A program made the position numbers and the translations under genes. A DNA stretch of 64,000 nt from Gammaproteobacteria bacterium (lineage in GTDB: Bacteria > Pseudomonadota > Gammaproteobacteria > Steroidobacterales > Steroidobacteraceae): the NCBI GenBank assembly GCA_028293765.1, contig JAQGOG010000150.1:1-64000 (forward strand), given 5' to 3'. Shown in pieces: positions 1 to 64,000 of this stretch (the stretch's first letter is position 1; the number at the start of each line of letters is the position of its first letter). Under the pieces are notes generated by a model, which had not been told where the DNA came from, did not search any database, and saw only the letters and a list, made by a program, of their open reading frames with translations.

Positions 1-782
1 AGGCCGTCCCTGGTGATCCTGACGGGATACATGACACCGCCATAGGAGACGAATTGCCAGGTATCGCCGCTCCGAACGCCCTTTTCCGTGACCGGGTCCG
101 TGGCAACGTCGAACATGTGTCCGGTGCGCTTGCGACTCGTCGCATGCCCGGTATCGTCGAGGCGCACGTTGAGCAACGTCCCGTCAGCACAGATGCTGAA
201 GAACGACCGCGGCCCGGTCGGATAGATGAGAGCGCAACCGGCCGTCTCGATCTCTCCAACGAGCTTGCGGCTGCGAGCATCCACGACAGTGATCGATTGC
301 GCGGGCGTGAAGTTGTAGATGAGCAGGAAGCGACCGTCGTCGGTCAACTCGGAATCCGCCATCATCGGCATGTTCGACGAGCGCTTCGCCGGGATCGCGA
401 TTTCCCCGATCGGTGCGAGATGTACGGGGTCGTACAGAGTCACGACATCCGTACGCGTGCCACGCGTGCCCCGGGAAAAGTACGTTTCCGGGGAGAAAAT
501 CACCCTGCCGTCCTTCGCCGGGACGAGGCGCCCGAAACTGAAGCCGGTGCTGAGCATTCCGAGGAAGCGGCCGCTATCACCGTCGACCAGCAGAGCCTGC
601 CCGTCCGGCATGTGCGGGAAGACGAAGTCATTGACCCAGATCCAATGGGGCGATGCCGGTGCCGGCAGCGACGTGACGGTGCCCAGTGGATCCGCGGCCA
701 GAGGCGCGGCACCCCTGACAGGCGCTTGCATCGCCAACATGAGGGCAACAGTGGCAACCCCGGGGCGCACGATGAGTCTCAT
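1..782 (-). CDS. Amine dehydrogenase heavy (large) chain, N-terminal part, cut by window edge
   Basis: Reading the minus strand from an ATG at 782 gives an uninterrupted frame to the window edge (about 260 codons). It starts with a Sec signal peptide (RLIVRPGVATVALMLAMQAP) followed by a mature region containing WIWVNDFVFPHMPDGQ, GRVIFSPETYFSRGTRGTR and DDGRFLLIYNFTPAQS. These are typical of the beta-propeller heavy chain of methylamine/aromatic-amine dehydrogenases (MauB/AauB family), periplasmic quinoprotein enzymes that oxidise primary amines to aldehydes. The catalytic tryptophylquinone sits on a separate light chain, which would lie to the left, outside the window. The gene faces away from an AraC regulator about 220 bp to its right. 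Family assignment rests on remembered motif similarity; the substrate is unknown. Confidence 0.75.
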   Translation of the reverse strand, partial: MRLIVRPGVATVALMLAMQAPVRGAAPLAADPLGTVTSLPAPASPHWIWVNDFVFPHMPDGQALLVDGDSGRFLGMLSTGFSFGRLVPAKDGRVIFSPETYFSRGTRGTRTDVVTLYDPVHLAPIGEIAIPAKRSSNMPMMADSELTDDGRFLLIYNFTPAQSITVVDARSRKLVGEIETAGCALIYPTGPRSFFSICADGTLLNVRLDDTGHATSRKRTGHMFDVATDPVTEKGVRSGDTWQFVSYGGVMYPVRITRDG

Positions 783-1001
783 AGTTTCTTGTTGCGACGG
801 CACGTGGAGCACTAAGTGTGCCAGCGTGCCGCCCTGCCGTCACGAACAATGGGTCGCGGCCACGGGAGCCCGCCTGACTCGTGGGCGCCGTGGCGAGGTA
901 TTGCAGATGGCGCTTGGCCGCAGCGGTCGGGCGAATTAAGCTGGGGGCCGATTGGCGCAGGTGCCGGCCTGACGGCCGTTTTTCCCTGCAGCGAGGTCTC
1001 C

Positions 1002-2012
1002 ATGCCGATGCTGGCGAAAGTCGACGAATTCGTCGCGAAACATCTTCCGAATGCGCAGGCCGTGAGCACCGCGGACTCGCTGGACGAGGCGCGGGAGGTC
1101 GTCGGCAGGAACATCTACCCGCATCGGTTGCGAGTCGTCGCGCCAACCGGTCCGAGCCTGATGTGTCTCACCTCCGCGCTGGACCTTGGCGAGTGTGCAC
1201 TGGGGTACGTGCAGTACGGGTATGACGTTGACATCGATCCGGGTGTCATAACGGAATACCTGCTCGTGAAGTCGACTGTTTCCGGGCAGGGCCGCGTGAC
1301 ATGCGGCGACCACACCGTCATCTCGACTCCCCGCTCGATCATTATGACTTCGACGACGGAGCGCACCAGCATCCTGATGACGGCACAATGCCGACATCTG
1401 ACAGCGAGAATCTGTCGCGAGGCGCTGGCAGAGCGCATCACGGAAAAACTCGGGCGGCGGCTCACCGCACCCCTGCGATTCGGCCTCGAAGTGGCATCCG
1501 ATTCCGACTTCGGACGCGGCTGGCACCAACTCCTCAGCCACATCTGTCACCTGTCCGCGAGCGCTCCTACGGTGCTCGCTTCCGAGGACGTGCGCAGGCA
1601 GTACTCGCGCACGATGATCGAAATGTTGATCCATTCCGCCCCTCACAACTATTCACTGGCGTTGGAAGAAGCGATCACGCAGCCCATCCCGTGGCACGTT
1701 CGGCGCGCCCGCGACTACGTCCACAACCACATCGCCGAGATCAGATCCGTGGCCGACATAGCGGCCTCGATAGGCATCACGACGCGCACGCTGCAGAGTG
1801 GCTTCCGCAAGGCATTCAACGTGAGTCCCGCGGAATATGTGCGGCGAACGCGCATAGAAGCGCTGCACCAGGCACTGCTCGCCGCCGATTCGGGACAGAG
1901 CGTGACCGACCTGATGCAGGCCGTCGGCATCGTCAATTTCGGGCGCTACGCGCACTACTACCGCGAACAGGTCGGTGTGGTGCCCTCCGTCACTCTGAAG
2001 CGAAGCATGTAA
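1002..2012 (+). CDS. AraC-family transcriptional regulator
   Basis: This 336-residue protein has an N-terminal region of the AraC-binding-like type and a C-terminal pair of helix-turn-helix motifs: residues about 230-330 with RSVADIAASIGITTRTLQSGFRKAFNVSPAEYVRRTR written in two halves, first RSVADIAASIGITTRTLQSG, then FRKAFNVSPAEYVRRTR. I chose the ATG at 1002 because a purine-rich GCGAGG lies 7 bp upstream and the coding pattern starts there; the frame is open 62 codons further but without family similarity. It lies between the divergent amine dehydrogenase gene and a TonB receptor/ALDH string, so it is the likely local activator for amine or amino-alcohol use. Effector unknown. Confidence 0.85.
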   Translation: MPMLAKVDEFVAKHLPNAQAVSTADSLDEAREVVGRNIYPHRLRVVAPTGPSLMCLTSALDLGECALGYVQYGYDVDIDPGVITEYLLVKSTVSGQGRVTCGDHTVISTPRSIIMTSTTERTSILMTAQCRHLTARICREALAERITEKLGRRLTAPLRFGLEVASDSDFGRGWHQLLSHICHLSASAPTVLASEDVRRQYSRTMIEMLIHSAPHNYSLALEEAITQPIPWHVRRARDYVHNHIAEIRSVADIAASIGITTRTLQSGFRKAFNVSPAEYVRRTRIEALHQALLAADSGQSVTDLMQAVGIVNFGRYAHYYREQVGVVPSVTLKRSM

Positions 2013-2064
2013 GCGCGTCGGGCCCGAGGAGACGGCCGCGCGCGCCAGAGCCGGGCACCGCCGC

Positions 2065-2084
2065 CCGTTGCGCAGTCGCAACGG
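2065..2084. promoter_or_regulatory. Palindrome CCGTTGC-N6-GCAACGG upstream of TonB receptor
   Basis: A perfect 7-bp inverted repeat with a 6-bp spacer (GCAGTC, itself extending the stem by one pair) lies 53 bp after the AraC stop and 194 bp before the TonB receptor start. No T-tract follows, so an intrinsic terminator is unlikely. The same arms with the same 6-bp spacing recur at 46307-46326 before the other TonB receptor, which points to a transcription-factor operator. The binding protein is unknown; the adjacent AraC protein is one candidate, although AraC sites are usually direct repeats. Confidence 0.55.
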
Positions 2085-2277
2085 TCAGATTGCAGTGCAA
2101 TGAAGGATTATTTTCCGATGCTGTACGCTGGTTTCGCGTGCTGGGTCGCGTGCCGGCCACGCAAACCACTACGATCCGGGTGGCTACTCGTCGGCACGCC
2201 CGCGACGTGCTGACCACAGGGAGGGGGACCACAAGAAGGCAAGCGGCCGCTCGAGGCCGCGCACTGGAGAAATCTCA

Positions 2278-4461
2278 ATGCGTCGAAGCATAACGAGCGG
2301 TCCGGCACTGGCTCTCACGATCCTCGCCGCGACGGCAGGCCTGCCGGCGGCCTGGGCCCAGCAGGCTGCCGACACCGGCGCCGGGGACAAGCTGGCCGAG
2401 ATCGTCGTCACCGCCCAGAAGCGCGAACAGAACCTGCAGGACGTCGGCGCATCCGTCACGGCCTTCGACGCGAACGCTCTGGCGCGGCTCGGCCTCCACG
2501 ATGTCACGGATATCGTGGGCCAGGTACCGGGATTGCAGTTCAACCAGTTCGGCGCAACCGTCACCATCTATAACCTGCGCGGCATTTCGCAGAACGATTT
2601 CAGCGACCACCAGGAAGCGCCCGTAGCGGTCTACAACGACGACGCGTACGTCGCGTCCACCGGCGCACTTGCCGGCACGCTCTTCGATCTGCAACGCGTC
2701 GAAGTCCTGCGCGGCCCGCAGGGAACTCTGTTCGGCCGAAACGCGACCGGCGGCCTCATCCAGTACGTCAGCAACAAGCCCACCGATCAGCCGCAGGGCT
2801 ACGCCGAAGTCACCTTCGGCAACTTCGGCCAGATCGATTCGGAAGGCGCGCTCGGCGGACCCATCACCGACACGATCTCGACCCGGGCATCCTTCGCGAC
2901 CTCGCACCACGATGGCTATATCTCGAACCGCATCGGGCCGCCAATCGACGACCAGAAGCAGTACGCCGCCCGCCTGCAGTTCCGGATCAAGTCCTCCGAG
3001 AAGAGCGAGATCCTGATCAAGCTCCACGCCCTCACGAACGACAACGAGACGGCGGGCAACTATTCCTGGGCGGCTTCGGCACCGGATGAAACCGGCCGCG
3101 GCGTCTTCGTGCCCGGCGGCACGGACTTCTTCGGCTACAGGAACCCGAGCGCCGATCCCTTCAACCAGGCCGAGGACCGGCGCGGCATCTTCAACCGCAC
3201 GATGTGGGGCGCCACAGTGCACGGCGTCTACAACTTCGACGCCTTCACGCTGACGTCGGTCACCGACTACCTGCGCGTGCAGAAACGTTACGGCGAAGAC
3301 TCCGACGTGTCGCCGAATCCGATCTTCAACTACGACGTGCTGTACCACTTCCAACAGTTCTCGGAAGAGGTACGCCTGAACGGCAACGTCGGCGGATTCC
3401 GCTGGGTTGGCGGCCTGTACTACCTCAACTATCGCAGTACCGACACGGGCACCACCACCCTCATCGAGCCGATCGGTGTGGGCCGGGCCAACTTCACGTT
3501 GCGCAACAGCAGCCCTTCCGTGTTTGCCCAGATAGAATACGACCTGACCGACAAGTGGACCCTGATCGGCGGAGCCCGTTACACGTCGGACGACAAGAGC
3601 TTCGACGACACCTACGTCTGCGTCAACTGCCCGCAAACACTCCATTATGTCTCGCCTGACTATCCCGGTGCGAAGCGGACGTTTCACATCCCAACAGGCA
3701 AGGTCGAGGTCGATTTCAAGCCCATGCAGCAGATGCTGCTATATGGCAGCGTCAACCGCGGCGCGAAAGGCGGCGGCTGGTCCGCTCCCACCTCCGGCCC
3801 GGTCGACCCGGCCACCCTGCCCTATAACCAGGAAAAGCTCACCAGCTACGAAGTCGGCTTCAAGTCCACCTTCTGGGACAACAAGGCCCGCCTGAACGGC
3901 GCGCTGTTCTACTACGACTACAAGGACTACCAGGGATTCTTCCTGAACGTCGCGACGCAGGTCGTCGAGAACGTCAATGCGAAGGAGAAAGGCGGCGAGC
4001 TCGAATTCGCGGTGCTGCCGGTCCATGGCTTGAATCTGCAGCTCGGCGTATCCCACCTCGAAACGATGGTCCCCCGGACACCGACACCCGCGGGCGGCCT
4101 GGTGCCAACGCAAATGCCGCAGGCGCCGCATTGGAGCTTCAATGCCGTCGCCCGCTACGAGTGGCCGATGTTCGGCGGCATGCTGTCCGCTGAGGCGGAC
4201 GCGAAATGGAACAGCTACCAGTACCTCGAACTCATCAATGCCGCGGTCGACCTGCAGCCTTCCTACGCCGTGACCAACGCACGGCTGGGATTCGCGACCG
4301 GGGACGGCCATTGGGACTTCTCGGCGTTCGTGAAGAATCTGGCCGACACCCGCTATCGCATCTACAACCTGGATCTCTCGGGCTTCATCGGCGTCAACCA
4401 GGGTGTCTACGGTCCCCCGCGCCTCTATGGGGCCAGCTTCCGCTACCGCTGGGGCTCTTGA
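2278..4461 (+). CDS. TonB-dependent outer-membrane receptor
   Basis: The 727-residue protein begins with a signal peptide (RRSITSGPALALTILAA, cleavage near AWAQQ), followed by a TonB-box-like segment EIVVTAQKREQNLQDV around residue 41, a plug domain with VEVLRGPQGTLFGRNATGG and a long beta-barrel that ends in an aromatic-rich strand (YGASFRYRWGS). It would import a specific small molecule across the outer membrane using TonB energy. GGAG lies 9 bp before the ATG. It is the first gene of a plus-strand string with an aldehyde dehydrogenase, MFS carrier, SDR, PLP enzyme and kinase, so its ligand is probably the substrate of those enzymes. The ligand cannot be read from sequence. Confidence 0.93.
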   Translation: MRRSITSGPALALTILAATAGLPAAWAQQAADTGAGDKLAEIVVTAQKREQNLQDVGASVTAFDANALARLGLHDVTDIVGQVPGLQFNQFGATVTIYNLRGISQNDFSDHQEAPVAVYNDDAYVASTGALAGTLFDLQRVEVLRGPQGTLFGRNATGGLIQYVSNKPTDQPQGYAEVTFGNFGQIDSEGALGGPITDTISTRASFATSHHDGYISNRIGPPIDDQKQYAARLQFRIKSSEKSEILIKLHALTNDNETAGNYSWAASAPDETGRGVFVPGGTDFFGYRNPSADPFNQAEDRRGIFNRTMWGATVHGVYNFDAFTLTSVTDYLRVQKRYGEDSDVSPNPIFNYDVLYHFQQFSEEVRLNGNVGGFRWVGGLYYLNYRSTDTGTTTLIEPIGVGRANFTLRNSSPSVFAQIEYDLTDKWTLIGGARYTSDDKSFDDTYVCVNCPQTLHYVSPDYPGAKRTFHIPTGKVEVDFKPMQQMLLYGSVNRGAKGGGWSAPTSGPVDPATLPYNQEKLTSYEVGFKSTFWDNKARLNGALFYYDYKDYQGFFLNVATQVVENVNAKEKGGELEFAVLPVHGLNLQLGVSHLETMVPRTPTPAGGLVPTQMPQAPHWSFNAVARYEWPMFGGMLSAEADAKWNSYQYLELINAAVDLQPSYAVTNARLGFATGDGHWDFSAFVKNLADTRYRIYNLDLSGFIGVNQGVYGPPRLYGASFRYRWGS

Positions 4462-4519
4462 CGGCGCAAGATCGTAATGCCACACGCCTGTTGCCGCGGC
4501 TCATGACTGGAGAAAACGG

Positions 4520-5932
4520 ATGACGAGTTACACCTTGACGATTGGCGGCAAGCCCGCCCCGACCGCAACGACGTTCAACGTTTTGAATCCCGCCGATGAG
4601 ACCGTGGTGGCGGCGTGTCCGCAGGGCACGATCGAGCTGATCGACGCAGCAGTTGTCGCGGCCCGGCGCGCTTTCCACACGTGGTCGGCGGTACCCGATG
4701 CCGAACGTGTCGCGAAACTCAACGCGGTGGCGGATCTGATCGAAAAAAATCATCAGGAGCTCGCCGAGCTCATCACCCGTGAGCAAGGCAAGACACAGAG
4801 CGGCCCCGGGGCCAATCTGGAGATCGGTGGAGCGGCGGCGTGGACCCGCGTGACGGCGAGCCTGAAACTCACCGACGAGACGATCCAGGACGACAAGGCG
4901 GGAAAGATCGTTTCCCACCGCAAGCCGGTCGGCGTCGTCGGCTCCATCACCCCCTGGAACTGGCCGCTGCTGATTGCCGTGTGGCACGTGATGCCGGCCA
5001 TCCGTGTCGGCTGTACGGTCGTCATCAAGCCCTCGCCGTTTACTCCGCTCTCGACGCTGCGGCTCGTCGAGTTGATGAACCAGGTCCTGCCCCCCGGCGT
5101 CATCAACGTCGTCACCGGCGGCCCGGAGGTCGGGACTCACCTCGCCACCCATCCCGGCATCGACAAGATCGTGTTCACCGGCTCGATCGCGACGGGCAAG
5201 AAAGTCATGGGCGGTGCCGCCCAGACACTCAAGCGCATGACGCTCGAGCTGGGCGGCAACGACGCCGGCATAGTGTTGCCCGGGACGAATATCGACCCGC
5301 TGCTGGAGAAGCTTTTCTGGGGCTGCTTCATCAACGCAGGCCAGACCTGCGCGGCCCTGAAGAGGCTCTACGTACACGAGGATCAATACGAGGAGGTCGT
5401 GCGCAAATTCGCCGAGTACTGCGCGAAGATCCCGGTCGGTAACGGGCTGGATCCGCAGAATCTGATCGGGCCGGTCTCGAACCGGATGCAGTTGGATAAA
5501 GTCACCGCCTACGTCGCTGATGCACGCGCGCAGGGTGCCCGCATCGTCCTGGGTGGCGAGAAGCCCGCCGGACCGGGGTTCTTCTATCCGCTGACGGTCA
5601 TCGCGGACACCACCGACGATATGCGCGTAGTGAAGGAAGAGCAGTTCGGGCCGGTCATTCCCATTGTGAAGTACAAAACCGTCGAGGAAGCGATCACGCG
5701 AGCCAACTCCCTCGAAGTCGGCCTTGGCGGCTCGATCTGGGGCAACGACGCGCAGGAGGCCACCGAACTCGCCAGCCGGCTCGAATGCGGCACAGCCTGG
5801 GTAAACCAGCACGGCACGTTGCATCCGATGGCGCCCTTCGGCGGCGTGAAATGCTCCGGTATCGGCGTGGAGTTCAATGTCGACGGCCTGAAGGAATACA
5901 CGACCGTTCAGGTAGTGAACGTCGCCCTGTAA
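4520..5932 (+). CDS. NAD(P)-dependent aldehyde dehydrogenase
   Basis: A 470-residue ALDH-superfamily enzyme, normal length. Visible motifs are the cofactor-binding TPWNWPLL and FTGSIATGKKV, the general base Glu in LELGGN (about residue 240) and the nucleophile Cys in NAGQTCAALKR (about residue 280). It oxidises an aldehyde to the carboxylic acid. It starts 58 bp after the TonB receptor, with GGAG (in ACTGGAGAAAACGG) 8 bp before the ATG. In this cluster it could oxidise the aldehyde released by the PLP enzyme/kinase pair downstream or by the amine dehydrogenase upstream. It is not obviously BoxD. The specific substrate is an open question. Confidence 0.9.
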   Translation: MTSYTLTIGGKPAPTATTFNVLNPADETVVAACPQGTIELIDAAVVAARRAFHTWSAVPDAERVAKLNAVADLIEKNHQELAELITREQGKTQSGPGANLEIGGAAAWTRVTASLKLTDETIQDDKAGKIVSHRKPVGVVGSITPWNWPLLIAVWHVMPAIRVGCTVVIKPSPFTPLSTLRLVELMNQVLPPGVINVVTGGPEVGTHLATHPGIDKIVFTGSIATGKKVMGGAAQTLKRMTLELGGNDAGIVLPGTNIDPLLEKLFWGCFINAGQTCAALKRLYVHEDQYEEVVRKFAEYCAKIPVGNGLDPQNLIGPVSNRMQLDKVTAYVADARAQGARIVLGGEKPAGPGFFYPLTVIADTTDDMRVVKEEQFGPVIPIVKYKTVEEAITRANSLEVGLGGSIWGNDAQEATELASRLECGTAWVNQHGTLHPMAPFGGVKCSGIGVEFNVDGLKEYTTVQVVNVAL

Positions 5933-5965
5933 AGCGCGCGTGCCGGCCGCCACGGCGGGAGACTC

Positions 5966-7162
5966 ATGGGTCAATCGATTACGATCGAGGGCACAGGCGC
6001 TGCCAGCAACGCGCGCGTGCGTCTCATCGCGGCTATTCTCGTGGGTGTGATCGGGCCGGAAGTCTTCATCGTTCAACCCGGCTTCGTGCAGGGGCTGGTG
6101 CAGAACCTGGGCTTCGACGACCAAAGCGCCGGCTACGCCGCTTCGATCGAAGTGTGGGGCATCACCGCCACCACGCTGGTCATGACTTTCTTCTCCCACC
6201 GTTTCAACTGGCGCAAGGTCATCACGGGGTCCCTGCTCCTCGTGGCGGTCGCGAACGCGTTGTGCATCGGGGTGCACTCCAGGGAACTGTTCGTGGCGTT
6301 GAGGTTCGTCGCTGGAGCCGGCGCGGGAAGCCTGATCTCGCTGAGCTTCACCACGGTAGGGCTGACCGAGAACCCGGACAGGAACTTCGGTTATCTGATC
6401 ATGTGGGTGCTGTTATACGGCGCCGTCGTGCTGTACCTCATGCCCGCCGCGTACGCTTTCTCCGGGATGACGGGTGTGCTCGCGTTTTTCGCGGCATTTC
6501 CACTGGTGGCGTTGCCGTTCGTCAAGTTGCTGCCGGCGGGCGGCGAAGCGGCGGCCACCGTTGAAGTCGACGCGGTCGACCTGCCTGCCCTGTTGAAGGC
6601 ACTCGCCCTGCTGGCCATGTTCGCCTACTTCGTTGCGCAGGGGGTGGCCTGGGCTTACCTGTTTCTGATCGGCACTGCCGGCGGCCTGACGGAGCAGCAG
6701 GTGGCGACCGGCCTCACCCTGTCGCAAGTGGCGGGCGTGGCCGGGGCCCTGTTGCCCGCGATCGCCGGTCATCGCTTCGGCCGCTGGCGGCCCTTGACGA
6801 TCGGCATCGCCGGCGGCGCGTTCTGCCTGGTATTCCTGAGCGGGCGATTTCAATTCCTGCCTTTCACGCTTTGGGTCTGCCTGTACAACTTCTTCTGGAA
6901 CATGACCCATCCATTCCTGCTCGGCTCGATGGCGAGCTTCGATCGGCGCGGACGGGTCGTCGTCCTTGCGGTAGCGGCGCAGATGTCAGGCCTGGCACTC
7001 GGACCCGCGCTGGCGGCAAGTGTCATCGCCCCGGGGCAATATGCGAGCGTGAATTACATCGCTATAGCCATGTTCGCCTTGAGCTGGGTGTGCATCCTGC
7101 CGCCCGTATTGATTCAACAGCAGCGCGCCCGGTCGCGCCAACTCGGATGGGGAGCGTCATGA
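5966..7162 (+). CDS. MFS transporter
   Basis: A 398-residue, very hydrophobic protein with about twelve predicted membrane segments and MFS-type loops (FFSHRFNWRKV between helices 2 and 3, HRFGRWRPLTIG in the second half). It likely moves a small organic molecule across the inner membrane. It lies 33 bp after the aldehyde dehydrogenase and its TGA overlaps the ATG of the following SDR gene by 4 bp (ATGA), so the two are translationally coupled. The natural reading is that it completes uptake of the compound imported by the TonB receptor; export is also possible. Confidence 0.85.
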   Translation: MGQSITIEGTGAASNARVRLIAAILVGVIGPEVFIVQPGFVQGLVQNLGFDDQSAGYAASIEVWGITATTLVMTFFSHRFNWRKVITGSLLLVAVANALCIGVHSRELFVALRFVAGAGAGSLISLSFTTVGLTENPDRNFGYLIMWVLLYGAVVLYLMPAAYAFSGMTGVLAFFAAFPLVALPFVKLLPAGGEAAATVEVDAVDLPALLKALALLAMFAYFVAQGVAWAYLFLIGTAGGLTEQQVATGLTLSQVAGVAGALLPAIAGHRFGRWRPLTIGIAGGAFCLVFLSGRFQFLPFTLWVCLYNFFWNMTHPFLLGSMASFDRRGRVVVLAVAAQMSGLALGPALAASVIAPGQYASVNYIAIAMFALSWVCILPPVLIQQQRARSRQLGWGAS

Positions 7163-7962
7163 TCGGAAACCTCAAGGGTAAAGTCGCCATTGTCACGGGC
7201 GGTGGGCAAGGGATTGGCGAGGGTATCGCGCGCCGCTTCGCGCAAGCAGGTGCCAGCGTGCTCATCGCCACGCGTACGGCGAAAAATGGGCAGGCCGTTG
7301 CCGACTCAATCGTGAGCCAAGGCGGTGTCGCAAGCCTTCTGCAGACCGACATCGGCAATCATGAGGAAGCGAAGCGCGCCGTCGCGCATGCCGCACAGAA
7401 GTATGGGCGTCTCGATATTGTCGTTCACAATGCGGGCATCTATCCCGTCATCTCGATCGAGCAGTTATCCGACGATGACCTCGATCGCACGCTTGCAGTG
7501 AACCTGAAGGCGGGTTTCTGGCTGATCCAGGCGGCGTTGCCTCACTTGCGCAAGCAAGGTGGCGGCAGGTTCCTTTTCACATCATCCGTGACCGGCCCGA
7601 ACGTTGCCATGCCCGGAACGGCACATTATGCCGCCTCGAAGAGCGGAATGAACGGCCTGATCCGCACAGCCGCTCTCGAGTTCGCGCGTGAGAACATTAC
7701 GGTTAACGGCGTCGAGCCCGGCTACATTCTGACACCTGCAATGGCCGCGCTCGGATCCGAAGCCGAGATTGCGGAAATGGCGAAATGCATTCCGCTCGGC
7801 AAGCTCGGTGCGCCGCTCGACGTCGCGAACGCCATGTTATTCCTCGCCTCGGACGAAGCGGCGTATATCACCGGACAGACGATCGTAGTGGACGGTGGAT
7901 CGACGCTACCCGAGAGTCCGGTGGTGCTGGACGCTTACTACAGCAGCCTGAAGCAGCAGTAA
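7159..7962 (+). CDS. SDR-family oxidoreductase
   Basis: A 267-residue classical short-chain dehydrogenase/reductase. The Rossmann motif TGGGQGIGEG is at residues 13-22, NAG at about 92-94, the catalytic Ser in TSSVTG, and YAASK holds the catalytic Tyr and Lys (about 157-161). Conserved DGGS lies near the C-terminus. It oxidises or reduces an alcohol/carbonyl with NAD(P). I start it at the ATG at 7159, which has GGAG 5 bp upstream and overlaps the stop of the MFS gene; an in-frame ATG 12 bp earlier lacks a good site. The gene is part of the amine/amino-alcohol string. Confidence 0.92.
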   Translation: MIGNLKGKVAIVTGGGQGIGEGIARRFAQAGASVLIATRTAKNGQAVADSIVSQGGVASLLQTDIGNHEEAKRAVAHAAQKYGRLDIVVHNAGIYPVISIEQLSDDDLDRTLAVNLKAGFWLIQAALPHLRKQGGGRFLFTSSVTGPNVAMPGTAHYAASKSGMNGLIRTAALEFARENITVNGVEPGYILTPAMAALGSEAEIAEMAKCIPLGKLGAPLDVANAMLFLASDEAAYITGQTIVVDGGSTLPESPVVLDAYYSSLKQQ

Positions 7963-7981
7963 CGCCCAAGGAGCATTCGGC

Positions 7982-9262
7982 ATGAGCACACAATCCCTGT
8001 TGGAACGCCGCTTTCGCGTTCTGGGAAAACACTCTCCCCTCTTTTACGACAAGCCGCTCCAGCTGGTCCGCGGCGAAGGGGTGTGGCTCTACGACGCCGA
8101 AGGTAAGCGTTACCTCGACGCCTACAACAACGTACCACATGTGGGCCATTGCCATCCGCGCGTGGTCGATGCCTTGTGCCGGCAAGCGCACGCGCTCAAC
8201 ACGCATACGCGATACCTCGACGATACGGTCGTCACTTATGCCGAACGTCTCCTCTCGACGTTCGACAAATCGCTGTCCAACGTTTTCTTCTGCTGCACCG
8301 GCACCGAGGCAAACGAGCTCGCGCTGCGCATCGCGCGCGAGTGCACAGGAGGCCAGGGGATCATCTCGACCGCGCACGCCTATCACGGCAATTCAGCGGC
8401 CGTTGCGCAGATCAGCACGCTGTTCACGCCGCCCGAAAAGCGCGGGCCTTTCATTCGAACCATCCCCGTACTCGATCCTTATCGCGAGCGCCGCGGCCGG
8501 GACGATGAGACTCTGTCTACAGCCTATGCGCAAGACGTGCAGAAGGCCGTAGACGACTTCGCCCGCAACGGCGTGAAGTTCGCCGGACTGCTGATCTGCA
8601 CGGCCTTCTCCAGCGAGGGTTTGCCGACTGTCCCGCGGGGTTACCTCGCCAAGGTCGTTAAAATCGTTCACGACGCCGGCGGAGTATTCATTGCGGACGA
8701 AGTGCAGGCGGGTTTCGGGCGCTTCGGCTCCCACATGTGGGGCCATCAGGTTCTGGGCGCCACACCCGACATCGTCACGATGGGCAAGCCCATGGGTAAC
8801 GGCCATCCCCTGGCGGGGGTTGTGGCGCGAGCGGACCTCGTGGAACAGTTCACGAGCCAGAACATGTACTTCAACACCTTCGGCGGCAACGCCGTCTCCG
8901 CGGCGGTCGGTCTCGCCGTGCTCGATGTTTTGCAGGAAGAGCGGCTGCTCGAAAACGCCCGCATCGTGGGCGAGTACGTCATCGCCGGTTTGCGCAAGCT
9001 GCAGACGAAGCATGCACTCATCGGCGACGTGCGCGGGGCCGGGCTCTTTTTCGCTGTCGAGATAGTGCGCGACCGAACGACTCAGGAGCCCGCCCCAGCG
9101 GAAACCAAACGGATCGTCAATGGCATGCGCGAGCGCGGTGTATTGATCAGCCGCATCGGCATTCACGACAACATCCTGAAGATCCGCCCACCGATGCCCT
9201 TCAGCACCGGGAATGCGGACCTGCTTCTGAAAACCCTCGATGACCTCATGACGAGCCTTTAG
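7982..9262 (+). CDS. Class-III PLP enzyme, AGXT2L/phospho-lyase-like
   Basis: A 426-residue fold-type I PLP enzyme of the class-III aminotransferase family. The PLP-binding Asp is in FIADEVQAGFGR (Asp239) and the Schiff-base Lys in TMGKPMGNGHP (Lys269). The segments YLDAYNNVPHVGHCHP and the ADEVQ-to-MGNGHP block resemble animal AGXT2L1/AGXT2L2, which are not transaminases but phospho-lyases that split O-phosphoethanolamine or 5-phosphohydroxylysine into an aldehyde, ammonia and phosphate. The next gene, 1 bp away, is an APH-type kinase that could make the phosphorylated substrate. A plain omega-aminotransferase remains the alternative; the kinase neighbour favours a lyase. Confidence 0.85.
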   Translation: MSTQSLLERRFRVLGKHSPLFYDKPLQLVRGEGVWLYDAEGKRYLDAYNNVPHVGHCHPRVVDALCRQAHALNTHTRYLDDTVVTYAERLLSTFDKSLSNVFFCCTGTEANELALRIARECTGGQGIISTAHAYHGNSAAVAQISTLFTPPEKRGPFIRTIPVLDPYRERRGRDDETLSTAYAQDVQKAVDDFARNGVKFAGLLICTAFSSEGLPTVPRGYLAKVVKIVHDAGGVFIADEVQAGFGRFGSHMWGHQVLGATPDIVTMGKPMGNGHPLAGVVARADLVEQFTSQNMYFNTFGGNAVSAAVGLAVLDVLQEERLLENARIVGEYVIAGLRKLQTKHALIGDVRGAGLFFAVEIVRDRTTQEPAPAETKRIVNGMRERGVLISRIGIHDNILKIRPPMPFSTGNADLLLKTLDDLMTSL

Positions 9263-9263
9263 C

Positions 9264-10295
9264 ATGAGCGTGTTCAGCGCGTTCTCGGAGCTCTCGCCCG
9301 TTGAACAGGCCGCCCGCCTGCATCAACTGGCGCTGGCCGCCGTGTCCCTCTGGCCGCTCGACTGCGTGCGCATCGAGGCGATCAAAGTGCGGGAGAACGC
9401 GGTTTACGCCGTGCACACTGCGGACAGTCGACGAGTGGTTCTGCGAGTCCACCGCCTGGGGTACCACTCAGACGAGGCGCTGCGCTCCGAGTTAACGTGG
9501 ATGCAGGCGCTGGCGGAGCACGGCATAGAGGTTCCGCGGGCGATCCCGTCACGGGCCGGCAAGCCTTTCGAGCTGATCGAGTTCGAAGGCGTTCCGGGAC
9601 CGCGTCAGGTAGACCTCTTCGAGTGGATCGAAGGGCGCCAGCTGGGGTCGGTCGAGCAGGGAATGTCCGCGCAGTTTCAGTGGATCGAGCAGATTTACGG
9701 CACCATCGGCGAGCTCGCCGCACGGATGCACAACCAATCCTGCAGTTGGCAGCCGCCTGCAGAGTTCGAGCGACACTCCTGGTGCGGCGAAGGACTGACC
9801 GGTGCGGCTCCCCTCTGGGGCCGATTCTGGGAGCTGGAAGCCCTGACCACCCGACAGCGCGCGCTATTCGAGCATTTGCGCGCCCGGATCAGCCGGAGCC
9901 TCGCGGACTTCGGCACGACATCGGACCGCTTCGGCTTGATCCACGCCGATCTCGTGCCGGAAAACATACTCGTCGAGGGCAAGCGCCTGCGCATCATCGA
10001 CTTCGACGATGCCGGTTTCGGCTGGCACATGTTCGAGATCGCGACGTCGCTTTATTTCATCAGGCGCGAGAGCTTCTACGAGGTCGCCCGGGAAGCGCTC
10101 ATTGCCGGCTATCGCCGTCACCGGCCGCTGCCGGACGAGCACTTACGCCTGCTGCCGATGTTTCTCGCCGCGCGCGGCACCACGTATCTGGGTTGGGTTC
10201 ACACGCGCAAGGGCGAAGCGACCGCACGCGAATTGACACCGCAGCTCATCGAGCTGGCGGTTGCGGCGGCGGACGACTATCTTGGGGCGGCCTGA
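9264..10295 (+). CDS. APH-family small-molecule kinase
   Basis: A 343-residue aminoglycoside-phosphotransferase-fold kinase. The catalytic loop HADLVPENILV is at residues 227-237 (Asp229, Asn234) and the metal-binding DFDDAG at 246-251. A lysine-type ATP contact region with RVVLRVHR lies near residue 60. It likely phosphorylates a hydroxyl on a small amine, like hydroxylysine kinase (AGPHD1/HYKK). The ATG follows the stop of the PLP enzyme by 1 bp, so the pair is almost certainly translated together. An antibiotic-resistance role is less likely given this context. It ends the plus-strand string and converges on boxB across about 60 bp. Confidence 0.85.
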   Translation: MSVFSAFSELSPVEQAARLHQLALAAVSLWPLDCVRIEAIKVRENAVYAVHTADSRRVVLRVHRLGYHSDEALRSELTWMQALAEHGIEVPRAIPSRAGKPFELIEFEGVPGPRQVDLFEWIEGRQLGSVEQGMSAQFQWIEQIYGTIGELAARMHNQSCSWQPPAEFERHSWCGEGLTGAAPLWGRFWELEALTTRQRALFEHLRARISRSLADFGTTSDRFGLIHADLVPENILVEGKRLRIIDFDDAGFGWHMFEIATSLYFIRRESFYEVAREALIAGYRRHRPLPDEHLRLLPMFLAARGTTYLGWVHTRKGEATARELTPQLIELAVAAADDYLGAA

Positions 10296-10356
10296 AAGCG
10301 CACACTCAGTAGGACGCCGCATCACAATTTCTGCCGCATGAGCTTCACAGGCGGCG

Positions 10357-11781
10357 CTAGTTGAACCGCACGTATTCGCACTCGACCGGCTGACCGTTGA
10401 TACCGGCCGATGGCGGTGAGATCCAGTTCGCGAATTTTCCCGGCTCGACCACTCGTCCCATCAGCGACTGCACGAAGCCTCGATCCTCCGCGGTCGGAAG
10501 CCATTCGCGCACGTGCGCTTCCCACCCGGCGGCGGTCACAACCCGGCCCTGCGGAGAAATCCTGACTCCCGCGAGCGGCCCGATCTGGCGGTTGAACGCC
10601 TTGTGCGGCACTACGAGGCGAAACTCGACGCCACGCTTATCGAGCGCCACGTTCCAGGCTTCGACTCCCGCAATGGAGTCCGCGACGAAGTCATCGCGCA
10701 GCCGCTCGTTGAGCGCATTCAACGCTGGCGCGTCCCGCCCGACGAGCTCCCCGGTGGAGACGTCGAGAATCGGATAGGTAGCCTCCTTCAAAACATGATC
10801 GTCCGCGATGCGCTCCTCACGGAATCGGCCCTTCAGTCCGGTCGTGTAAAAGGTCGCAGCGTTCGAGGACAGGTCGGAACCGAACAGGTCGACCGTCACG
10901 CTCGAGTGAAAATTCAAGTAACGCTGGATTGTTGGCAGATCGATCACGCCGCAGGCCCTGAGGCGGGCGGGGTCGTCCGTCCGTTCGCGGACCATCATTT
11001 CGGCGGTACGCTCGATGATGCGCCGAATGCCGTTTCGGCCGACGAACATGTGGTGACCTTCTTCCGTGAGCATGAAGCGCGTCGTGCGCGCTAACGGGTC
11101 GAACGCGGACTCGGTCAGCGCGGAGAGCTGGAACTTCCCGTCCCGGTCCGTGAAGAAAGTGAACATGAAAAACGACAGCCAATCGGGCGTTCGCTCATTG
11201 AACGCGCCGAGGATGCGCGGATTGTCCGCATCGCCAGAGCGGCGTCCCAACAGTGCTTCGGCCTCCTCGCGCCCGTCACGGCCGAAGTAGCGGTGCAGCA
11301 GATACACCATGGCCCACAGGTGTCGCCCCTCCTCGACGTTCACCTGGAAGAGATTGCGCAGGTCGTACATCGAGGGACAGGTCAGCCCAAGGTGGCGCTG
11401 CTGCTCAACTGAGGCCGGCTCCGTATCGCCTTGGGTCACGATGATGCGACGCAAGTTGCTGCGGTACTCACCCGGCACTTCCTGCCAGGCCGGCTCGCCG
11501 CGATGCGCGCCGAAGGAGATCTTGCGGTCCGGCGTCGCCGGGTTGAGAAAGATCCCCCAGCGATAGTCGGGCATTTTCACATAGCCGAATTGCGCCCACC
11601 CCGCCTGGTCGACGCTGGTCGCCGTGCGCAGGTAGACATCGAAGCCATTGGAGCCCTCGGGACCCATTTCGCGCCACCAGCTCAGGAATTCCGGCTGCCA
11701 ATGCTCGAGCGCCCGCTGCAGGACCTTGTCGCCCGCGAGCTCCACGTTGTTGGGAATCTTCTGGTCGTAATCGATATTCAT
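10357..11781 (-). CDS. boxB: Benzoyl-CoA 2,3-epoxidase oxygenase subunit BoxB
   Basis: At 474 residues this matches the 473-residue Azoarcus evansii BoxB closely as I remember it, including the QGDTEPASVEQQRHLGL, NLFQVNVEEGRHLWAM and MLTEEGHHMFVG blocks and the C-terminal VEPGKFANWI...EYVRFN. Likely di-iron ligands are Glu121, Glu151, His154, Glu241 and His244. It inserts one oxygen atom into benzoyl-CoA, giving the 2,3-epoxide, with electrons from BoxA. I chose the ATG at 11781; a GTG 12 bp earlier would add four residues. It lies 20 bp downstream of boxC on the same strand. No boxA is visible in the window. Confidence 0.96.
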   Translation of the reverse strand: MNIDYDQKIPNNVELAGDKVLQRALEHWQPEFLSWWREMGPEGSNGFDVYLRTATSVDQAGWAQFGYVKMPDYRWGIFLNPATPDRKISFGAHRGEPAWQEVPGEYRSNLRRIIVTQGDTEPASVEQQRHLGLTCPSMYDLRNLFQVNVEEGRHLWAMVYLLHRYFGRDGREEAEALLGRRSGDADNPRILGAFNERTPDWLSFFMFTFFTDRDGKFQLSALTESAFDPLARTTRFMLTEEGHHMFVGRNGIRRIIERTAEMMVRERTDDPARLRACGVIDLPTIQRYLNFHSSVTVDLFGSDLSSNAATFYTTGLKGRFREERIADDHVLKEATYPILDVSTGELVGRDAPALNALNERLRDDFVADSIAGVEAWNVALDKRGVEFRLVVPHKAFNRQIGPLAGVRISPQGRVVTAAGWEAHVREWLPTAEDRGFVQSLMGRVVEPGKFANWISPPSAGINGQPVECEYVRFN

Positions 11782-11801
11782 CGCAAGCCCCACAGCGCGC
11801 G

Positions 11802-13484
11802 CTAGACGCGTTCCCAGTTGAATCGAGCCTTGTTGCCGCTGCCGAACACCTTCAGGGCGCCCGCCTCGCCCACGGCATTCGGCCGGATGAAGATCCAGTT
11901 CTGCCAGGCGGACAGCCGCCCGAAAATGCGCGTTTCCATCGTCTCGGCGGCGCCGAATCGCAGGCTGGCCTCCATTCCCGTGAGGGCATCCGGCGAGAGG
12001 CTGCTGCGCTCCTCGACGGCGATGCGGATCTCATCGGCCCAGTCGAGCGCATCCGGCGCAGCCGTGATGAGACCCAACTCCAAGGCGGCTTCGGTACTCA
12101 GCGATCGACCCACTGTCTCGCGCGCCCGTGCAATCGGTTGCACCTCTGCGTAGAAGCGCGAATCGATGCGGCTGCGGCGGGCCACGGTTTCGTACGCGCC
12201 GAAGTTCAGCGGCGACAAGGCAACGCGCGGGGCATCCGCGCGCTCGGGCGCCGATAGCATATAACTACGATCGGCGGCGAGAGCGAGCTCCAGCAACGTG
12301 CCGGCAAAACACGAGCCGCTATCGATCACCGCAAACAAGGTGCGCGAGCTGACATCGAGGCGGGCGAGGGTCCGCCGAAGCATTCCGACCGTCTCGCGCA
12401 CGAACCAGTTGCCGGCATGCACGGCTAGCGCCTCATCGACTGCCAGCACCCTCTCACTGTCGCCGCGGGTCTTCAAGATCCACGTGCCGATCTCGAGGTC
12501 GTTACTTCTCAGCATCAGTATTGCGTCATCCAGCTCGCGCGCCATTGCCAGCGGCCACCAATCAACGCCCGCCGCAAGGATGGCTGCGAGATCGCCGCGT
12601 TGCGCCGTTGCAGGAGCATTCACAGTGAGAGTCGCCGTGCGCGCGGTGGCATCGATCTGCACATTGACGTGCCGGTAGTGGTATCCGCCCTCATCGATGC
12701 GCCGTGCAAGCGGCGTCAGCTCTATGCCGGGCGTGCCTTGCGGCCGATCGCTCAACTCTGCCAGCTCGAGCGCACGGCGGCGTACCGCGCCCGCGAATTG
12801 TTGTGGCTTGGCGAAGTCGTCGATCAACCGCCATTCTTTGGCCCGCGGCGCGCGCACGCCTTCGGTGACAGTACAAAAGATGTCGGCGTAATCGCGGCGC
12901 ACTTTACGCTTGTCAGTGAGGCGAGTCAGTCCGCCGGTCCCCGGCAGCACGCCCAACAGAGGTACCTCGGGCAGGCTCACCGCCGCGGAACGATCATCGA
13001 TCAACAGAATCTCATCGCAAGCGAGCGCCAGCTCGTAACCACCCCCCGCGGTCGTTCCGTTGCACGCGGCGAGAAACTTCAACCCCGAGTGCCGGCTCGA
13101 GTCCTCCATGCCGTTGCGCGTTTCGTTCGTGAACTTGCAGAAGTTGACCTTCCAGGCGTGCGAGGACAGACCGAGCATGAAGATGTTGGCGCCCGAGCAG
13201 AAAATGCGGTCTTTGGCGCTGGTCAGTACGATAGTGCGCACGTCGGGGTGCTCGAAACGAATGCGCTGGAGCGCATCATAAAGCTCGATGTCCACGCCCA
13301 GGTCATAGGAGTTGAGCTTGAGCTTGTAGCCGGGACGCAAACCTCCGTCCTCGTTCACGTCCATCGTCAATGTGGCCACCGGCCCGTCGAATGACAGCTT
13401 CCAGTGACGATAACGATCCGGATGAGCGTCAAATGTGACCCGTTGTCGGGGTTGCTCTGGCAGCGATACCGCGGCATGCGCCAT
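11802..13484 (-). CDS. boxC: 2,3-epoxybenzoyl-CoA dihydrolase BoxC
   Basis: A 560-residue enoyl-CoA hydratase/isomerase-superfamily protein; known BoxC proteins are about 555 residues. Motifs include SAKDRIFCSGANIFMLG for CoA/oxyanion binding, ACNGTTAGGGYELALACDE, and PLLGVLPGTGGLTRLTDKR. BoxC opens the ring of 2,3-epoxybenzoyl-CoA with two waters, releasing formate and 3,4-dehydroadipyl-CoA semialdehyde. A good ribosome site, AGGAG, precedes the ATG at 13484. It lies 32 bp after boxR and 20 bp before boxB, all minus strand, forming boxR-boxC-boxB. Confidence 0.96.
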   Translation of the reverse strand: MAHAAVSLPEQPRQRVTFDAHPDRYRHWKLSFDGPVATLTMDVNEDGGLRPGYKLKLNSYDLGVDIELYDALQRIRFEHPDVRTIVLTSAKDRIFCSGANIFMLGLSSHAWKVNFCKFTNETRNGMEDSSRHSGLKFLAACNGTTAGGGYELALACDEILLIDDRSAAVSLPEVPLLGVLPGTGGLTRLTDKRKVRRDYADIFCTVTEGVRAPRAKEWRLIDDFAKPQQFAGAVRRRALELAELSDRPQGTPGIELTPLARRIDEGGYHYRHVNVQIDATARTATLTVNAPATAQRGDLAAILAAGVDWWPLAMARELDDAILMLRSNDLEIGTWILKTRGDSERVLAVDEALAVHAGNWFVRETVGMLRRTLARLDVSSRTLFAVIDSGSCFAGTLLELALAADRSYMLSAPERADAPRVALSPLNFGAYETVARRSRIDSRFYAEVQPIARARETVGRSLSTEAALELGLITAAPDALDWADEIRIAVEERSSLSPDALTGMEASLRFGAAETMETRIFGRLSAWQNWIFIRPNAVGEAGALKVFGSGNKARFNWERV

Positions 13485-13516
13485 GAGTTCGGCTCCTGTT
13501 GAATCGGATCAATGAA

Positions 13517-14449
13517 TCAGCCGGCGGCGACCGCTTGCTGGAGTACAGCGAAACTCTTCTCGACAGAGCCCCCGGAGGTGTCCACCACCGCGTCCGCCTT
13601 GCCGTACAGTGTTTCGCGCGCCGCCAGGATATTGCGCAGATCCTCCATTGCTTCCACATGGCCTGCCATCGGCCGCATGTCGCCCTGCGCGACGACACGC
13701 GCCATATGTTCCTCGGGCGCGGCCTTGATCCAGACCGTATAGCAGTTCAACAGCAGCAGGTTGTAGGTATCCGGCTCGGAAACGATACCGCCACCGACGG
13801 TGAGCACCATGTCCTGCTGGCTGTTGATCACCCGCTCGAGGCAGCGGCGCTCGATGCGTCGATAGCCTGCCTGCCCGTAGAGCAGAAACACTTCGGACAA
13901 ACTGATGCCCGCCTCGCGCTCGATCTCCTTATCGAGTTCCACCAGCGGACGACGCAACGCCTTGGCAAGCGCGGCACCGAGGGTCGTCTTGCCTGCCCCG
14001 CGCAGACCAACCAATGTGATGCGCTTTCTGCGCACCGCTAATTCCTGCCCGAAGTCCTGCGTCAGGCGGCGCAGAACCTCTTCGAGCCGTTGGGGCGGCA
14101 GGCTGCCGAGAAATCGACGGATCAGCCGTTGCTCGGCGGCAGGTTCGGCGGAATCGACCAGGTCGCTCAATTGCACGCCGAGCGCTACAGCGACCCTGCG
14201 CAGCAGAATGATGGATGCATTTCCCTCGCCTCCTTCCAGCTGCGCGAGGTATCGCTCCGAGACCGCCGCGGTCCGGGACAGCACCTTGCGCGCCATACCG
14301 CGCTGCTCACGCGCTTCGCGCACACGGCGCCCCAGATTCGCCAGGAAGCTCGGATCGGACTCACCAATCGCGATCGGGCCCTCGGTTCCAACGGCGGATG
14401 GGCCTCGAGGTTCGGTATCGGCATCCACGCGTGCAGAAGCAGTTTTCAT
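13517..14449 (-). CDS. boxR: BoxR/BzdR-type regulator: XRE helix-turn-helix fused to shikimate-kinase-like domain
   Basis: This 310-residue protein has an N-terminal XRE-type helix-turn-helix (about residues 40-95, LGRRVREAREQRGMARKVLS then VSERYLAQLEGGEGNASIIL), a linker, and a shikimate-kinase-like domain with Walker A GLRGAGKTTLG near 150-160 and the GGGIVSEP segment. This architecture is diagnostic for BoxR/BzdR, repressors that sense benzoyl-CoA through the kinase-like domain and de-repress box genes. I start it at the ATG at 14449: it sits just after a near-consensus promoter and leaves essentially no 5' leader, which may explain the absence of a Shine-Dalgarno site. It probably represses itself through the overlapping palindrome. 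Confidence 0.93.
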   Translation of the reverse strand: MKTASARVDADTEPRGPSAVGTEGPIAIGESDPSFLANLGRRVREAREQRGMARKVLSRTAAVSERYLAQLEGGEGNASIILLRRVAVALGVQLSDLVDSAEPAAEQRLIRRFLGSLPPQRLEEVLRRLTQDFGQELAVRRKRITLVGLRGAGKTTLGAALAKALRRPLVELDKEIEREAGISLSEVFLLYGQAGYRRIERRCLERVINSQQDMVLTVGGGIVSEPDTYNLLLLNCYTVWIKAAPEEHMARVVAQGDMRPMAGHVEAMEDLRNILAARETLYGKADAVVDTSGGSVEKSFAVLQQAVAAG

Positions 14450-14456
14450 GATCTGC

Positions 14457-14485
14457 GTTATAGCGCATGCTATATGAGCGTGCAA
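14457..14485 (-). promoter_or_regulatory. Sigma-70-type promoter of boxR-boxC-boxB
   Basis: On the minus strand the sequence reads TTGCAC, a 17-bp spacer, then TATAAC: -35 complement at 14480-14485 and -10 complement at 14457-14462. Both boxes are close to the sigma-70 consensus with ideal spacing. Transcription would begin about 7 bp past the -10, at about 14450, directly at the boxR ATG (14449), implying a leaderless or nearly leaderless mRNA. Predicted from sequence only. Confidence 0.6.
14459..14474. promoter_or_regulatory. Palindromic operator candidate TATAGC-GCAT-GCTATA for BoxR
   Basis: The 16-bp sequence has perfect 6-bp arms (TATAGC/GCTATA) and overlaps the -10 box of the boxR promoter. 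Related half-sites follow in the same intergenic region: GCACTATA at 14486-14493 and TATAGAGTGC at 14575-14584, nearer the benzoate-CoA ligase start. The clustering of TATAG/GC half-sites between boxR and the divergent ligase gene suits control of both directions by BoxR. That BoxR is the binder is inference. Confidence 0.5.
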
Positions 14486-14684
14486 GCACTATACAGCACC
14501 TCATGTCCCGCTCGTTGGGCGCGTGTCCCGGACCCCTGATGATCTATACTTCTTTACGGCACATCATTGTGCGATATAGAGTGCCAACCGTCCAGCAGTC
14601 GCTTCGCACCCTTGCTGCTCCCGGCCAGGGCGATTGAGTTCACCAGGACCTGAAGCGCTCGGAGTCGAAAGGGGGATGCGTTCC

Positions 14685-16307
14685 ATGTTTCGCTTAAGCT
14701 CGGCAGACCAGAGTGTCAGCCCGCCGGTCATCGACATTCCGCGCGAATACAACGCCGCGCACGACCTTCTCGAGCGCCATCGGCGAGCTGGCCGTCTCGG
14801 CAAGCTTGCCTACATCGACGACCGCGGCAGCTACACCTACAGGGAACTGCTGGAACGCGTGGATCGTTGCGGTAATGCGCTCGTGGGGTTGGGGCTGCAA
14901 CCCGAGCAGCGGATTCTGCTGTGCCTGCAGGACACAATCGACTTTCCAACCGCGTTCCTCGGCGCCATTAAGGCCGGCATCGTTCCCGTCGCGGTCAACA
15001 CGCTGCTCAAGACCGCCGACTATGAATACATGCTTCGGGACAGTCGCGCCTGCGCGCTGATCGTGTCGGCGCCGTTGCTGCCCCAGTTCGCACCTCTTGT
15101 AGAGCGGATGCCGCGCCTGAAGCACATCATCGTCTCACAAGGCGACACCGGTGAATTCCACTCGTTCGAGACGCTGCTTGAGCGCGCGGGCCATGCGTTC
15201 GAGCCCGCTGCAACGTCCTGCGATGACCCGTGCTTTTGGCTCTACTCGTCGGGCTCGACCGGTGCGCCGAAGGGCACGATTCACGCTCATGCGAGCCTGG
15301 TGCAGACCGCAGAACTGTATGCGCGTCCGATTTTGGGCATCCGCGAAGAGGACGTAGTCTTCTCCGCTCCCAAACTGTTCTTCGCCTATGGACTGGGCAA
15401 TGGGCTGACCTTTCCGCTGGCGGTTGGAGCGACTGCCGTACTGATGGCCGAACGCCCTACTCCCGAGTCCGTGTTTGCGCGGCTGCGGCGGCATCGACCC
15501 ACTATCTTTGGCGGCGTACCGACACTTTACGCTTCGATGCTCTGCGCAGCTTTGCCGGCACGCGGTGAGTTGCAATTGCGCACCTGCATATCGGCAGGCG
15601 AAGCATTGCCGCGGGACATCGGCGAGCGCTGGACGCGGCATTTCGGCGTCGACATTCTCGACGGCATCGGCTCGACGGAGATGCTGCACATTTTTCTGTC
15701 CAACCGCCCGGGCGAGGTGTGCTACGGCACCACCGGCTCCGCGGTACCCGGTTATGAGCTGCGCCTGGTCGATGACGACGGCCGGCCTGCGCCGCCCGGA
15801 CAGATCGGTGAGCTGCAGATCGCGGGCCCGACGTGCGCGCTGGGGTATTGGAACAATCGTGAGCAGACACGCCAGACATTCCAGGGTCCCTGGGCACGTA
15901 GCGGTGACAAATACTCCGTCGATGAGAACGGCCGCTACGTTTACGCCGGCCGCAGCGACGACATGTTGAAAGTCAGTGGTATGTACGTTTCGCCCGTCGA
16001 AGTCGAAGCCGCCCTGATCTCGCATCCGGCGGTGCTGGAAGCGGCCGTGATCGGCGAACAGGACGGCGACGGACTCACCAAGCCGCTCGCATGCGTCGTT
16101 CTCAAGCAGATCGGATCCTCGATCGCAGGGCTGGACGAGGAGCTCAAGCAGCACGTCAAGGCGCTCCTGGCGCCACACAAATATCCGCGCTGGATCGAAT
16201 TCGTGGCCGAGCTGCCGAAGACCGCGACTGGGAAGATCCAGCGCTTCAAGTTGCGAGCGCTGCACGCGCAACGGTCCGAAACCCTCCCGTCCACGACCCC
16301 GCGCTGA
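14685..16307 (+). CDS. bclA: Benzoate-CoA ligase
   Basis: A 540-residue AMP-forming acyl-CoA synthetase. The P-loop SSGSTGAPKGTIHAH, the ILDGIGSTEMLHIFLS A5 region, the YAGRSDDMLKVSGMYVSP hinge region and the C-terminal Lys in PKTATGKIQRFKL are all visible. The N-terminal part (REYNAAHDLLERH, FLGAIKAGIVPVAVNTLL) matches benzoate-CoA ligases. It activates benzoate to benzoyl-CoA, the substrate of BoxA/BoxB. I chose the ATG at 14685, with GGGGG 9 bp upstream; in-frame ATG at 14676 and TTG at 14634 are less well placed. It is divergent from boxR, with an alpha/beta hydrolase 8 bp downstream. Confidence 0.93.
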   Translation: MFRLSSADQSVSPPVIDIPREYNAAHDLLERHRRAGRLGKLAYIDDRGSYTYRELLERVDRCGNALVGLGLQPEQRILLCLQDTIDFPTAFLGAIKAGIVPVAVNTLLKTADYEYMLRDSRACALIVSAPLLPQFAPLVERMPRLKHIIVSQGDTGEFHSFETLLERAGHAFEPAATSCDDPCFWLYSSGSTGAPKGTIHAHASLVQTAELYARPILGIREEDVVFSAPKLFFAYGLGNGLTFPLAVGATAVLMAERPTPESVFARLRRHRPTIFGGVPTLYASMLCAALPARGELQLRTCISAGEALPRDIGERWTRHFGVDILDGIGSTEMLHIFLSNRPGEVCYGTTGSAVPGYELRLVDDDGRPAPPGQIGELQIAGPTCALGYWNNREQTRQTFQGPWARSGDKYSVDENGRYVYAGRSDDMLKVSGMYVSPVEVEAALISHPAVLEAAVIGEQDGDGLTKPLACVVLKQIGSSIAGLDEELKQHVKALLAPHKYPRWIEFVAELPKTATGKIQRFKLRALHAQRSETLPSTTPR

Positions 16308-16315
16308 GAGTGCTT

Positions 16316-17128
16316 ATGCCTTGCGTGACTATTGGCTCCGGGCGCATCGAGTACGAACGTATCGCTTGCGGCGACTCCCGGGCGCCAACGTTCGTGATGC
16401 TCCATGAAGGACTCGGCTCCGTGGCCATGTGGCGGGATTTTCCAACGCAGCTCGCGAGCGCCACACGCAGCAACGTCGTCGTCTACTCCCGACACGGCTA
16501 TGGCCGCTCTGCGCCGCTGCGAACGCCGCACGCGGTGAGTTACATGCACGACGAAGCGCTCGTTGCCCTGCCCCAATTTCTCGATGCCCTGCAGATCGAG
16601 AATCCCATTCTCCTTGGCCACAGCGATGGCGGCTCGATCGCCCTCATCCATGCCGGCGGCAGTGGCCGGGAAGTCGCCGGCATCGTCGTACTTGCGCCCC
16701 ACGTTTTCGTCGAAGACCTCTCCATATCGAGCATTGCTGCGGCAAAGGTTGCCTACGAGACCACCAGTTTGCGCGAGCGCTTGGCGCGTTATCACGACGA
16801 TGTAGACGGAATGTTCCGGGGCTGGAATGACATTTGGCTGCACCCCGAATTTCGCTTGTGGAATATCGAGGGATACCTGCCGCGGATCACCTGTCCCGTC
16901 CTCGCCATGCAAGGAGATGACGACGAGTACGGTTCGATTGAACAGATCCACCGCATCGCGCGTGCCGTGCGGGACGTGGAATGGCTGAGTCTCGCGAATT
17001 GCAGACATTCGCCGCATCGGGATCAGCCCGAACAAGTTCTCGCAACGCTTACGCGTTGGATGGAGCATCGTTATGCAGCGGGAGCCGCGCGCTGCTCAGC
17101 GCTCGCGCCATTTGGAGAGCGAGCATGA
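16316..17128 (+). CDS. Alpha/beta hydrolase linked to the box genes
   Basis: A 270-residue alpha/beta-hydrolase-fold enzyme. The nucleophile elbow is GHSDGGS (Ser about residue 102), an oxyanion region is at LHEGLGS near residue 30, the acid is probably in MQGDDDEYG and the catalytic His in NCRHSPHRDQP near the C-terminus. It starts 8 bp after the ligase stop, so it shares its mRNA. Such hydrolases often accompany benzoyl-CoA clusters and could hydrolyse a thioester or lactone by-product, or release benzoate from an ester. Its exact substrate is unknown. The open frame extends further upstream inside the ligase gene, but the ATG at 16316 has a GAGAG site. Confidence 0.88.
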   Translation: MPCVTIGSGRIEYERIACGDSRAPTFVMLHEGLGSVAMWRDFPTQLASATRSNVVVYSRHGYGRSAPLRTPHAVSYMHDEALVALPQFLDALQIENPILLGHSDGGSIALIHAGGSGREVAGIVVLAPHVFVEDLSISSIAAAKVAYETTSLRERLARYHDDVDGMFRGWNDIWLHPEFRLWNIEGYLPRITCPVLAMQGDDDEYGSIEQIHRIARAVRDVEWLSLANCRHSPHRDQPEQVLATLTRWMEHRYAAGAARCSALAPFGERA

Positions 17129-17201
17129 GTGTCTTAGAGCATCCGGAATCAAAGATCGTCTCGCCCCTCTCGTCCCTCTCACCCTTCGCGCCGCCCCGCG
17201 C

Positions 17202-18512
17202 CTACGACTCCAGCGGCAGCACCTTCGAAGCGCCCAGCAACGGGTCGCTGAACGAGATGACATCCCCGGCTTTCTTTCCTGGAACGGGGAACAGCCGCGC
17301 CGAGAGCGCCTTCTTCAGGCGCACTGCCAGTATCGCCACGTCGCCAACGATGCGGGCCAACTCCTCAGGAGATGTGTCACCCGGCAGAGGCACGACGTCG
17401 AGCCCGGTGCCGCAGACAGTCGAGTAGAGAAGTAGTTTCGCGAGGCTTACCCGCCCTTCCGCAGCGCGTGCAGCCAGCACCGGGTCTTCGAGGATGGGCA
17501 GCATCAATCCCGAGTAGCCGCAGGTTTCGACGTCGAGCGACTTGATCGCCCCTGTGACGGCGGCGCAAGCCTGGAGCGTCGAGGCGTCCCCAAACTTCCG
17601 TCCCGTCAGGGCCTCGAGCGCTCGACCGATGCTGCTATCCCCGCTAGGTGCCGGTGACGAGTCGATGCCAAGGTAACGGCGTTGGCCGTCTTGCGCGACC
17701 GCCCGTGCGAGTTGCTCGACTGGGCGAAATTCCGCGTTCAGAAGAGCCCGAAGCCGTTCCGATGCCTCGGTGGGATCTCCGCCCGCGGCAAACGCATCGG
17801 CTACGAGATTCGCCGATTCGAGCCCGACGGCGAGCGACGACGTCCCTTCGTGATGCGAGACGGGGAAGAACGGCGTGCCCGCCGGAACGTTCGCCGCCGC
17901 TGCGAAACGGAAATTACCCACGCCATCTGGCGCCGCGTCGACCAGCGCCGAGGTCACGAGAGCGGCCATGCGAACGGCCTCGACATGGACTCCGCGTGCC
18001 GGACTTGCGACGCTGACACTGAAGTTAGTCGCACGCGTTTCGCGTATGAGTTGCTTTGCCCAGGACCCCAGCGAAGGGTCAACCTGCCCGGTCGCGAATA
18101 CAGGACCGATGTTGAGCAGGGCTCCCCGGGCGGAGACGAGGCGATCCAGTGCCACGATCCTTGGCAGCGCCTCCGCCCGCTCTCGCGGGGAGCCGTCGCG
18201 AAGGAGCGAACTCACCGCAATCCGGATGGTCTGAACCTCGTAGCCCGCCTCCACGAACCTCCGTCGAGCGGCAGCCAGGAAATCGAGCGTTGATTCGATT
18301 GCACCGGGATCCGTGAAACTGGCGATTGGCGTGCCGGCGGTCAGCGTCCGTACGCGAAAGCGCCTTGGCCCCCGTGACGGCGCCGGCGCACCCTTTGATT
18401 CAGTCACCGCGGCGATTGCCTGACCACCAACCGCAACGCCGGCGAGCACCGCCAGTGCATCGCGTCGCGAAATACCGGTTATCTCCTTGCGTGACGAAGT
18501 GTCTTTAGCCAT
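17202..18512 (-). CDS. DUF711-family protein with Tat-type signal
   Basis: A 436-residue protein. Residues about 40-430 show DUF711 (UPF0210) features: RRFRVRTLTAGTPIASF, NFRFAAAANVPAGTPFFPVS and SVCGTGLDVVPLPGDTS-like text (here TVCGTGLDVVPLPGDTS). Members I know are cytosolic proteins of unclear function. This one carries an N-terminal ISRRDALAVLAGVAVGGQAI segment, a twin-arginine signal followed by a hydrophobic stretch ending near AIAAV, so export as a folded protein is likely. It lies downstream of, and on the same strand as, a secreted amidohydrolase 41 bp away, so they may share a transcript. Function unknown. Confidence 0.78.
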   Translation of the reverse strand: MAKDTSSRKEITGISRRDALAVLAGVAVGGQAIAAVTESKGAPAPSRGPRRFRVRTLTAGTPIASFTDPGAIESTLDFLAAARRRFVEAGYEVQTIRIAVSSLLRDGSPRERAEALPRIVALDRLVSARGALLNIGPVFATGQVDPSLGSWAKQLIRETRATNFSVSVASPARGVHVEAVRMAALVTSALVDAAPDGVGNFRFAAAANVPAGTPFFPVSHHEGTSSLAVGLESANLVADAFAAGGDPTEASERLRALLNAEFRPVEQLARAVAQDGQRRYLGIDSSPAPSGDSSIGRALEALTGRKFGDASTLQACAAVTGAIKSLDVETCGYSGLMLPILEDPVLAARAAEGRVSLAKLLLYSTVCGTGLDVVPLPGDTSPEELARIVGDVAILAVRLKKALSARLFPVPGKKAGDVISFSDPLLGASKVLPLES

Positions 18513-18553
18513 ATCGATGGATCATACCCTGGGTTATGGAAGTGATCGCCGGC

Positions 18554-19867
18554 CTACTCGGATGCCGCGACCGTCGCCTCTCCGTGGGCGCGATAGACCA
18601 CTCCGCCCTTCATCACGAAGCTGACGTGTTCGAATTGCCCGGCATCCTGCAGCGGATCGCCGGGAACGGCAACGATGTCGGCATACCGCCCCTTCTGCAC
18701 CGATCCGATCGTATCGGCAACACCGAGCAGATCCGCCGCATTGCGCGTGGCCGCCAGCACAGCTTGCATCGGGCTCATCCCGTTGTGGATGAGAAGCCCG
18801 AACTCCATGGCGTGATCGCCCTCGCCGATATCCGTGCCATACGCGATTTTCACGCCTGAGCGGACCGCCAGCGGCAGGTTCTGCTTCGGCAGCAGGTCGT
18901 TATGCAACTCCTTCGGCGCCGTCCCGGGAGTCAGCAATTCGGGATGGTCGCGGGCGGCGGCGTAGAAAACCTCATAGACGGTCAGGGTCGGAACGAGGTA
19001 AGTCCCGTGAGCCTTCATCAGCGCAAACGTGTGCGCCGTCGCGAACGAACCGTGCTCCACCGAATCCACACCCGCGAGCACCGCGTTCTCGATGGCACCC
19101 GCCGGATATATATGCGCGGCGACTTTCATGCCCAGCGAGTGCGCTGTGTCGACCGCCACCCGCATTTCCTCGTTGGTCATCAGTTGCTGGCGGGGATCGT
19201 CGCCGGTGGAGGCAATACCGCCTGAGGGCATGAGTTTGATCAGATCCGCGCCCCGACGCTTGTGCTCGCGAACGCGTTGCCTGGCTTCCTCGGGCGTGTC
19301 GACCCGTCCGTTGTCCCAACCGGAATGCCCGAGTTGCGCATCGAGGCCACTGCGTGGATCGGCATGCCCCGCAGTGGGACCCAACGGCTCGAGGGCGACA
19401 AACAGTCTCGGACCGGAAACCTTGCCCGCCGCGATGGCATCGCGGAGCGAAACCGTGTCGTCGCCGCCGCCGGCATCCCGGGCGGTAGTAAAGCCCTGCT
19501 GCAACATCTGTCTGGCGAACACCGCGCCATCGAAAGCCCGGTCGATGTCCGTATGCGTCATCCGGTCTTCCGTGGCATTCATGCGGCTCGGCAACTTCGC
19601 GGCGACGTGCACGTGGCAATCGATGAATCCGGGAAGCACGGTCGCTCCCGACAGATCGATGACCTCCGCCCCCGCGGCCGTTTTGAAACCGGACTCCACC
19701 GACACGATCTTCTCGTCATGCACGAAAATCGAGACCTGCTTTTGCGGGACCTCGGAAACTCCGTCAAGGAGCGTACCCGCGTGTATGACTACGTCTTTGG
19801 CCGCGGCGGCTTCGCTTATCACTGCGGCAGCTAAGCAGACCACGACTCGCACTAACACATGCTGCAT
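18554..19867 (-). CDS. Secreted metal-dependent amidohydrolase
   Basis: A 437-residue amidohydrolase-superfamily enzyme resembling imidazolonepropionase-like and Xaa-Pro dipeptidase-like members. Metal ligands are visible as DCHVHVAA (HxH), a likely carbamylated Lys in ADLIKLMPSGG, His in VAAHIYPAG, His in SVEHGSF and Asp in YGTDIGEGDH. The N-terminus (HVLVRVVVCLAAAVISEAAAA) is a signal peptide, so it acts in the periplasm. The ATG at 19867 follows an in-frame GTG. It hydrolyses a cyclic or peptide-like amide; the substrate is unknown. The DUF711 protein is the next gene on the same strand. Confidence 0.87.
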   Translation of the reverse strand: MQHVLVRVVVCLAAAVISEAAAAKDVVIHAGTLLDGVSEVPQKQVSIFVHDEKIVSVESGFKTAAGAEVIDLSGATVLPGFIDCHVHVAAKLPSRMNATEDRMTHTDIDRAFDGAVFARQMLQQGFTTARDAGGGDDTVSLRDAIAAGKVSGPRLFVALEPLGPTAGHADPRSGLDAQLGHSGWDNGRVDTPEEARQRVREHKRRGADLIKLMPSGGIASTGDDPRQQLMTNEEMRVAVDTAHSLGMKVAAHIYPAGAIENAVLAGVDSVEHGSFATAHTFALMKAHGTYLVPTLTVYEVFYAAARDHPELLTPGTAPKELHNDLLPKQNLPLAVRSGVKIAYGTDIGEGDHAMEFGLLIHNGMSPMQAVLAATRNAADLLGVADTIGSVQKGRYADIVAVPGDPLQDAGQFEHVSFVMKGGVVYRAHGEATVAASE

Positions 19868-19931
19868 CACTGATCAGGTCCATCCGTTGCTTGGAATCGG
19901 CAAACGCCAGTGTACTGGAATTCCACCCGCA

Positions 19932-20834
19932 TCAAGCGCGTGACGCGGCCCGCAGCTGGCGCAGGAAAGCGCTGAAGACTTTCAAGGGCACCGGCAGTTG
20001 CCGCCGGCCGGAATAGTACAGATAGTAACTGTGGTGGCCGGGAGACCAGTCGGCCAGCAACGGCACCAGCCGGCCCGCGGCGAGGTGGGACGCGACGTAG
20101 GACTCGATCGTGTAGCCGACGCCGATACCGTCCAGCGCGGCGCGCACTGCCAGGTCCATGGTGTTTACTATCAGCGAGCCGTTCACCGCCATTTCGATCT
20201 TGCTCTTGCCTTTCGCAAACTCCCACGCGAACAACTGGTCATTGATGCGCAGACCGATGCAATTGTGCCGCTGCAGGTCCTGCGGCGCCTTGGGCGCCGG
20301 GTGCTGTTGCAGATACTCGGGCGCGGCGATGGCGATGAGGCGTGAAGGCTCGCTGACGCGGACGATCTGCATGTCTTTGGCAACGCGCCGGCCGACGCGG
20401 ATACCGGCATCGAAGCGCCCGCTGACGATGTCGCCATGGCCGTCATCCACAGTGATATCGAGCGCAATCGCAGGATAAGCGGCGAGGAACGCCTTGATCA
20501 CCGGCGCGAGAACAATCTGCGCGGGGACGCTCGAGACATTCAGACGCAGGGTGCCGGTGGGGGTATCGCGGAATTCGTTCAGATCCTCGACCGCGGCGCC
20601 GAGCTCCATGATGGCGGGCCGGATGCGGGCCAGCAGTTTTTCACCCGCATCGGTCAATGAGACGCTGCGAGTGGTGCGGTTCAGCAGCCGCATACCGAGC
20701 CGCTCCTCGAGCGAGCGGATGGTCTGGCTGATGGTCGACGCGGCGATGCCCAGGTGCGCCGCGGCCCGGGCAAAATTAGTGCGCTCGGCGACCGCGACGA
20801 AGGCATTGAGCTCGGCAAACTGGGCCCGGTTCAT
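19932..20834 (-). CDS. LysR-family regulator of the efflux operon
   Basis: A 300-residue LysR-type regulator with an N-terminal winged helix-turn-helix (FARAAAHLGIAASTISQTIR, then SLEERLGMRLLNRTTRSVSL) and a substrate-binding effector domain. I start it at the ATG at 20834, giving the usual LysR N-terminus (NRAQFAELNAFVAVAERTNF); a TTG lies five codons earlier. It is divergent from an EmrA/EmrB/TolC-type efflux operon across about 100 bp, the standard arrangement for a LysR protein regulating the adjacent operon and itself. The inducer is unknown. Confidence 0.9.
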   Translation of the reverse strand: MNRAQFAELNAFVAVAERTNFARAAAHLGIAASTISQTIRSLEERLGMRLLNRTTRSVSLTDAGEKLLARIRPAIMELGAAVEDLNEFRDTPTGTLRLNVSSVPAQIVLAPVIKAFLAAYPAIALDITVDDGHGDIVSGRFDAGIRVGRRVAKDMQIVRVSEPSRLIAIAAPEYLQQHPAPKAPQDLQRHNCIGLRINDQLFAWEFAKGKSKIEMAVNGSLIVNTMDLAVRAALDGIGVGYTIESYVASHLAAGRLVPLLADWSPGHHSYYLYYSGRRQLPVPLKVFSAFLRQLRAASRA

Positions 20835-20935
20835 TGTGTGGCTGTGCAAAGCAATCTATTCACATTGTCCAGTATTATACCCGGCCCGACAAACCGCTAT
20901 ATCTGGCTGCTGCATTTTCGCCCCGGGGATCATTT

Positions 20936-22006
20936 TTGAAGCCGCAATCCGAGCAATCCGCCGCTGCCGCACCCAACACCTGGCTGGGGAGGCACCGCAG
21001 ACTCCTGCTGATCGGCGGACCGGTCATCCTGGCGGTGGTCGGGATCATTGCCTATCTGACCGGCGGTCGCTACGCATCGACGGACGACGCCTATCTCCAG
21101 GCCGCACGGGTGGAGATCAGCAGCAACGTGGCGGGTCGCGTGATCGAAGTCGACGTGCACGACAACCAGCCCGTTCATGCCGGGGATGTGCTGTTCCAGA
21201 TCGACCCCCGCCCGTTTCAGATCGCGATCCAGGACGCCGAGGCGCAACTCGCGGGCGCGCGCCTCAGGATGCAGGGGCTCGAAGCGTCCTATCGCCAGCG
21301 CCAGGCGGACGAAAAAGCCACACGGAACACGATCGCCTACCGTCAGGACGATTATGACCGCAAGAAAAAGCTCGCCGCGGACGGCATCACCTCGCGCGCC
21401 CAGCTCGACCAGGCAGCGCATGATCTCGATGTAGCACGCCAGGAGCTCGCGGCGGCGACTCAGCAATCCGCCAGCGCTCTCGCCGACCTCGGCGGCGATA
21501 CCTCCGCGCCGCTCGAGAGCCGCCCCGCCGTGCGCCAGGCCCAAGCCGCACTGGATCGCGCCAGGCTCAACGATTCCTACACGACGATACGCGCGCCGCT
21601 CGACGGCATCGTCACCAAAGTCGAACAATTGCAGGTCGGCAACTACATCAATGCGGTCACCCCGCAATTTGCGCTGGTCTCGCGGCAAGACATGTGGGTG
21701 GAAGCCAATTTCAAGGAAACCGACCTGGCGCACATGCGCCCCGGCCAGCGGGCGACACTCTCGGTCGACGCCTTCCCCGGCATCACCTTCACCGGCAAGG
21801 TTCAGAGCACCAGCCCCGGCACGGGGTCGAGCTTTTCGCTGCTGCCGCCGGAGAACTCTTCCGGCAACTGGGTCAAGGTCGTGCAACGCCTGCCCGTGCG
21901 GCTCTCGATCGATGCGGGACAGGCCGCTGTCCCGCTCGCAGCGGGCATGAGCGTCATGGCGACGGTCGATACCCAACATCACCGTTCACTGGCCTTCTGG
22001 AAATAG
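20936..22006 (+). CDS. HlyD/EmrA-type periplasmic adaptor of an efflux pump
   Basis: This membrane-fusion protein has one N-terminal transmembrane segment (RRLLLIGGPVILAVVGIIAY), a biotinyl-lipoyl-like region (ISSNVAGRVIEVDVHDNQPV), a coiled-coil hairpin (about residues 105-195) and a C-terminal beta-barrel. I start it at a TTG at 20936, 7 bp after GGGG, because no ATG or GTG with a ribosome site lies nearby; this gives 356 residues, typical for EmrA. It joins the inner-membrane EmrB-like pump to the outer-membrane channel. The three efflux genes are tightly packed: 3 bp to the pump gene. Confidence 0.9.
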   Translation: MKPQSEQSAAAAPNTWLGRHRRLLLIGGPVILAVVGIIAYLTGGRYASTDDAYLQAARVEISSNVAGRVIEVDVHDNQPVHAGDVLFQIDPRPFQIAIQDAEAQLAGARLRMQGLEASYRQRQADEKATRNTIAYRQDDYDRKKKLAADGITSRAQLDQAAHDLDVARQELAAATQQSASALADLGGDTSAPLESRPAVRQAQAALDRARLNDSYTTIRAPLDGIVTKVEQLQVGNYINAVTPQFALVSRQDMWVEANFKETDLAHMRPGQRATLSVDAFPGITFTGKVQSTSPGTGSSFSLLPPENSSGNWVKVVQRLPVRLSIDAGQAAVPLAAGMSVMATVDTQHHRSLAFWK

Positions 22007-22009
22007 AAG

Positions 22010-23617
22010 ATGGCGGATCCGCTCGAGGACGATGCTCTGCAGGACGCGGTGAGGCCCGCCGGCGTCGATGCGACCGAACCGAGCGTCATGCCCACCGAGC
22101 CCCGTTGGGTGCCGGTGCCCAACCGCGGCCTCATCACCATTTCCGTGATGTTGGCGACCATCATGCAGGCACTCGATACCACTATCGCCAACGTTGCCCT
22201 GCCCCGCGTGCAAGGTACGCTGTCGGCAACGCAGGACGAGATGGGATGGGTGTTGACGTCCTATATCGTTGCAGCCGCCATTACGATCCCACTCGCGGGA
22301 TGGCTCGCGAGCGAATTCGGGCGCCGTAAGATCTTTCTGCTCTCGATCGTTCTGTTCACCATTGCCTCCGCCCTCTGCGGTCTCGCGACCTCGTTGCCGC
22401 AGATCGTGTTGTTCCGGTTCCTGCAGGGAGTGGGCGGAGCGGCGCTCGTGCCGTTGTCGCAGGCGGTCCTGTTCGACATCAATCGTCCCAAGGATTTCGG
22501 CCGCGCCATGTCGATCTGGGGGATCGGCGTGACGCTCGGTCCCATTCTGGGACCCGCGCTGGGCGGCTGGCTGACCGACAACTACAGCTGGCGCTGGGTG
22601 TTTTTCATCAATGTGCCGGTGGGGGTGCTCACCTACTTCGGACTTCTGGCGACCCTGCCCGAGAGCCGCAATGCAAAGTCGTCGCAATTCGATTTCTTCG
22701 GCTTCACGACCCTGAGCCTGGGGATCGCCTCCCTGCAGCTGCTGCTGGACCGGGGACAGCAACTCGACTGGTTCTCTTCCCCGGAAATCATAGCCGAGGC
22801 GAGCGTCGGCGGAACCGCCTTCTACCTGTTCCTCGTGCACATGTTTTCCAGCCAGCGCCCGTTCCTCAACCCCGCGCTGTTCAAGGATCGCAACTTCGTC
22901 GCCTCCAACGTCTTCATTCTCATGATCGGCGTGGTGCTGTTCGCCACCCTGGCGCTGCTGCCGCCGATGTTACAGAACCAGCTGCAGTACCCGGTGATTC
23001 TGACCGGGCTGGTCACCATGCCGCGCGGCATCGGTACACTGCTCGGCATGGTCCTCGTCGGACGCCTGGTCGCGCGCTTCGATGCGCGCCTCGTGATGGC
23101 GGTGGGGCTCGTGGCTACGGCCTACTCGCTGTGGGAGATGACACAATTTTCCTTAATTATGAGTGCCTGGCCCATCATCATCTCCGGGATCATTCAAGGC
23201 CTCGGTGTCGGGCTGGTTTACGTCCCCCTTTCGATGGTCGCCTTCGCCACCCTGCCGGCCGCGTTACGCAACGAAGGCACGTCTTTTTTCAATCTGCTGC
23301 GCAATGTCGGCAGCTCGATAGGTATTTCCGTAGTGATGTTCCTCCTGACGCAGAACACGCAACGCGTGCACGCCTCCCTCGCCGAACACATCACACCGTT
23401 CAACACGGCGTCCAATCCGGCCGCCGCACATATCGATGTCACCACTACGAAGGGATTGCTGGCGCTGAACGGCATGATCACCAACCAGAGCGCCATGATC
23501 GGTTATCTCGATGATTTCAAGCTCATGATGGTGCTGACAGTGCTGACCATCCCATTCCTGCTCATGATCAGGAACGTAAAGCCCGCGCCCGGCGCTGCGC
23601 CCGTGGTGTCTGAATGA
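22010..23617 (+). CDS. DHA2-family (EmrB/QacA-type) MFS drug exporter
   Basis: A 535-residue inner-membrane protein with about 14 membrane segments. DHA2 motifs are visible: LDTTIANVALP in helix 1, GWLASEFGRRKIFL (motif A) and GVGGAALVPLSQAVLFD (motif B/C area). It exports amphipathic or aromatic compounds by proton antiport. It sits between the adaptor and the outer-membrane channel and overlaps the latter by 4 bp (ATGA), so the three genes encode a tripartite pump. Likely role: export of toxic aromatic intermediates or foreign compounds, under the divergent LysR. Confidence 0.92.
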   Translation: MADPLEDDALQDAVRPAGVDATEPSVMPTEPRWVPVPNRGLITISVMLATIMQALDTTIANVALPRVQGTLSATQDEMGWVLTSYIVAAAITIPLAGWLASEFGRRKIFLLSIVLFTIASALCGLATSLPQIVLFRFLQGVGGAALVPLSQAVLFDINRPKDFGRAMSIWGIGVTLGPILGPALGGWLTDNYSWRWVFFINVPVGVLTYFGLLATLPESRNAKSSQFDFFGFTTLSLGIASLQLLLDRGQQLDWFSSPEIIAEASVGGTAFYLFLVHMFSSQRPFLNPALFKDRNFVASNVFILMIGVVLFATLALLPPMLQNQLQYPVILTGLVTMPRGIGTLLGMVLVGRLVARFDARLVMAVGLVATAYSLWEMTQFSLIMSAWPIIISGIIQGLGVGLVYVPLSMVAFATLPAALRNEGTSFFNLLRNVGSSIGISVVMFLLTQNTQRVHASLAEHITPFNTASNPAAAHIDVTTTKGLLALNGMITNQSAMIGYLDDFKLMMVLTVLTIPFLLMIRNVKPAPGAAPVVSE

Positions 23618-25041
23618 ACCGCGCCGGGCGGTTGGCTTTGCCGTGTTCCCTCATGCTGTGCGCCTGCACGGTGGGCCCGAATTTCAAGCCGCCCGAAGCG
23701 CCTGCCGCACAGGCGTATGCGGCTCCTGGCGATGCACCGCCGCCGTCCGACCAGCGTGTTACGTTGGGAGCGCGGATCGAAGGGGACTGGTGGGCGCAGT
23801 TCCATTCGCCCACGCTCGATCAGCTCATCAAGCTGGCGCTCGCCGACAATCAGGATATAGCCGCCGCGCAAGCGCGCGTGGCACAGGCACAGGAGGATGT
23901 GAACGCAGCCAGAGGCGCCCTGCTGCCCTCCCTCTCCTTCGGTACGAGCGTGGGGCGGCAGAAATACGGCGCCGCGCTGTTCGGGCCGCTCAATTTCGTC
24001 ATCCCGCCGTTTACCTACTACACGGTCGGCCCGAGCATCAACGCGCCGCTGGATCTGTTTGGCGGCAACAAGCGCATGCTCGAGCAAAGAGCGGCTTACA
24101 ACGAGTATCGGACTCATGAGCTGAACGCGGCGTATCTGTCTCTGACGGCGAATGTCGCGGCACAGGCGTTGGCCGTAGCCTCCGCGCGCGCACAGCTCGG
24201 CGTGCTACAGGACATCATCGCGGATGATCAGCGAAACGTCGGTCTGGTGCAGACCGCGCTCGACAACGGCTCTGCCACCCGCACGCAACTGCTGAGCGCG
24301 CAGAGCCAGCTGGCGACCGATCGGACGTTACTGCCGGAGCTTCATCAGGAGGAAAGTACGGCGCTCCATGCGCTCGCGATCCTGGTGGGCAAACAGCCGG
24401 CGCAGTGGTCGCCACCCGACATCACACTGAATGATTTCGTCCTGCCGGGGGAAATTCCAGCAAGCCTCCCCTCGGAGCTCGTCCGTCGCCGCCCGGATAT
24501 CCTCGCCGCTGAAGCGCAGCTGCATGCGGCGAGCGCCGCCATCGGCGTGGCGACGGCCAATCTGTATCCCAACATCAATCTCACCGGCACTGTGGGTCAA
24601 CAGGCTTTGACGCCGGGGGGTCTGTTCGACGGCGTGGCCCTTGCGTGGAGCGTGGCGGCCAATGTTACGCAGCCCTTATATAACGGTGGGCGCCTCAAAG
24701 CCGAACGTCGAGCGGCGATCGACGGGTACCAGGCCGCGCTCGCTGACTACCGCCAGGTAGTTCTGCGCTCCTGCGGCGAAGTGGCCGACCGTCTTCAGGC
24801 GCTCTCGAACGATGAAGATCAGTTCACTTCCCAGACTATCGCCGCACAAACGGCAGCCGCCTCGCGGGACCTGGCTCGTCGCAGTTACTCGGTCGGCAAC
24901 TCCGGCATCCTCGACGTGCTCGACGCCGAGCGTTTCACTGCACAGGCGCAACTTGGACTCGCGCGCGCGCGAGCCCAACGACTGCTGGACACCGCCCGCC
25001 TTTACATGGCCCTCGGCGGCACGCCGATCGCAACGAAATAA
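23614..25041 (+). CDS. NodT-family outer-membrane efflux lipoprotein
   Basis: A 475-residue TolC/OprM-type channel protein. The signal peptide ends in a lipobox (LMLCAC), so the mature N-terminal Cys is probably lipidated, and GPNFKPPEAP follows, typical of NodT/OprM. Two outer-membrane efflux repeats follow, with long helices (ALADNQDIAAAQARVAQAQE and LAAEAQLHAASAAIGVATAN). The ATG overlaps the TGA of the pump gene. It forms the outer-membrane duct of the three-part pump. It converges on the diguanylate cyclase gene with only 3 bp between stops. Confidence 0.92.
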   Translation: MNRAGRLALPCSLMLCACTVGPNFKPPEAPAAQAYAAPGDAPPPSDQRVTLGARIEGDWWAQFHSPTLDQLIKLALADNQDIAAAQARVAQAQEDVNAARGALLPSLSFGTSVGRQKYGAALFGPLNFVIPPFTYYTVGPSINAPLDLFGGNKRMLEQRAAYNEYRTHELNAAYLSLTANVAAQALAVASARAQLGVLQDIIADDQRNVGLVQTALDNGSATRTQLLSAQSQLATDRTLLPELHQEESTALHALAILVGKQPAQWSPPDITLNDFVLPGEIPASLPSELVRRRPDILAAEAQLHAASAAIGVATANLYPNINLTGTVGQQALTPGGLFDGVALAWSVAANVTQPLYNGGRLKAERRAAIDGYQAALADYRQVVLRSCGEVADRLQALSNDEDQFTSQTIAAQTAAASRDLARRSYSVGNSGILDVLDAERFTAQAQLGLARARAQRLLDTARLYMALGGTPIATK

Positions 25042-25044
25042 TCG

Positions 25045-26253
25045 TCAGACTTTTGCGAACACTCCGGTCACGAGCATTTTGTGCTCGGCTTCATCCATGA
25101 GCTCCACCCTGTTTCGACCCCTCACTTTCGCCTCGTAGAGTGCTTGATCCGCCAGTTGCAGTGCGCCGCGGGGATTTCGCTCCAAGGTCGGCTCCACGAC
25201 CGCGACACCCACACTGATCGTCACCCCCCTGGCGGTCCGGGACCCGCGGTGCTCGATGGCCAACTCCGCCACCGCGCGGCGTATTCGCTCCGCAATATCC
25301 TTCGCCTGATTCCCGTCGACATCGTAGAGGATTACCGCAAACTCCTCGCCCCCATAGCGCGTCAGGACATCGAGGGGACGGCGAACCAATCTCTGTGCGG
25401 ACTGTGCGACCCGACGCAAGGCCTGATCGCCCGCCTGGTGTCCATAGCGGTCGTTGTACGCCTTGAAATGATCGACATCGATCAGCAGGATCGCCAGGGC
25501 CCGGCGATCCTCGAGCGCCTGCTGCCAGAGCCTGACGAGATATTCGTCGAATACACGGCGATTTTTTGTTCCGGTCAAGGCGTCGTGCTGCGCGAGCTCC
25601 TCTACGAGGTGGCTTTCGAGAAAGGCAGTGCGCGACCACTGCTCTAGGTGCCGACCGGCAATGGTGCATGCGATCAGACCCATGAGCAGGAACGCATCGC
25701 AACGCAGCGCAACCGGGAGTGCCAGGTCGAAGCAGCTGGCGCAGATGATGAAGCAAGCCACGGTCGCAACGCCGGAAACGAATGCCGTAGCGAAGCGCAA
25801 CCCGTGAAAGAAAAACGGGCCCATCAACACCATCGGCAGGAGCATCAGCATTTCCGACTCGCCGCGCGCGGCGGCTGCGGCGACGTGAACCGCCACTATC
25901 GAATTCCTGACCGGCACGATGATACGCGCCCACTGCAGATACAAACGCTCGTACGAAGTGCTCCAGGCGATCGACGCCAGGACGATCGAACTTGAGATGA
26001 CCGGGCCGAAGTCGATCAGCAAGACACTGTTCCAGGAGCTTACGACGCCTTGCTCGGCGCCACGCAGGACCGCCAGTAATGCGCCGAGCACGCAAACCAC
26101 CCGGATGAGGGTACGGCTGTGCCGCAGGTGGGTACGGACGTACTCCGCTTCCAGTTTCGGGCTGAAGCGCAGATTCGGCGAGCCGCGTTGCAGCTCGACC
26201 GCATAGGGTGAGTCTGGAAAAGCACTCAGGTTCAGTCGGGACACAGTGATCAT
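25045..26253 (-). CDS. GGDEF diguanylate cyclase, membrane-bound
   Basis: A 402-residue protein with several N-terminal membrane segments (about residues 45-190) and a C-terminal GGDEF domain. The active-site motif reads RYGGEEF, preceded by LLIDVDHFKAYNDRYGHQ, and followed by GVTISVGVAV. It makes cyclic-di-GMP from GTP, controlling surface or motile behaviour. No clear I-site RxxD is placed before GGEEF (the region reads QRLVRRPLDVLTRYGGEEF, with RPLD at the I-site position, so product inhibition is possible). I chose the ATG at 26253; a GTG at 26349 would add 32 residues with poorer codon bias. The signal sensed is unknown. Confidence 0.88.
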   Translation of the reverse strand: MITVSRLNLSAFPDSPYAVELQRGSPNLRFSPKLEAEYVRTHLRHSRTLIRVVCVLGALLAVLRGAEQGVVSSWNSVLLIDFGPVISSSIVLASIAWSTSYERLYLQWARIIVPVRNSIVAVHVAAAAARGESEMLMLLPMVLMGPFFFHGLRFATAFVSGVATVACFIICASCFDLALPVALRCDAFLLMGLIACTIAGRHLEQWSRTAFLESHLVEELAQHDALTGTKNRRVFDEYLVRLWQQALEDRRALAILLIDVDHFKAYNDRYGHQAGDQALRRVAQSAQRLVRRPLDVLTRYGGEEFAVILYDVDGNQAKDIAERIRRAVAELAIEHRGSRTARGVTISVGVAVVEPTLERNPRGALQLADQALYEAKVRGRNRVELMDEAEHKMLVTGVFAKV

Positions 26254-26482
26254 TGCGTCACGATAAGTGCTATCGAGTCCTTCCGATGTGACCCGGTCCG
26301 AGACTACATCAAGAAAGCGGCGGGCCCGCCACGCTCGAGGCGTTTCCACCGATTGCGGACGTCACACCTGGAAGGCGCCGAGACCTCAGCGTTCCACTGG
26401 ATGCTGATTTAATGAGAACCAGTTGGCTGCGGCCGACGCCTGTCCCGGGATAGGCGCTCGTGGCGCCCGCCCGGAATAATCC

Positions 26483-27580
26483 TCAGAGCTTGGCCCGGTA
26501 CTCGGTTTGCACGGGCCGGATTTTCTTGTCGGTGCCGAAGAAGGCATGCTTCGACATGTCTGCCGAATACCGGCTCGCCTCCGGATGGCGGCCAAGGGCC
26601 TCTGCCAGCGCACGGATGTGATGCGGTCCGGCGCCACAACACACGCCGAGATAGCGAATGCCGAGCTCGAAGGCTTCGCGTCCAAAGTCGCCCATTTCGG
26701 AGCGCGTGCACACGAACGGGTCCAGTCCGGTTGGAAACGCCCGCGCGTTGTCACAACAGCGATCGGTCAAGGACATGAAGGAAGGCTGCTGGCGGGTCGT
26801 GCGATAAGGCACCGGTAGCGCCCCCACGACGCATTTTACGGCGCGGCGGATTTTCTTGAGGATGGGCATCATCGTCGCCGGTCCGCGGTGACAATTGAGC
26901 CCCACGACCTCCGCGCCCGCCGCCTCCAGGCGTTGGCAGGTCTCGACCGGACTCCAGCCCTCCCGCATATTCTCTTCGCGATGCACCGAGAACGTCACGA
27001 CCGCCGGCACCTTGGAATACTTTTTGATGGCCTCGAGCGCCATCAACGCCTCGCCACCCCAGGAAAACGTCTCGGCCACGATGTAATCGACGCCGGCGTC
27101 CGCGGCCCAGCCGACCTGCTCCGCGAAGATCCGTTCGACCTCCTTGAGCGCTTTGCCATCCGTCGGATCGTAGATGTTGGTATTGCAGATGTCGCCGGCG
27201 AACAGAGTGCCCGTGCGGCGGGCGACTTTCTTCGCGATCCTGAGCGCGGTGCGATTCATCGGGACGAGATCCTTCTCGCGGCCGATGACCCGCAGCTTCT
27301 CGCGATGAACGTAGTACGTCAGCGCCTGGGTTACGTCAGATCCCGCGCGCACGAAGTCCATGTGCAGTTGTTCAACGACCTCCGGGTGCTCGGCGAGCAC
27401 GACGGGAACGAACGCGCCGGCCTGGAGATAGCCGCGGCGTTCGAGCTCGAACACGTAGCCTTCGGCGCAGATCACCGGGCCGGCCGCCAGACGCCGCATC
27501 AATCCGGGCTCCTTCTCCTTGCCCGGGGCGGGCGCCGCTTTCGCGTTTACCGAACGACTCACCGCCGAAGATTTCATCAT
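26483..27580 (-). CDS. Betaine-homocysteine S-methyltransferase-like enzyme
   Basis: A 365-residue homocysteine S-methyltransferase-family protein. The zinc-binding cysteines are visible in VVGLNCHRGP and GVCCGAGPHHIRAL, as in BHMT. The middle segment GDVTQALTYYVHREK is written here as SDVTQALTYYVHREK. BHMT moves one methyl group from glycine betaine to homocysteine, giving methionine and dimethylglycine. It lies 24 bp after the dimethylglycine-dehydrogenase-like gene on the same strand, with GGAG 6 bp before its ATG, which supports betaine as methyl donor. Another methylated amine or sulfonium donor is possible. Confidence 0.85.
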   Translation of the reverse strand: MMKSSAVSRSVNAKAAPAPGKEKEPGLMRRLAAGPVICAEGYVFELERRGYLQAGAFVPVVLAEHPEVVEQLHMDFVRAGSDVTQALTYYVHREKLRVIGREKDLVPMNRTALRIAKKVARRTGTLFAGDICNTNIYDPTDGKALKEVERIFAEQVGWAADAGVDYIVAETFSWGGEALMALEAIKKYSKVPAVVTFSVHREENMREGWSPVETCQRLEAAGAEVVGLNCHRGPATMMPILKKIRRAVKCVVGALPVPYRTTRQQPSFMSLTDRCCDNARAFPTGLDPFVCTRSEMGDFGREAFELGIRYLGVCCGAGPHHIRALAEALGRHPEASRYSADMSKHAFFGTDKKIRPVQTEYRAKL

Positions 27581-27604
27581 TTGGGTCTCCTCAAGACTCG
27601 TCGC

Positions 27605-30016
27605 TTAACCACGCATCCGACTGCCGTTGGGATCGAAAGCCGCGGCGGCCTGACGCTCGGCCTTGCGGCGCTCACCGATGATCTCGATCTCGAAACCGAC
27701 ACTCGCATCGGCAAGGGCTGCCGGAATGTAGCCCAGTGCGAGCGAGCGTTGCACGCTGTGGCCGTACGCGCCGGAGGTCACCCAGCCGACGACCTTGCCG
27801 TCGTGCCAGATGGGCTCGTCGCCGATGGCATCGGTATCCCCAGCCTCTACCGCGAATGCGGTGAGCCGTAGCGCGCCGCCTCCTTCCTTCTCTTCAATCG
27901 CAGCCGAGCGGCCGATGAAATCACCCTTGTTCAGATCGACGAAGCGTCCGAGACCCGCCTCGTACGGACCGTAGATCGGACGGTATTCCCGTGCCCAGGT
28001 GCCGAAGCTTTTTTCGATTCGCAGGGTATTCAGGGCGCGGGCACCGAAGGGCTTCATGCCGTGCGGGCGCCCCGCCGTGACGAGGAGGTCGTAGAGTGCA
28101 CGCTGATAGTCGGTGGTCACCCAGATCTCATAGCCGAGATCGCCGGTGAAGGAGATGCGGCCGACCAGCGCGGGGACCATGCCGATGTCCATTCGTTTGA
28201 ACGCCAGGAACGGGAATGCCTCGCGCGACAAATCCTCGCGCACCAGACTCTGCAGCAGGGCGCGCGACCCTGGTCCGGCGACGGACAATCCCACATACTC
28301 CATCGCGCAGGGGCGTAACGAGACGCCGGATGGTGGCAGGTGCCGCTCGAACCAACGAAGGTAATAGGTTTCCGCGGCATAGGTGCCGATGAGGAAGACG
28401 CGATCTCGCGCCACACGGCACATGGTGAAGTCGCCAATGAGCTTGCCTCGCCCATTCAGCATCGGGGTCAAGGCAATGCGCCCGACGTTCGGCACACGGT
28501 TCGCCATCATGCGCGACAGCCACTCCTCCGTGCCGGGTCCCGAGATCTCAAATTTTCCGTAGTTGGAGATTTCCAGTAGACCAACTGCATCGCGCACCGT
28601 CTTGCACTCGGCCGCGACGTACGGGTGCGCGCTCGAGCGGCGAAACGTGACGTCCTCCTGTGCTTGCGCGGCGGTCGGCGCAAACCATAGCGGGTATTCC
28701 AGTCCGCAATAGTCGCCAAACACCGCGTGCTCACTTTGCAGCCGATCGTAGATCGGTGTAGTGCGTAACGGACGGGCCGCAGGAAGCTCCTCGTTGGGGA
28801 AGCGGATACGGAAGCGGCGGGAGTAATTCTCGCGCACCTTGGCGTTGGTGTAGGCGAGTGTCGTCCAGTCGCCGTAACGCGAAACGTCCATGCCCCAGAC
28901 GTCAGCGCCCGGATCGCCGTCGACCATCCAATGGGACAGCGCGAGACCCACACCGCCTCCCTGGCTGAACCCTGCCATGACGCCGCAGGCGACCCAGAAG
29001 TTGCGCAGTCCCTTCACGGGCCCCACGAGCGGATTGCCATCCGGCGCGAAGGTGAAGGGACCGTTGACGACCTTCCTGATTCCGACCTCGCCCAGCGCCG
29101 GGAAATGTTCGAAGCCTACCTCGAGACTCGGCGCAATCCGTTCCAGGTCGTTCGGCAGCAGATTCTGCCCAAAATCCCAGGGCGTGGAGACCTCGGACCA
29201 GGGCACGCCGGCACGCTCGTAAGTGCCCATGAGCATGCCGCCCCGCTCTTCGCGTAGATAGATCTCGCCCTCGAAGTCGATGCAATGAAGCTGCTCTTTC
29301 TGAGCTTTCAGCGCGGGAATTTCCTCCGTGATGAGGTACTGATGCTCCATGGCCAGGACCGGCAACTCGAGGCCCACCATTCGACCGACTTCGCGCGCCC
29401 ACAGGCCGCCCGCATTCACGACATGCTCGGCGTGCACGTTGCCGTGATCGGTGATGACATCCCATGATCCATCACTGCGCGGTTTGAGGTCGACGACGCG
29501 CGTATGCCGCACGATCTCGGCACCGCCGATCTGCGCCGATTTCGCGTAGGCGTGGGTGACGCCGTATGGATCGACGTGGCCCTCGATAGGATCGAACATG
29601 GCGCCGACAAAGTGTTTCTTCTCCATCAGCGGAAACAGCTTCGCCGCTTCCTCGACCGAGATGATCTCGAGGTCCATGCCGAGATAGCGGCCGCGCGCTT
29701 GCGCCATCCTCAGCCAGTCGAGCCGCTCACGAGTGCCGGCTAGCATGATGCCTCCCGTGATGTGCACTCCGCAGGACTGCCCTGAGATCCGCTCGATCTC
29801 CTCGTACAACTTGATCGTGTACTGCTGCAGTTTGGCGATGTTGGGGTCACCATTGACGGTGTGCATGCCTCCGGCAGCGTGCCAGGTGGAACCCGAAGTC
29901 AACTCCTCGCGCTCGATCAACAGCACGTCACTCCAACCGGCCTTCGTCAGGTGATAAAGAACACTGGCGCCCACGACTCCGCCGCCAATCACCACGACTC
30001 GCGCAGCGCTCTTCAT
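27605..30016 (-). CDS. Dimethylglycine dehydrogenase-like FAD/folate oxidoreductase
   Basis: An 803-residue two-part protein: an N-terminal DAO-type FAD domain (VVVIGGGVVGASVLYHL at residues 7-23, the SGSTWHAAGG segment with a His that may hold FAD covalently) and a C-terminal aminomethyltransferase (GcvT-like) folate domain from about residue 430. This is the dimethylglycine/sarcosine dehydrogenase layout. It demethylates dimethylglycine to sarcosine, passing the one-carbon unit to tetrahydrofolate. GGAGAAG precedes the ATG. It sits between a GcvA-type LysR gene (36 bp upstream) and BHMT, consistent with betaine breakdown. Close relatives use other N-methyl amino acids. Confidence 0.87.
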   Translation of the reverse strand: MKSAARVVVIGGGVVGASVLYHLTKAGWSDVLLIEREELTSGSTWHAAGGMHTVNGDPNIAKLQQYTIKLYEEIERISGQSCGVHITGGIMLAGTRERLDWLRMAQARGRYLGMDLEIISVEEAAKLFPLMEKKHFVGAMFDPIEGHVDPYGVTHAYAKSAQIGGAEIVRHTRVVDLKPRSDGSWDVITDHGNVHAEHVVNAGGLWAREVGRMVGLELPVLAMEHQYLITEEIPALKAQKEQLHCIDFEGEIYLREERGGMLMGTYERAGVPWSEVSTPWDFGQNLLPNDLERIAPSLEVGFEHFPALGEVGIRKVVNGPFTFAPDGNPLVGPVKGLRNFWVACGVMAGFSQGGGVGLALSHWMVDGDPGADVWGMDVSRYGDWTTLAYTNAKVRENYSRRFRIRFPNEELPAARPLRTTPIYDRLQSEHAVFGDYCGLEYPLWFAPTAAQAQEDVTFRRSSAHPYVAAECKTVRDAVGLLEISNYGKFEISGPGTEEWLSRMMANRVPNVGRIALTPMLNGRGKLIGDFTMCRVARDRVFLIGTYAAETYYLRWFERHLPPSGVSLRPCAMEYVGLSVAGPGSRALLQSLVREDLSREAFPFLAFKRMDIGMVPALVGRISFTGDLGYEIWVTTDYQRALYDLLVTAGRPHGMKPFGARALNTLRIEKSFGTWAREYRPIYGPYEAGLGRFVDLNKGDFIGRSAAIEEKEGGGALRLTAFAVEAGDTDAIGDEPIWHDGKVVGWVTSGAYGHSVQRSLALGYIPAALADASVGFEIEIIGERRKAERQAAAAFDPNGSRMRG

Positions 30017-30052
30017 GGCTTCTTCTCCGGACCGCGGCAGCCGCCCGACGCT

Positions 30053-31021
30053 TCACTCATTGGATACGGCCAGCTGTAGGGGCGAGCCGGGAACAGCGGA
30101 GCGAGTGCTGCCAAACCGCTCGATCAGCCAGGAACGAAACAGGGCAATGGCGGTGTCGCTCAGTCCTTCCGGATGCGTGATCAGATAGTAGCCATAGCCA
30201 TCGTCGAGCGTGACCTCGAACGGTTTCACGAGCCGGCCAGCGCGGATCTCATCGCCAAACAGGTTGGTATCGACCAGGGCGATCCCCTGGCCGCTGAGCG
30301 CGTATTGCACCGCGAGCACCGCCGTGTCGAACACCAGGCCGCGCTCGATGTGCACGGAGCCGAGCCCCGCCTGGCGCATGAACTCCGACCAGACGTGATG
30401 TCGCGGCAGGTCGGCAATGCGGACATGAACGATCTCATTCGCCTCGATGAAGGCGCCGAGATCCTTGCCCTGGTGAAGGGCCGCGATGTTGGGGTGACAC
30501 AGGATACTCAAGCGCACCGGCCACAATAGATCCGTAACGAGATCCGTCACGGTAGGCTTGGAGTACACGACCGCCACGTCGACATCGCCAAGCGGCGGTC
30601 CGACGCCGTATGGGCTGATGAGGTCGATGTCCACTTCGGTGCTCGCCCCCCGGAAGTCGCGCAGGATCGGCACCGCGAGCTGCACCGCGAAACTCGGCGG
30701 CATCTGCACTCGCAGGGTACGTTGGGTCGGCGCCCCATCGTTGCGAATGTCATCGAGCGCATACTCCAGCCGGTCGAAGGACTTCACGACGGCCGGTAGT
30801 AAGTGTTGGCCGGCCTTCGTCAGCATCAGAGCGTGCGGCTTCCGATCGAAAAGCTGCACGCCGGTGAGGCGTTCGAGTGCGATGACATGCCGGGACAGCG
30901 CGCTCTGCGAGATCAGCAGTGCGTTGGCCGCCGCAGTGAAGCTGCCGTGTTTTGCCACGCCCTCAAAGGCGCGCAATGCATTCAAGGGCAGCCAGCGTCG
31001 ATCGATCGTCTTCTTACCCAT
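30053..31021 (-). CDS. GcvA-like LysR-family regulator
   Basis: A 322-residue LysR regulator. The N-terminal RRWLPLNALRAFEGVAKHGS and FTAAANALLISQSALSRHV helix-turn-helix, and the effector domain, resemble the GcvA branch that controls glycine cleavage and amine pathways. It is the first gene of the minus-strand DMGDH-BHMT string (36 bp to DMGDH) and is divergent from an aldehyde dehydrogenase/enolase pair, so it probably controls both sides. Effector unknown; a glycine-related or betaine-type metabolite is a reasonable guess. Confidence 0.88.
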   Translation of the reverse strand: MGKKTIDRRWLPLNALRAFEGVAKHGSFTAAANALLISQSALSRHVIALERLTGVQLFDRKPHALMLTKAGQHLLPAVVKSFDRLEYALDDIRNDGAPTQRTLRVQMPPSFAVQLAVPILRDFRGASTEVDIDLISPYGVGPPLGDVDVAVVYSKPTVTDLVTDLLWPVRLSILCHPNIAALHQGKDLGAFIEANEIVHVRIADLPRHHVWSEFMRQAGLGSVHIERGLVFDTAVLAVQYALSGQGIALVDTNLFGDEIRAGRLVKPFEVTLDDGYGYYLITHPEGLSDTAIALFRSWLIERFGSTRSAVPGSPLQLAVSNE

Positions 31022-31216
31022 AGACAGGTTCCTGGAGCCGCGCGCGGTGACCTCGCTTGTCGATACTAGACCCTAGCCTCACGCCAAGGCGACCCCCGAT
31101 TCCAATGCCTTTTTTCGATGTAGCTAATCAATTTCTCGGCTTGGACGCCGCGGTCGATTATGAAACCCTGACAGGCGCCGCATGCAGACCGATTCTTCCC
31201 CCGAGCGCCAAGCCTC
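31022..31216. promoter_or_regulatory. Divergent control region between LysR and aldehyde dehydrogenase genes
   Basis: This 195-bp gap separates the LysR-DMGDH-BHMT operon from the aldehyde dehydrogenase/enolase operon and must hold both promoters. A CTAG-ACC-CTAG repeat lies at 31066-31076, 45 bp before the LysR start, and an AT-rich stretch is at about 31110-31135. No confident -35/-10 pair was found. The repeat as a LysR site is only a suggestion. Confidence 0.35.
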
Positions 31217-32722
31217 ATGCCTACCCCTAGTACCGGTCGCTCTCGTCAGGATTGGGAGCAGCTCGCCGCGACTGTGCGGCATGAGGGTCGCGCTTTCATC
31301 GGCGGTAGGCTCGTTGCCCCCCTTGCGGGCCGCACGTTCGAGGACGTAAGCCCGATAGACGGCCGCGTCGTGACCGAAGTAGCCAGATGCGACCCGACCG
31401 ATGTCGACGCGGCGGTACAAGCGGCGCGAGCGGCCTTCGACGCCGGCAGCTGGCGGCATACCGATCCGAAGACTCGCAAGGACGTCCTGCATCGCTTCGC
31501 TCAGCTCATCCGGGACGATACCGACCGGCTGGCGTTGCTGGAGACCCTGGACGTGGGCAAGCCCATCGTCGACTCCGTGAACGTCGATGTGCCCTTCGCG
31601 GCGGACTGCATCGCTTATTACGCGGAGTACGCCGACAAACTGTACGACGAGGTGGCGCCCACCGCACCCCATGAGCTTGCATTGGTCCGGCGCGAGCCGC
31701 TTGGCGTGGTCGCTGCCATCGTGCCGTGGAACTACCCGCTGATCATCAGCGCATGGAAGCTGGCGCCGGCCCTGCTTGCGGGCAACTCGGTCGTCTTGAA
31801 ACCCGCCGAACAGTCCCCGCTCAGCGCGATCCGCCTGGGAGAGCTGGGTAGCGAGGCCGGACTCCCGCCCGGCGTGCTGAACATCGTACCCGGCTTCGGT
31901 GAGGAGGCAGGCAAGGCCCTCGCGCTGCACGACGACGTCGACATGGTGAGCTTCACGGGCTCGACGGAGGTAGGCAAGTTGATGCTGCGCTACGCCGGCG
32001 ACTCCAATCTCAAGCGGGTCGCCCTCGAATGCGGCGGCAAGAGCCCGCACGTCGTCATGGCAGATGCGGATATCGAGTCCGCCGCGGCCGGCATTGCCTG
32101 GGGTATCTACTACAACCAGGGCGAGACCTGCCACGCCGGATCGCGCGTGATCGTTCACGCCAGTATCAAGGATGCCCTCGTTGCTGCCATCGCCCGTATC
32201 GCCGCCACAATTACCCTCGGGCATCCTCTTGATCCGGGAACACGGATGGGCGCGCTCATCGACGCCGGTCACATGACACGCGTATTGGGATATATCGACA
32301 GCGGAGTTTCCGAAGGCGCACGGATCGCGCTCGGAGGCCGACGCGCGCACGAAGAATTCGGGGGCTACTACGTCGAGGCGACTATCCTCGATGACGTAAG
32401 TCCCCACATGCGGGTCGCGCGCGAGGAAATCTTCGGCCCGGTACTGACGGTCATGACCTTCCTCGAGGAGCGGGAGGCGGTGCAGCTCGCCAACGATTCG
32501 AATTACGGACTTGCCGCCGCGGTGTGGACCGCTGACATGAATGTAGCGCACCGCCTCTCCGCGGCGCTTCGCGCGGGTACGGTCTGGGTCAACACCTTCG
32601 ACCGCTCCTCTCTCGCTACACCGTTCGGCGGCTTCAAGCAATCCGGCTTCGGACGCGACCGGTCCCACCACGCGATCGACAAATACTCCGATCTGAAGAC
32701 CATCTGGACGGCCTACCGATGA
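31217..32722 (+). CDS. Aldehyde dehydrogenase, betaine-aldehyde/aminoaldehyde type
   Basis: A 501-residue ALDH-superfamily enzyme. Motifs: VPWNYPLIISAWKLAPAL, FTGSTEVGK, the base Glu in LECGGKSPHVV and nucleophilic Cys in NQGETCHAGSRV. The aminoaldehyde/betaine-aldehyde and PuuC-type subgroups share the KSPHVV and NQGE(T/V)C text. It would oxidise betaine aldehyde, or a related aminoaldehyde, to the acid using NAD(P). It is divergent from LysR-DMGDH-BHMT and followed after 21 bp by an enolase-superfamily gene. With the GMC enzyme at 57.3 kb it could complete choline to glycine betaine. Substrate assignment is inferred from neighbours. Confidence 0.88.
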   Translation: MPTPSTGRSRQDWEQLAATVRHEGRAFIGGRLVAPLAGRTFEDVSPIDGRVVTEVARCDPTDVDAAVQAARAAFDAGSWRHTDPKTRKDVLHRFAQLIRDDTDRLALLETLDVGKPIVDSVNVDVPFAADCIAYYAEYADKLYDEVAPTAPHELALVRREPLGVVAAIVPWNYPLIISAWKLAPALLAGNSVVLKPAEQSPLSAIRLGELGSEAGLPPGVLNIVPGFGEEAGKALALHDDVDMVSFTGSTEVGKLMLRYAGDSNLKRVALECGGKSPHVVMADADIESAAAGIAWGIYYNQGETCHAGSRVIVHASIKDALVAAIARIAATITLGHPLDPGTRMGALIDAGHMTRVLGYIDSGVSEGARIALGGRRAHEEFGGYYVEATILDDVSPHMRVAREEIFGPVLTVMTFLEEREAVQLANDSNYGLAAAVWTADMNVAHRLSAALRAGTVWVNTFDRSSLATPFGGFKQSGFGRDRSHHAIDKYSDLKTIWTAYR

Positions 32723-32743
32723 GCGCACGCTTGCGAGGAACCC

Positions 32744-33871
32744 ATGTCGCCCGCCCGTGAACACCGCATTGCCGCGATCGGGATCACCCACCACCGGTTG
32801 CCGCTGGAGCCGGCGTTCCACGCGAGCTGGGATACCAAGCCGCGAGTGCACTTCGATGCGACGGTCGTGCGGGTCACGACGGACACGGGGCTCGTCGGCT
32901 ACGGTTCGGGCGATCGAATGCTCGGCTTCGAGGGCCACGAGAAACTCTTCATCGGGCACGATCCGCTGGCGCTCGAGCGGCACTATCGCGTGCTGTCGCA
33001 CATCGATTTTCACTACGGCCGCTGCTGGCCGCTGGATCTGGCGTTGTGGGATCTCGCCGGCAAGATCATGGGGCAGCCTTGCTGGAAGCTGCTCGGCGGA
33101 TTGTCGAACCGCATACGCGCTTACGCATCCTCGGGCACCTTGCGCGATCCGGGTGCCATGGCCGAAAGCGCCGAAAGCTATCTCGAACAGGGGTTCCCGG
33201 CTCTGAAATTGCGCTTTCACCGGAGCGACTGGCACGACGATGTCAGGGCGCTCGAGGCCGTGCGCGCGCGGGTTGGGCAGAAGCTCGAGCTGCTCGTCGA
33301 TTGCAACCAGGGCTGGCGCCTGCCGTGGGATACGGAATCCTCATGGAGTCTCAAGGATGCGCTCGCGGTCGCCCGGGAGCTCGAGCGTCTGGGTGTGTAC
33401 TGGATGGAGGAGCCGTTGCATCGGGGTGACCATGCCGGAATGCGGGCGTTGCGTGAGGCGACCGATGTCCGGATCGCCGCCGGTGAGATGACACGCCAAC
33501 TCCATGAATTGCGGGACCTCATAACGGGCGGCTGCGTCGATGTTCTGCAGCCCGATGTGGCGCTCGTTGGCGGCATTACGGGTCTGCGGCGCATTGCGAT
33601 CATGGCGCAGGAACACAACCTCATCTTCACACCCCATACCTGGACGAACGGCATGGGCGTCACGGCCAACGCGCACCTGGTCGCCGGGATGGTCGACGCG
33701 CCGTTCCTCGAGTTTCCCTACGATCCGCCGGAGTGGGCCTTGAGTCGCCGGGACTTCATGATGGCGGAGCCGCTCCGAGCCGATCGCGACGGCTGGCTGA
33801 ACCTGAGCTCCAAGCCCGGGATGGGCTACGCCCTCGATGAGGCCGCACTGGCCGCGACGCTTTTGCCCTGA
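32744..33871 (+). CDS. Enolase-superfamily enzyme, mandelate-racemase type
   Basis: A 375-residue protein with the N-terminal capping domain and the barrel of the mandelate racemase/muconate lactonising family. Metal ligands are probably Asp in LLVDCNQGW, Glu in YWMEEPL and Glu in IAAGEMTR. Catalytic residues are probably Lys in ALKLRFHR (a K-x-R motif), Asp in LQPDVALVGG and His in FTPHTWTNGMG. The family abstracts the alpha proton of a carboxylate, giving racemisation or dehydration. It follows the aldehyde dehydrogenase by 21 bp. The Lys plus His-Asp set would allow racemase or epimerase chemistry on an acid made by the dehydrogenase. Exact reaction unknown. Confidence 0.85.
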   Translation: MSPAREHRIAAIGITHHRLPLEPAFHASWDTKPRVHFDATVVRVTTDTGLVGYGSGDRMLGFEGHEKLFIGHDPLALERHYRVLSHIDFHYGRCWPLDLALWDLAGKIMGQPCWKLLGGLSNRIRAYASSGTLRDPGAMAESAESYLEQGFPALKLRFHRSDWHDDVRALEAVRARVGQKLELLVDCNQGWRLPWDTESSWSLKDALAVARELERLGVYWMEEPLHRGDHAGMRALREATDVRIAAGEMTRQLHELRDLITGGCVDVLQPDVALVGGITGLRRIAIMAQEHNLIFTPHTWTNGMGVTANAHLVAGMVDAPFLEFPYDPPEWALSRRDFMMAEPLRADRDGWLNLSSKPGMGYALDEAALAATLLP

Positions 33872-33904
33872 TCCTCCTTTCGTAGGGGCTCACAGCGGCT
33901 GAGG

Positions 33905-35257
33905 TCAGCTGCCGGCAGGCGCCACTGCTGGCGCTCTGTCGCTCAGGAACGGGATGGCCGCCAGAGCAACGAGCGCAGCAAGCATGACATACCATGCGGG
34001 AGCAAATACCGAACCACCCGGCCGCCGCGTGAACCACGTGAGGATCATGGGCGCGAATCCGCCGAATATCGTGAACGCGCCGTTGTAAACGAGCGACGTC
34101 CCGGTCGAACGGACGCCGGTGGGAAAGATCTCGGCCAACCCGGCCGGCGCAACGCCGACGAAGCTGGCCACCAGCACGCAGAAGGCGGTCATGACGCCTA
34201 TCAGGACCCCAGTGCTCGGAAAGGCCCGTAACAACATGAACAGCGGCAGGACGCACACCAACAGCGCCAGGGCGCTGAGCGTCAGCAGCCTGCGCCTGCC
34301 GATTCGATCGGACGCCGCGCCGAATGCAACACAGCCAGCGACGAACGCAACGTTGGCGACGAGAGATGCACCGAACGCCTGGCGTGCAGTGAAGCCAAAC
34401 GTAATCTGCACGTAAACCGGCACGTAAACGATCAGAACGTAGACCGCAACGGCCCACAGAACGGCGACGCCAAAACCGACTAGCAGCTCGCGGCGGTGGT
34501 TCGTGAACGTCTCAAGCAATGGCGACTTCCTGGTCGGGCTGTCCCGGCGGCGTCGCTCGACCTCGGCTTCGAAACTCTGCGTCTCGTGTAGCGTCCGGCG
34601 CAGAAACAAACCCGCCGGCAGGATGAGGAGCCCGAAAAGGAAGGGAATCCGCCAGCCCCACGCCTCGACCGAGCTGGGCGGCAAAAACGTCGTGACCGAA
34701 AAAGCGGCCAAGGCGCCTAGAATGTTCGACATTCCCATGCTCGCCTCGAGCCACGACGTCACCACACCGCGGTGTTGCGGAGCTGCGTTTTCCAGGAGGA
34801 AGGCCGTCGCTCCCCCTACTTCGCCGCCGGCCGAAAAACCCTGTAGTACGCGGCCGAACAGCAGCAGCAACGGAGCCCCGATACCGATCGTCGCGTAGGC
34901 GGGAGCGAGAGCGATCGTGCCGGTTCCCGCCGCCATGAGCAGGATGGTCAATGTGAGAGCCGCCTTCCTCCCGGCCCGATCGCCGTAGTTCCCGATGAGG
35001 ACCGCGCCGATCGGCCGAACGACGAACCCGAGCCCGAAAGCCAGAAACGCCTTGAGCAGATTGAGCGACTGATCCTCGCCCGGGAAGAAATTTCTGGCGA
35101 CATACGCGGCGAACAGCGCGTACACAGTGAAGTCGTACCATTCGAGCATGTTGCCGACGGACGCTGCAACGATAGCGCGGGTCTTTCCCGCCAGCATCGC
35201 CGTAGGCGCCCCCTCGAGCGCTGCAGGCGCCGTTAGAGACTCTTCGCGCAGCGTCAC
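33905..35257 (-). CDS. MHS-family (ProP/KgtP-type) MFS symporter
   Basis: A 450-residue, 12-helix carrier of the metabolite:H+ symporter family. Visible signatures are SVGNMLEWYDFTVYALFA in helix 1, RPIGAVLIGNYGDRAGRKAA between helices 2 and 3, and GRVLQGFSAGGEVGG. Family members import proline, betaine, ectoine, dicarboxylates and similar zwitterions or anions. It is the last gene of the eight-gene minus-strand operon, 27 bp after the desaturase-like gene, and probably brings the final breakdown product into the cytoplasm. The start is uncertain: GTG at 35257 fits the operon spacing, and an in-frame ATG at 35197 is an alternative. Confidence 0.87.
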   Translation of the reverse strand: MTLREESLTAPAALEGAPTAMLAGKTRAIVAASVGNMLEWYDFTVYALFAAYVARNFFPGEDQSLNLLKAFLAFGLGFVVRPIGAVLIGNYGDRAGRKAALTLTILLMAAGTGTIALAPAYATIGIGAPLLLLFGRVLQGFSAGGEVGGATAFLLENAAPQHRGVVTSWLEASMGMSNILGALAAFSVTTFLPPSSVEAWGWRIPFLFGLLILPAGLFLRRTLHETQSFEAEVERRRRDSPTRKSPLLETFTNHRRELLVGFGVAVLWAVAVYVLIVYVPVYVQITFGFTARQAFGASLVANVAFVAGCVAFGAASDRIGRRRLLTLSALALLVCVLPLFMLLRAFPSTGVLIGVMTAFCVLVASFVGVAPAGLAEIFPTGVRSTGTSLVYNGAFTIFGGFAPMILTWFTRRPGGSVFAPAWYVMLAALVALAAIPFLSDRAPAVAPAGS

Positions 35258-35284
35258 CGCCTGGCGCCCGAAGGGTCGTACGAG

Positions 35285-36187
35285 CTAGAGCGTCGGATGC
35301 ACGGGACTGAAGACAGGGACCAGAAAGTAGTCTCTGGCCAATACGCCATAGCCGGGAAACACGAAGTGACCGTTGCCTTCGAGCAGCTCATGTTTGTTCT
35401 CGCGGTAATAGCGGGGAATGTCGTACCAAGGCATGGCCGGCTGCAAGTGGTGCGCGACGTGCAAGTTGTTATACAAGAACAACAGTCCGAAGACCGCGTT
35501 TGATTCGACCGATGCCGTGCGCTGCGGGTGGACCGGCGCCGCGCGATGCTCGGTGAATGCCCGCAACAGTCCGAGGCTCATGCCCGGGTACGCGACCAGC
35601 AGGACGTATTGCCACCACGGGAATGCACAAACACCCGCGATGAACCAGAAGAGCCCGCCAACAGCCACGACATGCACGCCCCAATGCGGCAGATGGCTGC
35701 GATCACCGTTCCAGGCCCGGACAAACTCCCGGATCGCTAGAATCCGTAGCCGCAGCAGCGGCCCGAGCACGAGACGGCCGACGAGCGTCTGGTTGAATAT
35801 CAGCACACGACGTTGGAAGGCGCCCATCCGCGCCCAGTCGGCCTGCCTGACGTAATAGGATTCGGTGTCGACCCCCGGGACCGTGAGATCAGGGTCGCGG
35901 TGGTGCGTGCGGTGGCTCTTGCGATACAGCGGAAACGGAAACCACAGTCCCAGCGGCGGAAACACGACCGCGAAGCTCAGCCAGCGCGGCACCCCTCTAA
36001 ACGAGTGGATGGCCTCGTGTTGCAGCGAAAAATGCCACGCGGTCAGGTACGCGCCAACTACCAGGATCACCCACCACGGCAGCAGTGCGTGATACCACAC
36101 CAGCGCGAACCAGGCCGAATAGAGGACGATCGCCACGAGCCACGTGGGTCCGTCGACCTGCCGAAATTTCCGTGCCAGGGATTCCAT
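35285..36187 (-). CDS. Fatty-acid-desaturase-fold membrane di-iron enzyme
   Basis: A 300-residue integral membrane protein with the three His boxes of the desaturase/hydroxylase family: HEAIHSFRG (about residue 56), KSHRTHHRD (about 90) and NLHVAHHLQ near the C-terminus, with at least four membrane segments. Members desaturate or hydroxylate lipids, carotenoids or small molecules using O2 and a ferredoxin-type donor. I chose the ATG at 36187, preceded by a GAGGGCGGGGG stretch; the open frame extends 24 codons upstream. Its place between PhnD-like and MHS symporter genes, with no lipid genes nearby, suggests oxidation of a small imported compound rather than fatty-acid desaturation. That is inference. 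Confidence 0.85.
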   Translation of the reverse strand: MESLARKFRQVDGPTWLVAIVLYSAWFALVWYHALLPWWVILVVGAYLTAWHFSLQHEAIHSFRGVPRWLSFAVVFPPLGLWFPFPLYRKSHRTHHRDPDLTVPGVDTESYYVRQADWARMGAFQRRVLIFNQTLVGRLVLGPLLRLRILAIREFVRAWNGDRSHLPHWGVHVVAVGGLFWFIAGVCAFPWWQYVLLVAYPGMSLGLLRAFTEHRAAPVHPQRTASVESNAVFGLLFLYNNLHVAHHLQPAMPWYDIPRYYRENKHELLEGNGHFVFPGYGVLARDYFLVPVFSPVHPTL

Positions 36188-36200
36188 GGGGCCCCCGCCC

Positions 36201-37058
36201 TCAGACCGGTGAAAGACCGGGCGAAAGAGCGGCGAATACGGGATGCGCGACGGCGGCAAACGGGCGTTCGCGCCAGTAGGCGGTTACCGCATCGAAGCGC
36301 TCCCGCAGGAGGCCATAGGATGCCGGATCGGGGCGCACGAACCGTTCCAGTTCCAGACTCTGCAACAGGGGTTTCATGGAGAGGTTGTTATGCGCTTCCA
36401 AGAACGTTGTTTCAAGGGAGTGCGGCCCGGGCCGGGTTGCCACGATGGGCGGAATCGCCGTCGGGGCGGTTTGAGCGACCACACGCACTCGGGACGTCAA
36501 CTCCGGGCGGTACTTGCGGAGCAGGCGCAAGGCGAAGGAATCTATCGGCGCCACGTCTGCCAAGCCATCGGCTACGGCAGTCAGCGCTCGTAACGGTGTG
36601 ACCTGCGGAGCGATCACCTCCTTGTAGAGCGGCCGCTGCGCCGCCGCCCGCAGAGAGGAAGCCTCCATCAAGTAATACAGGGCTGCGACGCAGCCGGATT
36701 GGGAATCGGGCGTCGTGAATGCCATCCGGCCGCCAAACGTCTCCTCCAGCACCTGAAAGCTGCTATCCGCGCGGACGACGAACTCGCTCCAGTAGCGCGG
36801 CTGGCCGCCGAATTCGGGCGGCGCCGGCACGGGTGCCGCTATGAGCGCCGGCCGGGGCTCGGAGCGTGCAAACGGCAATCCGCACATGAAAACCGCGCCC
36901 AGGTCCTGTCTGCGCCACAGCTCGCCGATAGGCATCGGTTCGGGATGATCGACGACGGTCAGGGCCATCGCCGCCTGCGCCGCGGCAGCATCCAGCAGCT
37001 GCCGCCAAAGCTCGGCGACGGCTGGCGTGACGCAGTACATGCGGGCGTTCGCGATCAT
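36201..37058 (-). CDS. PhnD-like solute-binding protein without signal peptide
   Basis: A 285-residue protein of the phosphate/phosphonate ABC substrate-binding (PhnD-like) type, with GGRMAFTTPDSQSGCVAALY typical of the family's ligand-binding core and VAPIDSFALRLLRKYRPEL in the second lobe. No Sec or lipoprotein signal precedes the domain (NARMYCVTPAVAELWRQLL), so it appears cytoplasmic, and no ABC permease or ATPase genes are nearby. The ATG overlaps the stop of the secreted lyase homologue (ATGA). It may bind or sense a pathway compound rather than serve an ABC importer. Function unresolved. Confidence 0.75.
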   Translation of the reverse strand: MIANARMYCVTPAVAELWRQLLDAAAAQAAMALTVVDHPEPMPIGELWRRQDLGAVFMCGLPFARSEPRPALIAAPVPAPPEFGGQPRYWSEFVVRADSSFQVLEETFGGRMAFTTPDSQSGCVAALYYLMEASSLRAAAQRPLYKEVIAPQVTPLRALTAVADGLADVAPIDSFALRLLRKYRPELTSRVRVVAQTAPTAIPPIVATRPGPHSLETTFLEAHNNLSMKPLLQSLELERFVRPDPASYGLLRERFDAVTAYWRERPFAAVAHPVFAALSPGLSPV

Positions 37059-38893
37059 CTGTCGCTGGCGTGCGAACGCTGGGCGTTCCGGTCACTGCCG
37101 TTGCCGGGTTCACTGCCATCGCTCACATAGAAGCTTCTCACGGAATGGCTGCGGATGAATGTGGCGGCGAGCTCATGTATGGGGCGCGTCGAGTTGGGAT
37201 CGGCGCCCTCCTTGAATGGCAAGGTATCGCGGAAGGCCAGCCACACCGCGGTTGTAACAGGCCCGAAGCTGCGCGCCGGACTCTGCGCCTTGCGCATATC
37301 GAGCCAGTAACAGCCGCTCAACAGGTCTTCGGACAACAGCTCGATCGTGTCGTCGGTAGCAAGGCGCGCCCGCGTGACCTTCAGACGCGTCTGCGACTGC
37401 AGATCCTCTACTGACTGGATCAGAGCATTGCCCTCCGGCGCGACCGGAACGGCCAATCCTTGGATTTCCTGCATCAGAGATGACGCGGCCAGGCCGCTCC
37501 CCTGCGCGCTACCAAAGCGTCCGGGCTCCCCGTCAACATACTCCTTCGGCGGGATGCCGGTAAAAAACGTGTTGCTGAAGCGGTTGATCCGCTGCGCAAC
37601 GGCGGCATCCATGTTGGCAAGCGCAATGGTAAACGCCTCGATGTCGTTGGCCAGCGGATAAGGGTCCCAGTTGGCATCGGACAGAATGAAACCGTGCAGG
37701 CCGTGGCTGCGCGGACCACCCTTCACGTAGAATTGCCGCATTTGCGGCGTGTCCAGCTCCCACGAGTCGCTGGGAGAGGCGCCGAGTCTGACCGCGGGAT
37801 TATGGTCCGATGAGTTGATCTGCAGCAGCAGGCCGTCCCGCAGCTGCGCCCAGGACTGCCACGCCGAGCCGGTCCGGATGGACGAAGCGCGCAGGCTTTC
37901 GGGATCCTGGATGATCCGGCTCGGATCGTCGTCGAACAGGTAACTCCCCCTGAGCATGTCGAGAATGCGCGCAGCGTTCCAGTTCAGCCACTTGAAGGGC
38001 CTGTTGGCCTGCACGGGCGTCGACAGCGGCGTGAGGCTGCTGTTCATGCCGTTCAGGTCAATCGCGTAGATGAGATCGGACCAGGCGAGCGCGTAACGGG
38101 CGTCGTTGACGAGGAGCGCCGTCTGGCCGGTCGAATAAGCGTTCGAACTCTCCAGCGCGCTGTCATCGGCCGCGAACGGCGCAAGCGGTTTGAGTCCGGC
38201 GCGCGCGAGCGCCGCCGCGGCCGCAACGCGCTCGCCGTTGTAGTACGCCTCGCCCGCTCCGACCATAATGGCCGCGACGTTGGTGAGCGGCCCCAGATCG
38301 CCTTCGCCGACCGTGCCTCGCGATTGCACCACCGGGGTGATCCGGTCATTGAGCAAGTCCAGCAGCATTTGCGTGAGCGGGGGGCTGGCCGCCTCATAGG
38401 TCATCGTGTTCGCGCGAATGACCAGCATGGCGCGGACGATCTCCTCATCGCTAATTTCGGGACCCACGCCCGCACGAGCGCCCCGCCGAAAGATCGCCAG
38501 CTGTCGCTCCTCCAGCGCAGCCTTGTTTTCGGGCGCCAGCGCATCGCCGGCGAAAATGACCTTTTGGCGGCCAGCGCCGGAGCCGCGATTGAACCAGTAA
38601 ACGGGCACGCCTTCCGCGGCCGCTTCGAGCAGCAGGCCGTAGGCATCCGCCGAGCGCTGCCGCGCCTCCGGGCTGAGAGCGACCTTCGCACCGAACCGCG
38701 CGACCTCGATAACCTGTTCTATCGTCAAGTCGTGTCCCGTCAGCACGATCGTCTTCTGCGCGAGACTGGGTGTAATCGCGTTGTAAGGCACGGGCGCTGC
38801 CGCGGCAGATGTGCCGGCCAACATCGCAATAGTTGCACACAACGCGGCCCACGGCCGTTGCCTGCGTACGATCGACTGTGCGCTGCGGGTCAT
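37055..38893 (-). CDS. Secreted histidine/aromatic ammonia-lyase homologue lacking the MIO triad
   Basis: A 612-residue protein with an N-terminal Sec signal (RRQRPWAALCATIAMLAGTSA, cleavage near AAAAP) and a HAL/PAL-superfamily body. The region that forms the MIO cofactor in true ammonia-lyases (GSVGASGDLAPL) reads GTVGEGDLGPL at residues 193-203: one residue shorter, with Ala-Ser-Gly replaced by Glu-Gly. The active-site Tyr of the QDPYSLR motif is Glu in QDPESLR (329-335); a Tyr equivalent to Tyr53 remains (VYWFNRGSG, Tyr99). It should therefore not work by the MIO route. A MIO-free elimination from a quaternary-ammonium substrate, as in ergothionase, is one possibility. It overlaps its neighbours on both sides by 4 bp, so it is firmly within the operon. 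Confidence 0.82.
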   Translation of the reverse strand: MTRSAQSIVRRQRPWAALCATIAMLAGTSAAAAPVPYNAITPSLAQKTIVLTGHDLTIEQVIEVARFGAKVALSPEARQRSADAYGLLLEAAAEGVPVYWFNRGSGAGRQKVIFAGDALAPENKAALEERQLAIFRRGARAGVGPEISDEEIVRAMLVIRANTMTYEAASPPLTQMLLDLLNDRITPVVQSRGTVGEGDLGPLTNVAAIMVGAGEAYYNGERVAAAAALARAGLKPLAPFAADDSALESSNAYSTGQTALLVNDARYALAWSDLIYAIDLNGMNSSLTPLSTPVQANRPFKWLNWNAARILDMLRGSYLFDDDPSRIIQDPESLRASSIRTGSAWQSWAQLRDGLLLQINSSDHNPAVRLGASPSDSWELDTPQMRQFYVKGGPRSHGLHGFILSDANWDPYPLANDIEAFTIALANMDAAVAQRINRFSNTFFTGIPPKEYVDGEPGRFGSAQGSGLAASSLMQEIQGLAVPVAPEGNALIQSVEDLQSQTRLKVTRARLATDDTIELLSEDLLSGCYWLDMRKAQSPARSFGPVTTAVWLAFRDTLPFKEGADPNSTRPIHELAATFIRSHSVRSFYVSDGSEPGNGSDRNAQRSHASDR

Positions 38894-39879
38894 GGCGTCG
38901 AGTCGAGGAAGCGATTGACGACCTCCGCCACCCCCCGCGGGTCCTCCCAGAAAGGATTGTGGCCGAGGCCGGCGAAGACTTTCACCTTGGCGGCGGGTAA
39001 TGCCTCACGCAACGTCTGGCGACCCTCTTCCTCCATGATCGGATCCGCACTGCCCCAGATGAGCAGTACCGGTGCAGTCAGGCGCGGCAGACCGCGCTGC
39101 AGGTCATCGAAGCGCGTACCCTGATCGAGAACCGCAAGCCACACCGTGAGCGGAATCGCAGCGGAGTCACGGCGCTGGCGCCGGATGAAATCGGGATCTA
39201 CAGGCGTCGGCGAGTCCCACCAGGCGATCATGAAAGGCGAATCCGGGTCGATCGGCTCATGGAGCTTACGGATCTCGGCTGCGTAATCGAACGCCGGTTT
39301 CTTCGCCGGCGCGCACGGCCGCGGACCGCCCGTCGAGGAGATGAGTACGACGCGTCCCGTGCGCTCCGGCCACTCCTCCGCGAACGCCTGCGTGATGAAG
39401 CTGCCCAGTGAATGCCCGACAATATCGGCCTTCGCGATGTGCAGCGAGTCGAGCAGCAGCTTGATGTCGTAAGCGAAGTCGATACGCGTGTAACAGCACT
39501 CGGGCTTGGCGGATTGACCGTGACCCCGGATGTCGACCAGGATGAGCCTATCCTGCTTTGACAGATACGGCACGAGCGGGACCCAGTCGCGCGCGTTGTC
39601 GGTGTAGCCGTGAATGAGAACCACCGGGCGGCCGTCCGGCCTGCCCATGTCGATGTAGGCAAGCAGCTGGCCGTTCGGCAGCAGGGTCGTCTTCTTCAGT
39701 GCGTCGAACTGGTTTAGGTCGATCTTGAGAGGGGGTGGCGCGTGCAGGGGTGCATTCGCGGCGGCACTACCGACAGCGGCAGCGCAAAGGAAGACAATCA
39801 ACGCGAGGCCCCGACGACCGGCCGCGGAGCGAAGTGCGGCCGCCTCAGGGCAACCGCGGAAAGCGTGCCATACCTTCAA
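38890..39879 (-). CDS. Secreted alpha/beta hydrolase
   Basis: An alpha/beta-hydrolase-fold protein of 329 residues when started at the TTG at 39879. I prefer this start because AGGAG lies 10 bp upstream inside the end of the sulfatase gene, and because it gives an n-region with Arg residues and a hydrophobic segment (GLALIVFLCAAAVGSAAA), a plausible signal peptide. The fold shows LIHGYTDNARDW (oxyanion), VDIRGHGQS, nucleophile elbow GHSLGS, acid in IWGSADPIM and His in GLGHNPFW. It would hydrolyse an ester or amide in the periplasm. Its stop overlaps the start of the lyase homologue. Confidence 0.85.
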   Translation of the reverse strand: MKVWHAFRGCPEAAALRSAAGRRGLALIVFLCAAAVGSAAANAPLHAPPPLKIDLNQFDALKKTTLLPNGQLLAYIDMGRPDGRPVVLIHGYTDNARDWVPLVPYLSKQDRLILVDIRGHGQSAKPECCYTRIDFAYDIKLLLDSLHIAKADIVGHSLGSFITQAFAEEWPERTGRVVLISSTGGPRPCAPAKKPAFDYAAEIRKLHEPIDPDSPFMIAWWDSPTPVDPDFIRRQRRDSAAIPLTVWLAVLDQGTRFDDLQRGLPRLTAPVLLIWGSADPIMEEEGRQTLREALPAAKVKVFAGLGHNPFWEDPRGVAEVVNRFLDSTP

Positions 39880-41362
39880 GATCGTTGAGCTCCTGGTCGT
39901 TGCGGATATACAGGCGGCTGGCGTCACGGATCGGCTGGAAGTCCCACGGCCGATGGCGGCCCTGCCGAAGCGCCCCATAGACGAAATGACGCCGCTGCTG
40001 ACTAGCTAGAACCTCTTCGTGCAGCGACGGCAGCGTCCAACGCCGCGCGACCTCCGCTCGATACTCTGCCACGAGCGCCGCGTGGCCCGCGTTCGCAGCG
40101 AGGTTCACCCGCTCGTCGGGGTCGCAAGAGAGGTCATAAAGTTGGTCGGGATCGACTGGCGAATGCACGAACTTGTAGCGCGACCGACGGATCATGACAA
40201 TCGGCGCGATGGCACCCTCCGCCAGATACTCGCCGATCGCTTCGTCGTGCCCCGCGCCGCTCTCGAGTGCGGGCAGCAGGCTTCGGCCGCCAATCGGTGC
40301 CGCATACGCCGGCGGCGCACCGTGATGGGCGAGCTCCGCGAACGTCGGCAGCAGATCCAGAAGCGACGCCGATCCCGACACGCGGCGCGGCGCGAACCGC
40401 CCGGGCGCATGCACGATGAGCGGGATCCGGCAGGCGGCCTCGAAGAAGCTCATCTTGTACCAGAGACCGCGCTCGCCGAGCATGTCGCCGTGGTCGGCGA
40501 GCACCACGACGACGGTGTTGGAATGCAGTGCGGCCTGCTGCAGGGTCGCTACTAGCGAGCCGATCTGGTCATCGACATACGACACGGCGCCGTAATACGC
40601 CCGGCGTGCCGAGCGCACCTGCGACTCGGTTGGACGCACGAGCCCGAGGCCGATGACGTGACGAAGTCGACTCGAATGGGGGTCTTCGCTGCCGGCAAGG
40701 TCACCCACGCGCGGCATGTCGATCTCATCGTCACGATAGCGATTCCAGTAGGCATCGGGAATGACATAGGGGTCGTGAGGATGCGTCATCGACACGACGA
40801 GGCAGAACGGGCGGCGATCCCTGCCGCGCGCGATGTCGAAAAGTTTCTGGCGCGCGGCGGCGACCACCTCGTCGTCGAAATCGATCTGATTCGTGCGCGT
40901 ACACGCGCCGGATTGTGTGACCGAATCCATCGTGTGGTACCAGCCGGGACGCTCGTCGAAGCGCGTCCAGTCCGGGGTCCAGCCAAAATCGGCCGGGTAG
41001 ATGTCGGTCGTCAGCCGCTCCTCGAACCCGTGCAACTGGTCCGGCCCGCAGAAGTGCATCTTGCCGCTCAGCGCCGTCTGATAGCCGGCAGCGCGCAGGT
41101 AGTGAGCGAAGGTCGGCACCTGCGCAGGGAACTCGGCCGCGTTATCGTAGGCGCCGATCTTCGAGGGCAACTGCCCTGCCATGAATGAAAACCGTGACGG
41201 CGCGCACAGAGGGCTGTTGCAGTAAAACGAATCGAACACGACGCCCTCCTCCGCCAACGCGTCGATGTGCGGCGTGCGGGCAACCGAGCCGCCATAGGCC
41301 CGCAGCGCGCGCGCGGTCAACTGATCGGCCATCAGGATCAGCAGGTTTGGGCGGTCAGTCAT
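39845..41362 (-). CDS. betC: Choline-sulfatase-like arylsulfatase-family enzyme
   Basis: A 505-residue sulfatase closely resembling BetC choline-O-sulfatase (about 512 residues in Sinorhizobium) as I remember it: NLLILMADQLTARALR, the formylglycine motif PLCAPSRFSFMAGQLPS (Cys53), TALSGKMHFCGPDQLHGFEE, RLTTDIYPADFGWTPDW and LADHGDMLGERGLWYKMSFF. BetC hydrolyses choline-O-sulfate to choline and sulfate in the cytoplasm; no signal peptide is seen. I chose the ATG at 41362; the longer open frame upstream lacks family similarity and overlaps the neighbouring gene. It is the third gene of the minus-strand operon. A related sulfate ester could be the true substrate. Confidence 0.88.
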   Translation of the reverse strand: MTDRPNLLILMADQLTARALRAYGGSVARTPHIDALAEEGVVFDSFYCNSPLCAPSRFSFMAGQLPSKIGAYDNAAEFPAQVPTFAHYLRAAGYQTALSGKMHFCGPDQLHGFEERLTTDIYPADFGWTPDWTRFDERPGWYHTMDSVTQSGACTRTNQIDFDDEVVAAARQKLFDIARGRDRRPFCLVVSMTHPHDPYVIPDAYWNRYRDDEIDMPRVGDLAGSEDPHSSRLRHVIGLGLVRPTESQVRSARRAYYGAVSYVDDQIGSLVATLQQAALHSNTVVVVLADHGDMLGERGLWYKMSFFEAACRIPLIVHAPGRFAPRRVSGSASLLDLLPTFAELAHHGAPPAYAAPIGGRSLLPALESGAGHDEAIGEYLAEGAIAPIVMIRRSRYKFVHSPVDPDQLYDLSCDPDERVNLAANAGHAALVAEYRAEVARRWTLPSLHEEVLASQQRRHFVYGALRQGRHRPWDFQPIRDASRLYIRNDQELNDLEGMARFPRLP

Positions 41363-41384
41363 CCGATCTCCGTGTCGTTGCGGC

Positions 41385-43421
41385 TCAGCGGCTCGCGGCC
41401 AGCGCCGCCGCGAGCGGACCCAGCCAGGGCTCGAAGTGGCGCCATTGATCCAGTCCTTCCTTGAAGATGGGCCGCCGCACCTGCTCCGAGCTCGCGGTGC
41501 GCACGCTGCGCTCGGTCTTGTAGAACTCCACGCACTGCGGCTCGAAGTCCAGGCCGCAGAACTCCAGCAGCCGCCGGACATTGCCCTCGAGATCGGCTAC
41601 GACGGCCTCGTGCTGCACTCGCAGGATCCTGCCGGGAAGCACCGCGTCCCAGTGGTCCATCAGAGTCACGTAGCTGCGGTAATACCGGCCGATGTCTTCG
41701 AGGCTGTACGTGAATTCCTGGCCGTTGGCGAACAGCTGTTTGAAGTTGCTGAAACAGCAGGCCATGGGTTCGCGGCGCGCGTCGATGATCTTCGCGTTGG
41801 GCAGGATGAGGTGGATCAGCCCGAGGTGCCGGAAATTGTTCGGCATCTTGTCGATGAAGAACGGTTTGCCGGTGCGGTACACCTGTGTATCGGCGAGGTA
41901 TTTCTCGCCGAACCGCTGGAACTGCTCCGCGGTGAGCTCGCTCAGCACCGCGGGATAGCGCGGCTGCGCGTCGTTCGGCTCGCGACCCTGCAGCTGCTGC
42001 ACGCGCCGCGGGATATCCGCCAGCTCCATCGTGCCTTCCACTTGCGAGTGCGAAGCCAGGATCTGCTCGATGAGCGTCGAGCCGGCTCGCGGCAGTCCGA
42101 CGATGAAAATAGCATCGGGCCGACTGCAGCCGAAGCCGCTGCGCTCTGCGAAAAACTCACGCGTGCCGACGGACGCCTGCAGTCGCGCATTGCGCTCAAT
42201 CAACTCCGGCCGATAACGGATCTCGCCCTTCTTGAGCAGGTTGCCCCGCTCGTAGTAGCGGAAAGACTCGGCGTATTCGCCCCGGTCCTCGAAAGCCTTG
42301 CCGAGGGCGAAACACAGGTGATACCGGTCGACCAGCGCGGTCGACGCCGCGATCTCCTCGGCGCGCATCCGCCCTATTTCCGCGTCCGCGAAGCGATACG
42401 TCTTGAGGTTCGCGAGACTCCAGTAAGCGTCCCCGAAGCTCGGACGAGCCGCTGCGGCGGCTCGATATGAGTCGATCGCGTCCGACTGCCGCCCCAGTGT
42501 CTTTAGCGCGTGCGCGATCGACAGATGGAGGTCTTCCTTGGCGGGCGTCTCAGCCAGCAGTTCGTGGAAAATCCGCAGCGCAGCTTCGTGATCCCCAAGC
42601 CCAACATAGGCATTGCCGAGGATGGTACGAAAGGCCCGATTGTCCGGCTCGATGGCGCGCAGCTTGCGGATTTCTTCGATCGCCTGCTGGTGCTTGTGCC
42701 GTTTCGACAGCACGACGGCATATTCGTAGCGCGCGGCGTGATAATCCTCGGCAAACACCAGCACACTCTCGAGCAGAAACTCGGCGTCGTCGAGGATGTC
42801 GAGCTTCATCCCGATCTGTGCAAGCAGCCGCATCGCTTCGATGTGGTCGCCGTGCTGTTGGAGAAACTGTCGCACCAGGCTTTCCGCCGCGTGCGTCTCG
42901 CCCTCCGCGAAGAGACTCGTGGCGGTAACGATCGCCGTCGGCAGAGTTGCCACGTGCTTCGCGAAGCGGTCGGCAGAGTCAGCCTCCGCGTGCCGGCCGG
43001 CGGCCCGGCATAGATCGGCCAATCCTCTCCAGCTCGCCGGGAGCGCTCCATTCAAGGACACAGCGCGCTGATAGGCTTCGATCGCTGCCGCTGGCCGGCC
43101 CACCGCCCGCAAACAATGGCCGCGCTCCTGGTACAGGCGGCCGTAATCCGGATGCACCTGCTCGAAGCGAGCCAGCGTGGCGAGCGCGTCGGCCATGCGA
43201 CCGAGGTAGCGCTGACTGACGGCGGTCAGGTAAAGAACATCCCGGTTCTCGGGAACTTGCGTAAGGAGCGCCTCGGCTGCCGCGAGGGACGCGGCGAATT
43301 GACGCTCTTTCAGCAGTTCCCGGGTGCGAAGCACCTGCGCCTCGATAGGGGATACGGACGGATTCGGTTCCGCTTGAGCCACCCTCGGTAATCGTGATGC
43401 CACTGGGGCCTGCTGCGCCAC
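41385..43421 (-). CDS. TPR-repeat sulfotransferase-family protein
   Basis: A 678-residue protein with about eight N-terminal tetratricopeptide repeats (residues about 30-370; for example DVLYLTAVSQRYLGRMADAL) and a C-terminal sulfotransferase domain. The PAPS-binding loop reads FIVGLPRAGSTLIEQILAS (about residue 442) and a second conserved block is RTGKPFFIDKMPNNFRHLG. This resembles tyrosylprotein-sulfotransferase-like bacterial proteins that often sit beside TonB receptors. No signal peptide is seen. The start is GTG at 43421 with GGGGA 9 bp upstream. It lies 40 bp after the TonB receptor and 22 bp before the sulfatase. It may modify or recognise a sulfated substrate; function is uncertain. 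Confidence 0.85.
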   Translation of the reverse strand: MAQQAPVASRLPRVAQAEPNPSVSPIEAQVLRTRELLKERQFAASLAAAEALLTQVPENRDVLYLTAVSQRYLGRMADALATLARFEQVHPDYGRLYQERGHCLRAVGRPAAAIEAYQRAVSLNGALPASWRGLADLCRAAGRHAEADSADRFAKHVATLPTAIVTATSLFAEGETHAAESLVRQFLQQHGDHIEAMRLLAQIGMKLDILDDAEFLLESVLVFAEDYHAARYEYAVVLSKRHKHQQAIEEIRKLRAIEPDNRAFRTILGNAYVGLGDHEAALRIFHELLAETPAKEDLHLSIAHALKTLGRQSDAIDSYRAAAAARPSFGDAYWSLANLKTYRFADAEIGRMRAEEIAASTALVDRYHLCFALGKAFEDRGEYAESFRYYERGNLLKKGEIRYRPELIERNARLQASVGTREFFAERSGFGCSRPDAIFIVGLPRAGSTLIEQILASHSQVEGTMELADIPRRVQQLQGREPNDAQPRYPAVLSELTAEQFQRFGEKYLADTQVYRTGKPFFIDKMPNNFRHLGLIHLILPNAKIIDARREPMACCFSNFKQLFANGQEFTYSLEDIGRYYRSYVTLMDHWDAVLPGRILRVQHEAVVADLEGNVRRLLEFCGLDFEPQCVEFYKTERSVRTASSEQVRRPIFKEGLDQWRHFEPWLGPLAAALAASR

Positions 43422-43461
43422 CGGGATTGTTCCCCGGTGGCGCTAGCTTACACTTCAGTGC

Positions 43462-46137
43462 CTACTTTTCCTGGAACCTGTACCCGAACTGCAGGCTCAC
43501 CGTCCTGGGACGGGTGATGGTATTCATCTTGACGAACTGGTTGTAGTTCGAAAACAGATCGCCGCGTACATCGGTGAGGTTCGACGCATACAGCTGCACG
43601 TTCCACGCGTCCTTCGACACACCGACGGATGCATCGTACGTGGTGAAACCCGGCTGGTCATAACGCGTCGGCGTAACCTGATCGACTTCGGTTTGTATGC
43701 CGTCGGTCGTCGACCAAGAGTGCGCCCGATGCGTGGCGGCAACCTGCAGGAACGTCTGATAGTCGGCAACGACAGGAAAGTCGTACCGGGCGCGCACATT
43801 CGCCTGAAAGGGAGGCGATTGCGCGAGCGGATCGTTCTTCGTTCCGAACGGGTTGCCGTACGGAGTCCCGTTCGGCTTGAGAACCTGTGACCAGTTGATG
43901 GGGTGGCCGTTGACGTCGTTGAGCGAGACTTCCTTGTACAGCCAGCTGTGGTTCCATGACGCCGCAGCGGTCAGCGTCAGTCCGCGAGTCACGCGGCCCA
44001 CGATCTCGGTCTCGAGGCCCTTGACGTGATATTGGGGCCCATTCGTCGAAAACGTCAGATTGCCCAGCAGGCCCGGGTTGAAGAGCCCGATCTGCACATC
44101 CTTCCAATCCTCGTAGTACACCGCGCCGTTGAACTGAATACGATGATCCACCCATTCGGTCTTCCAGCCGATCTCGTTGTTGACCAGAGTGTCCGGCTGG
44201 AATCCGATCGGAGTCTGGAAGGTTTTCACCAACGGCGAAGTGGCGGGTGCCACGAACCCCGAAGCGCGGTTGAAGCCACCGGGACGGAAGCCCTGCGACC
44301 ATGTGTAGTACACCAGCGCGTCCCTGGTCACCTTCCAGCTCAGATTGACGCGACTGCGGAAGCCCGTGTAGCGCTTGCTGAGACCCACCGACGAGTCGGA
44401 GTACGCACTGTTTCCGGCAGGCACTTTCAACGTATTGAGATTCGTGCCGCCGACGCAGGGATCAGCGGTCGTGGCAGGCGTGCTCGCCCCTTCGTAGATG
44501 CCACCCGGGCGGCAGCCAAAACTGCCTTGCACCACCCCGGTTTGGAAAGTGTCCATCCGGTAATAGCGCGTACCCACGGTCGCGGTCAGTGTCTTGGGAA
44601 TGATTTCGAAGTCGGTCGATGCGAACGCCGCCTTCTGGGAATAGCCACGCGTGACATCGTCGTAGAAGGCATCGCCCGGATTGCGCACATTGGGATTGTT
44701 CGCGGTCCCGCCCGCTACCGGTTGCAGCGGCGCAAAGCCGGTTTCCGGGGCCCTGTAGAACCAGTCCGACTCGTTGTGAATGCCGAACTGTTCCCAGAAC
44801 AGACCGCCGATCGCGCGCCACCGCCAGTCATCGGGGGTGCTCAAGCGGAACTCGTGACTCTGGTGCCTGTTCACCTCATGCACTTTGTACGTCGAAGCCG
44901 GCGAAAAACACTGTCCAGGGCTATTCGTGGTCTTGACGTTCTTGCCCGTGACGGGGTCCTTTGCAAAGGGTGATCCCGGCAGGTTGCATTGATAGTAGTC
45001 CGCATACACGCCGCGCGCGTAGTTGGTGTAATCGGCGACCTGATCGACCGTACGGACCAGATAGCCGCCCGTATAGACAGCCTTGAGCTGCCCGATCCGG
45101 CCACTGAGCGTCCACGCCGTGTTGGTGAATTTGTCCTTGTCGATGTTGGGCTGGAAGAGCGTCACGGATAGCGGGGGCAACGCCTGCCCGTCCGAGCCGT
45201 TCGGCATCTCCGCGAAGACGCCGTCCGCTTCCATGTTCTGATACGACTGTGTGACGAGGGCGTTCCAGTCGTCGTTGATCTCCCAGAGAACCGAGGCGCG
45301 AATCCCCTTGTATGTCACGGGGTTGATGTTGCTGCCGGCAAACTTGTCGTTATTGATCACGTTGCTGGGCGGCACTACGCCATTGAAATATCCCTGGATG
45401 CCACGATCGCTCGGCAAGCGGGTGAAGGTGCTGGCAACGTTGTCGATGTAGCCGCCGCGCGACTCGTTATAGATCACTGCGCGCGCCGCGAGCTTGTCAC
45501 GAATCAGCGGAAGGTTGAGGGTCGCGTCGAGGTTGCTGCTCGGATCACCGTGAGCAGTGGTTCCGTAGCCGGCGTTGAAATTCGCCTCGGTGGTGTTGAG
45601 CTTCGGCTTGTTCGTGATATAGCGAATCACGCCCGCCTGCGCCCCGGCGCCAAACAGCGTCCCTTGCGGGCCTTCGAGCACTTCGACGCGCTCGAGATCC
45701 GCCGCGTAGATGTCGAGATTGCGGCCCGGCAGCTGCGCGGACTGTTCATCCAGATAGACCGCGACGTTGGGAAAGCTACCCGTGGCGCCCGTGGACTGGT
45801 TGCCGTCTTCGGTGGTGGCGAGACCGCGCATGTAGATCTGGCTCTGGCCCGGGCCGTGACTGGCCGCGGACACGTTCGGCAGGAACTTCAAATAGTCTTC
45901 GAAGGTTGTGATGTTCAGCTGCGTCAGCGTTTCGCTGGTCAGCGCGGTGATCATGATCGGAACGTTCTGCGCGCTCTCCTCACGGCGCTGCGCCGTCACG
46001 ATGACTTCGTTGATCCCCATGCCCGTCGTATCCGACGCGGCCGTGTCGCTCCCGGCAGGAGCCGCGGCACTGGCGGCGCCGGCGTGCGCGCCCAGGATGG
46101 CGGCGACCGCGCAAGACACTTTCTGGTTCGCTTTCAA
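43462..46137 (-). CDS. TonB-dependent receptor, first gene of the eight-gene operon
   Basis: An 891-residue outer-membrane receptor: signal peptide (KANQKVSCAVAAILGAHAG), TonB-box-like INEVIVTAQRREESAQNVP, plug with VEVLEGPQGTLFGAGAQAG, and a large barrel ending in VSLQFGYRFQEK (terminal aromatic next to charged residues). It starts with TTG at 46137; the excellent GGAGAG site 4 bp upstream makes this start convincing. It heads a tight minus-strand operon reaching to 33905, so its ligand is probably the substrate of the sulfatase, hydrolase, lyase-like and desaturase-like enzymes encoded there. The ligand is unknown; a sulfated or quaternary-ammonium natural product is plausible. Confidence 0.92.
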   Translation of the reverse strand: MKANQKVSCAVAAILGAHAGAASAAAPAGSDTAASDTTGMGINEVIVTAQRREESAQNVPIMITALTSETLTQLNITTFEDYLKFLPNVSAASHGPGQSQIYMRGLATTEDGNQSTGATGSFPNVAVYLDEQSAQLPGRNLDIYAADLERVEVLEGPQGTLFGAGAQAGVIRYITNKPKLNTTEANFNAGYGTTAHGDPSSNLDATLNLPLIRDKLAARAVIYNESRGGYIDNVASTFTRLPSDRGIQGYFNGVVPPSNVINNDKFAGSNINPVTYKGIRASVLWEINDDWNALVTQSYQNMEADGVFAEMPNGSDGQALPPLSVTLFQPNIDKDKFTNTAWTLSGRIGQLKAVYTGGYLVRTVDQVADYTNYARGVYADYYQCNLPGSPFAKDPVTGKNVKTTNSPGQCFSPASTYKVHEVNRHQSHEFRLSTPDDWRWRAIGGLFWEQFGIHNESDWFYRAPETGFAPLQPVAGGTANNPNVRNPGDAFYDDVTRGYSQKAAFASTDFEIIPKTLTATVGTRYYRMDTFQTGVVQGSFGCRPGGIYEGASTPATTADPCVGGTNLNTLKVPAGNSAYSDSSVGLSKRYTGFRSRVNLSWKVTRDALVYYTWSQGFRPGGFNRASGFVAPATSPLVKTFQTPIGFQPDTLVNNEIGWKTEWVDHRIQFNGAVYYEDWKDVQIGLFNPGLLGNLTFSTNGPQYHVKGLETEIVGRVTRGLTLTAAASWNHSWLYKEVSLNDVNGHPINWSQVLKPNGTPYGNPFGTKNDPLAQSPPFQANVRARYDFPVVADYQTFLQVAATHRAHSWSTTDGIQTEVDQVTPTRYDQPGFTTYDASVGVSKDAWNVQLYASNLTDVRGDLFSNYNQFVKMNTITRPRTVSLQFGYRFQEK

Positions 46138-46525
46138 GCTGCTCTCCCCGATAGTTGAGTACTCTTTTCGGAAAACCGCCTCAGCCTGTCCGCCCCCTCG
46201 CTCGATAAGGGCGCATGCGCGCCCTGACGCGCGGCCGACTCCCCTGACAAGTCACATGCCCGCGTCTCTCGCCCACCGTACACGGCTTTGGTCTGAACAC
46301 CCCTCGCCGTTGCGTTTGTGCAACGGCGGCGCTCCGCTGGCGCCACTCCCCGCCCGAGATTTTCACAATCGGCCGCCCGGTACAAGTCACGAATTTGGAT
46401 CGGGCCATCGAAAAATGTCATGCCCCGTCGAATGAGCAGCGCCGCCTGCTGTGCTGCAAGATGACCCGACACGCACTCGAAAGTCGATGTGTAGTTACGA
46501 CGTCACGGCATCACGAAACCGACAC
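46138..46525. other. 388-bp intergenic promoter region of the TonB-receptor operon
   Basis: No coding sequence is convincing here. The stretch lies between the stop of the second lyase homologue and the start of the TonB receptor, both on the minus strand. It holds the palindrome at 46307-46326, extended by two pairs to 46305-46328, and, next to the receptor, a GGAGAG ribosome site. The size of the gap and the palindrome suggest an independent, regulated promoter for the eight-gene operon rather than read-through from the upstream lyase gene. Confidence 0.6.
46305..46328. promoter_or_regulatory. Palindrome CCGTTGC-N6-GCAACGG upstream of the second TonB receptor
   Basis: The core arms CCGTTGC (46307-46313) and GCAACGG (46320-46326) have a 6-bp spacer (GTTTGT) and extend outward by two pairs to 9-bp arms. 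The centre lies about 180 bp before the receptor's TTG start. It has the same arms and spacing as the copy at 2065-2084, at almost the same distance from a TonB-receptor gene. No T-tract is present in either direction. It is probably an operator for a dimeric regulator acting on both receptors. Confidence 0.55.
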
Positions 46526-48034
46526 CTACGGATAAACAGCAGGAGGATCGGAGCCCCGGATGAGATCCACCGCGGCAGCAATGTCGGCTGCCAGCGGCCG
46601 GTCATCGGCGTATGGCGGCAGCCGCTCGCGCACTATGCGGTAGGCGCGGTCGGTTGCCGGAGCACGGCGCAGCGAGGGATCCTGGAAGTCGTAGGCCTGG
46701 GCCGCCGCGAGAAGCTCGATGGCGAGCACCGTTGAGAAGTTCTCGATGATCTCTATCGCCTTGAGGGCGCTCGCGGTCGCGTGCGGGATTTCATCCTCCT
46801 GCAGCGCTGAGCTCACCCCGCCGTCCAGACTCGACGGCGCCGCCAGGCGGCGATTTTCCGAAGTCAGGGCTAACGCGGTGTATTGAGCGATCATGAGACC
46901 GGACGAGACGCCGGGCCGCTGCGCAAGAAAGGCCGGCAACCCGCTGACGAGCGGATTCACCAGCCGATCGATGCGACGCTCGCAAGTTGCGGCAATCTTG
47001 GCAGCCGCTATCCCCAGGGTGTCCATCGCGAGGGCGAGCGCAGTGCCGATCGGGTGCGCCTGCGAATACACGACGGGATCCTTCAGGGTGCCCGACACGA
47101 TCGGATTGTCCGTCACCGAGGCGAGCTCCCGATCGAGAACGGACTGCGTCGACTCGAGACACTCGCGTACGGCGCCGTGGACCTGCGGAACGGCCCGCAG
47201 ACTCATGGCGTCCTGTGTATGGTGGACGGCGCGTTTCAGGATCTCGCTGCCCTCGAGCAGCTTCACCATCCGCGCTCCGGTCGAGGCAATTCCCTCGGAC
47301 ACCCGGAATTTCAAGGCCTCGGACGCGAATGAAACTGGTTGCAGGCCAATATTCTCGAATGTCATGGCCGCGATCACATCGGCCCAGTCGAGCAGATGAT
47401 GCATCCTGCGCAGCGCCACGCACGCCGGGCCGGTGCTGCAGGGGGTGCCGTTGACGAGGCTGAGACCCTCTTTCGCCTCCAGCTCCAGTGCGGCAACGCC
47501 GAGCCGCCGCAGCGCCTGCGCGCCCGTCATGACGCCCTCGCCAGCATCCACCGACCCGCCGCCCATCAGAACCAGGGAAACGTGCGCCATATGGGTGAGG
47601 TAGCCGATCGAGCCGGAACGGGGCACGATGGGGATGAGATCCTCATTCAGCAGGGCGACCAGGGTCTCGACTACAACCGGACGCACACCGGAACCCCCAT
47701 GTGCGAAGTTATTCACCGCACTGGCCATGATCGCCCGCGTCTCGGGCACCGGCAGCGCACGGCCGACACCGCAGGCGTGACTCATGATGATATTCCGCGA
47801 CAGCAGACGCTGCCGGGGCTCGTCGATGAGCACGTTGGCCAGGGCTCCCACGCCGGTGTTGACCCCATAACAGACCATCCGCCGCTCGGCGATGACGCCT
47901 ACCAGGGCTCTGGCATGCGCGATGCGTGCGAGCGCCGCCGCTGACAGCGACACCCGCGCCCCTGCCGCGATGTCCGCAACACCTTGCCAGGTCAGCGGCG
48001 CGCCTATAACTTGGTCCGTCATGACAATGTCCAT
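46526..48034 (-). CDS. Histidine ammonia-lyase-like protein lacking the MIO triad (cytoplasmic)
   Basis: A 502-residue protein aligning along its whole length with HutH as I recall it: CYGVNTGVG (Tyr56, equivalent to Tyr53), IMSHACGVG, LSLVNGTPCS (Asn195), SGLMIAQYTALALTSENR and ALQEDEIPHA (Glu413). But the MIO-forming GSVGASGDLAPLAH reads GSIGYLTHMAH (141-151), three residues shorter with no Ala-Ser-Gly, and QDPYSLR reads QDAMSLR (Met277 for the catalytic Tyr). It cannot form MIO in the usual way. No signal peptide. It is divergent from an MFS carrier. Candidate function: a MIO-independent elimination such as a trimethylammonia-lyase. The start is unclear (ATG 48034 or 48022; TTG 48043). Confidence 0.82.
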   Translation of the reverse strand: MDIVMTDQVIGAPLTWQGVADIAAGARVSLSAAALARIAHARALVGVIAERRMVCYGVNTGVGALANVLIDEPRQRLLSRNIIMSHACGVGRALPVPETRAIMASAVNNFAHGGSGVRPVVVETLVALLNEDLIPIVPRSGSIGYLTHMAHVSLVLMGGGSVDAGEGVMTGAQALRRLGVAALELEAKEGLSLVNGTPCSTGPACVALRRMHHLLDWADVIAAMTFENIGLQPVSFASEALKFRVSEGIASTGARMVKLLEGSEILKRAVHHTQDAMSLRAVPQVHGAVRECLESTQSVLDRELASVTDNPIVSGTLKDPVVYSQAHPIGTALALAMDTLGIAAAKIAATCERRIDRLVNPLVSGLPAFLAQRPGVSSGLMIAQYTALALTSENRRLAAPSSLDGGVSSALQEDEIPHATASALKAIEIIENFSTVLAIELLAAAQAYDFQDPSLRRAPATDRAYRIVRERLPPYADDRPLAADIAAAVDLIRGSDPPAVYP

Positions 48035-48070
48035 AATCTCCAACGTGTCGGCAGAAGTCTAGAACGACAC

Positions 48071-49399
48071 ATGGCAGCCCGGCCCGCACGGCAGCTCATT
48101 CCGATCCGCTGGCGCGTGTTCGCGTTTCTGTTCGGGTTCGGATTCCTGGCCTACCTGCAGCAAAAGAGCCTGACCATCGCCGCCGCGCGCATGATTCCCG
48201 AGCTCGGCTTCAGCCAGATGCAGATCGGCTGGCTCGAGCAGGTGTTCGTGCTCGGGTACGGGCTGTTCCAACTGCCGGCCGGCGTGCTCGGCCAGCGACT
48301 GGGCGCCCGCCGGACGCTGGCCGTGGCGGGCCTGTTGGCATTCGCCGCCATGGCATTTACGGCGCTCGCTCCGCAACTGCTGAGCGGTAATCCGCTGTTT
48401 GTCGTGCTGCTCGCTCTGCAGCTCCTGCTTGGCGTTTCACAGGCGGCCATCTTCCCCGTCTCGGCCGGTGTATTCGAAGCATGGTTTCCGCCGCATCGCT
48501 GGGCGCTCGTACAAGGCCTGCAGACGATGGGCCTCGGACTCGGCGCCGCTGCCACTCCCCCGCTGATAGCATCGCTGATGGCCGTCGTCGGTTGGGAGAA
48601 GGCGCTTTTATGGACGAGCATGCCGGCGCTCGCTCTCATCGTGGCGTGGGCCTGGTACGGTCGCGACAGCCCGCGTGCGCACCCATCCGTCAGTACGGAG
48701 GAACTCGCCCTTCTGCACGAAACAGCGAACGACGTAGATCAGCGCGTCGCTGTCGGCCACCTGCGCGGCATATTGCTCGATCGCAATGTACTGGCGCTGG
48801 CTGCGTCGTACTTCTGCATGAACTACGTTTTTTATCTGCTCTCCAACTGGTGTTTTCTCTACCTGGTCCAGGAGCGCCACTTCTCGGTGCTCGAAAGCGG
48901 CTGGCTGGCCACCGCGCCCCCGCTTGCGGCCGCCATCGGGGCCGGTGTCGGCGGCGTCATCGCCAGCGCCTTGTTTCAGCGCTATGGCAGCCGGCGCGGA
49001 CTGCGGTTGATCCCGCTGTGCAGCCTGCCGCTGGCCGCCGTGCTGTTGCTCCTCGCGGTACATGCCGGCAATCCATATTGGGCCGTTGTCGCACTCGCCC
49101 TGTGCTTTGGTTGCATCGAGATCACGGAAGGATCCTACTGGGCCACTGCGATGACCATAGGCCGCGGCAACACCATGGCGGTTGGGGCCGTGATGAATAC
49201 CGGCGGCAATCTCGGAGGAATCGTCGGGATTCCTATCATCGCCTACCTCTCGGGGCACGGCGCGTGGAACTCGGCGTTTCTGATTGGCAGCGGATTTGCG
49301 CTCGCGAGCGCTCTTGCGTGGCTGATCATCGACGCGAGTCGTGCTGCTGGAGAGCACGGACCGCAACCGCAGCCAATTCCTGGCTTGACGACGCAGTAG
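48071..49399 (+). CDS. MFS transporter, anion:cation symporter type
   Basis: A 442-residue carrier with about 12 helices. The N-terminal RWRVFAFLFGFGFLAYLQQ and GLFQLPAGVLGQRLGARRTL, and IFPVSAGVFEAWFPPHRWAL, are like ACS-family transporters of organic acids. The ATG at 48071 is chosen because the preceding in-frame stretch lies over the divergent lyase start region. It is separated from that lyase homologue by only about 37 bp, so the two probably share control and the carrier likely moves the lyase's substrate or product. Confidence 0.85.
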   Translation: MAARPARQLIPIRWRVFAFLFGFGFLAYLQQKSLTIAAARMIPELGFSQMQIGWLEQVFVLGYGLFQLPAGVLGQRLGARRTLAVAGLLAFAAMAFTALAPQLLSGNPLFVVLLALQLLLGVSQAAIFPVSAGVFEAWFPPHRWALVQGLQTMGLGLGAAATPPLIASLMAVVGWEKALLWTSMPALALIVAWAWYGRDSPRAHPSVSTEELALLHETANDVDQRVAVGHLRGILLDRNVLALAASYFCMNYVFYLLSNWCFLYLVQERHFSVLESGWLATAPPLAAAIGAGVGGVIASALFQRYGSRRGLRLIPLCSLPLAAVLLLLAVHAGNPYWAVVALALCFGCIEITEGSYWATAMTIGRGNTMAVGAVMNTGGNLGGIVGIPIIAYLSGHGAWNSAFLIGSGFALASALAWLIIDASRAAGEHGPQPQPIPGLTTQ

Positions 49400-49424
49400 C
49401 TCCGGCGTTCTTCGGGTCCGGCCG

Positions 49425-50729
49425 CTATCTCGCGATGGCCTGATAGACGAGAGTCTGGAACTCGCTGACGAATCGCGAATCCGTCGGTGTGTATTGAGTG
49501 AACAGCAGCGCGATCAGGGCCTCTTTTGGGTCGATGACGACCGACGTGCTCGCGTATCCGCCCCAGCCGAACTGGCCCTTCGAACCGAGATTGCCGAGCT
49601 GTGCCGGGTCCACGAGCACGGAGACACCGAGGCCATAGCGGATGCCGTCGGCCCAACTCGCGGTCCCGGGAGGCAGATTGTCGGAGGTCATGAGCTCGAC
49701 AGTCTTGGTTCCGAGGATTCGGGTCCCGTGCAACTCGCCTCCATTCAGGAGCATTTGCGAGAACAGCAGGTAGTCGCGCGGGGTCGAGGCCAGACTCGAG
49801 CCGCCAAACGGATGGTCCGTGAAGTGGGCATACGTATCGTTGCGTGTGCTGTCGGCGTGGAGAGCGCCGGCGCCGTCGAGGCTGTAGCTCGTCGCGTAAC
49901 GGGCCGCCCGGCCGGCGGGAACACCGAAGACCGTGTCTTTCATTCCCAGCGGCTCGAAAAGGGTCTTGCGGCAATAATCGTCGAACCGCATGCCGGAGAA
50001 ATACTCGACCAGGTACGCGAGCACGTCGTGCGAGAAGCTGTAGACCCAGCGCTCGCCTGGCTGGTACAGCAGCGGCATCGTCGCCAGTTTGTCCACGAGC
50101 GCCTGCAGAGAGTCCAGCTTGTCGTACTCGATCCCGGCTGCCCGGTAGGCCAGGTCCACGGGAGTGTCGGAGAAATATCCGTAAGTGAAACCGGCCGTGT
50201 GCCGGAACACGTCCTGAATGGTTATCTTCCGTTTGGGCTCCTGCAGGATCATCCTGCCGTCGGAGTCCAGTCCTGCGAAGACCTTGACGTCACGAAACGC
50301 CGGGATGTATTTCTCGAGGGGATCCGTCAGCTGGAACTTCCCCTGCTCGTAGAGCGTAAGCAGGGCAACGCTCGTGACCGGCTTGGTCATGGAGTAGAGA
50401 CGGAACATCGCGTCGGCGCGCAATGGTTTCGCGGTGTCGATGTCGGCCGCTCCATGGGCTTTCTGGTAAACGATCTTCCCACCCCTGGCGATCAGGACGA
50501 GTGCGCCCGCTTTGCGCTTCTGGGCAATCTCAGCGTCCAGGAAAGCATCGAGGCGTTGGAGACGCTCGGCCGAAAATCCCAGCCTCTGCGGTGAAGTCGT
50601 CTGCGCCTGCTGGGCGTACCCGTCGGTACCGAGGCAGGCGGCTGCGAATGCGACCACCAGCAGCGCGCGCCTCATCGTGGCACCACCCAAATACGTTCCG
50701 CGGCCGAAACCGCGAGCAACTTCTGACAT
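49425..50729 (-). CDS. Secreted serine hydrolase of the beta-lactamase/EstB family
   Basis: A 434-residue class-C beta-lactamase-fold protein. SxxK is SMTK (in LYSMTKPVTSVA), the second motif is YSFSHD, and GWGGYAST sits at the KTG-like position; PQRLGFSAERLQRLDAFLD starts the mature domain. A signal peptide (RRALLVVAFAAACLGTDGYA) precedes it. Such proteins are usually esterases or D-amino-acid amidases, not resistance enzymes. I chose the ATG at 50729 for its GGAGG site 6 bp upstream; an ATG at 50750 overlaps the soxG stop, and ATG 50675 is also possible. It is tied to the soxBDAG operon. Confidence 0.87.
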   Translation of the reverse strand: MSEVARGFGRGTYLGGATMRRALLVVAFAAACLGTDGYAQQAQTTSPQRLGFSAERLQRLDAFLDAEIAQKRKAGALVLIARGGKIVYQKAHGAADIDTAKPLRADAMFRLYSMTKPVTSVALLTLYEQGKFQLTDPLEKYIPAFRDVKVFAGLDSDGRMILQEPKRKITIQDVFRHTAGFTYGYFSDTPVDLAYRAAGIEYDKLDSLQALVDKLATMPLLYQPGERWVYSFSHDVLAYLVEYFSGMRFDDYCRKTLFEPLGMKDTVFGVPAGRAARYATSYSLDGAGALHADSTRNDTYAHFTDHPFGGSSLASTPRDYLLFSQMLLNGGELHGTRILGTKTVELMTSDNLPPGTASWADGIRYGLGVSVLVDPAQLGNLGSKGQFGWGGYASTSVVIDPKEALIALLFTQYTPTDSRFVSEFQTLVYQAIAR

Positions 50730-50746
50730 GCGCGCCTCCAATCTCT

Positions 50747-51304
50747 TCATGGAGTCGCGAAATCGGCCGCGGTCTCCCGGATCCAGGTGAGCAGGTGCTC
50801 CGCGTATACGCGATCGACTATGAGGAGCGTCTCCTCGGGCCGCACGCAAAGTGCGAGCACGGTAACATCGGCGAGGCGGCTACGGCGGCCCTCGCCGATT
50901 TTCGGTGCCGAGGCACTTCCGCCGAGCCGCGCGAGCAGATCGAACACTCGCTCGCCGCACACTCGCAACACGCGGAATCCACCGCTCTGATCCACGACGC
51001 AGCCCTCTCCCGCATCCGCGAGTGCGGCTACTACGTTCGAGAAGCGCTCGCCGTCGACGCCGAGCAAGAGAGTTTCGGTAGGGCTGCGCCACGCAAGAGT
51101 GAATGCGCCAGCCCCCCACGAGGCCGGACCCATCGCCGCCTGCAACACTCCGGGCAACGCCATCCCGACGACAGAGCGAACGGCGGCCGCGAAAACTCCA
51201 TCCGCATTGAAATAGCGTAGCGACGCAATATGCACCGCCAGATCCACACTCACGCGCAGACCGTCCGCTTCGATCGTCGCCTCGCGAGTCAGAGTATCAG
51301 CCAT
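50747..51304 (-). CDS. soxG: Sarcosine oxidase gamma subunit
   Basis: A 185-residue protein matching SoxG in size and position, with a folate-binding GcvT-like fold. Recognisable text includes TLAWRSPTETLLLG, the GEGCVVDQSGGFRVLRV block and CVRPEETLLIVDRVYAEHLL near the C-terminus. SoxG contributes to the heterotetramer that oxidises sarcosine to glycine. The start at 51304 overlaps the soxA stop by 8 bp; a longer frame to 51349 lies inside soxA and is less likely. The family is poorly conserved, so the operon context carries much of the assignment. Confidence 0.85.
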   Translation of the reverse strand: MADTLTREATIEADGLRVSVDLAVHIASLRYFNADGVFAAAVRSVVGMALPGVLQAAMGPASWGAGAFTLAWRSPTETLLLGVDGERFSNVVAALADAGEGCVVDQSGGFRVLRVCGERVFDLLARLGGSASAPKIGEGRRSRLADVTVLALCVRPEETLLIVDRVYAEHLLTWIRETAADFATP

Positions 51305-54248
51305 GCACACGTTTCCCGGCAGGATCGATGAACGGCGGCTTGACGACATCCGCCTCGATCGTGGTGCCCAGATGATGAACGCGAACCCGTTCGCCGGTTC
51401 GCTGCGATCCGCGTGTCAGCATCGCGAGCGCAACCGGGCGACCGAGCTCGGGGCTCAGGTAGCTCGAAGTAACATGGCCCTCCGTCAGCGCGGGTGGCGG
51501 GCTCGCGGCGATTTGCGCGCCTACGGGCAGCAGCGTTTTCCCATCCGCGGGAGTCAGTCCCACGAGTTGCAAGCGATCCGGGTCGGTGGCCGCGGGCCGC
51601 AAAAGTGAGCGGCGGCCGACGAATTCAGCGGCCTTGCGGTCCATGGCACGCGCGAACCCGATGTCTCCGGGTAGCGTCGTACCGTCCGTATCGGTGCCGA
51701 TGTGAATGTAACCTTTCTCCACACGCATCACCTGAAGCGCCTCGACCCCATAGAGCGCGGCGCCATAGCGATCGGCGTACGCCCACAGCCGCTCCAACAG
51801 GGCGCTCGCATGATCGGCGGGGAGGTTGACTTCATAGCCGAGCTCACCGCTGAAGCTCGCGCGCAGCACTCGAAGAGGCACGCCGTCGAGCGCGCTCTCG
51901 CGCAAAGTCATGTGTTTCATTGAATCAGGCGCCAGCGCCGGATCGAAGCCCGCCGCAGCCAGCCAGTCCCACGCGCGCGGGCCCGCGACCGTGACGTTGG
52001 CCCAACGTGAGGTCACCGGAGTGACCGCCACCTTGAAATCCACGTATTCGCATTGCAGCCACTCCTCGAAGGAGGCCGCGGTCCGATCCACACCGGCGCT
52101 CGACGTGTTGAGCCAGTAGTGCTGCTCACCCAAGCGCGCAACGATGCCGTCATCCATGACGGTTCCGTTCTCGTTAAGCAACAGTCCGTAGCGGGCCTGA
52201 CCCACGGCGAGCGTGGACATCGTGCCCACATACATAAGGTCGAGAAAACGCGCCGCATCGGGGCCGAACACTTCGAGCTTGCCAAGCGGCGAGCCATCGA
52301 AGAGCCCCGCGGTCTTGCGGACGATAGCCGTCTCGCGTTGCGCAGCCGCTTCCAGGGATTCACCCGCAAGCGGGTAGGCGGCCGGGCGACGCCAGTCGCC
52401 GAAGTCCTCGAACCACGCGCCATGGGCTTCGTGCCACGCGTGTGCCGGCAGATGCTTGCGAGGCCTGTACAGTGCGCCAACGCGCCGCCCGGCAATCAAC
52501 CCAAGCGTCACAGGGGAGAAAGGCGGGCGAAACCGTGTCGTACCCACCTGCGCAGGCTCGCGCTCGGTGCATTCGCCCATCGCGACCAGTGCGTTGATGT
52601 TGCTGGTCTTACCCTGATCGGTGCCCATGCCGGTCGTGGTATAGCGTTTGAGATGCTCCACCGAGCGGTAATTTTCCCGCGCCGCCAGCGCCACATCGTC
52701 CAGTGTCACGTCGTTCTGCAGATCGACGAACTGTTTACCCGGCGTGCCCGGGACATGCGTACCTGGCAACGATCGGCCCGCGCCGCTCACCCCTCGGCCC
52801 ATCGTCCCGCGTACTCGTTCATCGCTTGCTCCGCCAATCGGCGCCGGAGGCGGCGCGAGGCCGCGAGCAAGCGCGTTGCCAACCTCTGCCGCGTGGTCCG
52901 CTGCAGCCCCTCGCGAAAACACCCCGGCGCACGCCCCTACACTTGCCATCCCCGGGGCCGGGCCATCGGGTACGAACATTGCCGACTCGTCCAGCCACCG
53001 CAGTTTGCCGCCGGCCTGCGAATGCAAATGAACGGTCGGTGCGTGACCGCCCGCGCTCAGAATCAGGTCGCATTGCAGCCGCTCGGGTTTTCCCCCGAGC
53101 GGAATAACTGTGCAACCTCTCACCGCGCGAGTGCCGGAAACCGACCCGATAGCGGCGCCGGCGATCGCGCGCACACCGTCACACGAATCCGCGCGGATCA
53201 TGGCCGGCGGTCGCCGATCCACCACCGCCAGCACGTTGACACCGACGTCGCGCAACGATTTCGCGACGGCGTAGGCAGAATCGCTGTTGGCCGCGATGAC
53301 GACCCGCTGACCGCAGGCCACACCAAAGGCATGCGCGTATTTTTCGGCAGCGCCCGCCAACATCACGCCCGGGCGATCGTTGTCCGGAAACACCATCGGG
53401 CGCTCGAAGGCACCAGTCGCGGCGATCACGGCGCGAGCGCGTATCTTCCACAGCCGCTCTCTCAGCACACCGCCCGAGGCAGCATCACTGCCGTCAGGCA
53501 TGATGGTTTCGCATGCACAGACCAGATTGTGATCGTAGATGCCGAATGCCATGGTCCGGGAGTGCAAGCGGACGCCGAGCCGCCGCGCCTTTTCCAGGAG
53601 CTCTGTAGCTTCGACATCCCCACGCCAGCCCAGTGCTCCGCCGGGGATAGCCCCGCTTGCGAGCAGTGTTGTTTTGGCTCCGGCTTGCGCCGCGGCCACC
53701 GCGGCACTCAGCCCCGCGACGCCACCCCCGACGATCAGCACGTCGGTTTCCGCAGCGACCTCTTCATAGCGATCGGGATCGCTCTGCCCAGAACCGCGCC
53801 CGAGCCCGGCCATCCGCCGGATGGTGGGTTCGAACAGATGCCAGCTAGGCCACTTGAAGGTTTTGTAATAGAAGCCGGCCGGCAGCAGCGCCGCGAACCC
53901 ACCGATGAGGGCCGCAAGATCCCAACCGACGCTCGGCCAGCAGTTCACGCTCTGCGCAACCAGATTCTCATGGATCGGGATGAGTGTCGCCCGCACATTC
54001 GCAGTCCGGCGCGCACCACGACCCACGTCTACCAGCCCGGTAGGCTCTTCGATTCCGCAGGAATAGATGCCGCGTGGCCGATGCAGTTTGAAGCTCCGAC
54101 CGACGAGCCGGACGTCGTTTGCCAGCAGCGCGGCGGCCAGTGTGTCGCCCTGAAATCCGGTGAGGCGTACCCCGTTGAAAGTGAAAGTTACGCGGCGGGA
54201 TCGGTCGATCCACGCACCCGCAGGGGCTTTCAGGCGTTGGGCGCTCAT
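51297..54248 (-). CDS. soxA: Sarcosine oxidase alpha subunit
   Basis: A 983-residue subunit, normal length. Order: an N-terminal 2Fe-2S-like ferredoxin-fold domain (FTFNGVRLTGFQGDTLAAAL; GIYSCGIEEPTGLV), a pyridine-nucleotide-disulfide oxidoreductase domain with VLIVGGGVAGLSAAVAAAQA at about 170, and a C-terminal GcvT-like folate domain (from about residue 590, SPLGKLEVFGPDAARFLD). It binds NAD and tetrahydrofolate and passes the methyl-derived carbon to 5,10-methylene-THF. It lies between soxD and soxG. No glyA, folD or purU is adjacent, unlike many sox operons, so the one-carbon units must be processed elsewhere. Confidence 0.95.
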   Translation of the reverse strand: MSAQRLKAPAGAWIDRSRRVTFTFNGVRLTGFQGDTLAAALLANDVRLVGRSFKLHRPRGIYSCGIEEPTGLVDVGRGARRTANVRATLIPIHENLVAQSVNCWPSVGWDLAALIGGFAALLPAGFYYKTFKWPSWHLFEPTIRRMAGLGRGSGQSDPDRYEEVAAETDVLIVGGGVAGLSAAVAAAQAGAKTTLLASGAIPGGALGWRGDVEATELLEKARRLGVRLHSRTMAFGIYDHNLVCACETIMPDGSDAASGGVLRERLWKIRARAVIAATGAFERPMVFPDNDRPGVMLAGAAEKYAHAFGVACGQRVVIAANSDSAYAVAKSLRDVGVNVLAVVDRRPPAMIRADSCDGVRAIAGAAIGSVSGTRAVRGCTVIPLGGKPERLQCDLILSAGGHAPTVHLHSQAGGKLRWLDESAMFVPDGPAPGMASVGACAGVFSRGAAADHAAEVGNALARGLAPPPAPIGGASDERVRGTMGRGVSGAGRSLPGTHVPGTPGKQFVDLQNDVTLDDVALAARENYRSVEHLKRYTTTGMGTDQGKTSNINALVAMGECTEREPAQVGTTRFRPPFSPVTLGLIAGRRVGALYRPRKHLPAHAWHEAHGAWFEDFGDWRRPAAYPLAGESLEAAAQRETAIVRKTAGLFDGSPLGKLEVFGPDAARFLDLMYVGTMSTLAVGQARYGLLLNENGTVMDDGIVARLGEQHYWLNTSSAGVDRTAASFEEWLQCEYVDFKVAVTPVTSRWANVTVAGPRAWDWLAAAGFDPALAPDSMKHMTLRESALDGVPLRVLRASFSGELGYEVNLPADHASALLERLWAYADRYGAALYGVEALQVMRVEKGYIHIGTDTDGTTLPGDIGFARAMDRKAAEFVGRRSLLRPAATDPDRLQLVGLTPADGKTLLPVGAQIAASPPPALTEGHVTSSYLSPELGRPVALAMLTRGSQRTGERVRVHHLGTTIEADVVKPPFIDPAGKRVHG

Positions 54249-54263
54249 GCTGTCGATCCCTGT

Positions 54264-54536
54264 TCAGCCCAACTTCGGCGGCGCATCGGTGACGGCATAC
54301 ACCGAGAGCACCTCGTGTGTCACGGTATGCCGGGCCACGTTGAACCATTGTCCGCAACCCTGCACGTGGCGCCACCTTTCGCGATGCACCCCTTTGGGAT
54401 TGTCGCGAAAGAAAAGATACTCGCCCCAGACCTGGTCGCTCGCCGCCAGACCCGGCCGCGCAATGTGGCTGCTGCCTCCACAGGCGAATTCGTTTTCATC
54501 CCGCGGGCCGCACCAGGGACAGTTGAGTTGCATCAT
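54264..54536 (-). CDS. soxD: Sarcosine oxidase delta subunit
   Basis: A 90-residue zinc-binding subunit. Its N-terminus MQLNCPWCGPRDENEF carries two of the zinc cysteines (CPWCG), with QVWGEYLFFRDNPKG and ERWRHVQGCGQWFNVARHTV following, all typical for SoxD. It completes the heterotetrameric sarcosine oxidase and starts 5 bp after the soxB stop. Two consecutive ATGs (54536 and 54533) make the start ambiguous by one residue. Confidence 0.95.
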   Translation of the reverse strand: MMQLNCPWCGPRDENEFACGGSSHIARPGLAASDQVWGEYLFFRDNPKGVHRERWRHVQGCGQWFNVARHTVTHEVLSVYAVTDAPPKLG

Positions 54537-54541
54537 GGGTA

Positions 54542-55792
54542 TCAGTGCGCAATGCCTGAGGCGGCGGCTTCATCCACGAAGCGGCCGGTGATGAATCGCT
54601 GCAGCTGAAAGGGCTCCGCCAGCTCGTGATTCGCGCCGGTCGCGAGCACATGCGCCAGCGTCCAGCCGCCGACCGGAATCGCCTTGAATCCGCCGGTACC
54701 CCAGCCGCAATTGATGTAGAGCCCGGGCACCGGAGTAGGTCCGATGATAGGGCTCGAGTCGTGGACCACATCGACGATGCCGGCCCACTGACGCAACAGG
54801 CGCAAGCGGCCGAACGAGGGAAACAGCGCGAGCGTCGCCGCGAGCACGCCCTGCGTCACTGCAAAGCTGCCGCGCTGGGCGTACGAGGGGAAGAGATCGA
54901 GGCCCGCGCCGATCACCATCTCACCCTTGTCCGACTGGCTCACGTAGGCCCCCGCGCCCGGCGACAGGATCACCGTATCGAGCAAGGGCTTGATGGGTTC
55001 CGTGACCATTGCCTGCAGCGCATAACTGGTCACCGGAAGCCTGAAGCCCGCGAGCTTTGCGAGCACCGAACTGTGTCCGGCCGCGGCGATGCCGACTCGA
55101 TCCGCCAGGATGCGCCCGCCGCTCGTGTCGAGTCCCAGGACGCGGCCATCCGCGCGCTTGACGAAGCCCGTGACCTCGCAATTCTGGATGATGTCCACGC
55201 CGAGTGCCGACGCGGCACGGGCGTAGCCCCAGGCCACGGCGTCGTGCCGCGCCGTGCCCGCTCGTCTTTGCGCCAAACCACCCAGCACCGGGAAACGCGC
55301 CTGCAGTGACATGTCCAGTGCCGGCGCAAGCGTTCCAACCTGTTCACGGGTCAGCAACTCGGCGGCAATGCCATTCATCTGCATGGCATTGACCCAGCGG
55401 GACATCGAATCCAGATCGTGGCGGCTGTGCGCTAGGGCGACGAGCCCGCGCTGGCTCAGCATGATGTTGAAATTCAACGCTCGGGACAACCCTTCGTAGA
55501 GCTTCAGCGAGAAGTCGTAGAGGCGCGCGCTCTGCGGATAAAGGTAGTTCGAGCGGACGATTGTGGTGTTGCGCCCGGTGTTACCGCCACCTATCCAGCC
55601 GCGCTCGATGACAGCAACGTTGGAAATACCATGATTCTTCGCGAGATAGTACGCCGTCGCCAGTCCGTGCCCTCCCCCGCCAACGATCAGGACGTCGTAA
55701 GTTCGCTTTGGAGTGGGAGTACGCCACGCAGGCAACCAGTGCCGGTGTCCCGATAGCGCACCGCGTAACAGCGACCAGACTGAGTAGTTCAC
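54542..55792 (-). CDS. soxB: Sarcosine oxidase beta subunit
   Basis: A 416-residue flavoprotein. VLIVGGGGHGLATAYYLAKN at residues 34-53 binds FAD, followed by VIERGWIGGGNTGRNTTIV, the SoxB hallmark region with residues around the covalent FMN site; GLYINCGWGTGGFKAIPVGG lies near the C-terminus. It oxidises sarcosine to the imine with O2 as acceptor. The gene begins with GTG at 55792, is first in soxBDAG, and is divergent from the Rieske oxygenase across 219 bp. Confidence 0.95.
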   Translation of the reverse strand: MNYSVWSLLRGALSGHRHWLPAWRTPTPKRTYDVLIVGGGGHGLATAYYLAKNHGISNVAVIERGWIGGGNTGRNTTIVRSNYLYPQSARLYDFSLKLYEGLSRALNFNIMLSQRGLVALAHSRHDLDSMSRWVNAMQMNGIAAELLTREQVGTLAPALDMSLQARFPVLGGLAQRRAGTARHDAVAWGYARAASALGVDIIQNCEVTGFVKRADGRVLGLDTSGGRILADRVGIAAAGHSSVLAKLAGFRLPVTSYALQAMVTEPIKPLLDTVILSPGAGAYVSQSDKGEMVIGAGLDLFPSYAQRGSFAVTQGVLAATLALFPSFGRLRLLRQWAGIVDVVHDSSPIIGPTPVPGLYINCGWGTGGFKAIPVGGWTLAHVLATGANHELAEPFQLQRFITGRFVDEAAASGIAH

Positions 55793-56011
55793 GCTACAAC
55801 GTTACCTGTCCAACGCATCGCGTTCAATCGTTAGAGACCTCTCGTGCGAAACGGATTGGCGCGCGCCCCACATACGCGGCCGGTATGCCAATTTGCAAGC
55901 TGCTATGCAAATAACAGATTGCCGCGACGCACCGCGGGGCGTGCGGATTGCGAGGGCAACGGCTATTCTCGACCGTGCCGCTGAAGACACCCATCGTCCG
56001 AGGAAACACAG
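55793..56011. promoter_or_regulatory. Divergent control region between soxB and the Rieske oxygenase
   Basis: This 219-bp stretch between two divergent transcription units holds no convincing ORF. It is relatively AT-rich around 55885-55920 and contains a TTGC-GAGG-GCAA element at 55957-55968, where the right half extends to GCAACGG like the TonB-receptor palindrome but the spacing and left half differ. Promoters for both operons must lie here; I could not assign -35/-10 boxes. Confidence 0.35.
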
Positions 56012-57307
56012 ATGTCCGCCGCCGCGCCCCTTCGAGACCCGCCGCCACTGCATGGCGTTCCGCTTCGCGAGCACGTCGGCCTGCTACTCGACTCGCGCAG
56101 GCGCGGCTATGCGTTGCCGGGCGCGTTCTTCCGGGACGAGGCGTTGTTTGCGGCGGACCTCGAGCTCATTTTCGGCCGGCACTGGCTGTTCGTGGCATCC
56201 GAGCCGGAGCTACCCGAGGGCGGCGATTACCGGACGTACGACATCGGTCCCTACCCGATTTTTCTGCTCCGACGCGATGACGGCTCGATCGTGGCCTTCC
56301 ACAACACGTGCCGCCATCGCGGCACGCGCATTCTGCAGCAGCCCGCGGGCGTGGTCGGGGCCAATCTGGTATGCCCGTACCATCGCTGGGTCTACGACGA
56401 GGCGGGCCGGTTGATCGGCTGCGGCGCCTCCGAACTGAGTGCGCCGATGATGGGCCTGCGGCTCAAACCAGTGCACGTGAAACGGTTGGCCGGCCTGATT
56501 TTCGTCTGTCTCGCCACCGACCCGCCGGAGGATTTCGACGCCATGGCGGCACAGATGGAGCCGTATCTGGCTCCGCACGCCGTGCCGCGAACCCGGGTCG
56601 CAAAACAGATCGATCTCATCGAGCAGGCGAACTGGAAGCTGACGATCGAGAACAACCGCGAGTGTTTCCACTGCGCGGGGCACCCGGAGCTGAGCCGGTC
56701 GTTGTTCGATTTCTTCGGCGAGATTCACGAGGAGTCGCTGTCGGCTGAAGAGCGTGCGGCCTATCAATGCTTCCAGACAGCGCGGCAGGACGCAATGGCC
56801 GGCTGGCAGCGCGCCGGGCTCCCCTGGCAACTCATCGAAAAGCTGCACGGCCGGCCGACCGGATTTCGCACCGATCGGCTCGTTCTCAACGGGGCCGGCG
56901 AATCCATGACGCTGGACACTCGCAGTGCCTCGAGCCGGCTGCTGGGGAAGTTCACCGACGCACGCCTCGGGTCGCTGCACTTTCATGTCCAGCCGAACGC
57001 CTGGTTCCATTTCCTGGCCGATCACGTGGTCACCTTCGCGACTCTGCCGCTCGCTGCGGGCCGCACCCTGGTGCGCACTACGTGGCTGGTCGACGCCGAG
57101 GCGCAAGAGGGACGGGACTACGATCTGGATAATCTGACACGCATCTGGGTCGAGACCAACAGGCAGGACGCGACACTGGTCGAAGAAGCTCAGCGCGGCG
57201 TAGCGAGCCCCGCATACGAGCCCGGCCCGCTCGTCGCCAGCGAATTCATGGTCGGCATGTTTCATAGCTGGTACGAAGAGCGCCTGCGCGCGGCCCTGGA
57301 CCTGTGA
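56012..57307 (+). CDS. gbcA: Rieske non-heme iron oxygenase, glycine-betaine demethylase type
   Basis: A 431-residue oxygenase alpha subunit. The Rieske 2Fe-2S ligands are Cys100 and His102 (NTCRHRG) and Cys121 and His124 (VCPYHRW); the mononuclear iron region reads ENNRECFHCAGHPE (about 214-227). The text LLDSRRRGYALPGAFF and GLKPVH-like segments match GbcA, which oxidatively demethylates glycine betaine to dimethylglycine and formaldehyde. Stachydrine- and carnitine-type oxygenases are close relatives, so the substrate is not certain. It is divergent from soxBDAG, which fits betaine to sarcosine to glycine. The matching reductase (GbcB) is not in the window. Confidence 0.82.
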   Translation: MSAAAPLRDPPPLHGVPLREHVGLLLDSRRRGYALPGAFFRDEALFAADLELIFGRHWLFVASEPELPEGGDYRTYDIGPYPIFLLRRDDGSIVAFHNTCRHRGTRILQQPAGVVGANLVCPYHRWVYDEAGRLIGCGASELSAPMMGLRLKPVHVKRLAGLIFVCLATDPPEDFDAMAAQMEPYLAPHAVPRTRVAKQIDLIEQANWKLTIENNRECFHCAGHPELSRSLFDFFGEIHEESLSAEERAAYQCFQTARQDAMAGWQRAGLPWQLIEKLHGRPTGFRTDRLVLNGAGESMTLDTRSASSRLLGKFTDARLGSLHFHVQPNAWFHFLADHVVTFATLPLAAGRTLVRTTWLVDAEAQEGRDYDLDNLTRIWVETNRQDATLVEEAQRGVASPAYEPGPLVASEFMVGMFHSWYEERLRAALDL

Positions 57308-57326
57308 TGCTGTCAGCTGGGTACCG

Positions 57327-58952
57327 ATGACGGAGTATGACTACATCGTCGTCGGGGCCGGTTCCGCGGGCTGCGTCCTCGCCAATCGCCTGACCGGGAA
57401 TGGCCGGCATCGCGTCCTGCTGTTGGAAGCAGGCGGCTCCGATCGAAGTCCCTGGATCCGGGTCCCTGTGGGGTACGCACGCACCTTCACGGATCCGCGC
57501 TACAACTGGATGTACGAGACCGAGCCGGATCCGGCCTTGGCCAACCGTGTCGCCTACTGTCCCCGGGGCAAAGTCCTGGGGGGATCCAGCTCGATCAACG
57601 CCATGGTTTATGTACGCGGGCAAGCAGCGGACTACGACGACTGGTCCGCGGCGGGTAACAGCGGCTGGAGCTGGCAGGAGGTGCTCCCCTATTTCAAGAA
57701 ACTCGAGGATCACGCGTGGGGTGCGTCTGAATTCCACGGCGCCGGCGGCCCCGTCTACGTAGACGACGTGTCGGCAAGAGTGCACCCACTGTGCGCCACC
57801 TTCATTGCGGCATGCGGTAATGTCGGCATCCCCTACACCTCCGATTTCAACGGAGCCGATACTGAGGGCGCCGGCATCTGGCCAGTCACGATCAAGAACG
57901 GCGTTCGCGTCTCCGCATCCAGCGCCTACCTGCGACCCGCACTGCGGCGTCACAACCTCGATTTGAAATTACGGGCCCAGGCCACGCGCGTTCTATTCGG
58001 CGGCTCGCGGGCCACCGGTGTGGAGTTTCTCCAGTCGGGCACGACTCAGACGGCGCGGGCACGTCGGGAAGTGATCCTGTCGGCCGGCGCAATCAACTCA
58101 CCGCAGCTCCTTGAGCTGTCGGGCATCGGTGCTGCCGAGCTCCTGCAACACCTGGAGCTCCCCGTGCGGTCAGACCTGCCCGCGGTCGGGCAAGGCCTTC
58201 AGGACCATCACTGTGTCTCCTACTTCTACCGTTCCAAAGTACCCACGCTGAACGATGAGCTGGCGCCTCTGTCGGGCAAGATCAAGGCCGCCCTGCGGTA
58301 CGCGCTGGGGTATGGCGGTCCATTGTCGATGAGCGTCAATCAGGCTGGTGCCTTCGTCCGGACTCGCGCGGATCTGACACGCCCCAACCTGCACCTGTAT
58401 TTCAATCCGGCCAGCTACGCCACCACCACGACGGGCCCACGACGCAAGCTCCTGAACCCCGACCCCTACTCCGGCTTCCTGATCTCGTTCAACAGCTGCA
58501 GGCCAACTAGCCGCGGTGCCGTGCATGTGCGCTCTCCCAACCCGCTCACGAGCCCCACAATTATCCCGAATGCTCTTTCGACCCCGGAAGACGTACAGGA
58601 CGTTTACGCGGGCGCCCACCTGCTGCGCAGGATAGCGGGCGCGCAACCCCTGGCCGGTGTGATCGAAGCGGAACTCCACCCGGGAGCGCTCATTCAATCC
58701 GACAGCGACGTGCTAGAGGATTTCCGCCAGCGGGCCGGCTCCGTATTTCATGCGTGCGGGACCTGTGCCATGGGCCCGGACGCGCAGCATTCCGTAGTCG
58801 ATTCCCGTTTGAAGGTGCACGGCATCGACGGCCTGCGTGTCGTGGATGCTTCAGTGTTTCCCACGGTCACCTCCGGCAACACGAACGCACCGACCCTCAT
58901 GGTCGCTGAAAGGGCCGCAGATCTGATCCTGGAGGATGGCGAGCGACTGTAG
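57327..58952 (+). CDS. GMC-family oxidoreductase, choline-dehydrogenase-like
   Basis: A 541-residue flavoenzyme. The FAD-binding motif DYIVVGAGSAGCVLANRLT starts at residue 5, the GMC signature GGSSSINAMVYVRG is at about 88, and the catalytic region reads SVFHACGTCAMGPD with a second part at SVFPTVTSGNTNAPTLMVAE. Length and motifs match choline dehydrogenase/alcohol dehydrogenase GMC proteins. It would oxidise choline, or another alcohol, to the aldehyde. It begins 19 bp after the Rieske gene, so they share an mRNA, and its neighbours favour choline. Other GMC alcohols cannot be excluded. Confidence 0.88.
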   Translation: MTEYDYIVVGAGSAGCVLANRLTGNGRHRVLLLEAGGSDRSPWIRVPVGYARTFTDPRYNWMYETEPDPALANRVAYCPRGKVLGGSSSINAMVYVRGQAADYDDWSAAGNSGWSWQEVLPYFKKLEDHAWGASEFHGAGGPVYVDDVSARVHPLCATFIAACGNVGIPYTSDFNGADTEGAGIWPVTIKNGVRVSASSAYLRPALRRHNLDLKLRAQATRVLFGGSRATGVEFLQSGTTQTARARREVILSAGAINSPQLLELSGIGAAELLQHLELPVRSDLPAVGQGLQDHHCVSYFYRSKVPTLNDELAPLSGKIKAALRYALGYGGPLSMSVNQAGAFVRTRADLTRPNLHLYFNPASYATTTTGPRRKLLNPDPYSGFLISFNSCRPTSRGAVHVRSPNPLTSPTIIPNALSTPEDVQDVYAGAHLLRRIAGAQPLAGVIEAELHPGALIQSDSDVLEDFRQRAGSVFHACGTCAMGPDAQHSVVDSRLKVHGIDGLRVVDASVFPTVTSGNTNAPTLMVAERAADLILEDGERL

Positions 58953-59004
58953 ACACACTTCGATTGGCCACACTGGCGCGTGAGATTCGCGGAAAGGTTC
59001 GCAA

Positions 59005-60363
59005 ATGAGTGGATCGCAGTTCAATCCAGCCTCCGACGCCGCCCCGCTGCGGCTCAACTCCGTCGCCAGTGGGATTTCCGCCGCGCAGCGCTGGTACGTC
59101 CTGCTGATGATGTGCCTCGTGTATTCGCTGAGCATCGCCGATCGCTATGTCATCTCCACCGTGCTGGAACCGATCCGCCTCGAGCTGCACCTGTCGGATT
59201 CGGGAATCGGCTTCCTGACGGGCGTCTCGCTCGCGCTCTTTTACGTCTCCTTCGGCTTCCCACTCTCGTGGCTCACCGACCGCAGCAGCCGGCGCAACAT
59301 CATTGCCGCCTCGCTAGTGGCCTGGTCCGCCATGACGGTGTGCTGTGGACTGGCGCGCAACTACTGGCAATTGCTGTGGTCGCGCGTCGGAGTCGGCATC
59401 GGTGAAGCCGGCGGCACGCCCGGCGCCAACTCGATCATTTCCGATTATTTTCCGGCCCTCCGGCGGCCGATGGCGCTCACGATCTTCTCACTGGGAGCAC
59501 CGATCGGCGCCTGGCTGGGCGCGGACATCGCCGGCTCGGTCGCCGACCACTACGGCTGGCGCTCGGTGTTTCTGGCGCTCGGAGTTCCGGGTGTCGTAGC
59601 CGGAATCCTCGTATTACTGACGATCAAAGAACCGCGCTGCGGCCGGCTCGATGCCCGTGATGACGGTCCGGCGCCGACGCTGCCGCAGACTCTGCGTTTC
59701 CTATGGCAACAGCGCTCGGCGGTGCACGTCATGGCTGGCAGTGCCGTCACAGCCCTGTGGGGCTGGGGCCTGATGTGGTGGACCCCAACTTTTCTGATCC
59801 GGAACTATGCGCTGACGCCCGGAGAGGCCGGCGGCATCACGGGGCCGATCCATCTCATCGGGGGTGCGGCGGCGACCGTCTTCACGGGCTGGATCATGGC
59901 CCGACCGGCGATGTCGGACCCCCGTCGCATCGTCCGCGTGCTGGGCGTCGGCGTCGGTATCTCGACCCTGGTTTCGGGTGTCATTTACGCGACGCACTCG
60001 CTGGCGCTGACGAAAGCGCTCTTCTGGATTTTCATTCCGTCGATCTATTTCTACATCGGACCCTGTTTCGGGCTGCTCAACAACCTGGCGCAACCGCGCA
60101 TGCGCGCGATCTTTTGCGCGATGACGCTGTTCGTGGCGAATGTCGGCAACCTGGTCATCGCGCCGCAGGCCGTCGGGATGCTGAGCGACTGGTTCGCACC
60201 GGGTCACATCGCGAATGGCGCGTCGCTGCGGCTCGCACTGTTGTGTCTGGTGCCGACCGGATTCTGGGCGACGGCCCACTATTTCTGGTCCGTCCGCGAT
60301 CTACTGCGGGATCAGGAGCGTGCGACGGGCATCCGCATCCAGGAGGCGGACCCGATCCGGTAG
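59005..60363 (+). CDS. MFS transporter, spinster-like
   Basis: A 452-residue carrier with about 12 helices. The first helix has RWYVLLMMCLVYSLSIADRY, and SWLTDRSSRRNIIAAS and RVGVGIGEAGGTPGANSII are typical of the Spinster/hexuronate-like MFS group found beside aromatic and sterol catabolic genes. It begins 52 bp after the GMC gene on the same strand and may belong to the same transcript as the Rieske-GMC pair. It probably imports the substrate of those enzymes; no experiment or ligand motif can be read from sequence. Confidence 0.85.
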   Translation: MSGSQFNPASDAAPLRLNSVASGISAAQRWYVLLMMCLVYSLSIADRYVISTVLEPIRLELHLSDSGIGFLTGVSLALFYVSFGFPLSWLTDRSSRRNIIAASLVAWSAMTVCCGLARNYWQLLWSRVGVGIGEAGGTPGANSIISDYFPALRRPMALTIFSLGAPIGAWLGADIAGSVADHYGWRSVFLALGVPGVVAGILVLLTIKEPRCGRLDARDDGPAPTLPQTLRFLWQQRSAVHVMAGSAVTALWGWGLMWWTPTFLIRNYALTPGEAGGITGPIHLIGGAAATVFTGWIMARPAMSDPRRIVRVLGVGVGISTLVSGVIYATHSLALTKALFWIFIPSIYFYIGPCFGLLNNLAQPRMRAIFCAMTLFVANVGNLVIAPQAVGMLSDWFAPGHIANGASLRLALLCLVPTGFWATAHYFWSVRDLLRDQERATGIRIQEADPIR

Positions 60364-60393
60364 GCGCATGTAGGCCTTCGCATAAGGTATATC

Positions 60394-61716
60394 ATGCGAA
60401 TGTCTGGGCCCCTGCGTTGCGCCACCCGTAGCCACCGTACCTTGCCGAGTATCATCACCACAACGTGGCCGCTGCTCCTCGGCATGGGTGTCCTGATGCT
60501 GGGCGCGGGCCTGCAGGGAACACTCCTGGGGCTACGAGCCACGCTAGAAGGATTCCCCGCACCGGTCACTGGCGTCATTATGTCCTGCTATTACGTGGGA
60601 TATCTCGTGGGGACCACGGCGGCGCCGCGACTGCTCCGGCAAGTCGGCCATGTGCGCGTTTTCGCCGCCCTTGCAGCCTGCGCCTCGGCGGCGGTTCTCA
60701 TCCAGGCCTGTTTCATTCATCCATTGCCGTGGGCCGCCATGCGCCTGCTCACTGGAGTGTGTTTCGCCGGAATTTACGTCGTCGCTGAAAGCTGGCTCAA
60801 CGATCGGGCAGGCCCGGGGAGCCGCGGCAGGTTGTTCGCGGTTTACATGCTCGTTCTATACGTTGGTCTCGGCACAGCGCAGTTCCTGCTGGTCCTGGCG
60901 GACCCCAGCACACCCACCCCGTTCATGCTGGTCTCGGTCCTGATCTGCCTGTCCATCGTTCCCATCGTCGTTTCCGCGCAGCAGACACCGGAAGTCGCCG
61001 TACCGCGCAAGGTGCATTATCGCGAGCTGTACCGCGATTCGCCCCTAGGTGTGGTGGCGGTCAGCGTGTCAGGAATGATTTCCTCGATCATCTTCTCGAT
61101 GGGTCCGGTGTACGCTCGGCTCAGCGGCTTGGGAACCAGCGCGGTTGCCACTTTCATGGCCGTCAGCATTCTCGCAGCGGTGCTGACGCAGTATCCCGTC
61201 GGTCGGTTGTCGGATCGCATGGATCGCCGGACGGTGATTGCCGGCGTTTGTACACTTGCCACTATCGTTGCGGGCAGTATCGCTGCATTCGGCGAGATGC
61301 CTCGTGCGGCACTCCTGGCACTTGCGGCTGTCTTCAGCGGATTGGTTCTCACGCTCTACTCACTCGCCGTCTCCCACGTCAACGATAAGCTCGAACCCGC
61401 TCAGATGGTCGCCGCGAGCAGTGCTCTGCTGCTATTGAATGGTTCCGCGGCGGCGCTCGGGCCGGTGCTCGCGGGTAGCCTGATCGCCGCTTTCGGCCCA
61501 CCGGCCTATTTCGCCACACTCGCGACGCTCACCGGCGGGCTGACAGTCTACGATCTATGGCGGAAGGCGCGACGCAAGCCGGTATCCCCTGCCCAGAAAG
61601 GTCCGTTCGTCAACGCGCAGCCACAGGGCATGACAGGCCAGATCGTGGGAGCGCCGGGGGACGCACTGGAGCGACCGCGGGCAGATGAATCAGCTGCCGG
61701 CAAAGCGATCGGCTGA
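60394..61716 (+). CDS. MFS transporter, YcaD-like
   Basis: A 440-residue carrier with about 12 helices and a polar tail of about 50 residues. Signature stretches are SCYYVGYLVGTTAAPRLLRQ, LLTGVCFAGIYVVAESWLND and YPVGRLSDRMDRRTVIAG, as in YcaD/YfkF-like MFS proteins. The ESWLND text is characteristic of this group. AAGG lies 6 bp before the ATG. It follows the spinster-like carrier by 30 bp. Function is unknown; efflux or uptake of a small molecule. Confidence 0.83.
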   Translation: MRMSGPLRCATRSHRTLPSIITTTWPLLLGMGVLMLGAGLQGTLLGLRATLEGFPAPVTGVIMSCYYVGYLVGTTAAPRLLRQVGHVRVFAALAACASAAVLIQACFIHPLPWAAMRLLTGVCFAGIYVVAESWLNDRAGPGSRGRLFAVYMLVLYVGLGTAQFLLVLADPSTPTPFMLVSVLICLSIVPIVVSAQQTPEVAVPRKVHYRELYRDSPLGVVAVSVSGMISSIIFSMGPVYARLSGLGTSAVATFMAVSILAAVLTQYPVGRLSDRMDRRTVIAGVCTLATIVAGSIAAFGEMPRAALLALAAVFSGLVLTLYSLAVSHVNDKLEPAQMVAASSALLLLNGSAAALGPVLAGSLIAAFGPPAYFATLATLTGGLTVYDLWRKARRKPVSPAQKGPFVNAQPQGMTGQIVGAPGDALERPRADESAAGKAIG

Positions 61717-61844
61717 CCCGGCAGCGCCCACACTGCGGCCGCGACGCTGGGTGGCCGCCCGCCCACTCAGGTGTTCTGGACACTGCGCTTGGAAGTTCGC
61801 TGCGGGTCCCATACCCTGCAGCCCACCATGGGCATGAGAAAATA

Positions 61845-62660
61845 ATGGGGCCGCTCCTAACGCTTGAAGTGCACGCGGTGATGCGCGCTGCCGTGTACGC
61901 TGGTGCGGCTACGGTCGAGTCCTCGCTGGACCTCGACCGCTCGACAGCGACCATCGAGGTGGCCGTTGCCGGATGGAGCTGGGAAGGCCAGCGCTATCCC
62001 TGGCTGGAGAGCTGCAAGGATAGAACCATTTACTACTGGTCCGGCACGACATTCCTGCCAGCCGCGCGCTTCACCACGTCATTGATCAAGCTCGTGCCCA
62101 CAGAATGGGGGCCGCCCACTTTTGAAATCGATGGCATCAAGATGCTGCCCACCGCGAAAGTCTCGCCATATGCGGACGCGGAGCGCAAGGTTGGCTTGAT
62201 CCATCCACGTGGCAAGGTAGTTCTGGATACGTGCGGCGGCCTCGGCTATTTCGCCGCCTGGTGCCTGAAGGGGAAAGCCGCGGAGGTGCTGTCTTACGAG
62301 AAGAATCCGGATGTCATCTGGCTGCGCGGCCTCAACCCTTGGTCGCCGGCGACCGGCAGCGGATTGAAGTTGGTCCAGGGAGATATTGCCGAACGGATCG
62401 CAACGCTGCCCGACGCCTCGGTCGAGGGGATTCTGCATGACCCGCCCCGCTTCGGCAGCGCCGGAGAGTTGTACTCGCAAGTCTTTTACGACCACATGGC
62501 CCGGGTCCTCAAACGTAGAGGCAGGCTATTCCACTACACCGGCACGCCGAACAAGCTCACGAGCGGCCGGGACGTGCCCAACGAGGTGGCGAATCGCCTG
62601 CGGCGCGCGGGATTCGTCGCCGAATTGAACGGCGATGGCGTGCTGGCGGTGAAGAAATAA
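61845..62660 (+). CDS. SAM-dependent methyltransferase of archaeal type (COG2521-like)
   Basis: A 271-residue protein whose C-terminal 160 residues form a class-I methyltransferase. Motif I is LDTCGGLGYFA (127-137), the acidic end of strand 2 is YEKNP, a NPWSP follows, and the catalytic-loop-like motif is ILHDPPRFGSAGELYS (196-211), then RRGRLFHYTGTPN. This combination (HDPPRF, AGELYS, GRLFHY) matches, from memory, the predicted archaeal methyltransferases of COG2521, not the common bacterial families. The N-terminal 100 residues are less recognisable. Substrate unknown (nucleic acid or small molecule). Horizontal transfer is suspected. It is not clearly linked to neighbours. Confidence 0.7.
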   Translation: MGPLLTLEVHAVMRAAVYAGAATVESSLDLDRSTATIEVAVAGWSWEGQRYPWLESCKDRTIYYWSGTTFLPAARFTTSLIKLVPTEWGPPTFEIDGIKMLPTAKVSPYADAERKVGLIHPRGKVVLDTCGGLGYFAAWCLKGKAAEVLSYEKNPDVIWLRGLNPWSPATGSGLKLVQGDIAERIATLPDASVEGILHDPPRFGSAGELYSQVFYDHMARVLKRRGRLFHYTGTPNKLTSGRDVPNEVANRLRRAGFVAELNGDGVLAVKK

Positions 62661-62743
62661 TCGTCCCGAACCGCCGGCGCCACGGTCGGGCCTGCCACCG
62701 GACGCCACGGCCAGTGCCGCGCGACCGACAGAGTGCCTACGAA

Positions 62744-63103
62744 TTAATTGATTCCGCCTTGCGTGCGCGTCGTCTCGGAACCCATCACGTCCAGCAACGC
62801 AGTAATGTCGACTCGCGCCTCGCGAAGGGCCGCGGCTGCCTTGGGATTCGTCACCTGTTCGACTCCACCCAGTACTTCGGTGACCCACACCGTGCCTTTG
62901 CGCGGATCACGCGAATTGCCCGCGAACATGTTCATGAGGTCATCGACCCGCCGCGCGGCAGGTTCCAGCTTGTCACGGTCGAGTCGGTCTTCTCTGTAGT
63001 GCACGAGAGCGTCGCGTGCCTGCGCGAGGCTCGCACGAAGGGTACGAAGATGCGCAAGGATGTTCGAATGCGCTGCACGCGACAAGGTGAAATCGGCGGC
63101 CAT
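62744..63103 (-). CDS. Small helical hypothetical protein
   Basis: A 119-residue protein started at the ATG at 63103, where GGGAAG lies 5 bp upstream. It is mostly amphipathic helix (SNILAHLRTLRASLAQARDA; LEPAARRVDDLMNMF) with a charged, soluble composition, no signal peptide and no membrane segment. I recognise no family. It stands alone, convergent with the archaeal-type methyltransferase. The longer open frame beyond 63103 has no ribosome site and unlikely composition. Confidence 0.5.
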   Translation of the reverse strand: MAADFTLSRAAHSNILAHLRTLRASLAQARDALVHYREDRLDRDKLEPAARRVDDLMNMFAGNSRDPRKGTVWVTEVLGGVEQVTNPKAAAALREARVDITALLDVMGSETTRTQGGIN

Positions 63104-63365
63104 GAATGCTTCCCGGCTCGCACGGAGCCACGCCGCCATTCTACGCGAGACCGCGAGTACACATGGGCGGAAGTGCACAATGAGCTTCGAGCTCACGCCC
63201 CCGTTCCACCCGGCCGAGCCCGATAGCCCAGCCTGCTCGCTGCCGTTTGCACTTTCTGCTGCGATGCGCGGGAGACGGCACCGCCGCGAAGACTGCCAGG
63301 AATGGCAATACCATCCGGGTGTGCACTGACCGTGTGATACCGGGTAGTCGTTTCGGGAGGTGTTC
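63104..63365. other. Intergenic region without a supported gene
   Basis: About 260 bp between the small helical protein (minus strand) and the short ORF at 63366. I see no convincing gene, hairpin-plus-T-tract terminator or promoter pair. A good Shine-Dalgarno sequence (GGGAGG, 63355-63360) sits at its right end. Confidence 0.4.
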
Positions 63366-63497
63366 ATGGAACCGCGGCATTCCGCGCCTTCCAGGCAGCC
63401 TGCCTCGATCATGAAACTGGCGGGCGCCACCTATCGCATCGAGCTACAACAGGAAGCAGATTCCGCTCCCGCGCTTTGGCAGCGCGTACCGCGTTGA
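63366..63497 (+). CDS. Very short ORF with strong ribosome site, possibly a frameshifted gene remnant
   Basis: A 43-codon ORF whose ATG is preceded by a strong GGGAGG at ideal spacing (5 bp). It reads MEPRHSAPSRQPASIMKLAG and then ATYRIELQQEADSAPALWQR, ending at TGA. Reading the next frame near the end gives FGSAYRVDVTVELAPRSSSD to a TAG, which echoes the YRIEL text, so the gene may have suffered a frameshift or carry two repeats. No family recognised. The region to 63663 holds no other gene I can support. Confidence 0.35.
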   Translation: MEPRHSAPSRQPASIMKLAGATYRIELQQEADSAPALWQRVPR

Positions 63498-63663
63498 TGT
63501 CACGGTCGAGCTTGCGCCGCGAAGCTCATCGGACTAGTCGCGCTCGAGGTCGCATGTGGGATGAACTCGTCAGTGTCGAGTTTGACTGCAGTCCCCGAGT
63601 CAACATCTCAGCGCGAAAATTTCTCAACGGGAGCTTACTCCCACGCCCGCTCGATTGATGGAA

Positions 63664-64000
63664 TCACCTGACGCGCGGCGTGGATTCGAGAATCGAGACT
63701 CCGGTCTCGGTAGGAATCACTCGGTTGAGACTGAAGCCCGCCTTTTGCAGCAGGCTCGCGTATTCAGCGTCGGTGCGCTCTCGACCGCCCGTCAACGCGA
63801 GCATGAAGACGTCCATCCACACGGCTGGGTGCGCCCCGATCGGCCCGGGCTGCGGGTTCTCAGGCATGACCGCTTCGATCACCAGGAGCTTGGCATCACG
63901 AGGCGCCGCACGGCGCACCGCCGCAAAGATGGCTGCAGCCTGAGCATCCGCCCAATCGTGGATCACGTTCATCAGTATATAGGCATCGCACGTCGGCAAT
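63664..64000 (-). CDS. O-methyltransferase, C-terminal part, cut by window edge
   Basis: About 112 residues of a class-I SAM-dependent O-methyltransferase of the plant-like/hydroxyneurosporene type run in from the right edge. The text ILMNVIHDWADAQAAAIF (the HDW catalytic segment), KLLVIEAVMPENPQPGP and FMLALTGGRERTDAEY, GFSLNRVIPT are typical of the C-terminal half of this family (IHDW with general-base His). The SAM-binding motif lies outside the window. It would methylate a hydroxyl of a small molecule. Gene order beyond the edge is unknown. Confidence 0.8.
   Translation of the reverse strand, partial: LPTCDAYILMNVIHDWADAQAAAIFAAVRRAAPRDAKLLVIEAVMPENPQPGPIGAHPAVWMDVFMLALTGGRERTDAEYASLLQKAGFSLNRVIPTETGVSILESTPRVR

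Follow-up and report, generated by a model that had tools for sequence, protein, structure and literature searches.

The 64,000-nucleotide stretch of soil-bacterial DNA analyzed here (hereafter, the window) encodes, on its minus strand at 37055..38893, a 612-residue protein that our sequence comparisons identify as genuine and conserved, an exported variant of an established lyase type, the MIO-less, aromatic-lyase-fold proteins of the ergothionase-like (GEGD) group. Ergothionase (ergothioneine trimethylamine-lyase, which we take to be EC 4.3.1.27) strips trimethylamine from a histidine betaine. From the predicted fold, motifs, conservation, clade, rule-based export signal and gene neighborhood of the window lyase, we infer that it is probably a periplasmic member of this group, acting on an aromatic betaine to split off trimethylamine or another tertiary amine. 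An earlier note on this DNA had read the GEGD motif as a sign of new chemistry, but the motif is already present in the ergothionase of Treponema denticola (SIGEGDI). The motif chemistry is known in outline, and the new part is the location and the clade; the unusual feature of the window lyase appears to be its export rather than its GEGD motif.

The open reading frame starts with an ATG at 38893 and is uninterrupted on the minus strand, while translation of the plus strand meets stops. As the earlier note held, the product belongs to the aromatic amino acid lyase superfamily, with a full-length match to PF00221 (E 6.1e-95; 319 bits against a cut-off of 27.3; residues 56–555 on profile positions 1–465 of 466). 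Its top match both by sequence and by fold is the T. denticola ergothionase (6s7j/6s7q; 26% identity over the fold match), and the fold is predicted to be that of HAL/PAL. Comparison with four relatives gave dN/dS values of 0.137, 0.088, 0.145 and 0.164, at a dS of 0.59 for the first and of 1.3–1.5, near saturation, for the other three. The possibility that this is a decaying paralogue, named earlier as the outcome that would undo the enzyme reading, is rejected as having practically no chance of being correct: the frame is intact, dN/dS lies at 0.09–0.16, the motif sites are invariant (Glu197 and Glu332 each in 120 of the 120 closest homologues), 2983 homologues, distant relatives included, were found at E ≤ 1e-10 among 8000 scored candidates, and our search for support for a pseudogene found none. 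Identity as a canonical HAL was likewise rejected, on the motifs and on a score of 165.6 bits with the NCBIfam hutH equivalog TIGR01225, below its cut-off of 539. Source annotations call these proteins "histidine ammonia-lyase" or "aromatic amino acid (ammonia-)lyase"; by sequence, these names are very likely wrong, because the cofactor triad is absent and most of the proteins carry an export signal.

Re-translation and alignment bear out both of the motif substitutions reported earlier. Where the MIO-forming GSVGASGDLAPL is expected, the window lyase has GTVGEGDLGPL (residues 193–203; 38285..38317, minus strand), in which GE-GD replaces the Ala-Ser-Gly triad and the loop is one residue shorter; the interval previously cited for these codons, 38305–38340, overlaps them only in part. 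The second motif, QDPESLR (residues 329–335; 37889..37909, minus strand), retains the Gln and Arg and has Glu332 at the position of the catalytic Tyr280 of HAL, which is Tyr in 10 of 10 HAL rows. We take the HAL catalytic residues to be Tyr53, Gln277, Arg283, Glu414, Tyr280, Phe329, His83 and Asn195, a numbering with which the titles of HAL structure entries for the mutants Y280F, F329A/G and D145A agree. MIO-dependent HALs (Pseudomonas putida 1b8f and its kin, and the copy on contig C13 of the same genome) share with the window lyase the fold and what are presumably the equivalents of Tyr53, Gln277, Arg283 and Glu414; unlike it, they have the Ala-Ser-Gly triad and Tyr280, and the window lyase has neither and carries an export signal in addition. 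Both features occur in all 10 HAL rows of our tree; the triad is missing from all 43 non-HAL rows, none of which has Tyr at the Tyr280 position. This paired loss would fit enzymes for which a free amino group has ceased to be part of the substrate.

The T. denticola ergothionase resembles the window lyase in its HAL/PAL fold, its GEGD loop in place of Ala-Ser-Gly, its QDP-x-S-x-R motif without Tyr (QDPLSFR) and its retained active-site Tyr, Gln, Arg and Glu. This nearest solved relative is described in PMC13405746 as active, trimethylamine-releasing and without MIO, which runs against the earlier generalization that the known lyases of the family are cytoplasmic and MIO-dependent. The two proteins differ in that ergothionase keeps Ser-His at the HAL His83 region, which is rewritten in the window clade, and in the clade-specific Glu332 and Trp409; the ergothionase group has Phe at the Phe329 position and Leu or Ile at the Tyr280 position. 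Asn195 of HAL is not clearly retained, and the ergothionase-like group has Ser-x-Asn at that place.

Conservation separates the two new glutamates, whose invariance the earlier note had proposed to check. Among the 120 best hits to the window lyase, a sample weighted toward near relatives, Tyr99, Gly196, Glu197, Asp199, Gln329, Glu332, Arg335, Trp409, Glu496 and Asp497 are all invariant, and to this extent both glutamates pass. Beyond these homologues they part ways. Glu197 appears to be a signature of the whole GE-[GA]D group, being present in all 120 window-clade sequences, 106 of 120 from a second exported clade (Gln in 13, His in 1) and 118 of 120 ergothionases (Gln and Ala in 1 each). Glu332 appears specific to the window clade: the position is Glu in 120/120 there, Leu in 120/120 of the second exported clade, and Leu in 118 and Ile in 2 of 120 ergothionases. 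Even within the window clade, a Paracoccus aminophilus member has Ile at this position, and 12 more distant rows show Glu in 11 and Ile in 1, with Glu in 11 and Ala in 1 at the Glu496 position.

Relatives were gathered as the 120 best hits each for the window lyase, a Sinorhizobium meliloti pSymA relative and part of ergothionase. In a careful tree of 53 chosen rows, built with the motif columns excluded, 38 rows form one group (100/100) comprising 17 from the window clade, 12 labeled as second exported clade and 9 ergothionases; the 12 include a leaderless Polaromonas protein, which falls beside the window clade instead. Ergothionases, themselves a clade at 100/99, branch off first, leaving the window clade, the second exported clade and the Polaromonas protein together (99/95). 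A grouping of the window clade with ergothionases to the exclusion of the second exported clade was weakly rejected (AU p 0.0435), this hypothesis having been named after the tree was seen. A quick tree of 116 rows likewise sets the HALs, together with a second lyase of the window, apart from the three clades. On this evidence the MIO-less GE-[GA]D lyases form one well-supported group that includes ergothionase. We did not class the window lyase as a plain ergothionase: its clade stands apart from that of the T. denticola-type ergothionases and branches with the second exported clade, and by our rule it has an export signal.

The second exported clade includes proteins from S. meliloti pSymA, Burkholderia, Wolinella and Campylobacter, with source names such as histidine ammonia-lyase and HAL/PAL/TAL family. 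It shares with the window clade a GE-[GA]D-type loop (mostly GE-AD), a frequent signal peptide and its place in the tree, where the two are joined with the Polaromonas protein, and differs from the window lyase in its overall sequence (approximately 33% identity), its QDPLS(F/Y/L)R motif, its Phe at the Phe329 position, position 198 (mostly Ala) and position 197 (Gln in 13/120). On S. meliloti pSymA, the second-clade lyase lies near an annotated dimethylsulfoniopropionate lyase gene and an ABC transporter (L025, 7929–16605), and in P. saliphilus a lyase of this type adjoins hutH, hutU, hutI, hutG and an arylsulfatase (L028).

The N-terminus of the window lyase, MTRSAQSIVRRQRPWAALCATIAMLAGTSAAAAP, is of the Sec signal peptide type (approximately residues 1–33; 38795..38893, minus strand; cleavage site placed approximately, by eye), in agreement with the earlier note. 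Calls were made with a crude, home-made rule that is not clean: it accepts the window lyase, 103 of 120 window-clade homologues, 102 of 120 from the second exported clade and none of the 120 ergothionases, and when started at residue 100 as a control it accepts 0/120 and, as false positives, 19/120 from the two exported clades, respectively. The rule turned down all four HALs tried (L002, L028hutH, L030 and L031). The second window lyase passes it, although inspection by eye shows no leader at its N-terminus. At further window-clade loci, 15 of 19 proteins pass (L005, L013, L022 and L023 fail), and some of the rejected N-termini resemble signal peptides or depend on a start codon whose choice is doubtful. 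Members without any leader at the start, from Rhizobium ruizarguesonis (L023) and, among the relatives, Polaromonas (L024), indicate that export is not universal. Among the open-access papers listed in our literature searches, in some cases the first few of many matches, no title or abstract opening concerned an exported or periplasmic member, which does not prove absence.

The lyase is part of a tight gene run, because it shares ATGA overlaps with the genes on both sides. The run, entirely on the minus strand and assigned mainly by Pfam, consists of a TonB-dependent receptor (43462..46137), a TPR-sulfotransferase protein (41385..43421), a choline-sulfatase (39845..41581; TIGR03417, 788 bits against a cut-off of 433; CAPSR motif present; likely true start at Met74), an alpha/beta hydrolase whose leader looks hydrophobic by eye (38890..39978, overlapping the lyase start), the lyase, a PhnD-like protein (PF12974; 36201..37058, overlapping the lyase stop), a membrane fatty-acid-desaturase-family protein (PF00487; 35285..36259) and an MFS metabolite:H+ symporter of the 2A0106 type (33905..35257; 376.5 bits, below the NCBIfam cut-off of 443). 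The PhnD-like protein has a periplasmic-binding fold with no signal peptide by eye and no adjoining ABC transporter genes, and may be a cytoplasmic enzyme or sensor. With two further segments, 26483–33871 and 51297–58952, the window looks by gene content like a choline-sulfate/choline/betaine-to-glycine catabolic island, in which the lyase gene lies and several of whose genes score under NCBIfam cut-offs. These segments encode a homocysteine methyltransferase-like protein, a dimethylglycine/sarcosine dehydrogenase (DMGDH)-type flavoprotein with DAO, FAO_M and GCV_T domains (27605..30016, minus strand, by profile), an ALDH, sarcosine oxidase alpha (SoxA)- and beta (SoxB)-type subunits (51297–54248, 1110 bits against a cut-off of 1164, and 54542–55792, 673 bits against 529, both minus strand), and, at 56012..58952 on the plus strand, a GbcA (glycine betaine monooxygenase) model match (381 bits, cut-off 670) and a choline-dehydrogenase-like enzyme (569 bits, cut-off 605).

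We compared 23 window-clade loci (the window, L004–L023, L072 and L073), of which 18 had enough flanking sequence; L004, L010, L015, L020 and L021 were left out owing to contig ends. A TonB receptor lies upstream on the same strand in 13 of the 18 (the window, L005–L007, L009, L011–L013, L016–L019 and L073) and is absent upstream in five (L008, L014, L022, L023 and L072), with calls made by Pfam for the window, L016, L018 and L019, by BLAST grouping with these for the rest, and by BLAST and ORF size only for L072. The PhnD-like gene occurs in six loci (the window, L004, L007, L008, L012 and L018) and the desaturase in four (the window, L008, L012 and L018); the Polaromonas locus also has a PhnD-like protein (34% identity). 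Genes for methylated-amine metabolism recur, given for most families as plain occurrences: choline-sulfatase (L004), choline-dehydrogenase-like (L005), GbcA-, BHMT- and DMGDH-like (L006), SoxA-like (L007 and L010), DMGDH-like (L012) and haem-dependent N-demethylase-like (L016, with a homologue in L013). A DMGDH-type gene (PF16350) lies less than 10 kb away from the lyase gene in the window and in genomes G005 and G045, a closeness that seems unlikely to be due to chance because such genes are few per genome (2 in the 6.6 Mb genome of the window and 1–9 in five relatives), the three cases being non-independent through shared ancestry. In G033, G039 and G059, the contigs bearing the window-clade lyase, some of them short, gave no PF16350 match.

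The window lyase is a patchy accessory trait. Within the genus, 5 of 58 genomes, its own included, have strong matches (E ≤ 1e-100); the corresponding figures are 1 of 3 for other members of the family and 0 of 38 for the order, and a phylum sample at E ≤ 1e-60 yielded 2 of 398 genomes, again including its own. Members of the window clade also occur in Acetobacteraceae and in a Candidatus Eremiobacteria MAG. At least two family lyases occur per locus in L007, L013, L018, L020 and L073; in all of these except L007 they are adjacent and share a strand. In Komagataeibacter europaeus (L019, 9971–16410), an exported GEGD lyase is accompanied by a LysR gene and a further lyase with GSIGAADLAPL, lacking Ala-Ser-Gly, that adjoins a PF02441 flavoprotein and UbiD; this set looks like an acrylate-decarboxylating route.

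In the mechanism that we propose, the TonB receptor would carry the substrate, a candidate being an aromatic or imidazole betaine, through the outer membrane. In the periplasm, Tyr99 would act as the base that takes the beta-proton while Arg335 holds the carboxylate, and the quaternary ammonium would depart as trimethylamine or another tertiary amine to leave an aryl- or heteroaryl-acrylate. MIO would be unneeded, since a quaternary ammonium leaves readily by itself and is unable to form the covalent MIO adduct. Glu197, at the place of MIO, Glu496 and the clade-specific Glu332 would more likely surround the cation as an anionic pocket than serve as a new acid/base pair. The symporter and the cytoplasmic products of the operon would take up and use the products. 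The acrylate may itself be useful, because no clear trimethylamine-oxidizing enzyme was found in the genome of the window in the two families tried (PF11927, no match; FMO-like, one weak match); urocanase and UbiD are each encoded there once, on contigs other than that of the lyase. The trimethylammonium compounds that the earlier note put forward as substrates look like a good guess. We also entertain, more tentatively and without leaning toward it, a broader proposal: that Gram-negative bacteria possess a large, hitherto overlooked family of periplasmic, cofactor-less C–N lyases, often TonB-coupled, that work outside the cytoplasm and, by means of a Glu197/Glu332/Glu496 three-carboxylate pocket, remove tertiary amines from natural products bearing a quaternary ammonium. 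If true, this would constitute a so far unrecognized route by which aromatic betaines of plants or fungi are turned into trimethylamine and arylacrylates in soil. Should these proteins release trimethylamine from betaines, trimethylamine lyases would extend, in both spread and diversity, beyond the enzymes for choline, carnitine and, in the cytoplasm, ergothioneine.

Other activities could be built on the same features. A MIO-less elimination on the same fold might act on another leaving group or substrate class, such as a choline ester or a sulfated or bulky quaternary compound that is imported through TonB and processed with the neighboring esterase and sulfatase. The nearby alpha/beta hydrolase and choline-sulfatase and the usual presence of a TonB receptor agree with this, as do Glu332, Trp409 and the rewritten His83 region that set the window clade apart from ergothionase. 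We nevertheless consider it unlikely: among L001–L021 a choline-sulfatase grouping with that of the window occurs in L004 only, and the set of retained residues (Tyr, Gln, Arg, Glu) is the one typical of alpha-amino-acid lyases, given the roles that we assume for them.

The protein might instead have kept the lyase fold as a non-catalytic periplasmic receptor or chaperone, since loss of MIO and Tyr280 would presumably abolish canonical ammonia-lyase activity and a TonB partner is at hand; Tyr99, Gln329, Arg335 and Glu496 are nonetheless each conserved in 120/120 homologues, and ergothionase, which shares the loop, is reported in PMC13405746 to be active, which makes such a role improbable. The idea advanced in the earlier note, that the new glutamates replace MIO as acid and base in the elimination of ammonia from ordinary amino acids, draws on the conservation of both Glu197 and Glu332 in the window clade, but the sister clades and one member of the window clade lack Glu332, and Glu197 is shared with the ergothionase, which is reported in PMC13405746 to release trimethylamine; we regard this idea as very improbable.

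A second MIO-less lyase (46526..48043, minus strand; no leader by eye) lies in the window, and, as had been claimed, it belongs to a different branch: the careful tree places it on the HAL side, in a separate, conserved GS[VI]GYLTH family (GSIGYLTH in the window protein) with members in Rhizobium, Agrobacterium, Sinorhizobium and Burkholderia that are annotated as histidine ammonia-lyases. Its second motif is QDPLSLR in the family (compared across the window and L066–L069) and QDAMSLR in the window member. Like the GEGD lyase, this family lacks both the MIO triad and Tyr280; unlike it, the family has no visible leader, another loop and a position on the HAL side of the best tree. The best tree depicts the suggested independent loss of the triad in these two proteins, but a single common loss is also compatible with the data (AU p 0.147, not rejected).

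A Rhizobium daejeonense plasmid (L066, 4062–7500) carries a PhnD-like gene, a fatty acid desaturase gene and a GYLTH lyase gene together, an arrangement seen in one of the four named GYLTH members examined; its PhnD-like and desaturase proteins are 27% and 41% identical to those of the window. Because the same partner pair accompanies the GYLTH lyase there and the GEGD lyase in the window, the gene content suggests that the two lyase families may serve related pathways. In Agrobacterium (L068), the neighbors of a GYLTH lyase include an ABC transporter for glycine betaine, a urocanate hydratase and an S/N-oxide reductase, a gene set reminiscent of an ergothioneine-sulfonate pathway.
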